Shown here piece by piece: positions 1 through 64,000 of a stretch of 64,000 bases of DNA. The notes beneath the pieces are model-generated. The model ran no database searches and was not told where the DNA came from. It saw only the letters and a program-made list of their open reading frames with translations. The position numbers were made by a program, and so were the translations under genes. Each line of letters starts with the position of its first letter. The stretch's first letter is position 1. Source of the DNA: Leptotrichia wadei (GTDB taxonomy: Bacteria > Fusobacteriota > Fusobacteriia > Fusobacteriales > Leptotrichiaceae); NCBI RefSeq assembly GCF_007990445.1, contig NZ_AP019841.1:1302001-1366000 (forward strand), given 5' to 3'.

Positions 1-187
1 CATCATAATCCCCAGTCCTATTTTCCCACTTGGAAAACTTCTCCTTAACTTTCCCTTCCCAAGTCATCATATCAATATACTCATACTGCACAAGCATCTT
101 AAAATGCTCAATTAACAGCGAATCCCGATAAATCGTCCCATCAATATCAAAAAATGCTGCCACATTTTTATTTTTACTTTCTTTCAT
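1..187 (-). CDS. HAD-superfamily phosphatase, N-terminal part
   Basis: Partial: only the first 62 codons are inside the window and the gene runs off the left edge. The protein starts MKESKNKNVAAFFDIDGT; FFDIDGT is the HAD motif I (DxDGT) that carries the nucleophilic aspartate, followed by IYRDSLL. This suggests a HAD-IB-type phosphatase, substrate unknown. An in-frame ATG lies at 193, but the AGGGGG ribosome site sits only 2 bases before it and 8 bases before the ATG at 187, so 187 is chosen. Confidence 0.75.
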   Translation of the reverse strand, partial: MKESKNKNVAAFFDIDGTIYRDSLLIEHFKMLVQYEYIDMMTWEGKVKEKFSKWENRTGDYD

Positions 188-344
188 TTCCATTCCCCCT
201 AATTAAATTTATTTGTCATCAATGCATTTTACACATTATTCTATATTTTACCCTATTTCCTCCAATAAATCAAATAATTTGCCATTCTAAATAATCTATT
301 GCTAAATCATATTTAAAAAATAGAAATTATATTTTATTTATATA

Positions 345-380
345 CAAGTAAAACAGTCATAACCTTTAAGTTCAGTTTTA
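345..380 (-). repeat. dispersed repeat family F, copy 1
   Basis: A 36-nt segment that begins CAAGTAAAA and ends AGTTCAGTTTTA. It matches 602-637 at 30 of 36 positions by eye, and all six differences are transitions. On the minus strand it reads towards the HAD gene. A related copy is at 25126-25210, where it carries an extended -10 promoter. Confidence 0.6.
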
Positions 381-457
381 CATTATATTATTGTATTATT
401 GAAAAAAAACAAATATGTCCGATAATTTATTTTGAAAAAATTTTATGTATACTCAGA

Positions 458-567
458 CTAATACTATTCCCAGTTTAAAAAGCGAATTTTTATTTTAATT
501 ATTTGAAAATAAATATCAGGTTTAATCTGCTAAAAAGATTTACAATTCAAATGGGGTTTAGTATAAA
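458..567. repeat. inverted pair of repeat family E (MITE-like)
   Basis: The left arm (458-482) read on the minus strand is CTTTTTAAACTGGGAATAGT, continuing ATTAG. The right arm (546-567) read on the plus strand is TTCAAATGGGGTTTAGTATA, continuing AA. The two arms share a TTTAAAnGGG..TTAGTATA-like core in opposite orientation and enclose about 60 bp. Similar pairs occur at 7128-7183 and 56150-56271. No transposase is present, so a non-autonomous or decayed element is the most I can claim. Confidence 0.5.
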
Positions 568-601
568 ATTAAACTACTAAAAATTATATGAATTTAAAAG
601 T

Positions 602-672
602 CAAGTAAAATAGTTATAGTTTTTGAGTTCAGTTTTAAAAAAGTTTTACTATAAATTATCTGTATTTTTCAC
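602..672 (-). repeat. dispersed repeat family F, copy 2
   Basis: Read on the minus strand, this resembles the plus-strand segment at about 25137-25210: GAAAAATA, an AT stretch with TATAGT or TATAAT, then AAAACTTnTTTTAAAA, TGAACT and a TTTACTTG-like end. The 36-nt right part (602-637) is the best match to copy 1 at 345-380. The family may carry weak promoters. Confidence 0.5.
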
Positions 673-680
673 TTAATGGA

Positions 681-712
681 TAAAATAAAAAACACTCCAA
701 AGAGTGCTTTTT
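681..712 (-). terminator. Rho-independent terminator of the yqhQ-like gene
   Basis: CACTC (693-697) pairs with GAGTG (702-706) around a CAAA loop. Further A-T pairs extend the stem past one mismatch. On the minus strand the stem is followed by TTTTTTATTTTA. It lies about 90 bp after the stop at 801. Confidence 0.8.
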
Positions 713-800
713 AAATATCATATTCTATTTATTTACTGACAAGAAGTCTTTGCTGTTATTCAATCTTTATCGCTTTTATTTTTACAATTTCATATAAAAC

Positions 801-1709
801 TTATTCAAAAACTTCCGTAGCATTCGGAACTTCATTTCCTAAAGCCACATTTAAAGCCACTATTGCTACTTCCAGCTGGCTTTCATCAGGCTCTCTTGTA
901 GTAATCTTTTGCAGCCACATTCCTGGAACTGCAATCATTTTAGCAAAGACATTATCCAAATGGTAACTTGTCCAACGTTGTATTTCATAAGAAAGTCCAG
1001 CAACGAAGGGAACAAATAGAACTCTTGTTACTAACTTGTAAATTATCATTGAAAAATGTCCAGTTGGAACTTTAAAAAATAAATCTACTGTTGAAAACAC
1101 TAGAATACTTATAAACATTACAAGTAGAAGAAAACTTGTACCACATCTTGGGTGAAATCTTGTACATACTTTTGCATTTTTAGGTGACAGTTCCTTTTCC
1201 ATTTCATAATTCATAATACTTTTATGTTCTGCCCCATGATACTCAAAAACTCTCTGAATATCCTTTAAAAACGAAATTCCATAAATATATCCCAAGAAAA
1301 GTACCAATTTTATAATTGCTTCTACAATATTAGCCTTTAAAACGCTATCTTTAAAGAAAAATCCTCCAATAGCCGATGGCAGCCACATAAACACAGCAAT
1401 TCCCAATAAAACCGAAGTCATAACAGTAAATCCAACCTGCTTGTCCGTCAATTTTTCCTCTTCATGCCCAGCCTGATTTGATGCGAAAATAAGCTCCTTT
1501 GTCCCAACAACCATCGCATCATAAAGCGCTATAACCCCTCTTACAAAAGGTACTTTCAACCATCTGTTACTTTTTTCAGTTAACGCTATCTTTTTATAAA
1601 CAATACTTCCATCCTGCTTACGAACCGCTGTTGCAATTGCTTTAGGCCCTCTCATCATAACCCCTTCCACAACAGCCTGCCCTCCGACAGTTATTTTTTT
1701 ATCTCTCAT
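801..1709 (-). CDS. yqhQ: DUF1385 membrane protein (YqhQ family)
   Basis: 302 residues. The N-terminus contains GGQAVVEGVMMRGP, the hallmark of the DUF1385/YqhQ family. Several membrane segments are visible (about residues 95-118, 130-150, 192-215 and 222-245). A cytoplasmic-looking EYHGAEHKSI and a CTRFHPRCGTSFLL motif follow the family pattern. The molecular function is not established. The gene stands alone, with its own terminator downstream and about 130 bp separating it from disA upstream. Start chosen by the AGG-containing site 5-8 bases before the ATG. Confidence 0.9.
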   Translation of the reverse strand: MRDKKITVGGQAVVEGVMMRGPKAIATAVRKQDGSIVYKKIALTEKSNRWLKVPFVRGVIALYDAMVVGTKELIFASNQAGHEEEKLTDKQVGFTVMTSVLLGIAVFMWLPSAIGGFFFKDSVLKANIVEAIIKLVLFLGYIYGISFLKDIQRVFEYHGAEHKSIMNYEMEKELSPKNAKVCTRFHPRCGTSFLLLVMFISILVFSTVDLFFKVPTGHFSMIIYKLVTRVLFVPFVAGLSYEIQRWTSYHLDNVFAKMIAVPGMWLQKITTREPDESQLEVAIVALNVALGNEVPNATEVFE

Positions 1710-1839
1710 TTTTACCTGCTTTCTTCATATTTTCTAATTCGTTATGGTGAACTTTTTTAAAACCCATAATTTATTAGTTTCTTAGATAATTTTAACATAC
1801 AATTATTAAATAATCCTATTATTAAAATTTATTTTTAAT

Positions 1840-2913
1840 TTATTCTCTATCAATTACTGCTCTATTTTTTATTCTTTTTAATGATTTATTAATATGCTCA
1901 GCCTTATATTTGCTGACTCCCTTTATTTTAGCAATATCCGAAGCAGTCGACATCAAAATTGACTGAACATTTGAAAATTCCTTTACAAGAATTTCCCTAT
2001 CCTTTTTGCTTATTTTTGTTATGTTGCTCAAAAGTCCATATCCACGTGGCTCTATCTTTTCATCCAGATTTATGATATTTGTATCAAATCCAAGCAGACA
2101 AACAATTTTTTCATCATCCAGCAATTCCTCTTTTGTCAAAGATCTTACTCTTAATCCAATTTTTTCAGCCGTTTCATTGCTTATCTTATAATCCTTTATG
2201 AGAGCATCAAAACTCTCATTTTTATTCAGCATTATTTCTTCATATTGGATCTTTATAAGCCGTCCTTCGCTTCCAAGTTCTGCCATATACTCAATTAATT
2301 CCTCTGACATTCTGAAAAGAAGTCCGTACATTCTCACACATTCCACAATATCATAAAGCGTTACCATATTGTCAAATTCTAAAATAGATAAATTTACGTG
2401 ATTTTTCTCAATCGCAAGGGAATATTTCTCAAGAGCAGTTATCGCCTGCGAAGATTTAGTCAATAAATCTCCAATTTCATTTAGTAAATATCTAAATTTC
2501 CCATAATATACCGTTATTTTATTTCTTCTTTCAGAAACCGCCACAACCAAATTCCCCTTTTGCTGTGCAATTCTATGTGCCGCTTGATGTCTTGTCCCGC
2601 TCTCATCTGTTTCTATCGAATAATTAGGCTGCAACTGAATATTTGCCCCATAAATTGTCTTTATATCCTCCGACAAAATAATTCCGCCATCCATTTTAGA
2701 CAGCTCATAAACTTTTTGTGGCGAATATACCGTATTTAACTCAAATCCGCCTCCCATCACATCTTTTAAATCATTAGGATTTCCCAGTACAATCAATGCT
2801 CCCAGTTTTGCCTCCTGAATTTTATCTATTGCTTCTCTCAATGCTGTTCCAGGTGCTACCCTGTCAAATATATGCTCCAATATTTTCTTCTTATTAACTG
2901 CCTTTTTTCCCAT
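1840..2913 (-). CDS. disA: DNA integrity scanning diadenylate cyclase DisA
   Basis: 357 residues, normal for DisA, which makes cyclic di-AMP from two ATP and scans DNA through a C-terminal helix-hairpin-helix domain. The N-terminal DAC domain spans roughly residues 10-150, with DGGIILS at the position of the usual DGA motif and TRHQAAHR at the usual RHR motif. The C-terminus (about 300-350) has the HhH sequence IAKIKGVSKYKAEHI. It lies 33 bp after radA, the same neighbour as in many Firmicutes, so co-transcription is likely. The DGG and RHQ variants are at ATP-contacting motifs and deserve checking. Confidence 0.93.
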   Translation of the reverse strand: MGKKAVNKKKILEHIFDRVAPGTALREAIDKIQEAKLGALIVLGNPNDLKDVMGGGFELNTVYSPQKVYELSKMDGGIILSEDIKTIYGANIQLQPNYSIETDESGTRHQAAHRIAQQKGNLVVAVSERRNKITVYYGKFRYLLNEIGDLLTKSSQAITALEKYSLAIEKNHVNLSILEFDNMVTLYDIVECVRMYGLLFRMSEELIEYMAELGSEGRLIKIQYEEIMLNKNESFDALIKDYKISNETAEKIGLRVRSLTKEELLDDEKIVCLLGFDTNIINLDEKIEPRGYGLLSNITKISKKDREILVKEFSNVQSILMSTASDIAKIKGVSKYKAEHINKSLKRIKNRAVIDRE

Positions 2914-2946
2914 ATTTCATCCTTTCGCCCTTTTTTCTCTGCTGGC

Positions 2947-4305
2947 TTACTTTATCCTCTCGACAAGTTCACTTATGTTACTTATATAATTCAATTTTAT
3001 TTTTGTTTTTTCCTTTTTAAAATCAGCCTGATGGCTTTTTGGCAGGTATACCCCTGCAAATCCCATTTTTTCCAGCTCATTTACCCTATTTTTGATAAAT
3101 GAAACTTTTCTCACTTCCCCACGTAATCCCAGCTCGCCAATAGCCGCTATTTTCTGACTTATCGGCACGCCTTTTACCGAAGATAGAAGTGAAAAAATTA
3201 CTGCTAAGTCGGAACTCCTGTCATTTAAATCAATTCCTCCTGGAATATTTATATAAATGTCCTTTGAATTTACATCTACTTTTAAAGAACGTGATAAAAC
3301 TGCACTTAATATTTCCACCCGATTTTTATCATATCCTTCCACTGTTCTTCTTGGCATTCCAAAATTCGGTGTCCCCAATAACGACTGCACTTCAAATAAA
3401 AATACACGGCTTCCTTCAAAAATTGGCACAATAATGCTTCCAATATTTTTTTCATCTCTGTCGCTTATGAAAAATTCAGACGGATTTTTAACTTCGCTAA
3501 TTCCATTTTCCTTCATATCAAAAATTGAAATTTCATTTGTAGAGCCATAACGGTTCTTTATTGAACGAATGATTCTATAATAGCTATTTTCCTCACCTTC
3601 AATCTGCAAAACTGCATCAACCATATGCTCCAGCAATTTCGGACCCGCTAGTTTCCCATCCTTCGTAACATGTCCTACAATATAAAATGCAATTTCATTT
3701 TTTTTAGCAATTTCAATGATTTTTAAAGTTGTTTCCCGAATTTGCGTCACACTCCCAGGAATAGAATTTACATTTTCAGAATAAAGCGTCTGAATTGAAT
3801 CAACTACAACAACTTTTGGCTTATCTCTCAAAATTACACTTTCAATTTTTTCAATATTTGTATCATTTAAAATATACAAATTTTCACTTTTTACATTAAC
3901 ACGTTCTGCACGCTGTTTTATTTGACGTGGCGACTCTTCTCCTGAAACATAGAATACATTTCCAATCTTTGCATACTCCTGCGACAGCTGAAGCAGAAAA
4001 GTCGATTTTCCAATCCCAGGACTTCCTGTAATTAGCACAACTTCCCCCTTTATCAGCCCGCCACCCAGCACTCTGTCAAACTCCTCAAAAGGCGTTACCA
4101 TCCGAAATTCCTTTTCAATTTCAATTTCTGTTATCTTGCTAATGGAAACATCCTGTGACTCCACATCCTTAAAGGTTCTTTTTATATCAATTTCCTCTTC
4201 AAATGTTCCCCAGGAATCGCAATTAGGACATTTCCCAAGCCATTTCAACGAACTGTAACCACATTCTGAACATATATATTTAGATTTTCCCTTTTTTGCA
4301 GCCAT
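2947..4305 (-). CDS. radA: DNA repair protein RadA/Sms
   Basis: 452 residues, standard for RadA, a RecA-like branch-migration ATPase in recombination. The order seen is an N-terminal C4 zinc finger (CSECGY...CPNCDSWG, residues 13-33), Walker A GSPGIGKST at about 92-100, a Walker B-like VVVVDSIQTL, the RadA signature as KNRYG (commonly KNRFG), and a C-terminal Lon-protease-like domain with ISQKIAAIGELGLRGEVRKV. It starts 16 bp after the coaD stop in the same direction and is followed by disA. Confidence 0.95.
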   Translation of the reverse strand: MAAKKGKSKYICSECGYSSLKWLGKCPNCDSWGTFEEEIDIKRTFKDVESQDVSISKITEIEIEKEFRMVTPFEEFDRVLGGGLIKGEVVLITGSPGIGKSTFLLQLSQEYAKIGNVFYVSGEESPRQIKQRAERVNVKSENLYILNDTNIEKIESVILRDKPKVVVVDSIQTLYSENVNSIPGSVTQIRETTLKIIEIAKKNEIAFYIVGHVTKDGKLAGPKLLEHMVDAVLQIEGEENSYYRIIRSIKNRYGSTNEISIFDMKENGISEVKNPSEFFISDRDEKNIGSIIVPIFEGSRVFLFEVQSLLGTPNFGMPRRTVEGYDKNRVEILSAVLSRSLKVDVNSKDIYINIPGGIDLNDRSSDLAVIFSLLSSVKGVPISQKIAAIGELGLRGEVRKVSFIKNRVNELEKMGFAGVYLPKSHQADFKKEKTKIKLNYISNISELVERIK

Positions 4306-4320
4306 TTTTAGATTCCCCTC

Positions 4321-4812
4321 TTACTTTTTAACTTTGTCAATTAATCTACGTTCTACATTTTCTGTTACAAAAAAACTCAAATCCCCTTTATTTAAGGCAA
4401 CTTCCTTTACAAGGCTGGAACTTAAATACAAATATTCCCTTGAAGCAGTTAAAAATACTGTCTCAAATTCACTTTTAGCAAGCGTCTTATTTGTAAGCGT
4501 AAACTGCAGCTCATATTCATAATCTGACAATGCACGCAATCCCCTTATCAAAATATTCACATTTTCCTTATACATAAAGTCAACCAGTAATCCATTAAAA
4601 ATCTTTATTTCAGCTTCTATACCTTCTTTTTTTAATATTTCCTGTATCATTTGAACTTTTTCCTCATCAGAAAACCAGGCTTTTGATTTCGTAGAATTTT
4701 TAAAAATACCTATTATTAACTTGTCAAATAAGTTTGAAGAACGCTTTATAATATCAATATGACCCTTCGTTATTGGATCAAAGCTCCCTGGATACAATGC
4801 TATTTTTCCCAT
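4321..4812 (-). CDS. coaD: phosphopantetheine adenylyltransferase
   Basis: 163 residues, typical for CoaD, which adenylylates 4'-phosphopantetheine in coenzyme A synthesis. The N-terminus YPGSFDPITKGHIDII contains the nucleotidyltransferase (T/H)xGH motif. IRGLRALSDYEYELQ and the C-terminal YLSSSLVKEVA (usual ISSTxVRE region) follow the family. AGGAG precedes the ATG by 5-6 bases. It sits between rnc and radA with short gaps, so the four genes rnc-coaD-radA-disA may be one transcript. Confidence 0.95.
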   Translation of the reverse strand: MGKIALYPGSFDPITKGHIDIIKRSSNLFDKLIIGIFKNSTKSKAWFSDEEKVQMIQEILKKEGIEAEIKIFNGLLVDFMYKENVNILIRGLRALSDYEYELQFTLTNKTLAKSEFETVFLTASREYLYLSSSLVKEVALNKGDLSFFVTENVERRLIDKVKK

Positions 4813-4867
4813 ATTGTTCTCCTGTTTTTATTTTTTTATTTTACCATCGCATTTTATTTTTACTTTT

Positions 4868-5572
4868 CTATTTTTTTAATTTTGAAAGAGCTTCCTTTGC
4901 CGCATGCTTTTCAGCTTCTTTTTTACTTTTTCCAATTCCTATTCCGTGAATCTCATTATTCCAGCTTACAGACATTTCAAAAACTTTATCGTGGTCAGGA
5001 CCGCTAGTTTTAATTAAATTATATTCAGGCATCTTTCTATATTTCCCTTGTACAAATTCCTGCAGAACTGTCTTATAATCCCCTGTTCCTTCTATTTCTT
5101 CCAATTTATTTATTTTTCCAAGTAAAAATTTCAATGCAATATTTTTTGCAGTATAATAATCTGAATCTTTAAAAATCGCACCAATCAATGCCTCAAAAGC
5201 ATCTCCTAAAATAGATCTTCTATGTCTTCCTCCAGACATAACTTCCCCGTTGCTCAAGTACAGATACTCTCCCAGTTCAAGCTCACTCGCAATAGTTGAA
5301 AATACAGGCTCACTTATAATTTGACTTTTTAGCTTTGCAAGTTCCCCTTCCGTCTTCTTTTCATAAAGATCATAAATATACTCAGTCGTTATAAGATTCA
5401 AAATTGCATCTCCCAAAAATTCAAGCTTCTCATTGTTAAACCTTCTGCCCTTTTCAATTTCATTGGCATACGACCTATGTGTTAATGCTTCATGCAAATA
5501 TTCTTCATTTTTAAACTCATACCCTATTTTTTTTATTAATTCACTTACATCTCTATTTCCATTATTTTCCAT
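4868..5572 (-). CDS. rnc: ribonuclease III
   Basis: 234 residues. RNase III cuts double-stranded RNA in rRNA precursors. The catalytic signature is NNEKLEFLGDAILN (residues 46-59), followed by the second acidic site in GDAFEALIGAIF at about 123-134, and a C-terminal double-stranded-RNA-binding domain from about 163 that ends KKEAEKHAAKEALSKL. A GGAGGTGA site precedes the ATG. First gene of the rnc-coaD-radA-disA group; the 284 bp upstream contain only an AT-rich stretch and the hairpin at 5778-5798. Confidence 0.95.
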   Translation of the reverse strand: MENNGNRDVSELIKKIGYEFKNEEYLHEALTHRSYANEIEKGRRFNNEKLEFLGDAILNLITTEYIYDLYEKKTEGELAKLKSQIISEPVFSTIASELELGEYLYLSNGEVMSGGRHRRSILGDAFEALIGAIFKDSDYYTAKNIALKFLLGKINKLEEIEGTGDYKTVLQEFVQGKYRKMPEYNLIKTSGPDHDKVFEMSVSWNNEIHGIGIGKSKKEAEKHAAKEALSKLKK

Positions 5573-5777
5573 TCATTTCACCTCCATATTTTTATTATTT
5601 TCCAGCAATAAATAAATTATTATAATTTTTACAGTTATTTATTTTAATATTTTATTCTTATAATTCCACCTAATTTATTTTTTGTTATTCCTTTAACTAT
5701 AATTTTTTTTAGCAAAGAAGGAAAAAATTTATACATAATAAAATATAATTTTATCAATAATCTATTTTTTATTATTA

Positions 5778-5798
5778 CAAGGGGTTAAAAACCCCTTG
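5778..5798. other. perfect 9-bp hairpin between rnc and fabF
   Basis: CAAGGGGTT and AACCCCTTG pair perfectly around an AAA loop. Neither strand shows a clear T-run after the stem, so it is not a textbook terminator. It may still end the fabF transcript or protect its 3' end. A related GGGAT-AAAG-ATCCC hairpin next to a CAAGGG sequence lies inside the repeat element at 56150-56271. Confidence 0.5.
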
Positions 5799-5856
5799 CC
5801 TCATAACGTTTACTTCATTACAGTTATACATATCAAGCTTTTTTATAAATTACTTA

Positions 5857-7089
5857 TTATTTATATTTTCTAAACGCCAGCACAGCATTATGCCCACCAA
5901 ATCCAAGCGAACTTGACATTCCTACTTCAATATCTCTTTTTACAGGTTTATTTGGCACATAGTCCAAATCACATAACGGATCAGGATTTTCATAATTTAT
6001 AGTTGGCGGCATAATTCCTTCTGAAATTGCAAGCGCTAAAAATCCAGCTTCAATTCCTCCAGCTCCACCTAATAAATGCCCAGTTGCACCTTTTGTAGAA
6101 CTTACAGCCAATTTATAGGCATGTTCTCCAAATGCTGATTTTATTGCCTGAGTTTCATTTTTATCATTTGCAGGCGTAGAAGTTCCGTGCGCATTTATAT
6201 ATCCAACTTCTTCAGGTTTGATATTTCCTTGTTCCAAAGCCATTCTGAATGCTCTTGCAGCACCTTCTCCACCATCAGCCGGAGCTGTCATGTGATAAGC
6301 ATCTCCAGTTTCTCCATATCCTACAACTTCCGCATAAATTTTCGCTCCACGTTTTTTAGCATGTTCCAATTCTTCAAGTATTAATACCCCAGCACCTTCT
6401 CCAAGAACAAATCCATCCCTGTCAGCTGTAAATGGACGTGATGCCTTCTTAGGATCAGGATTAGTTGACAATGCCTTTAAATTTGCAAATCCTGCTATTC
6501 CAGATGGAGTTACTGTAGCTTCTGTTCCTCCAGCAATCATCGCATCAGCTTTTCCTAATAAAATCGCCTGAAAAGCATCTCCAATTGAATTTGTCCCTGA
6601 AGCACAGGCTGTAACAACTGTTTTATTAGGCCCTTTTGCTCCAGTATAAATTGAAGTATTTCCAGAAGCCATATTTAAGATTGCCGCTGGAATATAAAAT
6701 GGCGACACTCTTCTTGGCCCTCTTGTAACAAGTTTTTCCACTTCCTGCTCAATTACATCCAGCCCGCCAATTCCAGAACCGATAATTACTCCGATTCTAT
6801 CTGCATTTTCATCAGTAATCTCTAATTTAGCATCTTCCAAAGCCTCTTTTGATGCCGCAATTGCAAATTGTGAAAATCTTGCTATTTTCTTCAATTCTTT
6901 CTTTTCAATATAATTTTCAGGCACAAAATCCTTTACTTCTGCTGCAATATGCACTGGATGCTCTGAACTGTCAAATTGAGTAATTTTATCAATTCCACAT
7001 TCCCCTGCCAATAAATTTTTCCAAGCCTTATCTTTTCCAGTTCCCAATGGAGTTACTAATCCTATTCCTGTAATAACTACTCTTCTCAT
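5857..7089 (-). CDS. fabF: beta-ketoacyl-ACP synthase II (FabF)
   Basis: 410 residues. FabF elongates fatty acids by condensing malonyl-ACP with acyl-ACP. The protein starts [16 protein letters not shown]. The active-site cysteine is in [15 protein letters not shown] (nucleophile elbow), with the histidines in [14 protein letters not shown] and [15 protein letters not shown]. An upstream in-frame ATG at 7104 exists, but GAGAGGTG lies 5-7 bases before the ATG at 7089, so 7089 is the start. It follows acpP in the same direction but is separated from it by a terminator and a repeat. Confidence 0.95.
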
Positions 7090-7127
7090 TAATACACCTC
7101 TCATCTTTATTTTTTTATAATTTAAAT

Positions 7128-7198
7128 TTATATTTCTCCCATTTAAATTATGATTTCTGCATTTTAAATGGAGTTTAGTATTAATTCCTAATACTAAA
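7128..7198. repeat. inverted pair of repeat family E plus palindrome
   Basis: The left arm 7128-7149 (minus strand ATTTAAATGGGAGAAATATA, then A) and the right arm 7162-7183 (TTTTAAATGGAGTTTAGTAT, then TA) face each other. The right arm's end, TTTAGTATTA (7174-7183), pairs perfectly with TAATACTAAA (7189-7198) over an ATTCC loop. It lies between the acpP terminator and fabF, so it may also contribute to the fabF promoter or leader. Confidence 0.5.
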
Positions 7199-7260
7199 TT
7201 TATTTTTAATCAATTCAATTTTGTAACAATAAATTTATTTTAACATTTTTTCATTTTTTT

Positions 7261-7288
7261 TTCAATAAAAAAGGGGGAAGATCCCCCA
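7261..7288 (-). terminator. Rho-independent terminator after acpP
   Basis: GGGGGA (7273-7278) pairs with TCCCCC (7282-7287) across an AGA loop. On the minus strand the stem is followed by TTTTTTATTG. It ends the acpP transcript before fabF. Confidence 0.9.
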
Positions 7289-7302
7289 AAAAGTTTTATG
7301 TC

Positions 7303-7527
7303 TTATTGTTTAGCTTCGATGTATTCCATTACATCTTTAACAGTTTTAATTTTTTGTGCATCTTCATCAGGAATTTCAATATCGAATTCTTCTTCAAAAG
7401 CCATGATTAATTCAACTGTATCCAATGAATCAGCTCCTAAATCATCAACAAAAGATGCATCTTCAGTTACTTGATCTTCATCTACACCTAATTGATCTAC
7501 AACTATTGATTTAATTTTATCTAGCAT
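7303..7527 (-). CDS. acpP: acyl carrier protein
   Basis: 74 residues. ACP carries growing acyl chains on a phosphopantetheine arm attached to the serine in [10 protein letters not shown]. The acidic four-helix profile [15 protein letters not shown]...[16 protein letters not shown] is classic. The frame is open for 22 more codons upstream, but GGAGGTG is placed 7-8 bases before the ATG at 7527 and the protein then has the usual ACP length. Its product is used by the adjacent FabF. Confidence 0.97.
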
Positions 7528-7660
7528 TATAATGCCACCTCCATATTTATTTTCTAAAATTATTATACCAAATGAATTTAAAAAATGCAACAAAAATTCA
7601 CTAATATTTAAGTATTATTTTAACTTTTTTTATTTGTATATACATTATTCTATCATTTTT

Positions 7661-8251
7661 TTATTTATTAGCCCTTTTGCACATCTCAACAAAAAACTCA
7701 TGTACTTTAAGATTATCATTTAACTCAGGATGATACGAAGTCACAAGAATATTATTTTCCTTAGCTGCAACAACATTTCCGTCGACTTCTGAAAGAATTT
7801 CCACATTTTTTCCCACACTTGAAATATACGGTGCTCGAATAAATGTCATTGGAATAACTCCAACTCCTTTAAACTCACTTTCGGTAAAAAAACTTCCAAG
7901 CTGTCTTCCATAAGCATTTCTTCTAACTTTTATATCCATTGCTCCCAAATAAGTCCGACTATCATTTTCAATTTCCTTTGCCAAAAGAATTAATCCTGCG
8001 CAAGTACCAAATACAGGTAATCCTTCCAAAATAAGTTTTTTTATGTCATCAAATAAATCAAGGTCATAAAGCAGCTTTCCGATAACTGTACTTTCTCCAC
8101 CTGGAATAATTAACCCGTCAATATCATTATTATTAACAGCATCACTTAAATCAGATTTTTTTCTTATTTCAAATGATTCTATCCCAAGTTTCTCCAGCAT
8201 TTTTCTATGTTCTGCAAAAGCTCCCTGTAAAGCCAATACACCGATTTTCAT
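7661..8251 (-). CDS. pdxT: pyridoxal 5'-phosphate synthase glutaminase subunit PdxT
   Basis: 196 residues. PdxT releases ammonia from glutamine and feeds it to PdxS for PLP synthesis. The class I glutaminase nucleophile is in [13 protein letters not shown], the glycine-rich [12 protein letters not shown] loop is present, and the His-Glu pair is in [10 protein letters not shown]. The start codon shares one base with the pdxS stop (TAATG), so the two subunits are translationally coupled. Confidence 0.96.
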
Positions 8252-9126
8252 TATTTACCTCTTTCAGCCATAAGTAACTTAATTTCATTTTCATTGATTC
8301 CAACCATAGCTTCTCCCAAATCTTCAGAAATTTCAGCTAACACTTTTGGATCGTTGTAGTTAGTGACAGCCTTAACTATCGCCTGTGCTCTTTTTACAGG
8401 ATCTCCTGATTTGAATATTCCTGATCCGACAAATACGCCTTCAGCTCCAAGCTGCATCATTAATGCAGCATCTGCAGGAGTCGCAACACCACCTGCTGCA
8501 AAATTCACCACTGGCAATTTACCATTTTCGTGAACATATTTTACTAAATCAAAAGGAACTTGCAATTCTTTAGCTGTAAAATAAAGCTCATCTTCTCTCA
8601 TATTTTGTATTCTTCTTATTTCCTGATTCATCATTCTCATATGTCTTACCGCCTGTACAACATCCCCAGTTCCTGGCTCACCTTTAGTTCTTATCATTGA
8701 AGCTCCTTCAGCTATTCTTCTAAGAGCTTCTCCCAAATCTTTTGCTCCACAAACAAAAGGAACTTTAAATTTTTTCTTATCTACATGAAATTTATCATCG
8801 GCAGGTGACAATACTTCACTTTCATCTATATAGTCAATTTCTATCGCTTCTAAAATTTGCGCTTCTACAAAATGTCCAATTCTAACTTTTGCCATTACTG
8901 GAATTGAAACAACTTCCTGAATACCTTTAATCATCTTAGGGTCACTCATTCTTGAAACTCCACCCACAGCTCTGATGTCAGCCGGAATTCTTTCAAGTGC
9001 CATAACCGCCGCCGCTCCAGCCGCTTCAGCTATTTTTGCCTGTTCAGGAGTGGAAACATCCATTATAACTCCACCTTTTAACATTTGTGCCAAATTTTTG
9101 TTCAATTCGTATCTTTCGTTTTTCAT
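8251..9126 (-). CDS. pdxS: pyridoxal 5'-phosphate synthase lyase subunit PdxS
   Basis: 291 residues. PdxS makes PLP from ribose 5-phosphate, glyceraldehyde 3-phosphate and ammonia. Family motifs include [36 protein letters not shown] (active-site lysine region), [20 protein letters not shown] and [20 protein letters not shown]. An in-frame ATG at 9144 would add MKGWNF, but AAAGGA is correctly spaced for the ATG at 9126 and overlaps the upstream one. Operon with pdxT. Confidence 0.96.
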
Positions 9127-9221
9127 AAAATTCCATCCTTTCATTATAAGAAGATTTTTTTCACATATACATTATACTCCTATTTCAAAAATTTTACAAA
9201 TATAAATTTTTAGATACAAAT

Positions 9222-12200
9222 TTAACTTAAAAGTTCCATCAATTCCTTGTCACTCATTTCAAACAGAACCTTTTCCCCATCTTTGCTTTCCAGCAGATTT
9301 TCACTCAATTGACGCTTGCCTTCCTGAATTTTTATAATTTTTTCTTCAATCGTACCTTCTGTCACAAGTTTTATAACCTGCACACTTTTTTTCTGTCCAA
9401 TTCTATACGCCCTGTCACTCGCCTGATTTTCCACAGCGATATTCCACCAAGGATCATAATGAATTACAACATCTGCCCCGACAAGATTTAGTCCAGTTCC
9501 ACCTGCCTTTAACGAAATCAGCACCACTTGCCGCTCTCCAGCATTAAATTTATTACAAATGTCAACTCTTTCTTTAGATTTCACATTTCCATCAATATAA
9601 AAATACTCAATTCCCATATCTGCAAGTTCCTTCTCAATTTCCTTCAAAGTACCGACAAACTGTGAAAATATCAATAATCTATGCCCATTTTCAGTTATAT
9701 CTGGCAAAATATCACGTAACACTTCCAGTTTTGCAACTTCCCCCTTATAGTCCTCCTTAAATAAAGTTGGAGAATTACAAATTTGACGCAGTTTTGTCAA
9801 AATTGCAAGTATTTTCATTCGATTATTATCATTTTCGTTAAATTTCTTCATTTCACTCTTAGCCTGCTTAATATAAGACATATACAATTGTTTCTGCTCT
9901 GTACTTAGCGTTACAACCATATTCGATTCAATTTTATCAGGCAATTCAGTCAGCACTTCCTTTTTTGTCCTTCTTAGTAGAAATGGAGCAATAATTTCAC
10001 GCAAATTGTTTATTTTAGAAGAATTTGGATTTACGATGGCTTCCTTATAAGTTTTCTTAAATTTTGTCAAGTTATCAAGATAGCCAGGTATTACGAAGTC
10101 AAAAATTGACCATAATTCCAAAATGTTGTTTTCAACTGGTGTTCCTGTCAATGCAAAATTTACTTTACTGTTAATTTTCATAACAGCCTTCTTTATTTGA
10201 GAAGTTGTTGTTTTTATATTTTGAGCCTCATCCAGCACTACCACATCAAATTCCCTATTTTTATATTCTTCAATATCATTTCTCAATGCTTGATAAGTTG
10301 TTATAAGGAATCCCTTCGATCCTCTTGAAATAATTTCTCTTCTTTGACTCGCTGTTCCCTCAACTAAAGTTGGAGTTATTCCAGTAAACTTAATAATTTC
10401 TTCCTTCCAGTTATAAAGCAGTGAACTTGGCACAATAATTAATGCAGTGAAATTTCGATTTTCCTGATAGATTTCATTTAATAGCGAAATTGTCTGCAAA
10501 GTCTTACCAAGCCCCATATCATCAGCAAGAATCCCTCCAAATCCAATGTCATACATATTCTTCAGCCAGTTAAATCCTAATTTTTGATAAGGAAATAAAT
10601 TTACCTTTATATTATTTGGCTCAATTTCTTCACGATTTTTTATTTTATGGAACAAATCCTTAAATTCATCTATTTTTACAAGATCTTCCTGAATATTTTT
10701 AGAAATTTGAGCAAGCTGAAGAGCCTTTATTTTGGAAATCTTATTTTCTCCAACCTTCAAATTAGAAATAGAATCCACAATTCCAACTAATTCCTCAATA
10801 CTTTTATTGGCAATTTTTACCAGTTCCCCGCTTGAAAGAGTTATGTACTTCTGTTCATTTTTTATAGCTTCCATTACAATTTCCACATCTTCAGTCTTTA
10901 TTCCTTCAATATCAAAACTGACATTCAAGAAATTATTTTCAACTTTTTTTATTCCAATATGAACATCAATATTTCGTGCATTTTTTATTTTATTTTCCAA
11001 ATGAATTTTCACTCTATCTGCATATTTTTTATCAATATACTCTGAAATTTTCCCCAGTCCTTCATAATTTACATTATAAGTTCCTTCAATCATTTCCACA
11101 TTTGTAATCGAATAACCTTCCACAAGTTTTTTCAACTCTTCAAATATTTTCGCATTTTTTCTAGGAATAAAATATTTCCCATTTTTCTCTATTGCACAAA
11201 CAGTATTTGATAAATTTACCTTTACAACTTCCTTCTCATCAGTTTCCGATACAAATATATCAATACATCCGTCCTCTTCAACATATTCTGCAATATTAAC
11301 ATTCTCATATCCTAAAACTGCACATAATTTTCTATTGTCCTCATCTGAAAGCTGATTAAACAGCTCTGTATCCAGAAAATCAAATTTTCCAAAAAATCTT
11401 TCTTCATTTTCATCCATTTTAAAAACTTTTGTCGTATCATTTGCAAATGTATAAAACGGACTGTTTTCAGAAATTTTTTCAATATTTCTCATTGCAATTC
11501 TGTCATTTTCTACAACAAACAAAGGCTCGTAACTATTCATTATCTGTTTAGTTTCTCCCAATAAAACCAGATTTTTCCCCTTTTCCATAGCCGTAAGCAG
11601 CTTATTTAAAAGCATTTCATAGACTTTTAAGCCTTTTTTATCTTTGATTCCGCTGTTTATTACACTTTGAATCTCTTTGCTGTATTCATAAATCGCATTG
11701 ATTATTTTCTGGTTAGTTTCATTGAAAAAGCAGTTTTTCGGACTATATGTAATTTTAGAAGTAACTTCATACTCTTTTTCCTTCACAATAGCCTCAATAA
11801 ATTTCAAAATATCCTTCACATAATATATTTTCTTAAATCCTGCCTTTATCCGCAAAATATAATCTGGCACATTATTTTCCTGATTATAGTCATACCCATA
11901 TTTATAATCGCTGTAACTTCCTTCATCAATTTCCACTTCAAGCCGCATTTCCTGCTTTTCCTCATCATCTATATTTTCACTTTCCAGATGAAGATTATAA
12001 ATTTCGTTAATCTTTTCAGAAATATTTTCCACATTTTCCAATATTTCCTCATTATTTTCCATCTCTTGAAGATCAGCCGTTCCATTTTTCTCTAAAAACT
12101 CAACATTCCCAGCCTTTTCTCCATCTTCTCCAAAAACTTCAAAACTAACTTTCTCATTTTTATTTTTTAAATCAATATTTTCCAAATTTTCATTATTAAC

Positions 12201-12758
12201 AAGATTATCCGCCTCCACAGAAGTTCCTTCTGATTTAGCAAAACTTGCCGCATTAAGTTTTTCTTCCCGAAGTTTAACTCTCTGACGTGATTTATTTTTT
12301 CCATCGTCTTCAGTTTCCTTCCTTTTAACACTCTTTGCAGCCTTTTCCTTTTCTTTTTTCCGTTCTTCCTTGATTTGAGCCAGTTTTTTATTATCCTCTT
12401 CAAAATCATCCTCAAACATCATTTCAATCTCATCAGTCCCAATAACCTTTGAAATCTTTTCTGAATGATCTGCCATCATCCCAAGTGTCACAACATGTTT
12501 ACAGCAATTCTTTTTATTATTTTTAAAAAACATACAGTCGCAGTTTGCCTCTATAAATTCACCTTTTTTCTGTTCAACTGTAATAGAAGTCTTGCACAAA
12601 CTATTTTCCTTATATTCTCCTTCCACTGTCATAAAATTCCCGTCAGCAAAAAGTGCAGTTATATTTCCCAGACTTTCATTGTAATATTCCTGCCCAATTA
12701 CAAAAATACTCGGTGTAATTTGTTTTTTTAATTCTAATGAAATACTCTTTTGTCCCAT
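9222..12758 (-). CDS. SWIM zinc-finger SNF2-family helicase
   Basis: 1178 residues. The N-terminus has a SWIM-type zinc finger (CDCMFFKNNKKNCCKH, about residues 54-69). A long E/K/N-rich low-complexity stretch (about 110-300) follows, then a bacterial SNF2-associated region. The C-terminal SNF2 ATPase has Walker A ILADDMGLGKTLQT, Walker B VVLDEAQNIK, motif III ALTGTPVEN and motif VI QASDRAYRIGQKK. Such proteins move along or remodel DNA-protein complexes; the substrate is unknown. GGGAG lies 4-5 bases before the ATG. It appears to be a chromosomal RapA-like protein and is unrelated in sequence style to the SNF2 protein at 44457. Confidence 0.9.
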   Translation of the reverse strand: MGQKSISLELKKQITPSIFVIGQEYYNESLGNITALFADGNFMTVEGEYKENSLCKTSITVEQKKGEFIEANCDCMFFKNNKKNCCKHVVTLGMMADHSEKISKVIGTDEIEMMFEDDFEEDNKKLAQIKEERKKEKEKAAKSVKRKETEDDGKNKSRQRVKLREEKLNAASFAKSEGTSVEADNLVNNENLENIDLKNKNEKVSFEVFGEDGEKAGNVEFLEKNGTADLQEMENNEEILENVENISEKINEIYNLHLESENIDDEEKQEMRLEVEIDEGSYSDYKYGYDYNQENNVPDYILRIKAGFKKIYYVKDILKFIEAIVKEKEYEVTSKITYSPKNCFFNETNQKIINAIYEYSKEIQSVINSGIKDKKGLKVYEMLLNKLLTAMEKGKNLVLLGETKQIMNSYEPLFVVENDRIAMRNIEKISENSPFYTFANDTTKVFKMDENEERFFGKFDFLDTELFNQLSDEDNRKLCAVLGYENVNIAEYVEEDGCIDIFVSETDEKEVVKVNLSNTVCAIEKNGKYFIPRKNAKIFEELKKLVEGYSITNVEMIEGTYNVNYEGLGKISEYIDKKYADRVKIHLENKIKNARNIDVHIGIKKVENNFLNVSFDIEGIKTEDVEIVMEAIKNEQKYITLSSGELVKIANKSIEELVGIVDSISNLKVGENKISKIKALQLAQISKNIQEDLVKIDEFKDLFHKIKNREEIEPNNIKVNLFPYQKLGFNWLKNMYDIGFGGILADDMGLGKTLQTISLLNEIYQENRNFTALIIVPSSLLYNWKEEIIKFTGITPTLVEGTASQRREIISRGSKGFLITTYQALRNDIEEYKNREFDVVVLDEAQNIKTTTSQIKKAVMKINSKVNFALTGTPVENNILELWSIFDFVIPGYLDNLTKFKKTYKEAIVNPNSSKINNLREIIAPFLLRRTKKEVLTELPDKIESNMVVTLSTEQKQLYMSYIKQAKSEMKKFNENDNNRMKILAILTKLRQICNSPTLFKEDYKGEVAKLEVLRDILPDITENGHRLLIFSQFVGTLKEIEKELADMGIEYFYIDGNVKSKERVDICNKFNAGERQVVLISLKAGGTGLNLVGADVVIHYDPWWNIAVENQASDRAYRIGQKKSVQVIKLVTEGTIEEKIIKIQEGKRQLSENLLESKDGEKVLFEMSDKELMELLS

Positions 12759-12791
12759 TTTTCTCCCTTACTTTTATTTATATACTCAAAC

Positions 12792-13370
12792 TTAATAACA
12801 TTTTACCATTATTACTGCATTCTCATCTTTCCCATAGTAATTTTTCCTTATGGAAATTTTCTCAAATCCAATTTTTTTATAAAGTTTCAGTGCCCTTGCA
12901 TTTTTTTCATTAACCTCCAGCAAAAATTTATTTTCAGAAAAATCTGTCCCCTCATTTTCCCAAATATTATTTCCTTCCAAATTTTTCCTATCTTCTACCA
13001 ATTTTTCCATACTTTCAGTCATCAGCCTTTCACCAAAACCTCGCCCTTGATATTCTTTTTTTATCGCTATCTCAAAAATATCCGTGCTCTCTATTGTACC
13101 ATAAAATACAATATATCCCAACACATTTTTTTCATTTTCCCTATTTTTATCAAAATTTATTTCCCCTTTTTGATTTTCTCCCAAATTTTTATTTTCTTTT
13201 CCACTCTCATTTTCTAACTTTTTTACAAAAATATTTTCCTCTCCAAAATTAAATAAGCAGTATATTTCATACTGCTCACCTAACATCATTTCAGAAAAAT
13301 ATTTATCTCCAACTTTATTTTTAAAGTTTTCATTATGAATTTTTACCAATTCATTGACAATATTTCCCAT
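12792..13370 (-). CDS. rimI: GNAT acetyltransferase, RimI-like
   Basis: 192 residues from the ATG at 13370, chosen because GGAG sits 6 bases before it and inside the upstream alternative. The acetyl-CoA loop is KKEYQGRGFGERLM, and the C-terminus LLEVNEKNARALKLYKKIGF then RKNYYG matches RimI, which acetylates the N-terminal alanine of ribosomal protein S18. Between strands there is an unusual insert of about 40 residues rich in N, E and K (about residues 50-95) that ordinary RimI (about 150 residues) lacks. The RimI name rests on the C-terminal motifs. Confidence 0.75.
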   Translation of the reverse strand: MGNIVNELVKIHNENFKNKVGDKYFSEMMLGEQYEIYCLFNFGEENIFVKKLENESGKENKNLGENQKGEINFDKNRENEKNVLGYIVFYGTIESTDIFEIAIKKEYQGRGFGERLMTESMEKLVEDRKNLEGNNIWENEGTDFSENKFLLEVNEKNARALKLYKKIGFEKISIRKNYYGKDENAVIMVKCY

Positions 13371-13469
13371 TTTGTTCTCCATTTTTTATTACTTTACTGT
13401 TCTTTCCTATATTTGAACTGTTCAATAATCTAATAATAATCACTTACTAAATTTCTAAATAACATTATA

Positions 13470-15146
13470 TTATAATATTCCTATTCTATTTAACGGCCAC
13501 CATCTTACAAGCAATTCCCCTTTAATTCTAGGCTCAGCCACAAGTCCAAAATATCTGGTATCCTTACTGTTTGAAGTATTATCTCCCATAGCCATATAAT
13601 AGTTTTTATCAAGTGTTACAGTTTCTCCATTTAACAATTTTTTAAATAATTCATCATTATACTTGAAATCCATAATTGGCATAACCATTTCATTTCTGCC
13701 TTCCACTTTTAAAGTGAACGTATAATATTTATTTGTCAATGTATTTCTTGGATCAGCAGTAAATTCATCATCATTTCCAATTATATCCTTAAAGTTCTTA
13801 TCTGTTTTTATCAATTCTAAAAATTCTTTTCCTGTAATATTTTTAAAACCTTTTCCATCATAATAACTTTCCCAGTCAACTTGCCCAACTAAAGTGCCGT
13901 CAGTCGTTTGTCCAAATATTTTGTCAATTACAACGACTTTATCCAGTTTCACTTTATCTCCTTTTTTAGGAATATAAATCTTATTATTCATAAGCAGTCC
14001 TTCAGGAAGATAAAGTTTTTGTGGTGTCAATCTTTCCAAAACTTCTGATTTTTTATCATTTAACATTATTGCTCCACCAACAGCCTTAACTTTCTCAGAA
14101 TTAAATTTATTCATAGCTTCATCGTATTTCTTCATTTCTTCATTAAATTCTTTTCTGCTATTGGCTGTAGTTGGATATTTTGGATCTTTATCAACATTTG
14201 CAATTTCAAATTCATTAGTAGTCATTTTCCCTTTTGCAATCTGAAGCGTTGTTCCTGGCTCTCCAACTATTCTTTTCGTATACATCACCTTATCAGTCAT
14301 CGGCTCTTTAAATGCAATTATCTGTCCAACTTTTGGACTTGAAAAGTGATATTTTACCATATTTGTAAAAACTCTGTCTTTAACTAATATCGTAGGCTCC
14401 ATTGACCCAGTTGGAATAACATAATTTCCAATATAGAACATTTGAATAACTGCCACTAAAATAACCGCAAGCAGCGCATTGTCAATTCTTGTCAATGCCT
14501 TTCCAAATGTACTTTTCTTTCTTTTTTCCTTAGCAATTCTTTCTTCCACAGAAAGACTGTCATTTGGAAATATTTTCTTAAATGTTTCTGAAATATCTTC
14601 ATTTCTTATCTTTGACTCTGTAACAATTTTTTCTAATTCTTCATTACCTTGTACAGCTTCTTTTAAAATCGACTGTTCTGTAATTTTTTCCACTGATGAA
14701 TCTCTGAATAAATAAATAAGAATCAATGAAATTACAACATTTATTATCAAATAAATATAAAAATTCGGATCTAAAATATTAAACATCAATTTTCCTAGAA
14801 ACAACATAATAAGATTCAGTAAAAATACCCATTCATGCTGTTTTCTAAGCACATAAACTATAATATTTACACCAAATACTCCATAAATTCCCCAAACTTT
14901 TATCCATATATTTGGATCCTTGCTTTTATCTACAATCACAAAAAATACTGCTGCAACAACCAATGCAACTATTGTAAGCACATTTCCAGCCATAAAATTC
15001 CTGTCACTTCTCTCAAGCGAAACTTTTTCCAACGTTTCATCCTCTTTCATTCTTATCCACTGAATAACCTGCTTCTCTCTAATAAAGAAATATAGCAAAA
15101 ACAGTGTCGCAATAATATAAAAAGCTCCCCATAATAATGTATTCAT
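13470..15146 (-). CDS. lepB: signal peptidase I, extended form
   Basis: 558 residues, about twice the usual LepB. The catalytic serine is S248 in VIPTGSMEPT and the general-base lysine is K291 in YTKRIVGEPGTT. The C-terminal box is GDNTSNSKDTRYFG. Before the catalytic part there are about five to six membrane segments (residues 1-22, 52-72, 83-99, 106-123, 129-147, 225-240) and a charged linker (150-215). The catalytic domain has a long insert (about 300-480). It cleaves signal peptides of exported proteins such as the DKNYY proteins in this window. GGAGAGGG precedes the ATG. Confidence 0.92.
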   Translation of the reverse strand: MNTLLWGAFYIIATLFLLYFFIREKQVIQWIRMKEDETLEKVSLERSDRNFMAGNVLTIVALVVAAVFFVIVDKSKDPNIWIKVWGIYGVFGVNIIVYVLRKQHEWVFLLNLIMLFLGKLMFNILDPNFYIYLIINVVISLILIYLFRDSSVEKITEQSILKEAVQGNEELEKIVTESKIRNEDISETFKKIFPNDSLSVEERIAKEKRKKSTFGKALTRIDNALLAVILVAVIQMFYIGNYVIPTGSMEPTILVKDRVFTNMVKYHFSSPKVGQIIAFKEPMTDKVMYTKRIVGEPGTTLQIAKGKMTTNEFEIANVDKDPKYPTTANSRKEFNEEMKKYDEAMNKFNSEKVKAVGGAIMLNDKKSEVLERLTPQKLYLPEGLLMNNKIYIPKKGDKVKLDKVVVIDKIFGQTTDGTLVGQVDWESYYDGKGFKNITGKEFLELIKTDKNFKDIIGNDDEFTADPRNTLTNKYYTFTLKVEGRNEMVMPIMDFKYNDELFKKLLNGETVTLDKNYYMAMGDNTSNSKDTRYFGLVAEPRIKGELLVRWWPLNRIGIL

Positions 15147-15360
15147 AATTTTTCCCTCTCCTAAATTTAAATTTTAAAATTATTTATCCTCTTTTTAAAA
15201 CAAATCAATTATAACAACTCCATCTGTTTTTAAAAAATACATAATCAAACTTCATTTTTCCTAAAATTTTTATTTGCCTGAAATGTATTTAATATAGTAA
15301 AAAATCATTTTTTTATTAAATACTAATTTTAAATTTTTATCTTTGTTTTATAAAAAAGAA

Positions 15361-15385
15361 AAAGCTAGCATTTTGCTAGCCTTGA
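15361..15385 (-). terminator. Rho-independent terminator of rplS
   Basis: GCTAGCA (15364-15370) pairs with TGCTAGC (15374-15380). On the minus strand it is followed by TTTTTC and TTTTTT, three bases after the rplS stop codon region. Confidence 0.88.
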
Positions 15386-15387
15386 AG

Positions 15388-15738
15388 CTACTTTCTAATT
15401 TCTTTAATTCTAGCAGCTTTTCCTGATAAGTTTCTCAAGTAGTATAATTTAGATCTTCTTACTTTACCAATTCTCTTAACTTCGATTTTTTCTACTAATG
15501 GAGAATTTAAAGGAATGATTCTTTCTACACCGATTCCTTGCGATACTTTTCTAACTGTGAAGTTTTTAGCAACGCTTCCACCAGAAACTCTAATAACTAC
15601 ACCTTCAAAAATCTGTATTCTTTCTTTGTTTCCTTCTTTTACTTTGTAGTGAACAGCAACTGTATCCCCTGCTTTAAATTGAGGTACGTCAGCTTTCAAG
15701 TAATTTTTTTCTACTAATTCGATTAATTTCTCTTTCAA
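15388..15738 (-). CDS. rplS: 50S ribosomal protein L19
   Basis: About 116 residues. L19 sits at the 30S-50S interface. Family motifs: [54 protein letters not shown] and [21 protein letters not shown] at 15747 is also in frame, but it overlaps the AAGGGAG ribosome site, so the TTG at 15738 (8 bases after the site) is preferred. Single-gene transcript with promoter 15880-15908 and its own terminator. Confidence 0.93.
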
Positions 15739-15879
15739 GAAATTCACTCCCTTCTTTCTAAGACATTCTTTTTATCTATACCAATTTCACCAATTTAAGA
15801 ACTTTTTTTGTTATTAAATCTTTCATAAAACTGGTAGCAACAATAAAAGCGGAATATCCATTTATTCAATAACTTATTA

Positions 15880-15908
15880 AGTTTACCATATTTTGAATCA
15901 ATTTTCAA
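15880..15908 (-). promoter_or_regulatory. sigma-70-type promoter of rplS
   Basis: TTGAAA (15903-15908) and TAAACT (15880-15885) on the minus strand are 17 bp apart. The implied transcript would have a leader of about 135 nt before the L19 start. That is long enough for autoregulation, but I see no structure I can assign. Confidence 0.6.
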
Positions 15909-15951
15909 TACAATTACGAAAATTTTTTTCACTTTTTTAAAATTTTTTAAA

Positions 15952-16305
15952 TTACTTCAACTTTTCAGCCCACTCAGCTTCCTTAAATCCAACCAGTACA
16001 AAATCCTTTCCCACAAAAAGCGGTCTTTTCAACACCATCCCATTGCTTGCAAGCAGCTCAAACTGTTCATCTTCCGACATCTCTGCCAATTTTTCCTTTA
16101 AATTCATTTGTTTATAAACATTCCCGCTCGTATTAAAAAATTTTTTTAAAGGCAATCCACTTTTTTCATAGTATTTTTTTATTTCCTCCTTCGACGGAGT
16201 TTCCTCTACAATATGCTTATACTCGTACTCAATCCCATTTTCCTCCAGCCATTTTACAGCCTTTTTACAAGTTGTGCATCTTGGGTAGCAATATACTTTA
16301 TTCAT
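15952..16305 (-). CDS. ArsC/Spx-family thioredoxin-fold protein
   Basis: 117 residues, start at 16305 because AAAGGA lies 8-9 bases before it; an in-frame ATG at 16323 overlaps that site. The N-terminus MNKVYCYPRCTTCKKAVKWL has CTTC where arsenate reductase-like proteins carry their redox cysteine(s). KRPLFVGKDFVLVGFKEAEW is the conserved ArsC-family C-terminus. It is more likely a YffB/Spx-like reductase or regulator than a true arsenate reductase, since no ars genes are nearby. Confidence 0.8.
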   Translation of the reverse strand: MNKVYCYPRCTTCKKAVKWLEENGIEYEYKHIVEETPSKEEIKKYYEKSGLPLKKFFNTSGNVYKQMNLKEKLAEMSEDEQFELLASNGMVLKRPLFVGKDFVLVGFKEAEWAEKLK

Positions 16306-16392
16306 GTTTTTATTTCCTTTCATAATTTTTTAATTTTTCTATATATTTTCAAACTGGTCAACAAACTGTCGACTTTTTTCAAATTGGCATCT

Positions 16393-16794
16393 TTATTTTT
16401 TCTTCCACAATAATCCTGCTGAAAAAAATATATGACTCACTATAATAAATATATATCTTTCCTTTTCAGTCGGAACAAAAAATGTACTATTACTATCAGC
16501 AAAAACATACTTTATAACAAAATATGCAAATGCCATTATCATTACAACTATATTAATTTTAGGATATTTAAATATTCTTTGTAGCAAAAATCCCAAATAA
16601 AATATTAATATTAAAGCCAAAATTAACATTAATGCAAAAACAATATATTCAGATGGATGTATTACTACTGCAAAAATCAATGCAATTCTTGTTAGCATTA
16701 GAGGATTTAAAAACTCTTGAATTAATACATATCCTAATATTAGAATAATAGTAACTAATCCTTTCAATAAAAAACTCGATGTTCTATTTTTCAT
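16393..16794 (-). CDS. small membrane protein, unknown function
   Basis: 133 residues from the ATG at 16794 (AAGGAG 10 bases upstream; longer in-frame starts overlap sppA). Four membrane segments are visible at about residues 8-28, 33-50, 52-75 and 83-100, ending HIFFSAGLLWKKK. I do not recognise a family. The ending resembles that of the protein at 18631-19059 (HLFYVVGLLWGEK); the two flank sppA on either side and may be diverged paralogues. Confidence 0.7.
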   Translation of the reverse strand: MKNRTSSFLLKGLVTIILILGYVLIQEFLNPLMLTRIALIFAVVIHPSEYIVFALMLILALILIFYLGFLLQRIFKYPKINIVVMIMAFAYFVIKYVFADSNSTFFVPTEKERYIFIIVSHIFFSAGLLWKKK

Positions 16795-16816
16795 TTTAAT
16801 TTTGCTCCTTAAACTT

Positions 16817-18466
16817 TTAAAGTTCAAAATCATTTTCATAATACAGAATCTGATTCACATTCCCTTGTAAAAATTCAATCTTTTCCCTAATTTCTTCAGA
16901 CACAAACGGCATTTTTATATCTGCCAAAGTTTCCTTCAAAGTCTGCGTCAATTCCACAATTTTTACTTTATATTTATCCAGTTTCAAATCATTTGCCATT
17001 GATTTTATACAATCTTCAAGAGTTCCAATTTCATCAACTAAATTGATATTTTTGGCTTCACTTCCAAGCCACACTCTCCCCTGTGCAATTTTTTCAAGTT
17101 CCTCATCATTCATTCCTCTGGCTACCATTACATGTTCCTTAAACTCGCTATAAACTTCATTCATATTATGAATTAATTTCTCTTTTGAATCTTCTCCCAA
17201 TTTTTCAAATGGATTCAGCATATCAAAGCCAGTACCCTTTCCAAATCCTTCCAAATTAACGTCTAACTTTTTCATTGTTCCTGCAACTTCAGGGTACATC
17301 ATAACAACACCGATTGAGCCTGTTAAAGTGAAATTATTTGCAAATAATTTTTTTCCAGTTGTAGCAATGTAATAACCACCGCTTGCACAAACATCTCCCA
17401 TTGAAACATATATTGGCACAGTCAATTTTTTAATTTTCTTATATATTTTTTCAGAAACTAAAGCACTTCCACCAGGCGAATTTATCCTTAATACAAGCCC
17501 TTTCAGATTCTTTATTTCTTTCAACTCTTCTAATTTTTCACATACATTTTCATAAGTAATATTTTTGTTAGGATTTTTGACATCAATAACACCCTCAAGA
17601 TTTATCACAGCAATCGTATCTTTTGACTTTTCTTTCTTATCTTTTGACATCACAATATAATCTTCAATCGAAACTGTATCTTCTTTATAATTTATCCCAA
17701 TCTCATCATAATCAGCAACACCGTCAATCAATTTATATTCCAAAGCCTTTTTCTTCCCAGCAAAAATCAAATTTCCACTCAATATCTCATTTTCAATATC
17801 AGTCCCTCTTTTACTTTTTACCAGTTCCACAAAATCTTCAAAAACTTTATCCTTTATATTTTTAATTGATTCTTTTTTCTCTTCCGACATTCTATTATGG
17901 CTATATTTTTCTCCAGCCACCTTGTAATCACCGATATGAAGTACATTCATCTTTACCCCAAACTTTTCCAGAAACGACTTCAAATAAAATTCCTTATGCA
18001 AATATCCCCTAAAAATCATAGTTGACTGCCTCGTGTCAAACATAAAAATTTTATCCGCAAGCAAAGCCTGTCTATATCGACTTTCCTCAAAAAGCGTCCC
18101 TATTGCCACTACTTCCTTATTTTTCCTGATTTTATCAAAAATTTTAGAAATCTCTTCCAGCTGTGAAAGTGTCAAATTCAATTTATCCACATCAATAATT
18201 ACTTTTTTTATATTCTTATCTTCCGCAAGATTATTTAATCCTTGCAATATTTGATAATACGATAATTTCTCTTTCCCCTTTAATGCAGGCATAGCCACAT
18301 CTTCCTTTAATTTTTTCACATCAAAAACAACAGTTTTTACTTTTTTTAAAGGCAATTTCTTCTTATTTTTTACTCTAAGAATCTTCTTTACAAAAATTAA
18401 ACTTAAAATTACACACAAAATAAGCATTATTACTATTTCTAACAACATTTTCAAAATAAACATCAT
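16817..18466 (-). CDS. sppA: signal peptide peptidase SppA, 67K type
   Basis: 549 residues. SppA is a membrane-bound serine protease that digests signal peptides left after export. It has one N-terminal membrane anchor (residues 2-22) and two tandem S49 domains. The second holds the catalytic serine region VSMGDVCASGGYYIAT, and the lysine is expected in the first domain. RINSPGGSALVSEKIY is conserved. The ATG at 18466 is preceded by GGGAG; the frame opens earlier at 18487. It works downstream of LepB, encoded 1.7 kb away. Confidence 0.92.
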   Translation of the reverse strand: MMFILKMLLEIVIMLILCVILSLIFVKKILRVKNKKKLPLKKVKTVVFDVKKLKEDVAMPALKGKEKLSYYQILQGLNNLAEDKNIKKVIIDVDKLNLTLSQLEEISKIFDKIRKNKEVVAIGTLFEESRYRQALLADKIFMFDTRQSTMIFRGYLHKEFYLKSFLEKFGVKMNVLHIGDYKVAGEKYSHNRMSEEKKESIKNIKDKVFEDFVELVKSKRGTDIENEILSGNLIFAGKKKALEYKLIDGVADYDEIGINYKEDTVSIEDYIVMSKDKKEKSKDTIAVINLEGVIDVKNPNKNITYENVCEKLEELKEIKNLKGLVLRINSPGGSALVSEKIYKKIKKLTVPIYVSMGDVCASGGYYIATTGKKLFANNFTLTGSIGVVMMYPEVAGTMKKLDVNLEGFGKGTGFDMLNPFEKLGEDSKEKLIHNMNEVYSEFKEHVMVARGMNDEELEKIAQGRVWLGSEAKNINLVDEIGTLEDCIKSMANDLKLDKYKVKIVELTQTLKETLADIKMPFVSEEIREKIEFLQGNVNQILYYENDFEL

Positions 18467-18630
18467 ATCAACTCCCTTTTTATACAATTTTTTAACACTC
18501 TAAATTCTTAAATTGTTGCAAAATACTTATAATAAATTATTTTTTGAATTTTTATAATTAATAATTATTTTTTATTTTTGATTAATTTATCTGTTATAAC
18601 CAAAACTATCATGATTTTTAAAAATAAATG

Positions 18631-19059
18631 TCAATCACTTTTATTTCTTTTCATTTTTTTCAATAATTTTATTACTTTTTCACCCCATAATAGTCCAACT
18701 ACATAAAATAAATGGCAAATATATGATAAAATATGTGCAAAACCACACTCTAATGCTACTGGACTTTCTGTCGTTTTACAATTAAGTGAATCACAATAAA
18801 TTAAAAAAAATATTACTAATAATACTATACCTAGCAAAAATTTATTCATGTATTTTAATATAAATTTACTATAATAACCTAGATAAAACATTCCTAAAAT
18901 CATAAAAAAAGGTAAAAAAAATAATCCAAGAATATTTAATATTAACAAAAATATCCAAAGAAAAACAGGCAAATATAGAACCATAATCTGATAATAAATT
19001 GTAAGATAAAATAATAAAATCAAACTTCCAATCAAAAATTTTAATATTTTATTTGTCAT
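18631..19059 (-). CDS. small membrane protein, unknown function
   Basis: 142 residues with four hydrophobic segments (about 5-28, 30-55, 58-75, 78-95), a cysteine-containing loop (YCDSLNCKTTESPVALECGF) and a final hydrophobic stretch ending VVGLLWGEK, then a basic tail. Its ATG overlaps the stop of the small ORF at 19056 (ATGA), so it would be expressed from the strong promoter at 19237-19265. No family recognised; possible paralogue of 16393-16794. Confidence 0.65.
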   Translation of the reverse strand: MTNKILKFLIGSLILLFYLTIYYQIMVLYLPVFLWIFLLILNILGLFFLPFFMILGMFYLGYYSKFILKYMNKFLLGIVLLVIFFLIYCDSLNCKTTESPVALECGFAHILSYICHLFYVVGLLWGEKVIKLLKKMKRNKSD

Positions 19060-19148
19060 TTTAGAATAACCTCGCTTTTTACAGAAAATTGAAAACTTTT
19101 TTTCCTGTCATGTGCTTTAAAAGGTTTATCATACACAATTTCTCCCAT
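19056..19148 (-). pseudogene. 30-codon stub, probable remnant of an Abi-type gene
   Basis: The ORF starts MGEIVYDKPFKAHD behind a near-perfect GGAGGGGG site 5 bases before the ATG, and stops after 30 codons. The KPF(K/L)T..-like beginning resembles the N-terminus of Abi_2/AbiF-family HEPN toxins. After about 12 residues the similarity is lost, and one frame shift later KKRGY appears, as expected of a family KSRGL-like motif. The rest of such a gene (about 300 residues) is absent. I infer a decayed copy; the alternative is a short leader peptide for 18631-19059. Confidence 0.45.
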
Positions 19149-19158
19149 TTCCCCCTCC

Positions 19159-19230
19159 AAAAAAAAATTCACTACGCATAGTGGATTAGATAGTCCTGTA
19201 ATAAAATTACATCTGACCAAGTTATTTTCT
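19159..19230 (-). ncRNA. short structured leader RNA with its own terminator
   Basis: Predicted from the promoter at 19237-19265. The transcript of about 72 nt contains TGTAA-TTTTA-TTACA (a 5-bp hairpin) and CACTA-TGCG-TAGTG followed by AA and nine T (19167-19159), which is a short terminator. Directly after the T-run come GGAGGGGG and the stub ORF. This promoter-RNA-terminator-ORF order matches the arrangement known for AbiF genes, which are stably linked to a noncoding antitoxin RNA. Confidence 0.5.
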
Positions 19231-19236
19231 ATGCAT

Positions 19237-19265
19237 ATTATAGTATAGAATTTTTCAATTGTCAA
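19237..19265 (-). promoter_or_regulatory. consensus sigma-70 promoter
   Basis: TTGACA (19260-19265) and TATAAT (19237-19242) on the minus strand are exactly 17 bp apart, both hexamers perfect. It is among the best promoters in the window and drives the small RNA at 19159-19230 and perhaps the genes below it. Confidence 0.85.
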
Positions 19266-19292
19266 TCATTTTTTTAATTAATTTTTTATAAT

Positions 19293-21266
19293 TTACAGTT
19301 CAATTAACAACTTCTTCAATTCATTCATTTTATCTCTCAATTTAATAGCTTCCTCAAAATTAAGCTCTTCAGCCAATTTCTTAATCTGCTTATCAAGTTT
19401 CTTAATTTCCTTTTCCACATCTTTTTCGCTCTTATACTGCTTGATTGCTTTGTTTGCTTCATTTTCTTTTTCAATTTCATAGTCTACGATTGACTCTGCA
19501 ATTTCTCTTACAATTGATTTTGGATTAATGTTGTTTTCCAAGTTGTATTTTTCCTGAACTTCACGCCGTCTGTTTACTTCGTCAATGGCTTCCTGCATAG
19601 AGCCTGTTATTCTGTCGGCATATAGGATAACGTGTCCTTCTACGTTTCTTGCGGCACGTCCCATTGTCTGAATCAGCGATCTTCTGGAACGTAAATATCC
19701 TTCCTTGTCTGCTTCCAAAATTGCCACTAATGAAACTTCTGGAATATCCAGCCCTTCCCGCAGCAAATTTATTCCAACCAGAACATCAAATTCACCTTTT
19801 CTCAAGCCTCTTATTATCTCTGTTCTTTCTAGCGTATCAATGTCAGAATGCATATATTTTACTTTTATTCCGTATTCCAAATAGTAATCTGTCAGTTCTT
19901 CTGCCATTTTTTTTGTCAAGGTTGTAACTAAAATTCGTTCTTTTCTTGCCGTTCTTGTTTTTATTTCATCCATCAAGTCATCAATTTGATTTTTTGTTTC
20001 ACGAATGTCGATACTTGGTTCTACAATTCCTGTTGGACGGACAAGCTGCTCTACAACTTCACCATTTGAATGTTCCAGCTCGTAATCGCTTGGAGTGGCT
20101 GAAATATATACAACTTGCGGGATTTTTCCAAAAAATTCCTCAAATTTTAGCGGACGGTTATCATAAGCGCTTGGCAATCTGAAGCCATTGTCAATTAATG
20201 ATTTTTTTCTCGCTCTGTCTCCCTTATACATCCCATTTATCTGCGGAACTGAAATGTGCGACTCATCCAGAAATACGACTAAATCCTCTGGAAAATAATC
20301 AATTAATGTATCAGGTGCTTCTCCTTCACTCTTTCCAGTCAAATACCTAGAATAGTTTTCCACTCCTTTACAATACCCGATTTCCTCAATCATTTCCAAA
20401 TCATACTTTGTTCTTTGCTCAATTCTTTGTGCTTCCAGCAGTTTTCCTTCCTTTTTAAAAAAATGCACTCTTTCTTCCATTTCTTTTTTTATTGATTCAA
20501 TCATTTTTTTCGTATCTTCAGTAGTTAAATAGTGCGTTGCAGGCATTATTGTAATTCTTTTTATATTTCTAATTTTCTGCCCAGTAAGCGTATTAATTTC
20601 CGAAATGCTTTCCAAATCATCTCCAAAAAATTCAAAACGGTATCCTGTATCCTGATAAGATGGATGTAAATCAAGAATATCCCCTTTCACACGAAATTTC
20701 CCACGCTCAAAGGCAATATCATTTCTCTCATACCTAAGTGAAATCAGCCTTTTTATAAGCTCATTTCTCTCAAATCCAGTTTCCACATCAATCGGAATTG
20801 CTCTCTCTTTATAAGCCTCTGGTGATCCCAATCCATAAATTGCCGAAACTGAAGCTACAATAATAACGTCTCTTCTGTTCAAAAGCGCCGCTGTTGCCGC
20901 ATGCCGCAATTTATCAATCTCATCATTAATTGAAGAGTCCTTTTCAATATATGTGTCAGTCTGCATAATATATGCTTCAGGCTGATAATAATCATAATAA
21001 GATACAAAATATTCAACAGCATTTTCAGGAAAAAACTGCTTATATTCATTGTAAAGCTGTGCTGCAAGTGTTTTATTCGGTGCCATTATCAAAGCTGGAC
21101 GATTTATTTTTTCAATAACATTCGCAACTGTAAATGTCTTTCCTGATCCCGTAACCCCAAGCAGAATCTGATCCGTAATACCATCTTCCAAGTTTTCCAC
21201 GATTTTTTGGATAGCCTGAGGCTGATCTCCAGTTGGCTGAAATTTTGAATGTATTTTAAAATCCAT
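19293..21266 (-). CDS. uvrB: UvrABC excision nuclease subunit B
   Basis: 657 residues, standard for UvrB, the damage-verifying helicase-like subunit of nucleotide excision repair. Walker A GVTGSGKTFTVAN, the beta-hairpin motif YYQPEAYIMQTDTYIEKDSS, the DEAD-like LVVFLDESHISVPQ, motif VI LIQTMGRAARN, and the C-terminal UVR motif that binds UvrC are present. AAGGAGG stands 10 bases before the ATG at 21266; an in-frame ATG at 21287 lies upstream of that site. uvrA is not in this window. Confidence 0.96.
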   Translation of the reverse strand: MDFKIHSKFQPTGDQPQAIQKIVENLEDGITDQILLGVTGSGKTFTVANVIEKINRPALIMAPNKTLAAQLYNEYKQFFPENAVEYFVSYYDYYQPEAYIMQTDTYIEKDSSINDEIDKLRHAATAALLNRRDVIIVASVSAIYGLGSPEAYKERAIPIDVETGFERNELIKRLISLRYERNDIAFERGKFRVKGDILDLHPSYQDTGYRFEFFGDDLESISEINTLTGQKIRNIKRITIMPATHYLTTEDTKKMIESIKKEMEERVHFFKKEGKLLEAQRIEQRTKYDLEMIEEIGYCKGVENYSRYLTGKSEGEAPDTLIDYFPEDLVVFLDESHISVPQINGMYKGDRARKKSLIDNGFRLPSAYDNRPLKFEEFFGKIPQVVYISATPSDYELEHSNGEVVEQLVRPTGIVEPSIDIRETKNQIDDLMDEIKTRTARKERILVTTLTKKMAEELTDYYLEYGIKVKYMHSDIDTLERTEIIRGLRKGEFDVLVGINLLREGLDIPEVSLVAILEADKEGYLRSRRSLIQTMGRAARNVEGHVILYADRITGSMQEAIDEVNRRREVQEKYNLENNINPKSIVREIAESIVDYEIEKENEANKAIKQYKSEKDVEKEIKKLDKQIKKLAEELNFEEAIKLRDKMNELKKLLIEL

Positions 21267-21449
21267 TTCTATTTTTCCTCCTTTCAAAAGTTTTTTTGTT
21301 GTAAAACATTAAACTTGTTATCAAAATAACTAAATAATTCTATGTCTTTAATTTTTCTTTATAAATAAGTTTTATTGTGATGCTCTATGTTAAGAAATTT
21401 TAATATAAATAAGCAATAAAAACAATCACTAATCTAAGAAAATCAAAAA

Positions 21450-22334
21450 TTATTTTATTTTATAACCCATTTCATCAAGAAATTTCTTATTTTTTCTCCA
21501 CTTCTTCTTAACTTTTACCCATAATTTCAAATTAACCTTCAAATCAATCAGATGCTCAATTTCCCGTCTAGCCTCTATCCCAATTTTCTTCAGCATAGCC
21601 CCATCTTTTCCAATAATAATCCCCTTTTGACTATCCCTTTCAACATAAATATTAATATCATATTTTCTAATTGCCGGCTTCGTTTCCACATTAATAATTT
21701 CCACAGCTACACTATGCGGAATTTCATCTTTCGTATGATGCAAGATTTTTTCCCTAACTGTTTCCACAACAATCTTATTTACTGGTAAATCTGTGTAATA
21801 ATCCTCTGGATAAAACCACACATCATTTGATAAATATTTCTTGGCAACTTCAAATATTTTATGAATCCCAATCGCATATTCTGCCGTAAGAGTTATTATT
21901 TCATCAAACTCTCCCAATTTTTCACGAATTTCCTTTTTTTTCTCCTCAATTTCCTCATCCGACATTTTATCAATTTTATTAATAACAAGAACAATCGGTG
22001 TTTTCACACTTCTCACATTTTCATTGACAAAAATATCCCCAGTCGAAATTTCCTGTGTTCCATCCAGCATAAACATTATTAAATCCACATTTTCAAGCGC
22101 TTCTAATGCCACATTAGTCATATGCTCCCCAAGCAAATGCTTAGGTTTATGAATCCCTGGCGTATCTACAAATATAAACTGATTTTCTCCAATATTCACA
22201 ATCCCCTTTATCTGATCCCGAGTCGTCCCAGCCTTATCCGACACAATCGCAACCTTTTCCTTCACAAGCTTATTCATAAGCGTAGACTTCCCAACATTCG
22301 GACGCCCGACAATTGTTATAAATCCTGATTTCAT
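21450..22334 (-). CDS. era: GTPase Era
   Basis: 294 residues. Era binds 16S rRNA and takes part in 30S assembly. G1 is GRPNVGKST (residues 9-17), G2 lies in AGTTRDQIKG, G3 is VDTPGIHKPKH and G4 is LVINKID. The C-terminal KH RNA-binding domain has IIIGKDGAMLKKIGIEAR, and the end LWVKVKKKWRKN is typical. GGAG-AAGGA lies directly before the ATG. It is upstream of uvrB with a 180-bp gap. Confidence 0.96.
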   Translation of the reverse strand: MKSGFITIVGRPNVGKSTLMNKLVKEKVAIVSDKAGTTRDQIKGIVNIGENQFIFVDTPGIHKPKHLLGEHMTNVALEALENVDLIMFMLDGTQEISTGDIFVNENVRSVKTPIVLVINKIDKMSDEEIEEKKKEIREKLGEFDEIITLTAEYAIGIHKIFEVAKKYLSNDVWFYPEDYYTDLPVNKIVVETVREKILHHTKDEIPHSVAVEIINVETKPAIRKYDINIYVERDSQKGIIIGKDGAMLKKIGIEARREIEHLIDLKVNLKLWVKVKKKWRKNKKFLDEMGYKIK

Positions 22335-22354
22335 TCCTTCTCCAATTCTATTTT

Positions 22355-22690
22355 TTATATTTTTTTCACAAATTCTGATTTTAGTTTCATTGCACCAAAA
22401 CCATCTATTTTACAATCAATATTATGAATCCCATCATCAATTAATCTAATATTTTTAACTTTTGTCCCTCTTTTTAAATCTGATGAAGCACCTTTTACTT
22501 TTAAATCCTTTATAATCGTAACATTATCTCCATTTTGCAAGATATTTCCGTTTGCATCTTTTACTACAGCTTCATCACTGCTTTCTTCTTCAGTTTCTGC
22601 CCATTCATAAAAACATTCTGGGCAAACTAGCATATTTCCATCCTCATAAACATATTCAGATCCACATTTTGGACATTTCGATAAACTCAT
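22355..22690 (-). CDS. yjdM: zinc-ribbon protein of the PhnA/YjdM family
   Basis: 111 residues. The N-terminal zinc ribbon is [21 protein letters not shown] (Cys pairs at residues 6-9 and 24-27). The C-terminal YjdM domain has [20 protein letters not shown] and [12 protein letters not shown]. The family was named for alkylphosphonate uptake but has no proven role there, and no phn genes are nearby. It ends 20 bp before era, so co-transcription with era is possible. Confidence 0.9.
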
Positions 22691-22796
22691 ATTTTATCAT
22701 CCTTTCAAATTTTCATAGTTATTTATTATTATATCACGAAATGAAGAGTTAGAAAACATATTTATTATTTTTGATTTTGAACTTATAATCTATATA

Positions 22797-24431
22797 TTAA
22801 TTTTCATTTATATTAATTTTTGCAGTAAATAAAGGCATTGCAAAAAATGTTATGAAAAATAGTACTCCATAATACAAAAAAACTGTCCACAAAGGAGCTT
22901 TTCCATTTATATTAAGCTGTAAAAGCGGTATTTTGCTTCCAGCATAAATAAATCCTTCAAATGCTTTGAAAATAATTTCAGTTACAAAAACTACTATTCC
23001 ATTGAATAATGATAATTTAAAAATATTTAAAAGTACAACAAAAAATAGGCATTGTATAACAACTGTTCCAATTGGAATTCCTACAATGTTCAGTAAAAAT
23101 GAGAATAATGGCAATTTTTCAAAATAATATAAAAATAGTGGAATACTTGTGATTTGGATTGTCAGGCTTAAAAATATCAAATCGACGGTATTTCTTAAAA
23201 CTTCATTTTTTATTTTATCCAAAATTTTTTCCTGATAAAATTTCTTAAATTCAGGATTTACAAAGATTATCGCTACAACTGCGGCATAGGAAAGCTGCAT
23301 CGAAATATCAAAAAGTGAATAGGGATTTAACACAATTATGACAATAAATGACACCAGCAGAGATTTTTTACTTTCCTCCTGTTCAAAAAGGATTCTTGCT
23401 AAAATCATCATCGCTCCCATAATATAAGCACGTAAAATTCCTGGTGAAAATCCGATTAATGCGCAATAAAAAGTAAGTGCCACAAGTGCCATTAAATACT
23501 TAAACCTGTATCCAAGCGACAATCCATCCAAAATTTTCACAATCCCAATCACAACCAGACTTATGTGAGTCCCAGAAATTACAATTAAATGAGCCAATCC
23601 CGTGTATTTAAACTTGTCTTTCATATCTTTAGAAACTTCTGCTTTTTCCCCTAAAACTGCAGCACGTGAAAAAGCATACAAATTTTCATCAGTTATAAAC
23701 AATTCATCAAAAATATTCAAGATATATTTCCGAACTCCATTCAGCCGTGATTCCTTATATCCCAAAATTTTCCCATCGATTTTAATATTTCCATTTTTAC
23801 TTATAACCTTCCTAATTTTGTACCGCATAAGATAAAATCCATATTCCAGGCCCTTTTTATTTTCAATGCTCGCCTGATTTTTCAAATATTTATTATTAAC
23901 TTTTAGAACACTTCCACGATTCCCATCAATTTTAACATAAAGCACCTTTTCCCCAGCAAGCTCTCCTTTAAAAGTAACAAAATTTAGATAAAACAAAAAC
24001 AAAACAATCCCTGCCAAAATCAATATTCCAAATTGCCAAGCTCTTTTCACTTCTTCAATTCCAATTTCTATACAAAAAAACTTTTTTAAATTCTGCACTC
24101 TTCGCAAAAGTTCAGATTTTATATATTTTTTCCTCGCCGTTTTTTCCCGCTGCTTCTTCATTTCTAAAATATATTTATCAAATTCACTATTTTCAAATTT
24201 ATTTGAATGTTCATTATTTTTTCTATTTTTTTTATTTTTTAAATTTTCATTTGCTTTATTATTTCTATTAATCTTTATATTTTCAACATTCCTAAAATTT
24301 TCATTTCCTTTTGAATCTTCATTTTTATTTGATTTTTTCACTATTCTACGAAAACTTACATTTTTAAAATCTCTTTTTTTATTACTTTCCTCTACTATTC
24401 CATTATCCCCAATATTTCCCCATTTTTTCAT
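22797..24431 (-). CDS. comEC: ComEC/Rec2-type DNA uptake channel, short form
   Basis: 544 residues. ComEC forms the inner-membrane channel for transforming DNA. The Competence domain is clear: RAAVLGEKAEVSKDMKDKF, HLIVISGTHISLVVIG, FSPGILRAYIMGAMM and SMQLSYAAVVAIIF, with about ten membrane segments. The C-terminal metallo-beta-lactamase domain of full ComEC (700-800 residues) is missing. The first about 105 residues are an unusual N/K-rich low-complexity extension. The ATG follows the upstream stop after 1 base, with GAGGAGG provided by the upstream gene's end. Confidence 0.88.
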   Translation of the reverse strand: MKKWGNIGDNGIVEESNKKRDFKNVSFRRIVKKSNKNEDSKGNENFRNVENIKINRNNKANENLKNKKNRKNNEHSNKFENSEFDKYILEMKKQREKTARKKYIKSELLRRVQNLKKFFCIEIGIEEVKRAWQFGILILAGIVLFLFYLNFVTFKGELAGEKVLYVKIDGNRGSVLKVNNKYLKNQASIENKKGLEYGFYLMRYKIRKVISKNGNIKIDGKILGYKESRLNGVRKYILNIFDELFITDENLYAFSRAAVLGEKAEVSKDMKDKFKYTGLAHLIVISGTHISLVVIGIVKILDGLSLGYRFKYLMALVALTFYCALIGFSPGILRAYIMGAMMILARILFEQEESKKSLLVSFIVIIVLNPYSLFDISMQLSYAAVVAIIFVNPEFKKFYQEKILDKIKNEVLRNTVDLIFLSLTIQITSIPLFLYYFEKLPLFSFLLNIVGIPIGTVVIQCLFFVVLLNIFKLSLFNGIVVFVTEIIFKAFEGFIYAGSKIPLLQLNINGKAPLWTVFLYYGVLFFITFFAMPLFTAKININEN

Positions 24432-24432
24432 C

Positions 24433-24978
24433 TTAAATTTCCTCCTCCCACAAATTAGCCTTTAAATAGTCATCCGAAAGATTAATCGGCTTTTTAGCCC
24501 GATAAATACTTATAATCGGATATTTTGCCGCATTTATTGTATTTGTGGAAATTCTATAATAAATCTTTTCCCCCTTTTTATCCAGCAAATAAACAGAAAA
24601 TCCCCTTTCAAAATTTCCCTCATTTGTAGTTCTTCTCCTAAAATCAGCATTTTTATTGGAATTATTTGTCATATAAGATAAGTTTTTGGAAATCTCCATT
24701 TTATCAACAATATCCTTTTGCCCATTTTTTTCATCTAAAAAATAAGCCATCTTTTCAGATATCTTAAAATCCAGCACATATTCCTTCCTATTATGCTGTG
24801 CATACTGCTGAATTTTCCTAATAAACTGGCTAATATTCCTCTTCTGAATTGAAAACTCCTGATTTTGCCTCTGCTTCTGCAAATTCACAGAAATAACCAT
24901 AAACAAAATCGCCATAATCGAAATGTACAACAAAACCTCAATAAGCGTAAACCCATTGCTATCCCCTTTTTTTCTCAC
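24433..24978 (-). CDS. type IV pilin-like (pseudopilin) protein
   Basis: 181 residues from a GTG at 24978, chosen because AGGGGG lies 7 bases before it; the frame opens further up at 25026 inside the promoter. The protein begins VRKKGDSNGFTLIEVLLYIS: a short basic leader, a prepilin peptidase site (G|FTLIEV) and a hydrophobic helix up to about residue 35. The rest is a globular domain of unknown specificity. It is coupled to comEC, which suggests a minor pilin or pseudopilin of a DNA-uptake or pilus machine. Confidence 0.85.
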   Translation of the reverse strand: MRKKGDSNGFTLIEVLLYISIMAILFMVISVNLQKQRQNQEFSIQKRNISQFIRKIQQYAQHNRKEYVLDFKISEKMAYFLDEKNGQKDIVDKMEISKNLSYMTNNSNKNADFRRRTTNEGNFERGFSVYLLDKKGEKIYYRISTNTINAAKYPIISIYRAKKPINLSDDYLKANLWEEEI

Positions 24979-25017
24979 TTTTCTTCCCCCTAAATTGATT
25001 AACCTATTTTTAATTAT

Positions 25018-25045
25018 ATTATACAATATTTTTCCAAAAAATCAA
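25018..25045 (-). promoter_or_regulatory. promoter of the pseudopilin-comEC pair
   Basis: TTGATT (25040-25045) and TATAAT (25018-25023) on the minus strand with a 16-bp spacer, about 40 bp before the GTG start. Confidence 0.6.
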
Positions 25046-25125
25046 ATTATTTTTAAAATTTTATTAATTTAATATATAATTAAAAATTTGAAATCAAAAA
25101 TAATCTAAAACTTAACTTAAAACTT

Positions 25126-25210
25126 TTTAGAAATTTTGAAAAATATGCTATAATTTTACAGAAAACTTATTTTAAAATTGAACTTAAACTGCATTTATAT
25201 TATTTCTTGT
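25126..25210 (+). promoter_or_regulatory. repeat family F copy with extended -10 promoter
   Basis: TTTAGA (25126-25131), 17-bp spacer, then TGC-TATAAT (TATAAT at 25149-25154). The downstream part (25160-25210) matches family F at 345-380 and 602-672 in inverted orientation: AAAACTT, TTTTAAAA, TGAACTTAAA. It points at the gene starting at 25323. The rest of the gap 24979-25322 holds only the divergent pseudopilin promoter. Confidence 0.55.
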
Positions 25211-25322
25211 TAAAATAGTTTTTTGATTGGAATTTAGATTAAATAATAAAATTGCTTAATATTAAAATTTTGAAAAAATTTGTTAAAACAAAAATATTTT
25301 ATAAAGAAAAGGGATGATCAAT

Positions 25323-25985
25323 ATGACAAAAAAATTTAACTACAAACCATTAATTGAATATACAAATTATGAAGGGAAAAAATATGTAAAACCTGAAAAA
25401 GCTGGAGATTTAAAGGAAGATATGGAGCTTTTTAGAAAAAATGGACAAAATGCTAGAAAAGTTTTTACGGAAATTGCAAAAGCTTTGGAAGAAAAGACAG
25501 ATGGATTTCATTTGCAGAAAGTTAGTAGCTGGATGAATCAGGCTCAGATTGCAAGACCTTATCTTTGGGTGTTTTTGCGACAAGACGGGGATAGTGATAC
25601 TGAATCAGGGATTGCTTTGAGAGTTTTTAAAAATGAAAAAACTAGAAAAGTTGGGATTTCGCTTGAAGTGAGTTTTGTTGAGAGAAAAATTGGGGAAAAT
25701 ACACTTGAAAATCAGAATAAAGTTTTGGAAGTTACGATTAATGAACCGCTTTATTATTTTGTGCAATTTGCGAAAAGTAAGGAAAACTGTGCTTTGGATA
25801 GATTTGAAGGAAATGAAAGTAATAGAAAAAGATTTCTTAAAGAGTGGAAAAATGGGGGAATTAGAAAAGTTTTGGTTAAGTTTGATGTGGAAGAGATTGA
25901 AAGATTTGAGAGTTTGGATGAGCTTGTTGAGGAATTTTTGGAAGGAATTAGATTACTTATGCCGTTTTATGTTGCTACTCACTAA
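25323..25985 (+). CDS. uncharacterised cytoplasmic protein
   Basis: 220 residues. I do not recognise the family. It starts MTKKFNYKPLIEYTNYEGKK and has a central conserved-looking block (VSSWMNQAQIARPYLWVFLR and ALRVFKNEKTRKVGISLEVS); no signal peptide or membrane segment. AAAGGG precedes the ATG at 25323 by 9 bases; the ATG at 25314 touches the ribosome site. It is the first gene of the plus-strand island and may be transcribed separately from the J-domain genes (100-bp gap with a repeat). Confidence 0.65.
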   Translation: MTKKFNYKPLIEYTNYEGKKYVKPEKAGDLKEDMELFRKNGQNARKVFTEIAKALEEKTDGFHLQKVSSWMNQAQIARPYLWVFLRQDGDSDTESGIALRVFKNEKTRKVGISLEVSFVERKIGENTLENQNKVLEVTINEPLYYFVQFAKSKENCALDRFEGNESNRKRFLKEWKNGGIRKVLVKFDVEEIERFESLDELVEEFLEGIRLLMPFYVATH

Positions 25986-26003
25986 CTAGTAAAATTGTTT
26001 AAA

Positions 26004-26026
26004 TTTAAAGGGATTTAGCACTATTA
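26004..26026 (+). repeat. single arm of repeat family E
   Basis: TTTAAAGGGATTTAGCACTA, continuing TTAAAT, resembles the family E core (TTTAAAnGGGnTTTAGTAT). It is diverged at TAGCACTA. No opposite arm was found nearby. Confidence 0.4.
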
Positions 26027-26087
26027 AATAAAAAACTTAGGTTAACAAACATATCTATTATTTGAGAAAAAATTAGGAGTGATGATT

Positions 26088-27475
26088 TTGAATTTTGATG
26101 AAGCATTTAAAATACTGGAAATAAAACCGACAGATGATAAAAAGAAAATAAAAATTGCATATTCTGAAATGTTGAAAAAATATCATCCTGAGGAATTTCC
26201 TGAGATGTTTATGAAGATTAATGAAGCGTATAGGGTTGCTTTGGAGTTTGAAAAAGCTGATTTTGATGAAGTGAAATCAAAGAATAAGATGACTGAAAAA
26301 AATAATGAAAATGAAGAATTTTTTGAAAGAGTGAAAAAGAATTTTGAAGAAAATAAAGAAAAATCTTTTATTGAAAATTTTGAAGATATTTTTTCTGATG
26401 AAAAAAATGAAAGTGAATTTGAGAATATTTTTTCTAATAAAAATAATTATGTGAATAAAAAAACTTTTGAAGAATCTGAAGAGTTTTCAAATATTTTTGA
26501 TGAAAAGAAAAATTTAAAAAAATTAATATCTGAATGGATAGAGGGATTGAAGAGTCTTATTTCATCTGAAAAGCGACCGCTTACAGAATATAGGAAAATT
26601 TTACGGGAATTTCATTTTAATTTTGATAACTTGGAAAAAAAGCAGATTAGAGAAATTTTTCAAAAAAGCGAATTGTATAATTATGCTTGGAGAAATTTGA
26701 CTAGAATTGAAATAAACTTTTAATTTATAATTTGAATAGTTCTGATGAGATTGTTGATATTTTAGGAGAAACTTGGGCAGATTCTGGGAAAAATGAAAAC
26801 ACGAGCTCAAATAAAATTACAAAAAAAATTTCAAGTGAAAATTTTTTGGAAAATGAAGAAGGATATGAGCAGTTTATTCAGGATTATTTTAATATTAATG
26901 TTTTTAAATTATTTAAAAAAAATGTTGCATTGTATTCCTATCGGGATATTGAGCAAGTTGGTAATACTTTTAAATTTGTATTTTATAAAATAAAAAATGA
27001 ATATATTGAAATTAATAATTATATGAAAATTTTGGGAATGGGCTATAAAGATGGTCTTGAAGCAAAAATAACCATATTTATAATGTTTATGTTCTTATCA
27101 ACTATTATAGCTTTATTTTTTCTAGATACTAATGTTGCATGGAATATAACAGTCTTTGGAGGAATTTTTTTTACAATCATAGACTGGCTTAACATTATTT
27201 ATGAAAAAGATTTTGGCTGGAGTATGAGATGCGGATTTTCAAACTATTTATTTATACTAATGACTATAATTTTTTTGGGAAGATTAATAGTTATTGGAAA
27301 TGCAGAATATGATTCATCATTCTCAAAATTTTTACTATATTTTTTATTAATATCTCAATATTTATTTATAAATATTATTTTATTTATAAAAATGGTAACG
27401 ACAACTTATGTAAGATATGAAAAAATAAAAGAATTTTCAAAAAAAATTTTGAATGTCTTTGTTTTAAAAAGATAA
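26088..27475 (+). pseudogene. J-domain-like membrane protein, broken by a frameshift (copy 1)
   Basis: Starts at TTG 26088, 8 bases after AGGAG; the paralogue at 27495 has lost the ATG seen here at 26082 but keeps the TTG, which supports the TTG. Residues 1-55 form a J-like domain (FDEAFKILEIKPTDDKKKIK, KKYHPEEFPEMFMKINEAYR) with HPE in place of HPD. The frame ends at TAA 26721, but the other frame continues to 27475. One extra T in the run at 26717-26720 would restore a 462-residue protein with four C-terminal membrane segments. A J-protein partner of the Hsp70 at 28976 is likely. Confidence 0.7.
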
Positions 27476-27494
27476 AAAATAAGGAGTGATAATT

Positions 27495-28804
27495 TTGAAT
27501 TTTGACGAAGCTTTTAAAATACTAGAAATAGAGCCGACAGATGATAAGAAGAAAATAAAAATTGCATATTCTAAAATGTTGAAAGAATATCATCCAGAAG
27601 AGTTTCCTGAGATATTTATGAAGATTCGGGAAGCGTATCAGACTGCTTTGGAGTTTGAAGAATATAATTTTGATGAAGTAAAATACAATAAAACGAATTT
27701 TAAAAATAGAAATTTCTTTGAAATTGAAAAAAATTTTGAAAATGATGATTATGAGGAGATTTTTTTTGAAAATGATATTCAAAATACAGATATTGAGGAT
27801 GAAGAATTTTCTGATGTTTTTAGTGGAAAGTATGAATGGATGGAAGAAAATCTAAAGTCTTGGCTAAAAGAGATTCGCAGAATTTTAAACAGAGAAAAAG
27901 TTTCTTTTATTTACTTAAAAGTTTTTTTGAAAAGATTTGATAAGTTTTCAGATGATGAAAAGTCTAGAATTAGGGATATTTTAGGATTGGAAAATAATGA
28001 TTTTGAAGATAATTTGATTTTAAAATCAGAGAATCTTTTTGAATTTGAAAAAGAATATATTATTTCCTGTTTGTCAAATAATAAAAATGAATTTGGGGAA
28101 ATAAAGGAACTTTATAGCAGTAAAGAGAAAAGAGAGAATGACAAGGCTCTAGAAAATTTTGTGGAAAGATATTTTAATGTGAAAAAGTTGAATATTTTTG
28201 GATTTTTTATATTTTGGAATATTTATTGTGGAAATTATAAGTATTTTGATATAAAAATAAACAAAAAAATTCACAATTTATTTTTAATTTAGCAAATAAT
28301 TTATTTTTTAAAAGAATAGTTTATAGTTATAAAAAAATAAAAAATATATTTTATCATTTGGAAATCACTTGTGAAGATGATATTGGAGAAGATGACGCTT
28401 TTATACACACTCTAATATTTCTTCTTAGTTGTATTGCGCTAATTTTTATTTGCATATTTAGTTTACCAGCAATAATAAATACAAAGGAAATAGATTATAG
28501 AAATGTCGTGAAAAGTTTTGAATTAGTGAGAATTTATTGGATTGTGCTTACAGTTACAAGAATTTATTTAGATTTTTCACTTGCAAAACATGGAAACAAT
28601 TTAAACATGGCAAGTATGTTGAATATACAGATAATTTTGCTTGGAAGTTATTTGATTTCTATTTATTTTAATTATAAAATTAAAGATTTTCTATTGTTTG
28701 GAATATTAATATGGATGATTATAAAATTAATAATTGTAAATAGAATAAAATATTTAAGATTGAAAAATTATGCAAAAAAAATTTTAGATAGAATATACAA
28801 TTAA
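27495..28804 (+). pseudogene. J-domain-like membrane protein, broken by a frameshift (copy 2)
   Basis: Paralogue of 26088-27475: the first 55 residues are nearly identical (FDEAFKILEIEPTDDKKKIK; YHPEEFPEIFMKIREAYQ) with the same HPE. An acidic middle region follows. The frame stops at 28290-28292, while the -1 frame stays open from 28250 to 28804 and encodes four membrane segments (FIHTLIFLLSCIALIFICIF and three more). One more A in the seven-A run 28263-28269 would give a 436-residue protein. The break is at a different place from copy 1, so the two frameshifts are independent events. Confidence 0.7.
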
Positions 28805-28975
28805 AAAAATTACAGTTAATAAAAATAAAATTATTAAAAATTAAAGAATCAAGACTATTTATCAAAAAGTAATAAAATATAAAAAATAAAAATTGAAAAA
28901 GCTACATTAGTAAAATTTTCTAAACTTTTATAAATGACAAAAAAAGGAAAATATTATTAAAGGAGAAAAATAAAA

Positions 28976-30790
28976 ATGGAAAGAATGATTGGAATTGATT
29001 TGGGGACAACAAATAGTTTAGCTACATATATTGACGATAATGGAGAAATACAATTTATAAAAAATGAATATGGAAATATTTTGATTCCGTCTGTTGTGGG
29101 AATTGATGAAAATGATGCAATAATTGTAGGAGAATTGGCGAAAGAAAGAAGAATGATGAATGCTGGGGAAACTGCAAGTAATTTTAAAAGAAGAATGGGA
29201 ACAGATGCAAAAATTAAAGTTAAAAATAGAACTTTTGATGCACAAATGTTATCTTCATTTGTTTTGAAACATTTAAAGGAAAATGCAGAAAAACAGTTAA
29301 ATGAAAAAATAAATAGGGCGATAATAAGTGTACCTGCATATTTTAACGATAAACAGCGAAGAGATACAAAAATGGCAGCAGAATTGGCAGGACTTACAGT
29401 AGAAAGACTTATAAATGAACCAACGGCTGCGGCATTGTCACTTGGAAGCAATATTTTAAATCAAAATTTAAAGTTTATTGTGCTTGACTTGGGTGGTGGG
29501 ACATTTGATGTCACTTTGCTTGAAACATTTGAGGATATTATGGAAGTGCTGTCAATAAGTGGAGATACAATGCTTGGAGGAGAAGATTTCACCACTAAAA
29601 TTTGTGAAATTTTTTTGAAAAATATCAAGTTATCAATAGCAGATTTGAGTCGTGATGAAAGAACAAAATTATACACAAAAGCAGATAGAGCAAAAAAATT
29701 AATAAGCTTGAAGAATGTAGAAATCGAGATGGAAATTAAAGGAAAAAAATATAAATCAGAAATTACACAAGAGAATTTTAGAGAGACTGTAAAACCATTG
29801 CTTGTAAAAATGAAAGTTGCGATTGATAAGGCTCTGCAAGATGGAAATACAGATGCTAGGGAAATTGAAAAGGTTATTTTAGTTGGAGGAGCAGTAAAAT
29901 TAGGAATTATTGAAGAATTTGTGGAAAAATATTTTCATAAAATGCGTGGAGAAAAAATCTATTTTAATAACGATGATTTTATTGAAAATAATAAACTAGT
30001 ATCAATAGCAGCAGATCCCGATACAGTTGTGGCTTATGGTGTTGGAATCGCAGTTGGAATGAAGGAAAGAAACAAAGTATTTAAAGAGAGAATCCTGACT
30101 GATGTGTGCCCATTTACTCTAGGAACAGAAATCGTAGGAAGACGATTCGCACCGATTATTCCTAGAAATACCACAGTTCCCACAAGTAGATCTGAATATT
30201 TTTACACAATAGAAGACTATCAAAGTCAAGTAACTGTCGGAATTTATCAAGGAGAAAGTTTGAACATAGATGATAACTTATTTTTGGGAGAATTTTTACT
30301 AGATGTGCCACAAAACTTAGCAGGAAAAGAAGCCATAAATGTAAGATTTACTTACGATATAAATGGTATTTTGGAAGTGGAAGCGACAGTTGTGAGTACA
30401 GGACTTAAAAAAAGTAAATTGATTGTAAATGGAGATTTATCTGAAGAAGAAAAAAACGAGAAAATAAAAATGCTGGAAGAAATAAAAATTCAGTCTGAAA
30501 ATAAAAATAAGGATAAACTGCTGCTTGAGAGAGCAAATAGAATTTATGCTGAGATAGTGAATACAGAAATAAGAAATCATATTTCTGATTATTTAGAAAA
30601 TTATCAAATGGTTGTAGCAACAGGCGATAGAATCCGTATTCAAAAGACGAAAGAAAGTTTCTCACAGTTTCTTGATAAAATTGATCCTGAAATTAATGAC
30701 ATGAATATAGAAGATATTTTGAAAGATTTTGAAGATGAAATGGAAGAGGAAGATATGAAAGAAGAAGATGAACTGGAATTTTGGAATTAG
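28976..30790 (+). CDS. hscC: Hsp70-family chaperone, HscC-like
   Basis: 604 residues. The ATPase domain has MIGIDLGTTNSLATYI, VPAYFNDKQRRDTKMAAELA, INEPTAAALSLG, VLDLGGGTFDVTLLE and VILVGGAVKLGIIEEF. The substrate-binding domain begins near residue 375, and a very acidic tail ends DELEFWN. It is distinct from housekeeping DnaK. In E. coli HscC is encoded beside the J-like membrane proteins DjlB and DjlC; here two J-like membrane proteins lie just upstream, which supports the name. A three-quarter-kilobase downstream region contains a second, partial copy of its 3' end. Confidence 0.85.
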   Translation: MERMIGIDLGTTNSLATYIDDNGEIQFIKNEYGNILIPSVVGIDENDAIIVGELAKERRMMNAGETASNFKRRMGTDAKIKVKNRTFDAQMLSSFVLKHLKENAEKQLNEKINRAIISVPAYFNDKQRRDTKMAAELAGLTVERLINEPTAAALSLGSNILNQNLKFIVLDLGGGTFDVTLLETFEDIMEVLSISGDTMLGGEDFTTKICEIFLKNIKLSIADLSRDERTKLYTKADRAKKLISLKNVEIEMEIKGKKYKSEITQENFRETVKPLLVKMKVAIDKALQDGNTDAREIEKVILVGGAVKLGIIEEFVEKYFHKMRGEKIYFNNDDFIENNKLVSIAADPDTVVAYGVGIAVGMKERNKVFKERILTDVCPFTLGTEIVGRRFAPIIPRNTTVPTSRSEYFYTIEDYQSQVTVGIYQGESLNIDDNLFLGEFLLDVPQNLAGKEAINVRFTYDINGILEVEATVVSTGLKKSKLIVNGDLSEEEKNEKIKMLEEIKIQSENKNKDKLLLERANRIYAEIVNTEIRNHISDYLENYQMVVATGDRIRIQKTKESFSQFLDKIDPEINDMNIEDILKDFEDEMEEEDMKEEDELEFWN

Positions 30791-30877
30791 AAAAATAAAT
30801 CTTAAAATATTGTGTTTATTGAGATTTGTGGACTTTTATAAATAATAAACGTAACTTTTTATAAGGAGAAAATGATT

Positions 30878-31951
30878 ATGAAAATAAAAAAATTGTTGAA
30901 AATATTTGGGTTGTCAATTTTGGCAGGAAATATTATGAATGCAGAATATATAAAAAGAAATGGAGAAATTTATTATCGGGACTGGAGTGAAGAAAAGCCA
31001 AGAATATTAAAAAATATAGATAAAAAATCATTTGAAATATTGGAAAATGATTTTGCAAAAGATAAGAATAATATTTATTATCAAGGGGAAAAAATTGAAA
31101 AAATAGATCCTAAAAGTGCTAAAATATTTGGAAGTCATTTTGTGAAGGATGAAAAAATTGTTTTTGATGCTGATGAAAAAAAGGAATTAAAAGATGTGAA
31201 TACAAAAACGCTTAAATCAGTTGGAGATTATTATTTTAAAGATAAAAACAATGCTTATTTTGATATGAAAAAAATTGATGAAAAAGTTGATTTGGAGACG
31301 TTTGCTTATTTGGACTATTTTTATGCTAAAGATAAGAATAATCTGTATTTTTATGGACAAAAAGTGAAAGGTGTAAGTCCAAACAATTTTAATTTTTTGA
31401 CTTTGTTAAGCAGTGTTCCTGACAATATCATTAAAAGCGAAAATGATTTTTATCTTGTTTATGAAAATAATTCGAATGAAAAAATATATGCGAAAAAAAT
31501 GGATTTCCCAATTGACAGGGATACTTTTGAAAGTTTTTCCATGAGAGTTTATAAAGATAAAAATAATTTTTATTATTATGATGAAACTGATGATATAAAA
31601 AAGGGAAAAACACTTATTAAATTTAAAAATGAGGCTGATATAAAAACACTTAAATTTTTGAAGGGAAAAAATGGCGAAAAAAGTGATGAATATATAAAAG
31701 ATGAAAAGAATGTCTATTATGTGGATGAAGAAAATGCAGAGATAAAAAAGATAGAAAATGCTGATTACAAAACCTTTCAAGTTATTGAATACTTATATGC
31801 AAAGGATAAAAACAATGTTTATTATCAAGGAAAAAAGTTAAATAATGTTAATCCAAATTACTTTAAAATTGTAGACAATGAGATAAAATATAATAATGAA
31901 TTTTATAAAATTGATGAAAATATGAATCTTATAAAAATGGAAAGAGAATAA
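30878..31951 (+). CDS. secreted DKNYY-repeat protein A
   Basis: 357 residues from the ATG at 30878 (AAGGAG 9 bases upstream; an ATG at 30872 is too close). Signal peptide MKIKKLLKIFGLSILAGNIM then NA|EY, without a lipobox cysteine. The mature part consists of DKNYY-family repeats of about 25-50 residues, each like FAKDKNNIYYQGEKIEKIDP. DKNYY proteins are of unknown function; the repeats are probably short beta-hairpin units. Expected in the periplasm or at the outer surface. First of a DKNYY series after hscC. Confidence 0.85.
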   Translation: MKIKKLLKIFGLSILAGNIMNAEYIKRNGEIYYRDWSEEKPRILKNIDKKSFEILENDFAKDKNNIYYQGEKIEKIDPKSAKIFGSHFVKDEKIVFDADEKKELKDVNTKTLKSVGDYYFKDKNNAYFDMKKIDEKVDLETFAYLDYFYAKDKNNLYFYGQKVKGVSPNNFNFLTLLSSVPDNIIKSENDFYLVYENNSNEKIYAKKMDFPIDRDTFESFSMRVYKDKNNFYYYDETDDIKKGKTLIKFKNEADIKTLKFLKGKNGEKSDEYIKDEKNVYYVDEENAEIKKIENADYKTFQVIEYLYAKDKNNVYYQGKKLNNVNPNYFKIVDNEIKYNNEFYKIDENMNLIKMERE

Positions 31952-31983
31952 AAAGTTGATAAAATAAAAAAGGAGCAAATATT

Positions 31984-32205
31984 ATGAAAAGAAAAAGTTT
32001 ACTAAAAATATTGGTTTTATTTATTTTAGCGGGAACTATCGCAAATGCTGAATATTTTAAGGAAAATGGAGAAGTTTATTATAAGATGCCATATTTTGAA
32101 ATTAAGTCGAAAGTGAAAGGTGCTGATGCGAAGACTTTGGAGAATGTTGGAGAAGACAATATGGAAATAACTGGCTTTTTTGGAAAAGATAGCAAGAATA
32201 CTTAA
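31984..32205 (+). pseudogene. truncated DKNYY-repeat protein
   Basis: 73 codons: signal peptide MKRKSLLKILVLFILAGTIA then NA|EY and one repeat start, with a good AAAGGAG site. At 32204 the sequence switches abruptly into a copy of the hscC 3' end, and the junction creates the stop (ACT TAA). Its first 50 residues match DKNYY protein B at 33624 closely (YFKENGEVYYKMPYFEIKSK versus YLKENGEIYYKMPYYEIKSK). Best read as a recombination remnant; a short secreted peptide could still be made. Confidence 0.75.
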
Positions 32206-32427
32206 ATAAGAAATCATATTTCTGATTATTTAGAAAATTATCAAATGGTTGTAGCAACAGGCGATAGAATTCGTATTCAAAAGGCGAAAGAAAGTTTCTC
32301 ACAGTTTCTTGATAAAATTGATCCTGAAATTAATGATATGAGTATAGAAGATATTTTGAAAAATTTTGAAGATGAACTGGAAGAAGAAGATATAAAAGAA
32401 GAAGATGAACTGGAATTTTGGAATTAA
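32204..32427 (+). pseudogene. duplicated 3' fragment of hscC
   Basis: 224 bp that match 30567-30790 with a few substitutions and no gaps by eye. They encode the last 74 residues of the Hsp70, ending DELEFWN, with K-to-A and M-to-S type changes. No ribosome site or own start belongs to it. It shows that a second hscC once stood here and was joined to a DKNYY gene by deletion or unequal recombination. Confidence 0.85.
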
Positions 32428-32552
32428 AAAATGGTTCTTAATTATGAAGAAAAATAATTAAATATTTAAATTTTAATGATTTTGAAATTACAAAAAATGA
32501 GGTAAAATATATTAAGAAAAAATAAAAATATTTAAAAAGAGGGAGAATAAAA

Positions 32553-33530
32553 ATGTCAAATTTGAATAAAGAGATTGTTAATGAGATTTTAGAAAGAATA
32601 AAAAAGGATTTTTTGAAAGAAATTAGGGAAAATAATGAGGAACTTAATATTAAGCCACTTTGTCATGCAAAACTTTTGGATAGAGAAGAAATTTCTTTGA
32701 CAGAGAGTAAAGTGGGAGGATTTCCGTATATTCCGATTGGAGAAAGAGCACCGATGTTTTATGATAAGTTTTCAGATTGTGAAGATGATGAGGATGAGGA
32801 TGAAGATGGAAATGAAACAATGGCTCTGTTTGCTCAAATTAATTGCGAGGATTTAAAAGGACTTGAAAATTTTCCTGAAAAGGGGCTTATTCAAATTTAT
32901 ATGCAAGGGGATACAGATTTTGAAGTTTGTGATGAAGATGACTTGAAAGTGATTTATTATGAAAATATTGGGGAACATTATAGCGAAGAAGAATTGAAGG
33001 AGATTTATAATCCAAAATTTGATTGTGGAGATTTTCCTTTTGGAGAAACGCTTGGAAGAGAAATTGGGTATGCATTGGAATTTTCTTCGATGTATAATAT
33101 TTCAGAGATAAGTGAGGAAAAACAGGAAAAATATCTTGAGACAACTTTGGAAAAAATGAATTTAAAATTGTCAGAAAAAGAAAAGGAAGATATATTTTTA
33201 AAGGTAGAAGATGACATATTCTATAATTTTAAATGGAATGAGTATATTGACAAAAATATGGAAATAGTAGATGAAAAGGCGTGCGGAATTGATTCAAGAA
33301 CGCATTGTGGCGGATATCCTGATTTTTTTCAAGGATACGACCCTAGAGAAAAGGAAGGAGAAAAAGAAAAATACGATACGGTTCTTTTTCAGTTAGGAAG
33401 TGATTTGTCTAAAGATGGAGATTGGAGAGCTTTAATTTTCGATGCTGGATTTGTGAACTTTTTTATTAATAGTGAAAAATTGAAAAATAAAGATTTTTCA
33501 GATATTTTTGTTGATGTTCAATGTGGTTAA
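32553..33530 (+). CDS. YwqG (DUF1963) family protein
   Basis: 325 residues, cytoplasmic. Family motifs: TESKVGGFPYIPIGE, ALFAQINCEDLKGLENFPEK, GLIQIYMQGDTDF, HCGGYPDFFQGYDPRE, TVLFQLGSD and AGFVNFFINSEKLKNKDFSD. An acidic loop (EDDEDEDEDGNE) is inserted near residue 75. YwqG proteins have no settled function; in many genomes they occur in polymorphic-toxin immunity regions. GAGGGAG lies 7-8 bases before the ATG. It separates the hscC fragment from DKNYY protein B. Confidence 0.85.
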   Translation: MSNLNKEIVNEILERIKKDFLKEIRENNEELNIKPLCHAKLLDREEISLTESKVGGFPYIPIGERAPMFYDKFSDCEDDEDEDEDGNETMALFAQINCEDLKGLENFPEKGLIQIYMQGDTDFEVCDEDDLKVIYYENIGEHYSEEELKEIYNPKFDCGDFPFGETLGREIGYALEFSSMYNISEISEEKQEKYLETTLEKMNLKLSEKEKEDIFLKVEDDIFYNFKWNEYIDKNMEIVDEKACGIDSRTHCGGYPDFFQGYDPREKEGEKEKYDTVLFQLGSDLSKDGDWRALIFDAGFVNFFINSEKLKNKDFSDIFVDVQCG

Positions 33531-33623
33531 TATTTTTGAATGACAAGGGAAATAAGAGCATTTATCAAAAAGAATTTAGATGAACATAACATTAAAACGA
33601 AAAATTGAAAATAAGGAGCGAAT

Positions 33624-36600
33624 ATGAAAACAAAAAATCTATTAAAAATATTAATTTTATTTATCCTAGCAGGAAGCATTGCAAATGCGGAATATTTAAA
33701 GGAAAATGGTGAAATTTATTATAAAATGCCATATTATGAGATTAAGTCGAAAGTAAAAGATGTAGATATTAAAAGTTTTGAACCTTTAAAGGAAGATAGA
33801 GGGCTTATTGGCGATTATTATGCAAAAGATAATAAATATGTTTATTTTTATGGTAAGAAACTTAAAAATGTTTTGCCTGAAGGATTTGAAACAGTAAAAG
33901 AAAATTATGTGAAAGATAGTAAAAATGTATATAAAATTGAAGCTGATATTACAGATAGTATACCAATATCTTCGGATAATAAAATAAATACGAAAAAAAT
34001 ATCTTTAGATGGACTTGATGTTAAAACTTTTAGAGCTTTAGAAAATGGCAAAGATGTTACGAGCATAGATTATTTTGTTGATAAAAATAATATTTACTAT
34101 GCCTATGAGAATTTGGAAAAAATACAAGGAGCAGATAAAAATTCTTTTGAGGTTTTGGGTAATTATATCGCAAAAGATAAAAATAATGTTTATTACAAAG
34201 GAAGAAAAATGGAAAATGTAGATTCTGCAAGTATTAAAACGTTCGGAAATTTTATAGGGAAAGATAAAAATAGAGTTTTTTACATTACAGGAAATGAGGA
34301 TATTAAAGATGCTGATGCGTCAAGTTTTGAGATAATGGGAGATACTTATTATTTTAGAGATAAAAATAATATTTTTGTTATTAAATACAGTAATGATTTT
34401 CCTGATGGAGAAGGTTTTATAAAATTACCAAATATTGATAGGAACAGCTTTATTACTTTGAGCGAGGAAATTGGAAAAGATAAAAATGGAGTTTATTATA
34501 TTGATGAAAAAATAAATGGGATTAATCCGAATAAAGTTAAAGTTATTGAGAAAATAGGACAGGACAATTATATTCTTCAAAGCGAAAATAATTACTATTT
34601 GACATTTAATAGCAATAGCGATTTGTATGACAGGAAAAACGATAAAATTGAAGCAAAAAAAATAAATAATTTGAACATTGATTTCAGTACATTTAAATAT
34701 TTTGGAATTTTTAACTATTATAAAGATAAAAACAGTTTTACTATCATTCAGATAATGATTTTAAAAAAATCAAAAGCGGAATTGATGTTGGAAGTGCTGA
34801 AAAAGTACTTGAATTGAATGATTTTGTAAAAGATAAAAATAATCTTTATTATTTTTCTAATGGAAAAATTGAGAAAATAAATTTGAATATTGATGTAAAT
34901 AGTTTAGTATTTTTGGATAATAACAATTCTTCTTACAGCAGTTATATAAAAGACAGAAATAACGTATATTTTGTAGATAATAAAAACGGGAAAGTGAGAA
35001 TAGTAAAAAATGCTGATAAAAATACATTTCAAATTGTAAACGGAAATTATGGAGTAGATGGAAAAAATGTTTATTATAATGGAGAAAAGCTAGATTCTGT
35101 TGGTATTGAAGGGCTTAAAATTTTTGATGATAACTACTTGAAGGATAATAAAAATGTCTATGAAATTTATACAACAGATGATGAAAAAATAAAAATAAGA
35201 GCAATAAAAAATTTAAACATTGATGTGGCAAGTTTTGAGAATATTTTTAAAGAAGCATTTTATAAAGATAAAAATTCGGTTTATTATGTCGATATGACTG
35301 AAGATAAACAGGAATTAAAAAAACTGGAAGGAGCAGATGCTGATACATTTGAGCCAGGAATTTTTTCAAAAGATAAAAATAGTGTTTTTATTGGAAATCA
35401 AAAGTTGGAAGGTGTGAGTTCTAAAGGGTTTGAAATATTAGATAATGAGTTTAATTTTGTGAAAGATTATAAGAATGTTTACTATTTGGATAGAGAAAGT
35501 GATGGGATTACTTATAAAGTAAAAGTTTTAGATACAAAAGGAGTTGACATTCCGAGTTTTGAATTTCTTGGAGATTCTTATAACAAATATTACAGAGATA
35601 AAAACAATATTTATTTTTTGAATGATAAAGTTGATAAAATGGAATTTGAAAAATTAGTTGGTGCGAATCCGAAAACATTTGAAATTATTGACAATTATTT
35701 TGCAAGAGATGATAAAAATGTTTATTTCTTTAATAAAAAAGTGATTGGAGTAGATGCGAAAACTTTTGAAGAAGTTGGTTATGATATTATAAAAGATAAA
35801 AATGGTTTACATATTTTAATAGATTCTAATGAAACTGAAATAAAGGTAAAAAGTTTGAAAGCAGATGGAATTGACTTGAAGACATTAAAGAAATTAGATA
35901 ACGGTTATTTTAAAGATAAAAATAATATTTACTATGGATTGAGTGGCAATCTTTATAAAATAAAAAATGCTGATTTACAAACATTTGAAGTTTTAAATTC
36001 GCCTTACAGCAGTTCTGTTTATTTTGCGAAAGATAAAAATAATGTTTATTATAATGGGAAAAAATTGGATGGAATTGTTCCTAATGATTTTGAACAGATA
36101 CAAAGTTATTTTATAAAAGATAAAAATGGAATTTATAAATTTGAAGAAGGTGAAAATGAACAAGATCTAAAAATAACTCCAATTAATGCAAAAATAGATT
36201 TTAAAAATCTTAAAGAATTAGATTGGAAGTATTTTGGAGATGATAAAAATATTTATTATTTTGATGAAGATAGTTTTAAAAAAGTAGATAAAGCAGATAT
36301 AAATTCATTTGAACGAATAGATTCTACTGGCTTTTTTAAAGATAAAAACAATGTTTATTATGAGGGAGAAAAAATAGAAGGAATAGATATGAATAGTATC
36401 GAAGTAATAAATGGAATGTGTATAAAAGATAAAAATAGTGTCTTTTATGAAGGGAAAAAATTAAGAAATATCAGTCCTAACAATTTTAATATTTTTGACG
36501 GTGGAATTTCATATGATAAAATTTTAGTTGACAAAAACGGAGCTTACAAATTGATGGAAAATGAAAATCAAAAAGATAAAATAAAAATAATTCCACTTGA

Positions 36601-36856
36601 TAGCAAAAATATTGACTTAAAAATTCTTGAAAGAATTGAATCTCCAATGAATAGTTCTAATTATTTTAAAGATAAAAATGGAGTTTATTTCTTGAATGGA
36701 GAAAAATTTGTGAAAATAAATGGAGCGGATATAGATACTTTTGAAGTGACAATGAGTGGAAAATATGGGAAAGATAGGAATAATGTTTATTTTGAAGGGA
36801 AGAAAATGGAAGGGGAGAATCCGAAGAAGTTTGAGGAGGAGATGGAGATTAAATAA
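33624..36856 (+). pseudogene. large DKNYY-repeat protein B, frameshifted
   Basis: Signal peptide (MKTKNLLKILILFILAGSIA then NA|EY) behind AAGGAG, then DKNYY repeats. The frame runs to a TGA at 34815-34817. From 34814 a second open frame continues the repeats to 36856. Adding one T to the run at 34736-34739 gives DKNSFYYHSDNDFKKIKSG, a perfect repeat continuation, and a 1077-residue protein. So this is one gene broken once, not two. About 30 repeat units are present in all. A sequencing indel or a phase-variable run cannot be excluded. Confidence 0.8.
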
Positions 36857-36910
36857 TAGGAATTGCTTTGTTGGAATTGCTAAATTTTGGAATAAAAAAG
36901 GAGAGTTATT

Positions 36911-38737
36911 GTGAACATTAAAAGATATTTGTTAAAAATTCTGCTTTTGTTTATTTTGGTAGGGAGTGTTGCGAATGCAGGGTATTTTAAAGAGAAAAAT
37001 AAAATTTATTTTATTGACACAATAGAAGATTCTGAGAAAAAAGAAGTTGTGAAAAATATTGATTTTAGGACTTTTAAAATTTTTGAAGAGAATGATAATT
37101 TTGCGAAAGACAAGGATAATGTTTACTATAAGAATAAAAAGCTGGAAAATGTAGATGTGAATTCTTTTCAGATTGAAAATCCTTTTATTGTAAAAGATAA
37201 AGATAATGTTTTTTATATTACAAATAATGAAATTATAAAAATTAAAGGATTTAGTCCAGAAAAAAGTAAAGTTATTGTTCAGTTTTACGTACCAACTATA
37301 CTAATTAATAAAAATGGTATTTATACTTTTGATAAATATGAAAATGGAGAAATTACGATAAAATCAATAAAACCTGCAGAAATAGATATGGATACTTTGA
37401 ATGTTGTTGATGGAGAGAATATGGCGATGCTTTTGTATTTAAAAGATAAAAATAATGTCTATTTTATTAATTATAAAGAAAGTGAACAAAAAATTTTAGA
37501 TACTGATATCGAAAATGCAGAAGAAACTGAGAATGATAACTATAGTATTGATATTGAAATAAAAAAATTAGAAGGAGTTGACAGTAATAGTTTTGAAATA
37601 GATTCTATATATGGAAAAGATAAAAAGAATTTATATTTTTTTAACAAAAAAATAACAGGGGTAAATCCTAAAACTTTTAAAGTTATTGGATCAAATAAAC
37701 TTATTATCAAAGATGATAAAGGGGTTTATTATCTTGGAAGAGAAGAAGTGAAAAAAATCCAAAATGCTGATTTAAATACTTTTGAAGAAGTATCGAAAGA
37801 GTATTATCGAGATAAAAATAATGTTTTTTACTATGATAATTATGATGGTGATGTAAAAAGAGTTAAAGGGGCAGATGCAAAAACTTTTGAAGCAATAGAA
37901 GGCTATGCATTGGGAAGAGATAAAAATGCTGTTTATGACAGAGGGAAGATGATAAAGGGCTTAGACCCTGTGACATTTGAAGATTTGAACGGAGATTTTT
38001 ATAAAGATAAAAATGGAGTTTACTACGAAGGAATGCTAATGAAAGGGATTGATTCAAAATCTTTTGAGCCATTCGTAAATTATACATATGTAAAAGATAA
38101 AAATGGAATATATTCCTTTTATCAAAAAGAAAATGAAGTTGTTGTTGAAAAAGTTGAAATTTCTCCAGAAATTGATTTAAAAACTTTACAACCTATCGAA
38201 AATTATTCTGAATATTCAAAAGATAAAAATAACGTTTATTATCATTTCAAAAAAATAGAAGGTGCTGATATAAAAACTTTTGAACCTGAAGGGTATTCTA
38301 TTGGAAAAGATAAAATGGGAGTATATTATGAAACTCGTAAAGTAAATGGAGTGGATGTAAATAGCTTTGAAGTTTTGAAAAATGATTTTTTTAAGGATAA
38401 AAATAATGTTTATTATAAAAATAAAAAGTTAGAAATATTCAAACCTAAAAACTTTGAAGTAATAGACTATTCTTTAGTAAAGCAAAATGAAGATTTGTAC
38501 TATTTTACTGAAGATGGAAATAATAACACAAAATTTGTTCCATTAGAAAGTAAAAATGTCGATATTGATACTTTTCAAATTCTTGATGATGATTATACAA
38601 AAGATAAGAATAATGTCTATTACAAAGGTAAAATTTTTAAGGAAGCAGATGTAAAAACTCTTGATAAACATTATAATAAAAATGATAACGGGTACAAAAT
38701 AAGGGATAAGAAAAAAGTGTATAAAACAAAAAAATGA
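36911..38737 (+). CDS. secreted DKNYY-repeat protein C
   Basis: 608 residues from a GTG at 36911 with GGAGAG five bases upstream. Signal peptide NIKRYLLKILLLFILVGSVA then NA|GY. The mature protein is a continuous run of DKNYY repeats (for example FFKDKNNVYYKNKKLEIFKP) to a basic C-terminus (KVYKTKK). No lipobox, no LPxTG and no membrane anchor, so it is probably secreted or attached at the outer surface by other means. Last gene of the hscC-DKNYY block. Confidence 0.87.
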   Translation: MNIKRYLLKILLLFILVGSVANAGYFKEKNKIYFIDTIEDSEKKEVVKNIDFRTFKIFEENDNFAKDKDNVYYKNKKLENVDVNSFQIENPFIVKDKDNVFYITNNEIIKIKGFSPEKSKVIVQFYVPTILINKNGIYTFDKYENGEITIKSIKPAEIDMDTLNVVDGENMAMLLYLKDKNNVYFINYKESEQKILDTDIENAEETENDNYSIDIEIKKLEGVDSNSFEIDSIYGKDKKNLYFFNKKITGVNPKTFKVIGSNKLIIKDDKGVYYLGREEVKKIQNADLNTFEEVSKEYYRDKNNVFYYDNYDGDVKRVKGADAKTFEAIEGYALGRDKNAVYDRGKMIKGLDPVTFEDLNGDFYKDKNGVYYEGMLMKGIDSKSFEPFVNYTYVKDKNGIYSFYQKENEVVVEKVEISPEIDLKTLQPIENYSEYSKDKNNVYYHFKKIEGADIKTFEPEGYSIGKDKMGVYYETRKVNGVDVNSFEVLKNDFFKDKNNVYYKNKKLEIFKPKNFEVIDYSLVKQNEDLYYFTEDGNNNTKFVPLESKNVDIDTFQILDDDYTKDKNNVYYKGKIFKEADVKTLDKHYNKNDNGYKIRDKKKVYKTKK

Positions 38738-38750
38738 TATTTTTTTGCAA

Positions 38751-38778
38751 TTGACTTTTTTTGAAAATATGATATAAT
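38751..38778 (+). promoter_or_regulatory. promoter P1 of the small RNA
   Basis: TTGACT (38751-38756) and TATAAT (38773-38778), 16-bp spacer. Start of transcription expected near G38785. Confidence 0.7.
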
Positions 38779-38784
38779 TAAATT

Positions 38785-38865
38785 GTTAAAAACCCTAAGG
38801 GAAAAAACTTTGTATTAAAGTAAAAAAATATTGGCAAATTAAACTGGAGTTTTCCAGTTTTTTTT
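38785..38865 (+). ncRNA. candidate antitoxin small RNA
   Basis: Predicted RNA of about 80 nt from promoter P1 to a strong terminator: AAACTGGA (38841-38848) pairs with TCCAGTTT (38853-38860), followed by a T-run to 38865. It contains two features of interest. CTTTGTATTAAAGTA (38808-38822) is perfectly complementary over 15 nt to 38899-38913, the segment just upstream of and entering the Shine-Dalgarno of the 21-codon ORF at 38927. CCCTAAGGG (38793-38801) is complementary to CCCTTAGGG at 39025-39033. These suggest an RNA that blocks translation of the ORF, as in type I toxin-antitoxin pairs. Confidence 0.6.
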
Positions 38866-38873
38866 GTTATAAT
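38865..38873 (+). promoter_or_regulatory. extended -10 promoter P2 of the 21-codon ORF
   Basis: TGT-TATAAT is an extended -10 element; no good -35 is present (TGGAGT at the 17-bp position). Transcription would begin near 38880, which would place the perfect stem-loop ATGAGTT-CCAAT-AACTCAT (38881-38899) at the very 5' end of the mRNA, a feature that stabilises such toxin mRNAs. Confidence 0.55.
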
Positions 38874-38926
38874 AATTTTAATGAGTTCCAATAACTCATA
38901 CTTTAATACAAAGGAGGTTTAGAGCA

Positions 38927-38992
38927 GTGAACAGCGATGAACTTATTAGACTTCTGGTTATTATGTATATTGTTTACAGACTGACTAGATAG
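38927..38992 (+). CDS. 21-residue hydrophobic peptide, candidate type I toxin
   Basis: A GTG start 9 bases after a perfect AAGGAGG (38911-38917). The peptide begins MNSDELIRLL, has a hydrophobic core VIMYIVY and ends RLTR, followed by TAG. The form (short acidic start, one membrane-spanning stretch, basic end) is that of small membrane toxins of type I systems. Its ribosome site lies inside the region complementary to the RNA at 38785-38865. No known toxin family matches by eye. It is too short for ordinary gene finders and probably missed in databases. Confidence 0.6.
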   Translation: MNSDELIRLLVIMYIVYRLTR

Positions 38993-39019
38993 TCGAAAAA
39001 TATCGAATTTCACCTCTGC

Positions 39020-39036
39020 CTCTACCCTTAGGGGAG
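39020..39036 (+). other. 3' hairpin with 5'-complementary loop
   Basis: CTC (39020-39022) TA CCC (39025-39027) TTA GGG GAG forms a small bulged stem. The CCCTTAGGG core (39025-39033) is the exact complement of CCCTAAGGG at 38793-38801, so the end of the ORF's transcript could pair with the start of the small RNA. Confidence 0.45.
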
Positions 39037-39059
39037 TTAAATTATTCAAATTATTAAAA

Positions 39060-39758
39060 TTAACAATTTTCTAAAATCCAAACAAATCCTTTTCCCATTC
39101 GTATATCAGAATCCCTAAAATGATTCCCCTCATTCCATTCCAAGATACATTTTTCCACATCTTCAGAATTTCTCAAAATCTCAAAATATTCCCTTATATT
39201 ATCCCCAATCTTCGATAAAACCTGATGTTTAGTCTTTTCCTCCAAATCTCCAAGACTCAAATAAACATTTTTTGCCAAAATCTCATTATTTTTCACAAAC
39301 TTAATCCAATCCTTATACCAAACCGACGGCGAAGCTCCAACAACTCCTGCAAAAATATCTGTCTGATACCCGCACCACAACGAAAACAATCCCGCAAGTG
39401 AATATCCTCCTAAAACATATTTCACATTATTTTCTTGAATATTCACAAGTTTTACCAAATTTGGAATCAATTTTTCCTTTATAAACTCTAATGTTTTACC
39501 AGCTCCATCGCCAAAATTTCCTTTTCCACGAAGAAGTGGCATTTCCCAAGGTGTCAGTTCACTATTCCAGTCTTCTATTTTGAAAGCTGCCAAGCTAAAA
39601 CTTTTATCTGTATTTTCAGAAATATATTTCACTTCATTGTCTAAAAGTTGCATATCATGCTCATCGACAGGCTGTATTAAAATATATTCTGTCTTTTTAT
39701 TTTCATTTGTATATAAAATACATTCTTTTTCTTCTATTTTGAAATTTAATTTTTTCAT
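39060..39758 (-). CDS. alpha/beta-hydrolase esterase (Fes/IroE-like fold)
   Basis: 232 residues, cytoplasmic. The nucleophile elbow GGYSLAGLFSLW (GxSxAG) and a late histidine in NEGNHFRD fit the esterase family PF00756, which includes siderophore esterases and acyl-transferases. It also has FAGVVGASPSVWY, typical of that family. The substrate is unknown and no siderophore genes are nearby. It reads towards the small-RNA locus, so its 3' end is convergent with 38927-38992. Confidence 0.75.
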   Translation of the reverse strand: MKKLNFKIEEKECILYTNENKKTEYILIQPVDEHDMQLLDNEVKYISENTDKSFSLAAFKIEDWNSELTPWEMPLLRGKGNFGDGAGKTLEFIKEKLIPNLVKLVNIQENNVKYVLGGYSLAGLFSLWCGYQTDIFAGVVGASPSVWYKDWIKFVKNNEILAKNVYLSLGDLEEKTKHQVLSKIGDNIREYFEILRNSEDVEKCILEWNEGNHFRDSDIRMGKGFVWILENC

Positions 39759-40008
39759 ATTTACTCCTTTTTTAATATTTTTTGAATATTGAATTTATTT
39801 TAAATAAATTTTGATTAATATAATTAATTATAGCATATGTTTTTAAAAATTTTATTCAATTTATTTATACTATTTTTATAATTTTTTTCTTTGATTAAAT
39901 ATATTTAATTTTTTTTTAAATTATGATAAAATAAACAAAATATTTAATAAAATCTGGAATTTTTGTAAGCTCTATCAACAAAAGAATATTTATAGAGAGG
40001 ATAATGAA

Positions 40009-40305
40009 ATGTTTAGAAGGAAAAAAGAAATTTTTTATGTTGGAAAAGTTAAAATTATTATTAATGAATCAACCCTTGATGTATTTAGAAATACAATATA
40101 TTATGTAGATGTGCAGAATGCCCTGTGTATTAAAGGTGTTCCGTTTATTACCTGCGATATTTACGAAGATGAATTTTCCGACCATTTAATTGCTCAGGTG
40201 GGACTGGAAGATGACGAGGAAAACGATATATTACCAAGTATAGAGGAACTGAAAAATAAAAAAATCGTTTGCTTTATTCAGTTAGATGAGCATATAATAA
40301 GATAA
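40009..40305 (+). CDS. unknown small protein
   Basis: 98 residues, not recognised. It begins MFRRKKEIFYVGKVKIIINE, contains two cysteines in CIKGVPFITC and an acidic C-terminal half (LEDDEENDILPS). No signal or membrane segment. GAGAGG precedes the ATG by 8 bases. It lies 53 bp ahead of the next ORF in the same direction and may share its transcript. The preceding 250 bp are AT-rich with promoter-like sequences but nothing firm. Confidence 0.6.
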   Translation: MFRRKKEIFYVGKVKIIINESTLDVFRNTIYYVDVQNALCIKGVPFITCDIYEDEFSDHLIAQVGLEDDEENDILPSIEELKNKKIVCFIQLDEHIIR

Positions 40306-40358
40306 AATTGTTGAAGTGTTCAAAATATATAAAAAATATTCAAATGGAGGTTATTTTT

Positions 40359-41132
40359 ATGAATATAGAAATTGTACAAATTTGTGATATTACATTAGCC
40401 GTAAAATTTGCCTTAAAAACAAAAACTAAAATCGAATATTTTCCTTTTGAATATGAAAAAAATATTGAATTTCTATTCTCTAAAAACAAAGTGGATTTTT
40501 TAGAAAATAGCTACAAAGCTGAAAATATTGAAGAATGGTTTGACTATTGTTTAAACTTAGGATTAGAAGACATAAAAATTTTATTACCTGTCTCATCTAA
40601 AAATTTAAATATTCCCGACGATTTAAATTCAAATAAGATTAAACTTATTTGCTATTTTAAAAATAATTTGATTCTTTATTTTACACCAAAATGGAAGAAA
40701 ACAAGTGGTGGATGGAATGTTACTTATACTGCTCACAAATACGAAAATTCTATCAATGAAAAACTTAAATTTTATGATAATACAGAAGATTTTAAAAATG
40801 TATTAAGTAAAATAGCAATTTTGGCTGATAAAATTAATTTTTCAAATTTTGGAAATATCTTTAGAAAAACTTTTAGCATTTTAAATGGGGAAAGTTTTGA
40901 AAATATAAGAAATACTTTTTATGGACAAACTCTTTTTAAAATACCTAAAATAAATGCAAGACTTTTTTATTCCGCCAAAATTTCTAATGTTTTTGGTGGA
41001 ATGAGTTCCTGGAATGACAGCCCTCCTTATTATGCACACGAAAAAGGGCTTGAAAGTGAATATGACAGTCTTACGGAAGAACTTTTGACACAAATTAGGC
41101 TTGCTCTTTTATATTCTGTAAATGAGTGGTAA
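40359..41132 (+). CDS. unknown protein
   Basis: 257 residues from the ATG at 40359, chosen because GGAGG is 7 bases upstream; an in-frame ATG at 40308 is not supported. Not recognised. Cytoplasmic with K/N-rich sequence, a conserved-looking TSGGWNVTYTAHKYENSINE and a C-terminal FGGMSSWNDSPPYY. It could be an immunity-type or regulatory protein given the neighbourhood of small orphan genes, but nothing in the sequence proves this. Confidence 0.6.
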   Translation: MNIEIVQICDITLAVKFALKTKTKIEYFPFEYEKNIEFLFSKNKVDFLENSYKAENIEEWFDYCLNLGLEDIKILLPVSSKNLNIPDDLNSNKIKLICYFKNNLILYFTPKWKKTSGGWNVTYTAHKYENSINEKLKFYDNTEDFKNVLSKIAILADKINFSNFGNIFRKTFSILNGESFENIRNTFYGQTLFKIPKINARLFYSAKISNVFGGMSSWNDSPPYYAHEKGLESEYDSLTEELLTQIRLALLYSVNEW

Positions 41133-41160
41133 AATATAGTAAAATTATAATGAAGGATTT

Positions 41161-41304
41161 ATGGAATTTTTTCAAAAGATATTTATTGTTGTAGTTGTAG
41201 TAACAATTATTTTTCTAATAAAAAAATTAATGATAACAAAAAACTTAGAAAAAATTGAAGTTGATGATGAGTTGAAAGAAAAATTAAATAAATTAGTAAA
41301 ATAA
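41161..41304 (+). CDS. small single-span membrane protein
   Basis: 47 residues, below usual size limits. A hydrophobic segment FIVVVVVTIIFLI (about residues 8-20) is followed by a charged tail (NLEKIEVDDELKEKLNK). AAGGA stands only 3 bases before the ATG, so translation may be weak. In line with 40359 and 41373. Family unknown. Confidence 0.5.
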   Translation: MEFFQKIFIVVVVVTIIFLIKKLMITKNLEKIEVDDELKEKLNKLVK

Positions 41305-41372
41305 TACATTATATCTTTTTATAAATTTGAATAAAATAAATTAGTAAATTAAAAAATATGGAGGATAAAAAA

Positions 41373-42302
41373 ATGAGTATAAGTTTTTATGTGAAAAACA
41401 AGAAAAAATTTTTAGGTTATAAAGCCGTTTTAAATGTTGAAACTGCATTGAGTTTACTTGATAAGGAACTTTATACCTACAATACTGGAAATATTGATAT
41501 TAATGATTTACTGCTATCTCCAGTTTCTAATTATCAGTGTCTTTTAATAGGAGACGGTAAGGAAAGTGCAAGAGGATTTGAGCTATCTTATGACACAAAA
41601 TATAACAATTATGTTGTAAGGATTTTTACGCCGTCATCTAGGGAAGATTGGCTTTTGGCATTGGAATATATAAAAGCGTTGGCTAAAGAATTTGATTCGG
41701 AGATTTTGAATGAGAGAGGTGAAGTTTATACTGCTGGTAACATTGATAAATTTGACTATGAATCAGATATACTTTATGGAATAAAAGTAATTACAGAAAA
41801 TATAAAAAGTGGAGAATCAGATACTTATGTTATTTTTGGTACAACTAGACCTGTTTCTTTCAATGAAGAAATGGTAGATGAAATAAATAATTCAAATAAT
41901 CCTATAGATACTTTTTCAAAAATAGTAAGAAACATTCAAAATTTAGATGCTTATTCGGCAAATCAACGTTTTTATAAAAATGATGAAGATGAAAGAATTA
42001 TGGGAGCTTATAGTCTGACAGAAAATGTTAGAACAATTCTTCCTTATAAACCTAGTGTTGAATTTCATAATTTAGATATCGTTAAAAATGATGACATAGC
42101 TTTTTGGAATATAGGTTTCGTTACTATTAATGGAGATGAAAATGATCCAAACAGTTATCAAGTTATTGGTCAATTAGATTATAATGATTTTATAAAAAAA
42201 TTACCAAAAGATAAGTATCGTTTTATTGACGCTTCATACATTCTTGTTGAGCCGTTAAGTAAAGAAGAAATTTTAGGATTTTTGGAAATATCTGTTAATT
42301 AG
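41373..42302 (+). CDS. DUF4299 family protein
   Basis: 309 residues. Begins MSISFYVKNKKKFLGYKAVL and has the block YTYNTGNIDINDLLLSPVSN and FELSYDTKYNNYVVRIFTPS, which I associate with DUF4299 proteins of Firmicutes and Fusobacteria. Cytoplasmic, function unknown. GGAGG lies 7-8 bases before the ATG at 41373; the upstream ATG at 41358 overlaps this site. DUF4299 identification is from memory of the N-terminus and should be confirmed with a profile search. Confidence 0.7.
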   Translation: MSISFYVKNKKKFLGYKAVLNVETALSLLDKELYTYNTGNIDINDLLLSPVSNYQCLLIGDGKESARGFELSYDTKYNNYVVRIFTPSSREDWLLALEYIKALAKEFDSEILNERGEVYTAGNIDKFDYESDILYGIKVITENIKSGESDTYVIFGTTRPVSFNEEMVDEINNSNNPIDTFSKIVRNIQNLDAYSANQRFYKNDEDERIMGAYSLTENVRTILPYKPSVEFHNLDIVKNDDIAFWNIGFVTINGDENDPNSYQVIGQLDYNDFIKKLPKDKYRFIDASYILVEPLSKEEILGFLEISVN

Positions 42303-42342
42303 AATAAAATGACTTTAAAATACTAAAATTAGGAGGCATAAA

Positions 42343-43116
42343 ATGGATAAAAATCGTAAAAGATGGGGTTATATCTTTGATGAAAAATTAGATATGTTGA
42401 TTCCTAATATTCCAAGACAGAAAAAATTTGTAAAAATATTTTTGATTTTATCATTAATATTTTTTATCATTGCTCTAATGCAACTATATTTTTTAGATAA
42501 AACTTCCCCAAAACAAATAATATTTTTGATTTATAGTGGAGGTTCAGTTTTTTTTCTTTTGTTTTTATCTATTGTTATAAAAGTAAATATTTATTTCATC
42601 GAAAAAAAATTGAAACAACTTGAAGAAATGACATTGCCATATGAATTTGAAATTCATCCACTAAAAGATAATTCATATATTTTTTTGTGTATTCTATTCT
42701 TTATTATGTTTATTACAATACTCTATCTTAAATTAAATGAATTGTTAAAAAATTTTACATCAAAAGATATTTTTTTCGTTATTTTCATGATTATAACGAT
42801 TGCCGTCAATTTTAGCTTTTTTTTGGAAAATCTCAAAAAAAGAAAATATTCTTTAATCATAAATGGAAAAATTATAAAATTATTATATGAAAACAATGAA
42901 ATAGAATTTATAGAAATTGATAATATCCGTTATGCCAAATTTTATGCGGCTAATGCTGGAAAAGGCAGAAAAGAAAGAAATCCTACTTTTCAAATTTTTG
43001 ATAAAGAAGAGAAAAAATTTGTTGAAATGTCTATCAAGCCAACTGATTATTGTTTGCTGAAAAAATATTTTACAAAATATAATGTGATGATTGTTGATTT
43101 ATATGATTATTTCTAA
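42343..43116 (+). CDS. membrane protein with PH-like C-terminal domain
   Basis: 257 residues. Four membrane segments (about 29-48, 58-82, 108-128, 140-158) are followed by a cytoplasmic domain (about 165-257) beginning YSLIINGKIIKLLYENNEIE and ending in a helix; the strand-rich pattern resembles a bacterial PH/YcxB-like domain. GGAGG lies 7 bases before the ATG. First of three consecutive proteins of this plan (42343, 43186, 43650). No function can be assigned. Confidence 0.65.
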   Translation: MDKNRKRWGYIFDEKLDMLIPNIPRQKKFVKIFLILSLIFFIIALMQLYFLDKTSPKQIIFLIYSGGSVFFLLFLSIVIKVNIYFIEKKLKQLEEMTLPYEFEIHPLKDNSYIFLCILFFIMFITILYLKLNELLKNFTSKDIFFVIFMIITIAVNFSFFLENLKKRKYSLIINGKIIKLLYENNEIEFIEIDNIRYAKFYAANAGKGRKERNPTFQIFDKEEKKFVEMSIKPTDYCLLKKYFTKYNVMIVDLYDYF

Positions 43117-43185
43117 GAGTCTATATGATTTTAGAAATAAAAATTTTTTTTAATTACAAAATTAAAAAATAAGGAGAAAAATATA

Positions 43186-43560
43186 ATGTTTATTTTTATG
43201 TTGATATTGCAATTGGTAGTACTTATTATTAGTATCACAACTATTATCTATTTAATAAAAAGAAAGAACACAATGGAATGTTTTTACATAGAAAATGAAA
43301 TTTTATGCCTAAACTCTATGCCTACAAAAAAGATTCCACTTTCTGATATTGATTACATAGAATTTTATTGCAGTCGTTTTCGTAATAATTGCAGAGGATT
43401 GATAAAGGTTCATACGATAAATTCAAAAGTAGTCAAACGATTTTTTCAAACAAGTAAATTTACATTTTTTGTTACTGAACAAATGGTTTTAGATGAAATT
43501 AATAAATTGACACCTATTTTGAAGGAATATTCGATACCGTATACTATTAACTATAATTAA
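43186..43560 (+). CDS. membrane-anchored PH-like small protein
   Basis: 124 residues: one N-terminal membrane helix (about 1-24, LVVLIISITTIIYLI) and a compact domain (about 33-120) with MECFYIENEILCLNSM and KIPLSDIDYIEFY. The strand order and a C-terminal helix (MVLDEINKLTPIL) resemble the PH-like fold of YcxB-type proteins. AAGGAG precedes the ATG by 8-9 bases. The shared plan with its neighbours suggests duplication followed by divergence. Confidence 0.6.
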   Translation: MFIFMLILQLVVLIISITTIIYLIKRKNTMECFYIENEILCLNSMPTKKIPLSDIDYIEFYCSRFRNNCRGLIKVHTINSKVVKRFFQTSKFTFFVTEQMVLDEINKLTPILKEYSIPYTINYN

Positions 43561-43649
43561 ATTTTGAATATTATAGTTATAGAATTTTAAAAAATTTAAT
43601 TATATTTATTCAAAATAACAAATTTTATACTAAAAAGGAAGTGTTTTAA

Positions 43650-44408
43650 ATGGGAATATATGAAATGATTGTAGGAACAATGTTTATACCATTTTTATTT
43701 ATTTTATCAATATTTTTTTCTTTATCATTAAGAAAAAGAAACATGCAAAAAATTATATCCGCTGAAATTAGTGATGACTTAAAAGACTTAAAACCACGAG
43801 AATTTTTTTATAATTTATTAAAAATGGAAAGAACAGCAAAACCAGTTTATTGCGCAGAAATTTTCTTATTGGCAATAGACACTATTTATATCTTATTCGG
43901 TGGGTATGCTGAATATCTAAAAGAGTTAAAATTTGCACAAGAGTTTCCTGATTTTCCAATCAATCCTATGTCATTTGTATTTATTAAATTTGGCATTCCT
44001 ATTTTTTTATGGTTTACTATACTTTTTCTATTATTATTTGCCTTATTTATGAAAAAGAAAGAGAATAAAAGATTAGCCGAAATGCTAGATAACTTAGAAA
44101 AATACAGATTTTTAAATTATGCAAAAGAAGATTTTATCAACTCTGAGAAAATAGTTAAAACTGGAATGGTCTCACAAAGTGATTTAAAAATTGGAAACAG
44201 ATATTTATTTTCTGTCTATCCAGCATACATAATTCCTTATTCTTGGATTTCTGATATAAAAATTGATAGAGTTTATAATCGTGGAGGAAGTTATTCATCT
44301 TTAACTTTTATTTTTACTAAATCTTTTAAATATGAGAAAATATTTTTTGCTAAAAAGGAGGTTGCTGAAAAGGTTAGGAATTTTATTTTGGGAAATGAAG
44401 ATTTTTAG
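43650..44408 (+). CDS. membrane protein with PH-like C-terminal domain
   Basis: 252 residues. Membrane segments at about 8-27, 68-85 and 107-132, and a C-terminal domain (about 165-252) with YPAYIIPYSWISDIKIDRVY and SLTFIFTKSFKYEKIFF, again a PH-like strand-rich pattern ending in a helix. AAGGAAG stands before the ATG. It is convergent with the SNF2 gene at 44457, separated by an inverted repeat. Confidence 0.6.
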   Translation: MGIYEMIVGTMFIPFLFILSIFFSLSLRKRNMQKIISAEISDDLKDLKPREFFYNLLKMERTAKPVYCAEIFLLAIDTIYILFGGYAEYLKELKFAQEFPDFPINPMSFVFIKFGIPIFLWFTILFLLLFALFMKKKENKRLAEMLDNLEKYRFLNYAKEDFINSEKIVKTGMVSQSDLKIGNRYLFSVYPAYIIPYSWISDIKIDRVYNRGGSYSSLTFIFTKSFKYEKIFFAKKEVAEKVRNFILGNEDF

Positions 44409-44437
44409 AGAGTGTCAATTAAAATTTTTACACTCTC
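44408..44437. terminator. inverted repeat between convergent genes
   Basis: GAGAGTGT (44408-44415) and ACACTCTC (44430-44437) form an 8-bp perfect stem around an AT-rich loop. No T-run follows on either strand, so it may be a transcription end only in a broad sense. Confidence 0.45.
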
Positions 44438-44456
44438 AAAAACCCTACTATTTAAT

Positions 44457-46340
44457 TTAAAGTTTTAAGTCTTTAAATATAACTTCAATATCATCTTCTA
44501 TACTTCCTAAAGATTCCAAAATATCTTCATCAATTGCGTCTAACATAATTTTTTCTTTTTCTAAAAGTCTTTGATATATTTTTTGATCTAAAGAATATTC
44601 AAATCCATCTCTTGTTACAAATATACTTTGTAAAAAATAATATTGTGTATATTGCCCTTCTTTTAATCCTAAACGATGTATTCGATCCTTTGATTGTAAT
44701 AAATGTACTAAATTATAACTGTATTCATAATAAATTGCATCGTGGCAAACAGAGTGTAAAGAAACTGATTCTGCTAAGGTATGTGGATTTGTAATTAATA
44801 CATCAATTTCTTTTTCTTTAAATTTATTTAATATATTTTTTCTTTCTTCTTCTGAAGTACTACCAAAAATGACACCTGTAGATATTCCCTCCTTTTCCAA
44901 TTGAGAAGCCAACTGTCGAATTGAATCAACAAAAATACACCAGATAATTACTGACTTCCCTTCTGAATTAAGTTGCTTTACTTGTTGAATACAGGAATTA
45001 AATTTTTCAGTTTTACCAAAAGAATTTATTAAATCTTTGATATCCTGTGAATAATCAACATAATCAATATCTTCTGGATCTGATGTAGTATCCAATATAG
45101 CTGAAAAATCTTCTTGATTTTCAGATATAGCTTTTAATAACATTTTAGGATTTGATTCTAACTGTAATAACCTAATAATTAATGCTAATTTGTTTTTAGC
45201 ATATTTTAACAATAAAATATTAAAAATTTTATTTTCTTTATCTGATAGTTTGCATGGTAAAATAATATCTGGATTAACTTCAGGAACTTCCAATTGCTTT
45301 TTTGTTGTTCTACAAAAAAATGGTTTTATCTTTTTGTTGATATTTTCTATATCATATTCACTTGGAATCCTTAACTGGGCATCTCCAAAACCAAAAAAGT
45401 CATTGTATTCTTCATGATATAAAATATGTAATAAATTCTTAATGTCAAGATACGAATTTGGAAGGGGTGTTCCTGTTAATGCTATTGTATATCTAGCATT
45501 ATATGATATTTTGAGAGCATTCTTAGCTCTTTTACCATTTGGATTTTTTACTTTATGAACTTCATCAAAAACAAGCAGTGTTTTATCATCTATAATATTT
45601 TTTACCTCTTCCAAAATAGAATCTAAACTTTCATAATTAAAAAGTAGTAAATTTTTTTTATGAACTGCTTTATACAATAAGGCATTTTTCTTATCTCTTG
45701 AATTTGAATAATCTTGAATATTAAATAATTCTAATTTTCTTTTATTACCAAAACAATTATAAAATTCATCTTTCCATGAAATAAAAGAACTTCTAGGCCC
45801 AATCATAACTATTTTATCTACCAAACCTTTGTAGGATAAAAAACTAAAAACTCCATAAACTGAAGATGTTTTTCCAGAACCTGGTACAGAAAAATTAGCA
45901 GATTTTCTCATTGCAAACATAAAAAATGAATCCCAAGCCTGTTTTTCCCTTAATTTTCTTACCATTTGACTATCAATAACAGCTCTATAACTGTTATATT
46001 TTTCCAAGATTTCCTCAGTCTGACTTTTAATTCCTAAACCCACTCTTGATCTTTCATTAATATATATTTCTCTTTTTTGTATGTACTCTTCCACTTCTTT
46101 TGAAACGTGAAAATCAATATTATTTTTTGAAGAATATTTTTCTATTATTTCAATTATTTTTTTATATTTTATATAACCTATTTCTTTTTTAAAAAATAAT
46201 TTATTTTCCTCTGTCTTATCCCTAGAAACATATCTTTTTAATTGTAATTTATAAACTCTATTTCTCTTTAAATTAGAAATCATCGAAGAAACAAGAACTA
46301 AAATATCATTTTCAAATTGAAGTGTCAAATTATCATTCAC
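44457..46340 (-). CDS. SNF2-type helicase of a three-gene cassette
   Basis: 627 residues from a GTG at 46340, which follows GAGGAGG by 9 bases and overlaps the ParB-like gene by 8 bases (GTGAATGA); this is a translational coupling. Superfamily 2 motifs: Walker A FSVPGSGKTSSVYG (about 150-163), Walker B LLVFDEVHKVKNP (about 256-268), motif III ALTGTPLPNSYLD, motif V LITNPHTLAESVSLH and motif VI LQSKDRIHRLGL. No nuclease or methyltransferase domain is seen. It resembles the helicases of defence systems rather than RapA. It probably acts with the two upstream gene products. Confidence 0.85.
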   Translation of the reverse strand: MNDNLTLQFENDILVLVSSMISNLKRNRVYKLQLKRYVSRDKTEENKLFFKKEIGYIKYKKIIEIIEKYSSKNNIDFHVSKEVEEYIQKREIYINERSRVGLGIKSQTEEILEKYNSYRAVIDSQMVRKLREKQAWDSFFMFAMRKSANFSVPGSGKTSSVYGVFSFLSYKGLVDKIVMIGPRSSFISWKDEFYNCFGNKRKLELFNIQDYSNSRDKKNALLYKAVHKKNLLLFNYESLDSILEEVKNIIDDKTLLVFDEVHKVKNPNGKRAKNALKISYNARYTIALTGTPLPNSYLDIKNLLHILYHEEYNDFFGFGDAQLRIPSEYDIENINKKIKPFFCRTTKKQLEVPEVNPDIILPCKLSDKENKIFNILLLKYAKNKLALIIRLLQLESNPKMLLKAISENQEDFSAILDTTSDPEDIDYVDYSQDIKDLINSFGKTEKFNSCIQQVKQLNSEGKSVIIWCIFVDSIRQLASQLEKEGISTGVIFGSTSEEERKNILNKFKEKEIDVLITNPHTLAESVSLHSVCHDAIYYEYSYNLVHLLQSKDRIHRLGLKEGQYTQYYFLQSIFVTRDGFEYSLDQKIYQRLLEKEKIMLDAIDEDILESLGSIEDDIEVIFKDLKL

Positions 46341-47583
46341 TATCGGTTTCCTCCTCAGTTTTTTGATCAATCTCTTCTAATCTATCTTCTAACTTCTCAA
46401 TTTTTTTCTTTAACTCATCTATTTTCCCTTTTAATTCTTCTATTTGGTCATCTTTTAATTTATCCAAAATTTTAAGATCAATCTCATCTAAACTATTACA
46501 TGCCTTTTCCATAGATTTTAACGGTGCATTTCTAGTTTTTTCCCCTGCAGATCTTGTAACATACTTTTCTGTTGTACGCAAAAACTCATTTTTTATTTTT
46601 TTATCTTCTGCTATTTCACCGATTTTTTTACTTGCATTTTTATCAGATTCTTCTAATTTTTCACAAACTTGTTCCACAATCGGAGATTGCTCTTTCAAGT
46701 AATCTTTTAAATGTTTTAGATTAGCTGCAATATCATTTATTTTTCTTATATATCTAGTTAAATCTCCAGCAGGTTTGCTTAAAAATTGACTAAATACAGC
46801 ATTCTTCAAATTTTCTTTAATATCTTCATCATTAATTTTTTTTAACATTTTCTGTAATTCCTTTAAAGGATCTACAAGATCTAAATCTCTAGCCAAATGA
46901 AATTGTTTTTCTGCATCAATAAATTCTAGAAACTCAGCTAATAAATTTGCTCTTTCAACTTCTGAAATTATATTTTTTTCTGTATCATTTACACTTTTAG
47001 CATATTCTGCTGTTGTTAATAATTTTGTTTCCACAATATCATGATAAATTCCCACTAATCTTTCAATAGGACTATACCCAACTTTTTCGTCAACACCATG
47101 CTGTAACATAAGTTCTAACATTTTTATATCTTTTTCATTATTCTCAATACTGTAATCCAATATAACAGCTTCAAAATACTGCTCTTTATGAGTTTCCTTC
47201 TCAATATTTCTCAAACATGTGAATCTCCGATTTCCATCAATAATACGTCCATCTAACAGTACCACTCCTACTTCTATCTGTCCAATAGCTTTTATATTTT
47301 GTTGAGTTTTTTTTAATGCATTATAATTACTTTCTGTAATAAACCTATGAATAATTTCATTATAACTTTCTCTATCAGAATAATCTATTTTATCAATATT
47401 ATTTTCCATTTTATATCTTGAAATCCAAGTGGAAATTCTATCATTTTGATCATTGTAAAATAACTTATCCAATCTAATCTTATAAATTGGATAATCTTTT
47501 GAATGATTTCTGATGACTAATTTTTTTTTATTTTCTGTTTTAAATACAGACTTTTCTGCTAAATCGTTTTCTAATAAATTCAT
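46333..47583 (-). CDS. ParB-like protein of the three-gene cassette
   Basis: 416 residues. A ParB/Srx-like core lies near 90-120 (NIKAIGQIEVGVVLLDGRII then DGNRRFTCLRNI), in which DGNRR is the family's DG(x)RR motif. A helical middle part follows, then a coiled coil at about 370-410 (EELKGKIDELKKKIEKLEDR) and an acidic end. ParB-fold proteins bind DNA and hydrolyse CTP or act as nucleases; which applies here is unknown. The start is one base after the 980-residue gene's stop region, and it overlaps the helicase gene, so the three are one unit. Confidence 0.75.
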   Translation of the reverse strand: MNLLENDLAEKSVFKTENKKKLVIRNHSKDYPIYKIRLDKLFYNDQNDRISTWISRYKMENNIDKIDYSDRESYNEIIHRFITESNYNALKKTQQNIKAIGQIEVGVVLLDGRIIDGNRRFTCLRNIEKETHKEQYFEAVILDYSIENNEKDIKMLELMLQHGVDEKVGYSPIERLVGIYHDIVETKLLTTAEYAKSVNDTEKNIISEVERANLLAEFLEFIDAEKQFHLARDLDLVDPLKELQKMLKKINDEDIKENLKNAVFSQFLSKPAGDLTRYIRKINDIAANLKHLKDYLKEQSPIVEQVCEKLEESDKNASKKIGEIAEDKKIKNEFLRTTEKYVTRSAGEKTRNAPLKSMEKACNSLDEIDLKILDKLKDDQIEELKGKIDELKKKIEKLEDRLEEIDQKTEEETDSE

Positions 47584-50526
47584 TTATATCACCTCATAAT
47601 AAATTTCATAATCTGCAAACACTATTTTAGAAATAGGGTCATAAAACATAGAAGTAGACTTTACAGAACTAATAACATCGTGCACATCAAGCACAATATT
47701 ATATTCATCTCTTAATAAATCGTTTAAGTCATAAACTTCTATATAAAGTTTTTCCTGTTTATACACAATACGCTCTAAAAAATCTTCAAAATTTGCTCCT
47801 TCACCATTACTATACATAAGTTTATTTTTCCCTATTCTTCTATAGGAAATTCTATTCTTATCTTCAATAAGAATAGATGTATAAAAATAATCGTCAAATC
47901 CCAGTTCATCTAATTCATGATAAAATCCATTTTTCTTCAATGAAAATGTTGTAAAATACTTATCTTTTCCTATAAATTCTAAAACATCTGAACAATATTG
48001 TTTTAAATCTTCTTTTGTTATTCCTAGTTTTTTCAATTTACTAAAATTAACAAATTTATTTGGTGAAAATTCAATAATTTCATATACATATTTTAATCTA
48101 TAAATTTGAGAAATAAACATCGGCAAAGATTTTATTTTAGAAGATATATCATCCAATTTTACAATCTCATTTTTTTGTAAAAATTGATAAAAATAACTAG
48201 ATGCTGAGTCATATTGACTTTTTACAATATATCCTCCAGAAATTTTATATCCTAATTTTTTTAATAAAATTGGATTCAAAAATTCCTTTTTATAGTTTGG
48301 AAATGTTTTTTCAATTTTTTCTCTAACTTCTTGAACTGCATAAAGTTCTTCAGATAATATATCTTTTAGCTCAAGAAAAATTGAATCATCATACTCTTCA
48401 AATTTTATATCGTATATTCCACTGCAATTATATTCATCTATGTAAGAAAGATAATTAGCTGCAAATGTTTTAGAATCAACCCCATAAAAATCTTCATATT
48501 CATTTATAAAGTCCTGTTTTGAAATAGGAGATAATAATGACAACAACTCTTTTACCTGCTGTTCTCTATCAGCTTTACCAAATTCTATTGACGGCATTCT
48601 ACCAAATTTTATTTCAGGATATTTATCCACAGTACATATCTTTTTTAACAAATTATGAAGTTCATATTCATCACGAATATCATACATTTTCATTAAATCA
48701 GGATACATTTTAAAAAATTTCAGACTTGAATATTCCTCATTTTTATACTGGCTTAAATTTAAAGTTTCTAAAAAGTCGCTAAAATCATATCCTAAAATAT
48801 TATAATATCTAAATTTTTTCTTTGGTTTCCATAAAACATTCATATCATCTCTTATACGATTTTCATAACTTCTATCCACAATTTTAAGACTTTCTTCTTT
48901 TTCATAACCTAATTCAGTTAAAAACATATCATACATTTCTTTAAATTCAATATAAGACATTCCATCATTAGCAAAATGCTTTATAATATAATTTGTAAAA
49001 CTTGCTCTCCCCACGAGTATTCTTTCTTTATCGAAAGTAATATAATCTTTATAAACAAATTTTTCAAAAACTCTCCGAATTATAGCAGGAATCTCTTCAT
49101 CTTCTAAAAGCTCCTGTAATGATTTTCTCACATTTTTAACCTGATTTAACTCATTTCTATATCTCAAACTTAAATAGTTATATGTTTCTTCTTCTCTTAA
49201 GGCAACTAGAAATGCCTCTTTATTCACATCATATTTTAAATATATATCCTTAAAAAAATCTTCTTTAAATTTTCCAAAAGATAATTTTTTCAATCCTTTT
49301 GCTTCAATCTGTCTTACTCTTTCTCTTGTTATCTCTAAAGTATCTCCTATTTCTTCCAATGTTTTCCCAGAAATTCTATTTAAAAAGATATTTGCTTCAT
49401 TTTCTGTCAAATAATTGTACACTTCTTCTTTAACACTTTTATATACAATTACAAATCTATCATCATATAACTTTTTAATTAAGTTTGATTCGCATAAATA
49501 TTCAATAGTTTTTTTATATATTTTTTTATCTTTTAAAATTTCAGGAATACTTTCCCATAAAATATCTTCTTCAATTCCGTAAATATTTTTAGATATTTGC
49601 CTAATAATATATTTTAACCACTTTTCTTTCCCATAACTATTTTTCCACCATAAAAGCGAAACTATATTTTCAGTTATATAATTATAATCATTTTCCTCTG
49701 TTAAATCAGTATACTGCACAAAAGAAAAATAGTGATCAGAAATATTTGAAATCAACTTTTCAGTATTGCAATTTAATATTGCAGCAACTTTTTTAAAAAA
49801 ATCAACACTTTCTTTTGAAATTTTTTCTTCTTCTGATCCCTTATCTTCAATATTAGCTGGTATTCCAAAATAAAAAAATATAAGAAATTTAAATCTTTGC
49901 AGTTCTTTTAGAGTCTTTCCCCCCATTTGCTTTATTGCCTTCAATTCTTCTTTCGTTTTATAAAAAAGCTGAGAACAGTATTTAATATTAGCAATCTTCA
50001 AACAATTTTTAGCTCTTGCTGAAAGTCTTAAATAATCTATACTTATATCTCCCCTTATATTTATTGGAACTTCAATGTTAAGATCCCTTCTTATACTTCT
50101 TATTTCCTTTTGTACTGTATTTTCCAAATATTCTGGTAATTCAAATTCCTCATCACTCTTGGTAAGAAGTTCTGAATAATACTCTATACCAAGTTCCTTT
50201 AAAAAATTTTTACTTTCTTCTGAAAGTCCTAAATCCTCAATAGGAATATCTTTATATTTTTCTCCAAATTTATTTGTGAAATATTTATCTTTTGATATTT
50301 TCATTTCTATTTCAGAAATATCTATATTATCAAAATTATGATCTTTTAGCATTTCTATCTTTGATAATATTTCTTGAATAGATTTTTTTCCTATCCCTTT
50401 GAAATTTTTTATATCTTCTACCGAAACAGTTAATAAATCTTGAACAGTAATAATATTAAATTTTTCTAAAACATTATAAGATCTTTTTGATAATTGAAGT
50501 ATTTGAATTGACGTATCTTTTTTCAT
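47584..50526 (-). CDS. giant RNAP-alpha-CTD/sigma-region-4-like protein
   Basis: 980 residues. Three alpha-CTD-like helix-hairpin-helix units are visible: 9-58 (LQLSKRSYNVLEKFNIITVQ...FKGIGKKSIQEIL), about 97-145 (LGLSEESKNFLKELGIEYYS) and 163-213 (LRLSARAKNCLKIANIKYCS...IKQMGGKTLKELQ). At 381-415 is a sigma region 4-type helix-turn-helix, TLEEIGDTLEITRERVRQIE. The remaining 560 residues are helical with no motif I know. It probably binds DNA, perhaps recruiting RNA polymerase or recognising sites for the helicase. AAGGAG lies 9 bases before the ATG. First gene of the cassette. Confidence 0.75.
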   Translation of the reverse strand: MKKDTSIQILQLSKRSYNVLEKFNIITVQDLLTVSVEDIKNFKGIGKKSIQEILSKIEMLKDHNFDNIDISEIEMKISKDKYFTNKFGEKYKDIPIEDLGLSEESKNFLKELGIEYYSELLTKSDEEFELPEYLENTVQKEIRSIRRDLNIEVPINIRGDISIDYLRLSARAKNCLKIANIKYCSQLFYKTKEELKAIKQMGGKTLKELQRFKFLIFFYFGIPANIEDKGSEEEKISKESVDFFKKVAAILNCNTEKLISNISDHYFSFVQYTDLTEENDYNYITENIVSLLWWKNSYGKEKWLKYIIRQISKNIYGIEEDILWESIPEILKDKKIYKKTIEYLCESNLIKKLYDDRFVIVYKSVKEEVYNYLTENEANIFLNRISGKTLEEIGDTLEITRERVRQIEAKGLKKLSFGKFKEDFFKDIYLKYDVNKEAFLVALREEETYNYLSLRYRNELNQVKNVRKSLQELLEDEEIPAIIRRVFEKFVYKDYITFDKERILVGRASFTNYIIKHFANDGMSYIEFKEMYDMFLTELGYEKEESLKIVDRSYENRIRDDMNVLWKPKKKFRYYNILGYDFSDFLETLNLSQYKNEEYSSLKFFKMYPDLMKMYDIRDEYELHNLLKKICTVDKYPEIKFGRMPSIEFGKADREQQVKELLSLLSPISKQDFINEYEDFYGVDSKTFAANYLSYIDEYNCSGIYDIKFEEYDDSIFLELKDILSEELYAVQEVREKIEKTFPNYKKEFLNPILLKKLGYKISGGYIVKSQYDSASSYFYQFLQKNEIVKLDDISSKIKSLPMFISQIYRLKYVYEIIEFSPNKFVNFSKLKKLGITKEDLKQYCSDVLEFIGKDKYFTTFSLKKNGFYHELDELGFDDYFYTSILIEDKNRISYRRIGKNKLMYSNGEGANFEDFLERIVYKQEKLYIEVYDLNDLLRDEYNIVLDVHDVISSVKSTSMFYDPISKIVFADYEIYYEVI

Positions 50527-50958
50527 AATTAAAAAACTCCTTCTCTGCTTTTAATTAATGTTCAAATTTTATGCTGCTATGCTCTACTTTTTAATGTACA
50601 TCTCACATTTTAAACTCAACTTTTTATAAAAAACTTTTTGTATTTCTTCATAATTAAACAGTTTTATATTTTGAAAAATATTAATTCCATTATTTAGAAC
50701 AAAAATATTAACTATTTCTAAGTCTAATAGCATTTAAGTATAGTAACATTATATTTCATTTATTTAATAGTTTACTTTATTTAAAAATAAATATCAAGAT
50801 AAATTGTAATTTCAAAAAATTATAAAATAAAATATTTATAAAAATTTTTTGCCCAAAACATTTTATTTTCTCATTCATTTATTTTTCAAAAATTTACAAA
50901 GCCAATATTTTTTGGTATAATGAAATTAAATAATTTTTTAGAAAGTGATGTGATAAAA
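50527..50958. other. 432-bp divergent intergenic region
   Basis: The region is very AT-rich and holds the divergent promoters of the three-gene cassette (minus) and the M20 peptidase (plus, 50893-50921). No ORF, RNA or clear repeat besides an ATTTTAAACTC tract near 50608-50620. The composition change and the cassette's isolation are compatible with an insertion boundary here. Confidence 0.5.
50893..50921 (+). promoter_or_regulatory. promoter of the M20 peptidase gene
   Basis: TTTACA (50893-50898), 17-bp spacer, TATAAT (50916-50921). The -10 element overlaps the ATG at 50920, so that ATG cannot be the translated start; transcription begins near 50928. Confidence 0.75.
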
Positions 50959-52173
50959 ATGGATTCACAAGAGATAAATAAATTTATAAAGGAAAATGTT
51001 GATAAAATTTATGATGAAATGGTAAAAGTTAGAAGAACTATTCATGAAAATCCTGAACTTGGGGATGAAGAGTTTGAAACAAGTAAATTGATAAAAAGAT
51101 TTTTGACAAAAAATGGTATTGAATTTTTTGAAGTTATAAATACAGGAGTTGTTGCGACTATTTATAATGATAAGGAAAATATGGAAAATAAAACAGTTGC
51201 TACTCGTGCGGATATTGATGCATTGCCGATTTTTGAAGAAAATGATGTTGACTATAAATCTAAAAATACTGGAAAAATGCATGCTTGTGGACATGATGCA
51301 CATACAACTATTCAGCTTGGAGTGGCAAAGGTTCTGGCAGAAAATAAGGATAAATGGCATGGAACTGCGAGATTTTTCTTCCAGCCTGCAGAGGAAACTT
51401 CTGGGGGATCAGATAGAATGATAAAAGCTGGAGCATTGGAATTTGAAAAGGAAAAAGATAGAAAAATAGATGCTTTTTTTGCATTGCACATGGCTCCAGA
51501 AATAGAACTTGGCAAAATTGGAATAAAATATGGAAAGGCACATGCTTCATCAGCAAGAATACATCTTACAATAAATGGAGTTTCAGCTCATGCCGCATTG
51601 CCTCACAAGGGAATTGATGCAATTTTAATCGGTGCAAAAGTTATGGAATATCTTCAATCTATTGTCAGCAGAAGAATTGATCCAAGAGAAGAGGCTGTAA
51701 TTACAATTGGGGCATTTAATGGAGGTTTTGCTGATAATGTTGTCTGTGACAAAGTAGAAATGAAGGGAACAGCTAGAACAATGTCTGAAGAAACACGAAC
51801 ATTTATAATTGAAACATTAAAAAGAGACTTGCCTAAGTTTGTAGAAGCATTAGGCGGAATAGCAAATGTTGATATTGTACGTGGCTATGCACCTGTAATT
51901 AATAATGATGAAATGACAGAAAGAGTGGAAAATAACATTGTTGATTTGTATGGTAAAAATGCTTTGGAACTAATAAAGCAGCCTAGAATGGATGTTGAAG
52001 ATGTAAGCTACTTTTTAAATGAAATTCCTGGATGTTTTTTCAGACTGGGAACACGAGTGGAAGAAAAGGGATTAATTTACGATTTGCACCATCCTAAATT
52101 TAATATTGATGAGAAAAGTTTAAAAATTGGAATGGGATTACAATTGAAAAATATTTTAGAATATTTAAAATAA
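50959..52173 (+). CDS. M20-family amidohydrolase/aminoacylase
   Basis: 404 residues from the ATG at 50959; the longer in-frame start at 50920 lies inside the promoter. M20D-type metal-dependent hydrolases split N-acyl amino acids or similar amides. The first metal site is in MHACGHDAHTTIQLG, the catalytic glutamates in FFQPAEETSGGSDRM, later His in FFALHMAPEIELG, and the C-terminal His in YDLHHPKFNID. The dimerisation domain has GVSAHAALPHKGIDAILIGA. The exact substrate cannot be read from the sequence. It forms a unit with the methyltransferase gene 12 bp downstream. Confidence 0.9.
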   Translation: MDSQEINKFIKENVDKIYDEMVKVRRTIHENPELGDEEFETSKLIKRFLTKNGIEFFEVINTGVVATIYNDKENMENKTVATRADIDALPIFEENDVDYKSKNTGKMHACGHDAHTTIQLGVAKVLAENKDKWHGTARFFFQPAEETSGGSDRMIKAGALEFEKEKDRKIDAFFALHMAPEIELGKIGIKYGKAHASSARIHLTINGVSAHAALPHKGIDAILIGAKVMEYLQSIVSRRIDPREEAVITIGAFNGGFADNVVCDKVEMKGTARTMSEETRTFIIETLKRDLPKFVEALGGIANVDIVRGYAPVINNDEMTERVENNIVDLYGKNALELIKQPRMDVEDVSYFLNEIPGCFFRLGTRVEEKGLIYDLHHPKFNIDEKSLKIGMGLQLKNILEYLK

Positions 52174-52185
52174 AAAAGGAATAAG

Positions 52186-53604
52186 ATGAATAAAATAAAA
52201 AATAATTATGAAGTTGGGCAAAAGCTGGAAATTGAAATAGAAAAAATAGTATTTGGCGGCGAAGGTCTTGGAAGAATTGATGGGTTTACTGTATTTGTAC
52301 CAATGAGCGTGCCAGGAGATAAACTGGAAATTGATATTATTTCTGTGAAAAAGTCTTATGCTAGAGGGCTGATAACTAGAATAATTGAGCCGTCAAAAGA
52401 TAGGATTGAAGATTTATCCAAAATTAGTTTTGAAGATTTCGATGGCTGTGACTTTGGGATGTTAAAGTATGAAAAACAACTTGAGTATAAGGATAAAATG
52501 CTTGAAGAAGTTCTCACAAAAATTTCAGGAATTGATTTGGAGAATGTACAAGTTGGGAAAATTATTGGAAGTGATGAAAAGGTTAATTATCGAAATAAAA
52601 CGGCTGAGCCATTTTTTAAAAAGGATGGGATTATTCAAACAGGATTTTATTCTAGAAAATCCCACAATGTTTTTCTGGCTAAAGAAAACCTCTTAAAATC
52701 AGAAATTGCAAAAATGATTATTGATAAATTTTTACAAAAAGTAAATAGTTTTTCAGGTACAAAAAAAGAATTTAAAGTTTTTAATGAAATTAATAACACT
52801 GGATTTTTGAAGCAAATAATGGTTAGAAATAATGAAAAGAATGAAGTTATGATAATTGTTATTGTAAATAAAAATTCCCAATATAATCAGCTTTCAAAAG
52901 TACTGGAAGAAATGTATGATGAAAATGAGTGCATAAAGTCAGTTTATATTTCCGTAAAAACTGAACAAAATAACGTGATTTTAGGAAAAAATATTCATTT
53001 ATTTGGAAGCCAGTATTTGGAAGAGGAAATGGAAGGATTAAAATTTAAAATTTATCCAAATTCATTTTTCCAAATTAATAAAAAACAGGCACTTAAACTT
53101 TATGACACAGCGATTGAATTTTTAAATGAAGAAAAAAATAACAAAAATAATGGCAAAATTTATGAAAAAACAGTAATTGACGCATTTTCTGGAACAGGAA
53201 CAATTGCAATGATGCTTTCTAAAAATATAAAAAAAGTTATTGGAATTGAAAGTGTTGAAAGTTCTACTCTTGCAGCAAAATTAACATCCTACGAAAATTC
53301 CATTCAAAATGTGGAATTTGTAAATGGAAAAGTTGAAAAGGAACTGCCAAAAATTCTAAAAAGAGAAAATATTGGAGCGATCGTTTTTGACCCGCCAAGA
53401 CGAGGAATCGAAGAGTCAGCATTAAAGAGTGTTATACAGAATAAAATTGAAAAAATTGTTTATATTTCTTGCAACCCTGCAACTTTTGCACGGGATGTGA
53501 AGATTTTAACTGAAAATGGGTATGTATTGAAGAAAATTACGCCTGTGGATATGTTCCCGCAAACCGCACATATTGAAGTTGTCGGACTGCTGGAAAAACT
53601 TTAA
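52186..53604 (+). CDS. rlmD: 23S rRNA (uracil-5-)-methyltransferase, RlmD/RumA-like
   Basis: 472 residues. An N-terminal TRAM domain (about 8-70, VFGGEGLGRIDGFTVFVP) is followed by a class I methyltransferase fold. The SAM motif is VIDAFSGTGTIAMML; the catalytic cysteine is in VYISCNPATFARDV, and PPR is in VFDPPRRGIEESA. Bacterial RlmD normally has a CxGC..C iron-sulphur cluster; here the corresponding place reads DGCDFGMLKYEKQLEYKD with a single cysteine, so the cluster is lost, as in RlmCD-type enzymes of low-GC bacteria. The uracil methylated (747, 1939 or tRNA 54) is uncertain. Confidence 0.85.
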   Translation: MNKIKNNYEVGQKLEIEIEKIVFGGEGLGRIDGFTVFVPMSVPGDKLEIDIISVKKSYARGLITRIIEPSKDRIEDLSKISFEDFDGCDFGMLKYEKQLEYKDKMLEEVLTKISGIDLENVQVGKIIGSDEKVNYRNKTAEPFFKKDGIIQTGFYSRKSHNVFLAKENLLKSEIAKMIIDKFLQKVNSFSGTKKEFKVFNEINNTGFLKQIMVRNNEKNEVMIIVIVNKNSQYNQLSKVLEEMYDENECIKSVYISVKTEQNNVILGKNIHLFGSQYLEEEMEGLKFKIYPNSFFQINKKQALKLYDTAIEFLNEEKNNKNNGKIYEKTVIDAFSGTGTIAMMLSKNIKKVIGIESVESSTLAAKLTSYENSIQNVEFVNGKVEKELPKILKRENIGAIVFDPPRRGIEESALKSVIQNKIEKIVYISCNPATFARDVKILTENGYVLKKITPVDMFPQTAHIEVVGLLEKL

Positions 53605-53639
53605 AACTAAAAATTTCGTATAAAGAAAGTTGAGAATTT

Positions 53640-54227
53640 ATGAAAATATACACAAAATATGGCGATGAAGGATTTACAAGGCTTTATGGCGGAAAACGAG
53701 TCAGCAAGACTCACGTTAGGGTAAAAGCGTATGGAAAGATGGATGAAGTTTGCTCGTTGCTTGGGGTAATTGTGGCTGAAATTTGTGAAAATGATAAATT
53801 AAATAAAATTTTAGGAGAAATCCGCAAGGAATGTGAAAATATTCAGCAGCAGTTATTTGACTGTGGAAGTGATCTTGCAACACCTGACAGACTGCGAGAA
53901 TATAAGCAAAAAATTGATGATGTGAAATGGCTTGAGCAAAGGATGGATGAATACATTCCCTTGCTTCCTAAACTAGAATATTTTATAATTCCAGGCGGAA
54001 GCAAGATTTCAAGCATGTTTCATTCGATTCGGGCAAGTACACGGAATCTTGAGAGAAAAATGGCCGCTGTAATTGAAGCAGGCGAAGATATAAACAAAAT
54101 TGGATTTCAATATATAAATAGACTTTCAGATTATTTTTTTGTGATTGCATGCCTTGTGAATTTGAAATTGGGAGTTAATGAAACTGTCTATAAAAAAAGT
54201 AAGAAAATTTTCAAAGCAAAAGATTGA
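53640..54227 (+). CDS. PduO-type cob(I)alamin adenosyltransferase
   Basis: 195 residues. The enzyme adenosylates cobalamin with ATP. The N-terminal ATP loop is KIYTKYGDEGFTRLYGGKRV (family TKxGDxG), with RVKAYGKMDEVCSLLG next. The C-terminal part FIIPGGSKISSMFHSIRAST and RNLERK carry the conserved Arg and Glu. Ribosome site weak (AAAGTTGAG). It suggests use of B12 coenzyme by enzymes outside the window. Between rlmD-like and proC genes with short gaps. Confidence 0.9.
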   Translation: MKIYTKYGDEGFTRLYGGKRVSKTHVRVKAYGKMDEVCSLLGVIVAEICENDKLNKILGEIRKECENIQQQLFDCGSDLATPDRLREYKQKIDDVKWLEQRMDEYIPLLPKLEYFIIPGGSKISSMFHSIRASTRNLERKMAAVIEAGEDINKIGFQYINRLSDYFFVIACLVNLKLGVNETVYKKSKKIFKAKD

Positions 54228-54273
54228 AAAGAAAAAAATGAGATAGAAAAAATAAAAAAGGAGCTGATTCAAA

Positions 54274-55077
54274 ATGGAATTAGGAATTATTGGAGCTGGA
54301 AATATGGGAAGCTCGATATTAAAAGGTGTTACAACTTCTAATTTTCTTTTAAGTGATGATGTAGCTGTTTTTGACTTAAATAAAGAAAAAGTTGAAAAAT
54401 TAGTGAAGGAATATGGCGTGAAAAGGGCTGAAACTGAAAATGAACTTGTGGAAAAAAGTAATATTATTATTCTTTCGGTAAAACCGAATATTGTTCCGAT
54501 AGTTTTGAAAAAGATTAAAGATAAACTGGATGAAAATACTATAATTTTGTCAATTGCAGCTGGAATTAGTATTGACTTTATTGAAAAAATTATTGGAAGT
54601 GATAAAAAAGTGGTAAGAACTATGCCAAATACGCCTGCTCAGGTTATGGAGGGAATGACGGCTGTTTCCTTTAATTCAAACATTGAAGAAAATGAGAAGA
54701 AAGTTATTTTTAAATTGCTGAACAGTTTTGGAAAAAGTATAGAAATCGATGAAAAACTTATGCATGTTTATACTGGAATTAGCGGTTCTCTTCCAGCATA
54801 CGTCTATGTGTTTATAGAAGCCCTTGCTGATGGTGGAGTTTTAGAAGGAATGCCTAGAGATAAGGCTTATGAAATTATTGCTCAAGCTGTTTTAGGTTCT
54901 GCTAAAATGATGCTTGAAACAAAAAAACATCCAGGTATTTTAAAAGATGAAGTGACTTCTCCTGGCGGAACTACAATTGCCGCTCTAAAAGTATTAGAAG
55001 ATGGGAAATTTAGAGGAACTGTAATGGAAGCAGTTAAAGCCTGTACAGAAAAATCAAAAGAAATGGCACAAAAGTAA
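54274..55077 (+). CDS. proC: pyrroline-5-carboxylate reductase
   Basis: 267 residues. ProC reduces pyrroline-5-carboxylate to proline. The Rossmann motif is LGIIGAGNMGSSILKG (2-17); VRTMPNTPAQVMEGMTAV is the family signature, and DEVTSPGGTTIAALKVLEDG the C-terminal substrate loop. AAGGAG lies 8 bases before the ATG. Proline synthesis genes proA and proB are not nearby. Confidence 0.95.
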   Translation: MELGIIGAGNMGSSILKGVTTSNFLLSDDVAVFDLNKEKVEKLVKEYGVKRAETENELVEKSNIIILSVKPNIVPIVLKKIKDKLDENTIILSIAAGISIDFIEKIIGSDKKVVRTMPNTPAQVMEGMTAVSFNSNIEENEKKVIFKLLNSFGKSIEIDEKLMHVYTGISGSLPAYVYVFIEALADGGVLEGMPRDKAYEIIAQAVLGSAKMMLETKKHPGILKDEVTSPGGTTIAALKVLEDGKFRGTVMEAVKACTEKSKEMAQK

Positions 55078-55087
55078 GGCCCTAATA

Positions 55088-55116
55088 TTGACAATGCCAA
55101 ATAAATGGGGTAGACT
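55088..55116 (+). promoter_or_regulatory. promoter of the ROK kinase gene
   Basis: TTGACA (55088-55093), 17-bp spacer, TAGACT (55111-55116). The spacer ends AAATGGGG, which resembles part of the family E repeat core. Confidence 0.65.
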
Positions 55117-55194
55117 AATATTAATATAATAATTTATTTAATTTTAAATAAAATAAAAAATATATAAAAAAATTATAATCAATTAGGAGGACTT

Positions 55195-56139
55195 ATGAAA
55201 TACTACGTAGGAATTGATCTAGGAGGAACTAACACAAAAATTGGACTTGTAGATGAAAAAGGTAATATTATTTTTAAAACTATTGTAAAAACCGATTCAA
55301 TGGAAGGATTTTCAGAAACAATTCGAAGATTGTCAAAAATTTTGCTTACTCAAATTGAAGGAAGCAACATCAGCTTTGATGATGTTTCATCAGTTGGTGT
55401 AGGAGTTCCAGGTCCTGTGCTAAATTCTAGAATTGTTAAATTCTGGGCGAATTTCCCTTGGAAAAATGGAGTTGACCTTGCATTAGAATTTGAAAAAAAT
55501 CTTGGAAAACCAGTAAAAGTTGATAATGATGTCAACGTTATCACACTTGGAGAAATGTGGAAAGGTGCTGCTCAAGGATATAAAAATGTATTAGGACTTG
55601 CTATCGGAACTGGAATTGGTGGAGGAATTATTGTAGATGGAAAACTTGTCAGTGGAGAAAACGGAGCTGGTGGAGAAGTTGGACATATAAAAATTGAACC
55701 AAATGGAAAATTATGCGGATGCGGACAAAAGGGATGCTGGGAAGCCTATGCTTCTGCTACTGGAATAATCCGTGAAGCAAACAGCCGTCTTGCAGTAAAC
55801 AAGCAAAATTTACTTTATGAAATGACAAAAGGCAGAGAATTGGAAGCAAAAGATGTATTTGATGCCGCTAAAGAAAATGATAAATTTTCACTTGAAATTG
55901 TAGATTACGAAGCTGAAAAATTGGCTTTCGGTATCGGAAACTTGCTTAGCACATTAGATCCTGAAATTGTTGTAATTGGTGGCGGAGTTGCACTTTCTGG
56001 AGATATTTTATTTGATCGTGTAAAGGAAAAATTAAAAGATGTTGCATTCCCATCAACTCTTGAAAATTTAAAACTTGCCACAGCCACTCTTGGAAATGAT
56101 GCAGGAATTTTAGGTGCTGCTTATCTTGGAATAATGTAA
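55195..56139 (+). CDS. glkA: ROK-family glucokinase
   Basis: 314 residues. ROK kinases phosphorylate glucose or related hexoses with ATP. The phosphate motif is YVGIDLGGTNTKIGLVDEKG; the catalytic aspartate is in VKVDNDVNVITLGE; the ROK zinc motif CGCGQKGCWEAYAS carries three cysteines, preceded by GEVGHIKIEPNGKLCG. AGGAGG precedes the ATG by 6 bases. It ends at a bidirectional terminator. The glucose specificity is inferred. Confidence 0.88.
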   Translation: MKYYVGIDLGGTNTKIGLVDEKGNIIFKTIVKTDSMEGFSETIRRLSKILLTQIEGSNISFDDVSSVGVGVPGPVLNSRIVKFWANFPWKNGVDLALEFEKNLGKPVKVDNDVNVITLGEMWKGAAQGYKNVLGLAIGTGIGGGIIVDGKLVSGENGAGGEVGHIKIEPNGKLCGCGQKGCWEAYASATGIIREANSRLAVNKQNLLYEMTKGRELEAKDVFDAAKENDKFSLEIVDYEAEKLAFGIGNLLSTLDPEIVVIGGGVALSGDILFDRVKEKLKDVAFPSTLENLKLATATLGNDAGILGAAYLGIM

Positions 56140-56149
56140 TAATAAATAA

Positions 56150-56271
56150 CTTATACTATTTCCCATTTAAATGTAAGACTAGTTATAAATCCTATTTGCA
56201 AGGGATAAAGATCCCGCTGTTAGCAATTAATATAAAATCTAGTTTCTATTTTTAAACGGGATTTAGTATTA
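56150..56271. repeat. inverted pair of repeat family E with internal hairpin
   Basis: Left arm 56150-56172 (minus strand ATTTAAATGGGAAATAGTAT, then AAG) and right arm 56249-56271 (TTTTTAAACGGGATTTAGTA, then TTA) are inverted. Between them GGGAT (56202-56206) pairs with ATCCC (56211-56215) inside a TTGC...GCAA frame. The best-preserved example of the family; related single arm at 60423-60448 shares the neighbouring ATTTTATATTA and CCCTTG sequences. Confidence 0.55.
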
Positions 56272-56285
56272 TTTTCTTAACAAAA

Positions 56286-56325
56286 AAAGACTATTTTTAA
56301 AATTTTAAATAGTCTTTATTTTTTT
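56286..56325. terminator. bidirectional terminator
   Basis: AAAGACTATTT (56286-56296) pairs with AAATAGTCTTT (56307-56317); T-runs follow on the plus strand (56319-56325) and A-runs before the stem give T on the minus strand. It ends glkA (plus) and the PepSY gene (minus). Confidence 0.9.
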
Positions 56326-56411
56326 ACTGTTTAATTTTTTCATTTTTTTCACATTTTAATCTATATTTTCTAATTTATTTTTTTATTCTAATTTTTTTCA
56401 ATTTACTTTAA

Positions 56412-56768
56412 CTATCTTTTTTCAAATTTTATTATTGAACCACTTTTTGCATCAATAATAAATTCATATCTAGCATTGTTTGCAATAAACTCTATTTCAT
56501 AAACAGATTTTCCATTTTTATTATCCAATTTAATTTTTTTAAAATTAGCGGCCGCTTCTGAAACTCCAGCATGTGCCAATGCAATTTCCTTTGCTCTATT
56601 TGGTGTTATTTGTGTATCAGAAGTTTTTATATTAATTTTCGGCACCAGTTTTATTTCATTTCTTTGATCAATAACACTTCCCCTTGTCAAAAAACTGACA
56701 GAAATAAGAAATATTGCTAAAGTAACTATATAGTTAAAACTTCCTTTTTTTATTACTCTATTTATCAT
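56412..56768 (-). CDS. PepSY-domain protein, membrane-anchored
   Basis: 118 residues. A single N-terminal membrane helix (about 12-29) precedes a short linker and a PepSY domain (about 52-118) with ITPNRAKEIALAHAGVSE, YEIEFIANNARYEFIID and AKSGSIIKFEKR. PepSY domains lie outside the membrane and inhibit proteases or sense ligands. It follows a second PepSY gene by 24 bp and lies near a two-component pair, which together suggest envelope sensing. Confidence 0.85.
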   Translation of the reverse strand: MINRVIKKGSFNYIVTLAIFLISVSFLTRGSVIDQRNEIKLVPKINIKTSDTQITPNRAKEIALAHAGVSEAAANFKKIKLDNKNGKSVYEIEFIANNARYEFIIDAKSGSIIKFEKR

Positions 56769-56792
56769 ATCATTTTCTCCATAAACTCTTTT

Positions 56793-57080
56793 TTATTTAT
56801 TACTACTTTTTTCTTCACTCCAATTAATTATTTTTCCAGTGTAAATATCTATTTCAAAATTATAAGCAACATTTCGATAATTAATTTTCCCTTTATAAAA
56901 TCCATTATCTTCCGTATCAAATTCAAGAACATTCGCAAATGTCGCTCCGGGAACTTTGGCTAGAGCAATCTGCTTTGCCTTGATTACATTCACTTTTTTT
57001 CTTTCCTTTCCAATCGGAAAAACTAGTAAACTGGCTAATAACATTCCAAGTAATGTCGTTTTTAAAAATCTGATTTTCAC
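56793..57080 (-). CDS. PepSY-domain protein, exported
   Basis: 95 residues from the GTG at 57080, set by GGGAGG 7 bases before it. The N-terminus is a signal or anchor (FLKTTLLGMLLASLLVFPIG), followed by one PepSY domain: VNVIKAKQIALAKVPGATFA and YNFEIDIYTGKIINWSEE. Twin of 56412-56768, same operon. It would face the periplasm. Confidence 0.82.
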   Translation of the reverse strand: MKIRFLKTTLLGMLLASLLVFPIGKERKKVNVIKAKQIALAKVPGATFANVLEFDTEDNGFYKGKINYRNVAYNFEIDIYTGKIINWSEEKSSNK

Positions 57081-57453
57081 AAGCCTGCCTCCCTTCTGTT
57101 TTAAATAATGCCTACAGTCCATTTATCTATAATTTTACATTTTTCCTCATAGATATACAGTTACTAAAATTTCTATATTTCTCATAATACTAGTATATTT
57201 TTTCATTTTTACATTAATTATTTAAACTGCTTTACTCGAGTAAATAAGTCTGATACTTTAAGTTGAGCTATGTATCATTCTTTCTGACAATTTAATAATA
57301 CCATATAAACATTAAAGAAAAATGAGAACTTTTCATTTTTTTAAATTTTCTTAGTTCCATATATCTATTAATCCCTGTTAATTGGCATTTCAGAGTAATA
57401 AATTTTTTTGTTATTTTTGTCAACTAACTCTTCCCTGTTTTTTTAGTTTTTAT
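57081..57453. other. intergenic region before the PepSY pair, with a perfect palindrome
   Basis: 373 bp without a gene. TTTACTCGAGTAAA (57231-57244) is a perfect 14-bp palindrome about 150 bp before the PepSY start and could be an operator. No convincing sigma-70 promoter was found. The gap lies between the PepSY operon and the 3' end of the histidine kinase gene. Confidence 0.45.
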
Positions 57454-58815
57454 TTACAAAATTACTGTAAAAGTTGTTCCCAAGCCAAATTCACTTTCCA
57501 CAAAAATTTCTCCATTATGCAGCTCTATAATTTTTTTTACCATAGAAAGTCCAAGTCCTGAATTATCACCACTTTTAGATGGATCTACTTGATAAAATCG
57601 CAGCCATATTTTATCCAGCTCATCTTTTGGAATTCCCATTCCATCATCAGAAATTCTGCTAATAATTTTATTTTTATTTTCATCTAAAAATAATTCAACG
57701 ATAACTGTTCCATTTTGCTTTCCATAGGAAATTGCATTTGAAATCAAATTTGTAAAAACTCGTATAATCATCATTTCATCAATCTTTGCATAAATTTCTG
57801 GAACAATTTTTGTGACAAATTTTATATTTTTAGCTTCTGCAGCGCAAATTTGAGTTTCCACAGTCATTTCCAGCAGCTCACTTAAATTGATATTTTCAAG
57901 ATTCAATTTCTGCTTTCCACGTTCCATACGTGCCAGAGTCAGTAACTGTGACACCAGTTTTGACATTTTTTGCCCTTCCTTTTCAATGATTCCAAAAGAT
58001 CTTTGTGCTTCTTCAACTGATTTTATATGATTTTTTCCATATTCCGACTGTGTCAGTATAACTGTAATCGGAGTTCTCAATTCGTGGGAAACGTCTGAAG
58101 TAAACTGCACTTCATTTTCAAAAGATGTCTGAAGCCTGTCAAACATTACGTCAAAAGTGTTTGCAAGAGTGTGAAGTTCATCATCGCCTTTTCCAAGGTC
58201 AATCCGCTGTGACAAGTCATTCCCCTCATTAATTTCTTCTGCAATTTTTCTAATTTTTTTAATTGGCGTAAAGGCATTTTTAGTAATAATATATCCTCCA
58301 ATTGCTGAAAGTATAAGAAAAAACGGCAAAATTATAAAAGAAATATGAATGACCGTTTCAATGGCACTAGACTGTCCAATATTAGGCATTACTCCTCGAA
58401 TCCATACTTTTCCATAACTTCCAAGATTAATCATTTTATTGTAAACATACCACTTTTGATTATGACTTTTTACAATTATAATTTTATCATCCTTCGACTT
58501 TTTATTATCCATCTCAAATCCATTTGGAGAATTTCCATAAAGAAATTTAAAATCCTTATCATAAATGGAAATTTCTACATTCTGAATCATTGTATCAAAA
58601 TTACTGTCAATTATAATTTCTCCATTTTTTATCGTTAAATAGTCCAGCCTATGAATTACAACATCCTTTAAATAAGTTCGCACGCTTGAATGAATAATAT
58701 TTTCACTTATATAAAATACAATATACAATGAAGAAATTACAAGCAGAATCATAATTCCCATATACCACAGACCTATTTTTAACTGTATCCAATTACTATT
58801 AACAAATCTCTTCAT
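57454..58815 (-). CDS. two-component sensor histidine kinase
   Basis: 453 residues. Two membrane helices (about 15-37 and 152-174) enclose a periplasmic sensor domain of about 115 residues. A HAMP domain follows (about 175-228), then the H-box FTSDVSHELRTPITVIL (phosphorylated histidine near 243), the N-box LISNAISYGKQNG, the D/G1 box DDGMGIPKDEL and G2 box SGLGLSMVKKI. It belongs with the response regulator encoded 80 bp upstream. The ligand is not known; the PepSY pair downstream is the obvious candidate target or partner. Confidence 0.93.
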   Translation of the reverse strand: MKRFVNSNWIQLKIGLWYMGIMILLVISSLYIVFYISENIIHSSVRTYLKDVVIHRLDYLTIKNGEIIIDSNFDTMIQNVEISIYDKDFKFLYGNSPNGFEMDNKKSKDDKIIIVKSHNQKWYVYNKMINLGSYGKVWIRGVMPNIGQSSAIETVIHISFIILPFFLILSAIGGYIITKNAFTPIKKIRKIAEEINEGNDLSQRIDLGKGDDELHTLANTFDVMFDRLQTSFENEVQFTSDVSHELRTPITVILTQSEYGKNHIKSVEEAQRSFGIIEKEGQKMSKLVSQLLTLARMERGKQKLNLENINLSELLEMTVETQICAAEAKNIKFVTKIVPEIYAKIDEMMIIRVFTNLISNAISYGKQNGTVIVELFLDENKNKIISRISDDGMGIPKDELDKIWLRFYQVDPSKSGDNSGLGLSMVKKIIELHNGEIFVESEFGLGTTFTVIL

Positions 58816-58894
58816 ACCTTTACTTTCCTATTTTAAATTTTTTAGTTTTTATTTTTTAAAATTTTCTAAATAATAAATTGATTTAACTTTTAAT

Positions 58895-59578
58895 TTACTC
58901 GACTTTCAGAACATAGCCAATCCCACGAACCGTATGAATTAATTTAGGCTCAAAATCCTTATCAATTTTTTTTCTTAAATATCTAATGTAGACATCAATA
59001 ACATTTGTACCGCCTTCATAGTCATAATTCCATATATGCTGTTCAATTTGCTCCCTAGATAATACTCTTTCCTTATTTCTTATCATATATTCCAAAATTG
59101 TAAATTCCCTTGTTGAAAGTTTTATTGGGACATCATCACGAAAAACATCGTGAGAATTACAGTTTACCGTTAAATTTGCAATTGAAAATATATTACTTGC
59201 ATTGGAATTTCCGTTTGTTGAATTTCTTCGTAAAAGCACTCTTATTCTAGCCATCAGTTCATCAAATGCAAATGGTTTTACCAAATAGTCATCAGCTCCA
59301 TAATCAAGCCCTTTTACCCTGTCTTCAATTCCATCTAATGCAGTAAGCAGTAAAACTGGCGTTTTTATCCCCTTTTCTCTTATTCTCTTTAAAATCTCAA
59401 ATCCATCTATTCCAGGCAGCATAATATCCGATACAATAACATCATATTCAGTTGAAAAAATATATTCAAGCGCATCATTTCCATTAAAGCAAGTGTCAAC
59501 ACCATATTTTTCCAAAATTAATCTTTTAACAATTATATCATTCAAATTTTTTTCATCTTCAATTACTAAAATTCTCAC
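58895..59578 (-). CDS. OmpR/PhoB-family response regulator
   Basis: 227 residues from a GTG at 59578. The receiver domain (1-120) has the acid pocket EDEKN, the phosphorylated aspartate in YDVIVSDIMLPGIDGFEI and the lysine in DDYLVKPFAFDEL. The C-terminal winged helix ends GTNVIDVYIRYLRKKID and RGIGYVL. Partner of the kinase at 57454. It directly follows the GntR gene by 14 bp, so both may share a transcript. Confidence 0.94.
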   Translation of the reverse strand: MRILVIEDEKNLNDIIVKRLILEKYGVDTCFNGNDALEYIFSTEYDVIVSDIMLPGIDGFEILKRIREKGIKTPVLLLTALDGIEDRVKGLDYGADDYLVKPFAFDELMARIRVLLRRNSTNGNSNASNIFSIANLTVNCNSHDVFRDDVPIKLSTREFTILEYMIRNKERVLSREQIEQHIWNYDYEGGTNVIDVYIRYLRKKIDKDFEPKLIHTVRGIGYVLKVE

Positions 59579-59592
59579 AAATTTTCACCAAC

Positions 59593-60297
59593 CTATCTTT
59601 TTGCTACTGTTGAAAATACAAACTTGTCTGGTCTGTAGGAATTTACTCCATATTGAAATAGTGTCCCATTAGACAAGTAAGTGTGGCTTTCAATTACGAT
59701 AACCGCATTAAAATCCTTTAAATCCATATATTTTTGTTCATCTTCAGTTGCATATCTAAATTTTATTTCACGTCGTGAATGGGATATTTTTAGATGTAAT
59801 TTTTTTTCAAGATAATCATAAGTTGAATTTTCTGCAATTTTTTTATCCAGAAACGGAACAATCCTTCTATCAAAATAAGTTGTTTCATACTCAAGAGCTT
59901 CCCCATCCAAAATACGAATACGTGAAACCTTATAAAACGAAACATCTTCAGATACTTCAAAAATATCCATAATTTCCTTAATTCCACTAACAACATCCAA
60001 TTCAACCAAATTAGTAGCAATATCAATATTTTCAATTTTGTTAAGTTCCTTTGAAGTCCTAAGATTTGATAAGCTGTTTTTAAACCGTCCATTTTCCAAG
60101 ACCATTGAATTTTTCCCTTTAATTTTTTGAATATATCCATCCAATTCAAGCATAGAAAGCGCTTTTCTTATTGTATCTTTAGAATACGAATATTTACGTG
60201 CCAGTTCAGACTCACTTTCTAAAAATTCTCTTGCCTTGAACGTTCCGTTTGTAATTTTTTCCCTTATATCATTATAAACCTCTTTATATTTGCTCAC
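59593..60297 (-). CDS. GntR-family regulator with UTRA domain
   Basis: About 234 residues. An N-terminal winged helix (YKEVYNDIREKITNGTFKAR, then SESELARKYSYSKDTIRKAL) and a C-terminal UTRA ligand domain (about 90-234, ending PDKFVFSTVAKR). UTRA proteins such as TreR respond to sugar phosphates or similar. Start: AAAGGAG is 8 bases before the GTG at 60297 and only 2 bases before the ATG at 60303; the GTG is preferred but uncertain. Its target genes cannot be read from the sequence; the TCA operon is divergent in function but lies just upstream. Confidence 0.87.
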   Translation of the reverse strand: MSKYKEVYNDIREKITNGTFKAREFLESESELARKYSYSKDTIRKALSMLELDGYIQKIKGKNSMVLENGRFKNSLSNLRTSKELNKIENIDIATNLVELDVVSGIKEIMDIFEVSEDVSFYKVSRIRILDGEALEYETTYFDRRIVPFLDKKIAENSTYDYLEKKLHLKISHSRREIKFRYATEDEQKYMDLKDFNAVIVIESHTYLSNGTLFQYGVNSYRPDKFVFSTVAKR

Positions 60298-60387
60298 AGA
60301 CATATCTCCTTTCAAGAAACATCATTTTTATTATATCTCAAAAATTGAAAAATAACAATGGCTCGGATAAATAAAAATCAATTTATA

Positions 60388-60418
60388 ATAAAAAAACAAG
60401 GAGAACAAAACTTTCTCC
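60388..60418 (-). terminator. Rho-independent terminator of the citrate synthase operon
   Basis: GGAGA (60400-60404) pairs with TCTCC (60414-60418). On the minus strand the stem is followed by TTG and seven T (60397-60391). It lies about 90 bp after gltA. Confidence 0.85.
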
Positions 60419-60422
60419 CCAT

Positions 60423-60448
60423 CTTATACTAAACCCACTTAAAAAATA
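60423..60448 (-). repeat. single arm of repeat family E
   Basis: Minus strand TTTTTTAAGTGGGTTTAGTA, continuing TAAG. It stands immediately before the gltA terminator. The adjacent ATTTTATATTA..CCCTTG (60457-60472) also matches the element at 56150-56271, which shows that the repeat unit is longer than the arm. Confidence 0.5.
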
Positions 60449-60508
60449 AAAATTCTATTTTATATTACCCTTGTAAAAAAATTAATAATTATTCTGCTAT
60501 TTAAAAAT

Positions 60509-61840
60509 TTATAACAAAACATTCCCATCTTCATCGATTGCCTTATAAGCTGGTCTGATTAATTTCTTATCAACTAAAATTTGTTCCATTCTATGCGCAT
60601 TCCAACTAGCAATTCTAGCAAGAGCAAAAAGTGGGGTAAAAATATTTTGTGGAATATTTAAAAGTTTATATACAAATCCTGAATATAAATCAACATTTGC
60701 ACAAATTTCGAAATTTTTTCCTTTAGTCTCTTTTCCAATTTCTTTTGTAAGTTTTTCAATATTTGAAAATAACTCGAATTCTTCAAGTGCATTTTTTTCT
60801 TTTGCTAATTCATAAGCCTTTTTCTTTAGTAATACAGCACGAGGATCCGAAATTGTGTAGACAGCATGTCCCATACCATAAATTCTACCTTTTTTATCAA
60901 ATACCTCTTTATTAAATATTTTTTTCAAATATTCTTTTAATTTAACTTCATCATATGGATTAGTATTTTTCTTAATATCTTCCACCATTTTTGTAACCAT
61001 AGAATTTGCTCCACCGTGCATAGGTCCTTTCAAGGCTCCAATTGAGGCAGAAATCGACGAATATGTATCAGTTCTAGTCGAAGAAACCACATGAGAAGTA
61101 AAAGTTGAGTTGTTTCCTCCTCCGTGTTCTGCATGGATAACTAAAATCAAGTCTAAAACTTCAGCTTCCAATTCTGTAAATTGATTATCGCTTCTAAGCA
61201 TATGAAGAACATTTTGTGCAATGCTATATTCTTCCACTGGATTATGAATAATCAAACTCTTATTAAAATGCTTGTAATTACACGCTTGATAACAATAAAC
61301 AAGAAGGCTAGGAAATTTTGCAATCAAATTTAAAGATTGATCAATTAAGTTTGAAAGACTAACATCATCTGGATTTTCGTCTAAAGTATAAAGACACAAG
61401 ACAGACCGTTGAAGCTGATTCATTATATCCGTACTCGGTTTTCTCAATATGAAATCTTCGATAAATTCATCTGGTAAATGCTGGTATTCTTTCAAAGTAC
61501 TGATAAACATTTTTAATTCAAAATTAGAAGGAACTTTACCAAAAAGCAATAAAAATATTGTTTTTTCAAAGCAAAAAGTTTTTTCCTTTTTAAATTGAGC
61601 TACAAGTTTTTCAATAGGAATACCACGATAATAAAGTTTTCCATCTGCTGGAATTTTTTTTCCGTCCTTATCGATTGAGTATCCTAAAACAGAACCAATT
61701 TTTGTTAATCCAACAAGAACTCCTGTCCCATTTTTATTCCTAAGACCTCTTTTTACATTTAATTTATTATAAATGTCATCTGAAATAGAATTATTCTCGG
61801 TGAACATAACTCCCAGCTCATTAATAAAATCAGTTTTCAT
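60509..61840 (-). CDS. gltA: citrate synthase
   Basis: 443 residues. It condenses oxaloacetate and acetyl-CoA. Active-site histidines are in LILVIHAEHGGGNNSTFTSH and KGRIYGMGHAVYTISDPRA; the catalytic aspartate is in FEICANVDLYSGFVY. KGPMHGGANSMV is conserved. It is longer at the N-terminus than many bacterial enzymes. GGTGA precedes the ATG. Last gene of the acn-icd-gltA operon, with its own terminator. Confidence 0.95.
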   Translation of the reverse strand: MKTDFINELGVMFTENNSISDDIYNKLNVKRGLRNKNGTGVLVGLTKIGSVLGYSIDKDGKKIPADGKLYYRGIPIEKLVAQFKKEKTFCFEKTIFLLLFGKVPSNFELKMFISTLKEYQHLPDEFIEDFILRKPSTDIMNQLQRSVLCLYTLDENPDDVSLSNLIDQSLNLIAKFPSLLVYCYQACNYKHFNKSLIIHNPVEEYSIAQNVLHMLRSDNQFTELEAEVLDLILVIHAEHGGGNNSTFTSHVVSSTRTDTYSSISASIGALKGPMHGGANSMVTKMVEDIKKNTNPYDEVKLKEYLKKIFNKEVFDKKGRIYGMGHAVYTISDPRAVLLKKKAYELAKEKNALEEFELFSNIEKLTKEIGKETKGKNFEICANVDLYSGFVYKLLNIPQNIFTPLFALARIASWNAHRMEQILVDKKLIRPAYKAIDEDGNVLL

Positions 61841-61855
61841 GTTTTCACCAACTCC

Positions 61856-62857
61856 TTATTTCAGATTTTCAATAATTTTATCTGTAAATTCAGTAGTTGT
61901 AGCATTTCCACCTAAATCTGCTGTTTTACAACCGTCAGTTAATGTTTTTAAAATGGCTCTTTCAATATTTTTAGCAAAATCATCAAGTTTTAAATATTTT
62001 AACATTTCGATTGAAGAAAGTAGCAATGCAAGCGGATTTGCTTTATTTTGTCCTGCAATGTCAGGTGCTGATCCGTGTACTGCCTCAAAAATAGCGATAT
62101 CATCTCCAATATTAGCCCCAGGTGCAACTCCAAGTCCTCCAACAAGTCCAGCTACTAAATCAGATAAAATATCTCCATATAAATTCATTGTAACAATTAC
62201 TTTGAATCTTTCAGGATTTGTAACAAGTTGCATACACATATTGTCAATAATAAGTTCTTCTAGCTCAATGTTTTCATATTCTTTTGAAATTTCTCTTGCG
62301 ATATCCAAAAACATTCCATCAGTGAATTTTAAAATATTTGCTTTATGAACAACTGTAACTTTTGAAATTCCATTATTTTTTGCATATTCAAAAGCACTTC
62401 TAATAATTCTTTCGCTTCCTTTTCTCGTAATTCTTTTCACAGCAATTGCACTAGTTTTTTCTTCATTTTCATATTTTTCTTCACCAATATAGATTCCTTC
62501 AGTATTTTCACGGAAAATAGCCAAATCAATATTATCATATCGAGTTTCAATTCCAGGCAAATTTCTAGAAGGTCTAAAATTTGTGTATAAATCGTATTTT
62601 TTTCTAAGGTACACATTTATACTTCTAAAACCTTTTCCAATTGGTGTAGTAATAGGCCCCTTTATTGCAATTTTGTTTCTTTCAACGCTTTCATAAAGAC
62701 TTTCAGGTATAAGTTCTCCAGTTTTTTCATAAACATCCGACCCCGCATTTTCAGTTTCAAATTCGACAGGAACTTTCGCTGCATCAAAGATTTTTACTAA
62801 ACTTTCAGAGATTTCATATCCAATTCCATCTCCAGGTATTAATGTAATTTTTTTCAT
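61856..62857 (-). CDS. icd: NAD-dependent isocitrate dehydrogenase (IDH/IPMDH family)
   Basis: 333 residues from the ATG at 62857, five bases after GGAAG; a GTG at 62869 is also in frame. It decarboxylates isocitrate to 2-oxoglutarate. KKITLIPGDGIGYEISESLV is the N-terminal signature; NLPGIETRYDNIDLAIFREN carries substrate-binding residues, and TMNLYGDILSDLVAGLVGGL and EAVHGSAPDIAGQNKANPLA are the metal and cofactor motifs. The small size and neighbours (aconitase, citrate synthase) favour isocitrate over isopropylmalate. Confidence 0.92.
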   Translation of the reverse strand: MKKITLIPGDGIGYEISESLVKIFDAAKVPVEFETENAGSDVYEKTGELIPESLYESVERNKIAIKGPITTPIGKGFRSINVYLRKKYDLYTNFRPSRNLPGIETRYDNIDLAIFRENTEGIYIGEEKYENEEKTSAIAVKRITRKGSERIIRSAFEYAKNNGISKVTVVHKANILKFTDGMFLDIAREISKEYENIELEELIIDNMCMQLVTNPERFKVIVTMNLYGDILSDLVAGLVGGLGVAPGANIGDDIAIFEAVHGSAPDIAGQNKANPLALLLSSIEMLKYLKLDDFAKNIERAILKTLTDGCKTADLGGNATTTEFTDKIIENLK

Positions 62858-62982
62858 ATTATCTTCCACTCTTTCTAAATTATTTTTTTATATAAATTAC
62901 AGTAATTCTAGTTTAAATAAAGAGCTAATTTATTCAAAATTTTTTGACTCAAAATCAAATTAGAACTACTGCTATTCACGTT

Positions 62983-64000
62983 TTAACTCAAAAATTCATC
63001 ACTTGTAGCGAATTTCAAATATCCACCAAATTTCAAGATTTTAAGTTCTCTTTCTGAACCATTGAATTTAGCAGGAAATTCGATATTTTTAGTAAGATTT
63101 TTAACAATAAATCTTCCATTTATCAATGAATTTGGAATATCTGATAATTGTAATTCGTCATATTCATCTATATTGTTGTAATCTTCTACATTTTCAAATT
63201 CTAATGGTATAATTCCACTGTTAATCAAGTTTGCTTTGTGAATTCTTGCAAATGATTTTGCAATAACAGCTTTTATACCAAGATAAAGTGGTAATAATGC
63301 AGCATGTTCACGGCTAGAACCTTGTCCATAATTTTCTCCACCGACAACGATTCCACCATCATTTTTTTCAGCTCTTTCTTTGAAATCTGGAATAATTGTT
63401 TCAAAACAGTGTTCAGATAATTTAGGAATATTTGAACGGAATGGCAATAACGCAGCATTCGATGGACAAATATCATCTGTTGTAATATTATCTCCTGTTT
63501 TTAAAATAACTTTTTTAGTAAAGCTGTCTTTTAATTCTTCTCCAATTGGGAATGGCTTAATATTAGGCCCCATAACAATTTTTACAGCTTCTCTTTCTTT
63601 TTTCGCTTCATCTTCATTAGGATTTGGGAAAATGAAATAATTATCTGAAACTTCAAATTTTTCTGGCTCATCAATAATAATTTCTGCTCCCAATTCTCTT
63701 GGATCTGTTAAATATCCTGTAATTGCTGATGCAGCAGCTGTTTCTGTACTAACTAAATAAACTCCAGCACTCATTGTTCCGCATCTTCCCTTGAAGTTTC
63801 TGTTAAATGTTCTAAGTGAGATTCCATCTGTTTTTGGTGCTTGTCCCATTCCGATACAAGGTCCACACGCAGCTTCTAGCAATCTCGCACCAGCTGCTAT
63901 AAATTTAGCCAATGCTCCATTTTCTGAAATCATTTTCATAATGTTACTTGAACCTGGCGATAAAACAAGACTCACATCTGGGTGAACTTTTTTCCCATCT
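62983..64000 (-). CDS. acnA: aconitate hydratase, C-terminal part
   Basis: Partial: 339 codons up to the right edge; the gene starts outside the window, since the frame stays open through 64000 (…[18 protein letters not shown]). Cluster cysteines are in [35 protein letters not shown] and the C-terminal swivel domain ([60 protein letters not shown]) follow. It isomerises citrate to isocitrate. First of three genes leading to 2-oxoglutarate for glutamate synthesis. Confidence 0.95.

Follow-up and report, generated by a model that had tools for sequence, protein, structure and literature searches.

The described systems closest to the locus studied here each share some of its parts. PglW of type 2 BREX is a large defence protein in which a domain like the C-terminal domain of the RNA polymerase (RNAP) alpha subunit (alpha-CTD) is followed by winged-helix modules, and MzaA of the MZA anti-phage system is a defence protein with a sigma-70-like region. 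SNF2/SF2 ATPases take part in DNA-targeting defence in DISARM (the helicase DrmD), Dpd and Zorya (ZorD). The ParB, Noc and Spo0J proteins and the plasmid KorB-type clamps share a fold with a GxRR phosphate-binding region, and the glutamate of the canonical ParB motif GERR is catalytic. Restriction-modification loci of types II and III, as in Enterococcus faecium p1818-a and Priestia megaterium pBP01R2b, contain adjacent ParB and SNF2 genes that are homologous to those described below and stand in the same order.

The window, the whole stretch of 64,000 nucleotides of Leptotrichia wadei DNA that was analysed, holds a cassette of three genes encoding a protein that we call SIG, a ParB-like protein and an SNF2 helicase. 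We consider it rather probable that this cassette is a self-contained, mobile, restriction-like module against invading DNA. The features of the locus are:

47584-50526, minus strand: SIG, ATG start, 980 aa
46333-47583, minus strand: ParB, ATG start, 416 aa
44457-46340, minus strand: SNF2, likely GTG start at 46340, 627 aa, 8-bp overlap with ParB
44406-50877, no strand: inserted unit, a stretch absent from close relatives, whose collinear site is empty (BLASTN)
44408-44437, no strand: inverted repeat GAGAGTGT...ACACTCTC at the left junction

The genes run from 50526 to 44457 in the order SIG, ParB, SNF2, at the coordinates that the first-pass annotation of this DNA had given. The 8-bp overlap that it reported is exact (GTGAATGA, between the SNF2 GTG at 46340 and the ParB stop), whereas the one-base gap is not there, the SIG stop abutting the ParB ATG with 0 bases between. 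The SNF2 reading frame can be extended upstream to a TTG at 46370, which is the start chosen by the ORF caller. In homologues, the ParB-SNF2 overlaps are mostly 4 to 23 bp long, with 8 bp among the two commonest lengths. In Staphylococcus pasteuri (locus L047, 13-3087), ParB and SNF2 form a single reading frame of 1,024 aa. The inverted repeat at the left junction is a possible terminator between convergent genes; the terminator scan gave it no score, and in DNA as rich in A and T as this neither terminator nor promoter scans were informative.

The cassette had been placed at the edge of an accessory island and described as lacking housekeeping neighbours. The first claim stands for the left side only, where the accessory stretch lies. 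The second does not stand, as the nearest neighbours on the right are ordinary conserved genes, identified from their sequences as M20 peptidase and RlmD-like, which are found in 13/13 genomes of the genus. The accessory stretch (28976-44408) encodes several DKNYY proteins, DUF1963 and DUF4299 proteins, small membrane proteins and one Hsp70, and parts of it differ among the genomes of the genus. The immediate neighbours of the cassette are DUF/DKNYY proteins and housekeeping genes, without defence genes, and the neighbourhood is not a typical defence island.

Domain composition of the three proteins

The predicted parts of SIG and ParB are:

SIG, residues about 3-58, 85-150 and 160-216: alpha-CTD-like repeats (Pfam, PDB profile search, AlphaFold, Foldseek)
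SIG, residues 373-415: sigma region 4 helix-turn-helix (Pfam, PDB profile search, AlphaFold, Foldseek)
SIG, residues about 430-979: tandem winged-helix array (AlphaFold model, Foldseek)
ParB, 416 aa: N-domain with D111-G-R..D116-G-N-R119-R120, a helical DNA-binding-like domain and a C-terminal coiled coil

The combination of three alpha-CTD-like domains with sigma region 4 in one protein, as first proposed for SIG, is borne out by Pfam (three RNA_pol_A_CTD stretches, 1e-36; one Sigma70_r4, 4e-10) and by the AlphaFold model (pLDDT 83), the N-terminal parts of which match RNAP alpha-CTD and sigma region 4 in Foldseek with a probability of 1.0. Residues about 430 to 979 are modelled as repeating helix-helix-helix-strand-strand units, which weakly match the winged helices that SelB, UFL1 and ESCRT-II carry in tandem. 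Among 40 SIG proteins, Pfam finds Sigma70_r4 in 39 and RNA_pol_A_CTD in 34 but sigma region 2 (Sigma70_r2) in none, and it does not find the alpha N-terminal assembly domain in these or in the window SIG. Since both of these parts are absent, SIG is not a sigma factor.

In the numbering of E. coli rpoA and rpoD, the contact residues are widely kept among the 40 SIG proteins. For alpha-CTD these are R265 (in 34), N268 (32), N294 (35), G296 (36), K298 (33), S299 (28, and Thr in 6 more) and E302 (36), and for sigma region 4 they are R584 (39), E585 (38), R586 (39), R588 (38) and Q589 (all 40). In the window SIG, the second alpha-CTD repeat lacks the equivalents of R265 and G296, and the N294 position is Gly in the first. 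With these contacts conserved and the main polymerase-assembly parts absent, the DNA-reading functions appear to be under selection; by analogy with their known roles in E. coli, the residues would serve promoter-like DNA.

The identity of the ParB protein is settled by its predicted fold, where sequence profiles fail. The best Pfam match is an unconvincing ddrB-ParB (E=0.035), Pfam ParB_N does not detect the protein, a sequence profile search of the PDB gives no match, and hhalign against a single ParB is weak. The AlphaFold model (pLDDT 89), however, matches the crystal structures of CDP-bound ParB, Noc and Spo0J (7bnk, 6sdk, 7ol9, 1vz0) with Foldseek probabilities of 0.99 to 1.0, so that the label "ParB-like" is upheld by the fold and not by Pfam. 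A reading as a DUF262/GmrSD protein was dropped because the best fold matches are ParB and Noc. In 38 homologues, R119 and R120 are invariant, and N118, at the position of the catalytic glutamate, is nearly so; because GNRR replaces the canonical GERR, CTP hydrolysis may be absent.

The SNF2 assignment is clear, with Pfam matches to SNF2-rel_dom (PF00176, 2e-20) and Helicase_C. Helicase motifs I, II, III and VI are conserved in 27 homologues (GSGKT, DEVH, TGTP, QSKDRIHRLG), and longer relatives have a PLD-like domain at the N-terminus.

Co-occurrence and links to restriction genes

A ParB-seeded scan of 84,980 species genomes yielded 72 loci, several of them from metagenome assemblies, and some gene starts are uncertain because the ORFs were called mechanically. 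Among the 44 loci with room on both sides, which include near-identical and therefore not independent copies, 28 have the order SIG-ParB-SNF2 and 12 the order HEPN-ParB-SIG, with two archaeal ParB-SNF2 loci and two loci without either partner making up the rest; as the seeds were SIG-linked ParBs, these numbers describe close ParB relatives. The three families travel together across phyla and are not bound to a single housekeeping operon; rare co-occurrence or such a tie would, by the first-pass annotation's own account, have spoken against its reading. Divergence is most strongly correlated between ParB and SNF2 (rho 0.85), followed by SIG and SNF2 (0.79) and SIG and ParB (0.59).

The HEPN-ParB-SIG loci have no SNF2 and often have a HIRAN protein. 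In eight of the variant loci (L058, L060, L065, L067, L071, L075, L077 and L089), HEPN_Swt1 is fused to ParB and followed by SIG and usually HIRAN; this variant without SNF2 comes chiefly from gut and rumen Clostridia. A profile search finds a gene like the SIG C-terminus in one of the two archaeal ParB-SNF2 loci. In Methanomassiliicoccaceae archaea (L085-L086), the protein upstream of ParB-SNF2 (721 to 731 aa) resembles the C-terminal half of SIG only, and these loci also encode a Sau3AI-like enzyme and a C5 methylase.

In 13 loci, a C5 methylase, a Sau3AI/MutH-like enzyme or both are found near the cassette, and in one (L083, 4817-8752) a Sau3AI/MutH-like restriction enzyme is fused to SIG in a protein of 1,311 aa. 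For 26 loci with 123 neighbour proteins, PADLOC reports 9 REase_II and 9 MTase_II; in a control of 123 proteins from 16 of the 26 source genomes, matched in protein number and not in genome position, it reports 0 restriction-modification proteins. Distant ParB-SNF2 pairs without SIG lie in operons with a C5 methylase and Sau3AI- or BanI-like enzymes, others adjoin NOV_C/DUF3883 or HNH proteins, and in Lactobacillales a type III Mod-Res pair directly precedes ParB-SNF2. Restriction-modification genes replace SIG in these distant operons, and the SIG position is therefore the position of the methylase and restriction genes. In the ParB tree, loci with the same type of partner cluster together, though deep placement is unsure owing to long branches. 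Seven Lactobacillales type III Mod-Res operons on plasmids and phage-like contigs (L173-L178, L181) end in ParB and SNF2, which are apparently accessory restriction genes.

No nuclease, methylase or restriction enzyme is recognisable in the three genes of the window, and restriction-modification genes are absent from their surroundings. A search of the host genome for C5 methylase and MutH/Sau3AI types found neither, so the window cassette cannot depend on them, and dependence on C5 methylation was rejected for this host. Without these enzymes, the restriction reading does not account for how self would be told from non-self, which counts against it, as do the missing nuclease and restriction-modification genes, the immediate neighbours of the cassette and the GNRR motif of ParB.

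This lack of a nuclease is what a transcription-directed device would lead one to expect. Here, SIG would bind promoters or RNA polymerase and a RapA-like SNF2 would strip or block the polymerase, silencing invader (or host) promoters and leaving the DNA uncut. RapA, as cited in PMC12839542, offers a precedent for SNF2 proteins able to act on RNA polymerase, and the RpoD-type −35 and alpha-CTD 265-determinant residues kept in most of the 40 relatives would fit as well. We nevertheless regard this main rival as unlikely, given that relatives are paired with or fused to DNA nucleases and restriction enzymes, that ParB-SNF2 pairs without SIG stand inside restriction-modification operons, and that SIG lacks the main polymerase-binding parts, sigma region 2 and the alpha N-terminal domain.

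Mobility and distribution of the cassette

The cassette is a horizontally spread mobile unit. In a genome of the same genus (L098), the flanks are collinear with the window at about 90% identity, window position 44405 corresponding to 13970 and 50878 to 14047, and 76 bp replace the window stretch 44406-50877 (BLASTN). Five more genomes of the genus (L099-L102, L106) have no cassette between the same flanks, and full SIG is found in 0/12 of the other genus genomes. The module is rare, with intact SIG and its partners in 1/33 genomes of the family and ParB in 5/291 genomes of the Clostridia class. Other genera of the family (L107-L110) carry SIG without ParB or SNF2, and two of these SIG-alone copies are broken by frameshifts or stops.

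The gene order is the same across several phyla, and the cassette is frequent on Enterococcus plasmids and also found on many chromosomes. The Enterococcus plasmid proteins share about 43 to 46% (ParB) and 46 to 48% (SNF2) identity with those of the window, and one plasmid copy is flanked on one side by a type I restriction system and on the other by two AAA-ATPase genes, possibly an McrBC-like pair judging by their sequences. The ParB tree is discordant with taxonomy; it pairs the window copy with Fusibacter, and closely similar copies are found in Cohnella, Desulfosporosinus and Lacrimispora.

Six actinobacterial genera carry a near-identical element with a short SIG (L055-L057, L059, L061, L062, L090), which consists of a methylase-like gene, a helicase of 1,127 aa, the short SIG, ParB and SNF2, mostly with a DUF262-like protein; the near identity of the copies suggests a very recent transfer. 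In PHROGs, the SNF2 reading frame (44457-46370) also has a match at 1e-61 to phrog_62, a large family of phage helicases, hinting at an exchange of SNF2 with large phage proteins.

The frequent carriage by Enterococcus plasmids, together with the ParB fold and the phrog_62 similarity of SNF2, could also point to maintenance or self-protection of the mobile element (partition, anti-restriction or establishment), aiding the persistence of plasmids and islands. We hold this to be distinctly unlikely, as many copies are chromosomal, SIG has no match in phage records, restriction enzymes and not methylases alone are associated, and a ParA-like motif is found near only 1/76 loci, at a contig edge; a ParABS partition system was rejected, as it would be without ParA. 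A DNA-repair or replication-restart module processing broken ends, such as those made by the restriction-modification neighbours, would agree with the SNF2 motor and with the HIRAN protein adjoining the variant without SNF2, but is very unlikely given a patchy mobile spread (5/291 and 1/33 genomes, as above) unlike that of housekeeping repair.

Proposed mode of action and comparison with known systems

The defence or DNA-surveillance role put forward in the first-pass annotation has good comparative support in the co-travel of the genes, their mobility, the restriction-modification loci and the nuclease fusions, and it is from these that we infer it. As a restriction-like module, the cassette would use SIG as its recognition subunit, with the alpha-CTD, sigma-4 and winged-helix modules docking on DNA, probably AT-rich and promoter-like, without RNA polymerase. 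The ParB-fold protein would be loaded at the SIG site as a nucleotide-dependent clamp, and the SNF2 ATPase would translocate on the clamped DNA, either blocking it or exposing it to a nuclease. In some relatives the nuclease would be built in, as PLD on SNF2 or as the Sau3AI-like enzyme fused to SIG, and in others it would be encoded next door, as the NOV_C/DUF3883 or HNH proteins. As the window has no recognisable nuclease, cutting by ParB, cutting by a host nuclease or plain blocking must be assumed there.

A more specific version, which we consider unlikely, is that the defence recognises the promoters of the invader, SIG reading −35/UP-like elements, loading the ParB clamp and dispatching the SNF2 motor. 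If so, promoter-like sequence would be the cue and a methylation mark on self DNA would not be needed.

Should the restriction-like reading be true, the cassette would be an autonomous three-gene system, a clamp-plus-motor machine targeted by a subunit made of RNA polymerase promoter-recognition modules, and ParB-SNF2 would be a common engine for varied recognition parts (type II/III restriction-modification, SIG). It would also give a testable role to genes of many Enterococcus plasmids whose current annotation reads "hypothetical protein" or "sigma factor-like".

The three-gene system appears to be undescribed in the literature and libraries searched. We found no description of the cassette in the literature, and PADLOC, NCBIfam and PHROGs gave core-domain matches only, with NCBIfam scores far below the cut-offs and no known system assigned, in line with the first-pass annotation. 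The protein type may have been noticed before, as the 2012 HARE-HTH survey by Aravind and Iyer reportedly mentions bacterial proteins "combining features of RNAP alpha and sigma"; these possibly have the same alpha-CTD and sigma-4 combination as SIG. The 40 SIG proteins have no HARE-HTH domain detectable by Pfam, and a HARE-HTH identity of the SIG winged helices, which also found no support in a profile test (with a home-made HARE set, one row of which was mis-framed), was rejected.

SIG differs from PglW in having no NERD nuclease, kinases or iSTAND domain, reaches 43.5 bits where the cut-off is 990, and has no other BREX genes (PglX/PglZ/BrxC) beside it. To MzaA it matches over about 30 residues (35.5 bits, cut-off 800), without Mza partners. 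The window SNF2 matches DISARM, Dpd and ZorD proteins in the ATPase core only, the other components being absent; against DrmD it scores 44.3 bits (cut-off 610), and DrmA, DrmB, DrmC and the methylase are missing. The window ParB, unlike the ParB/Noc/Spo0J and KorB-type clamps, has no ParA and carries GNRR in place of GERR. In the restriction-modification loci of E. faecium p1818-a and P. megaterium pBP01R2b, the position that SIG has in the window is taken by Mod-Res, or by a C5 methylase and a Sau3AI/BanI-like enzyme.
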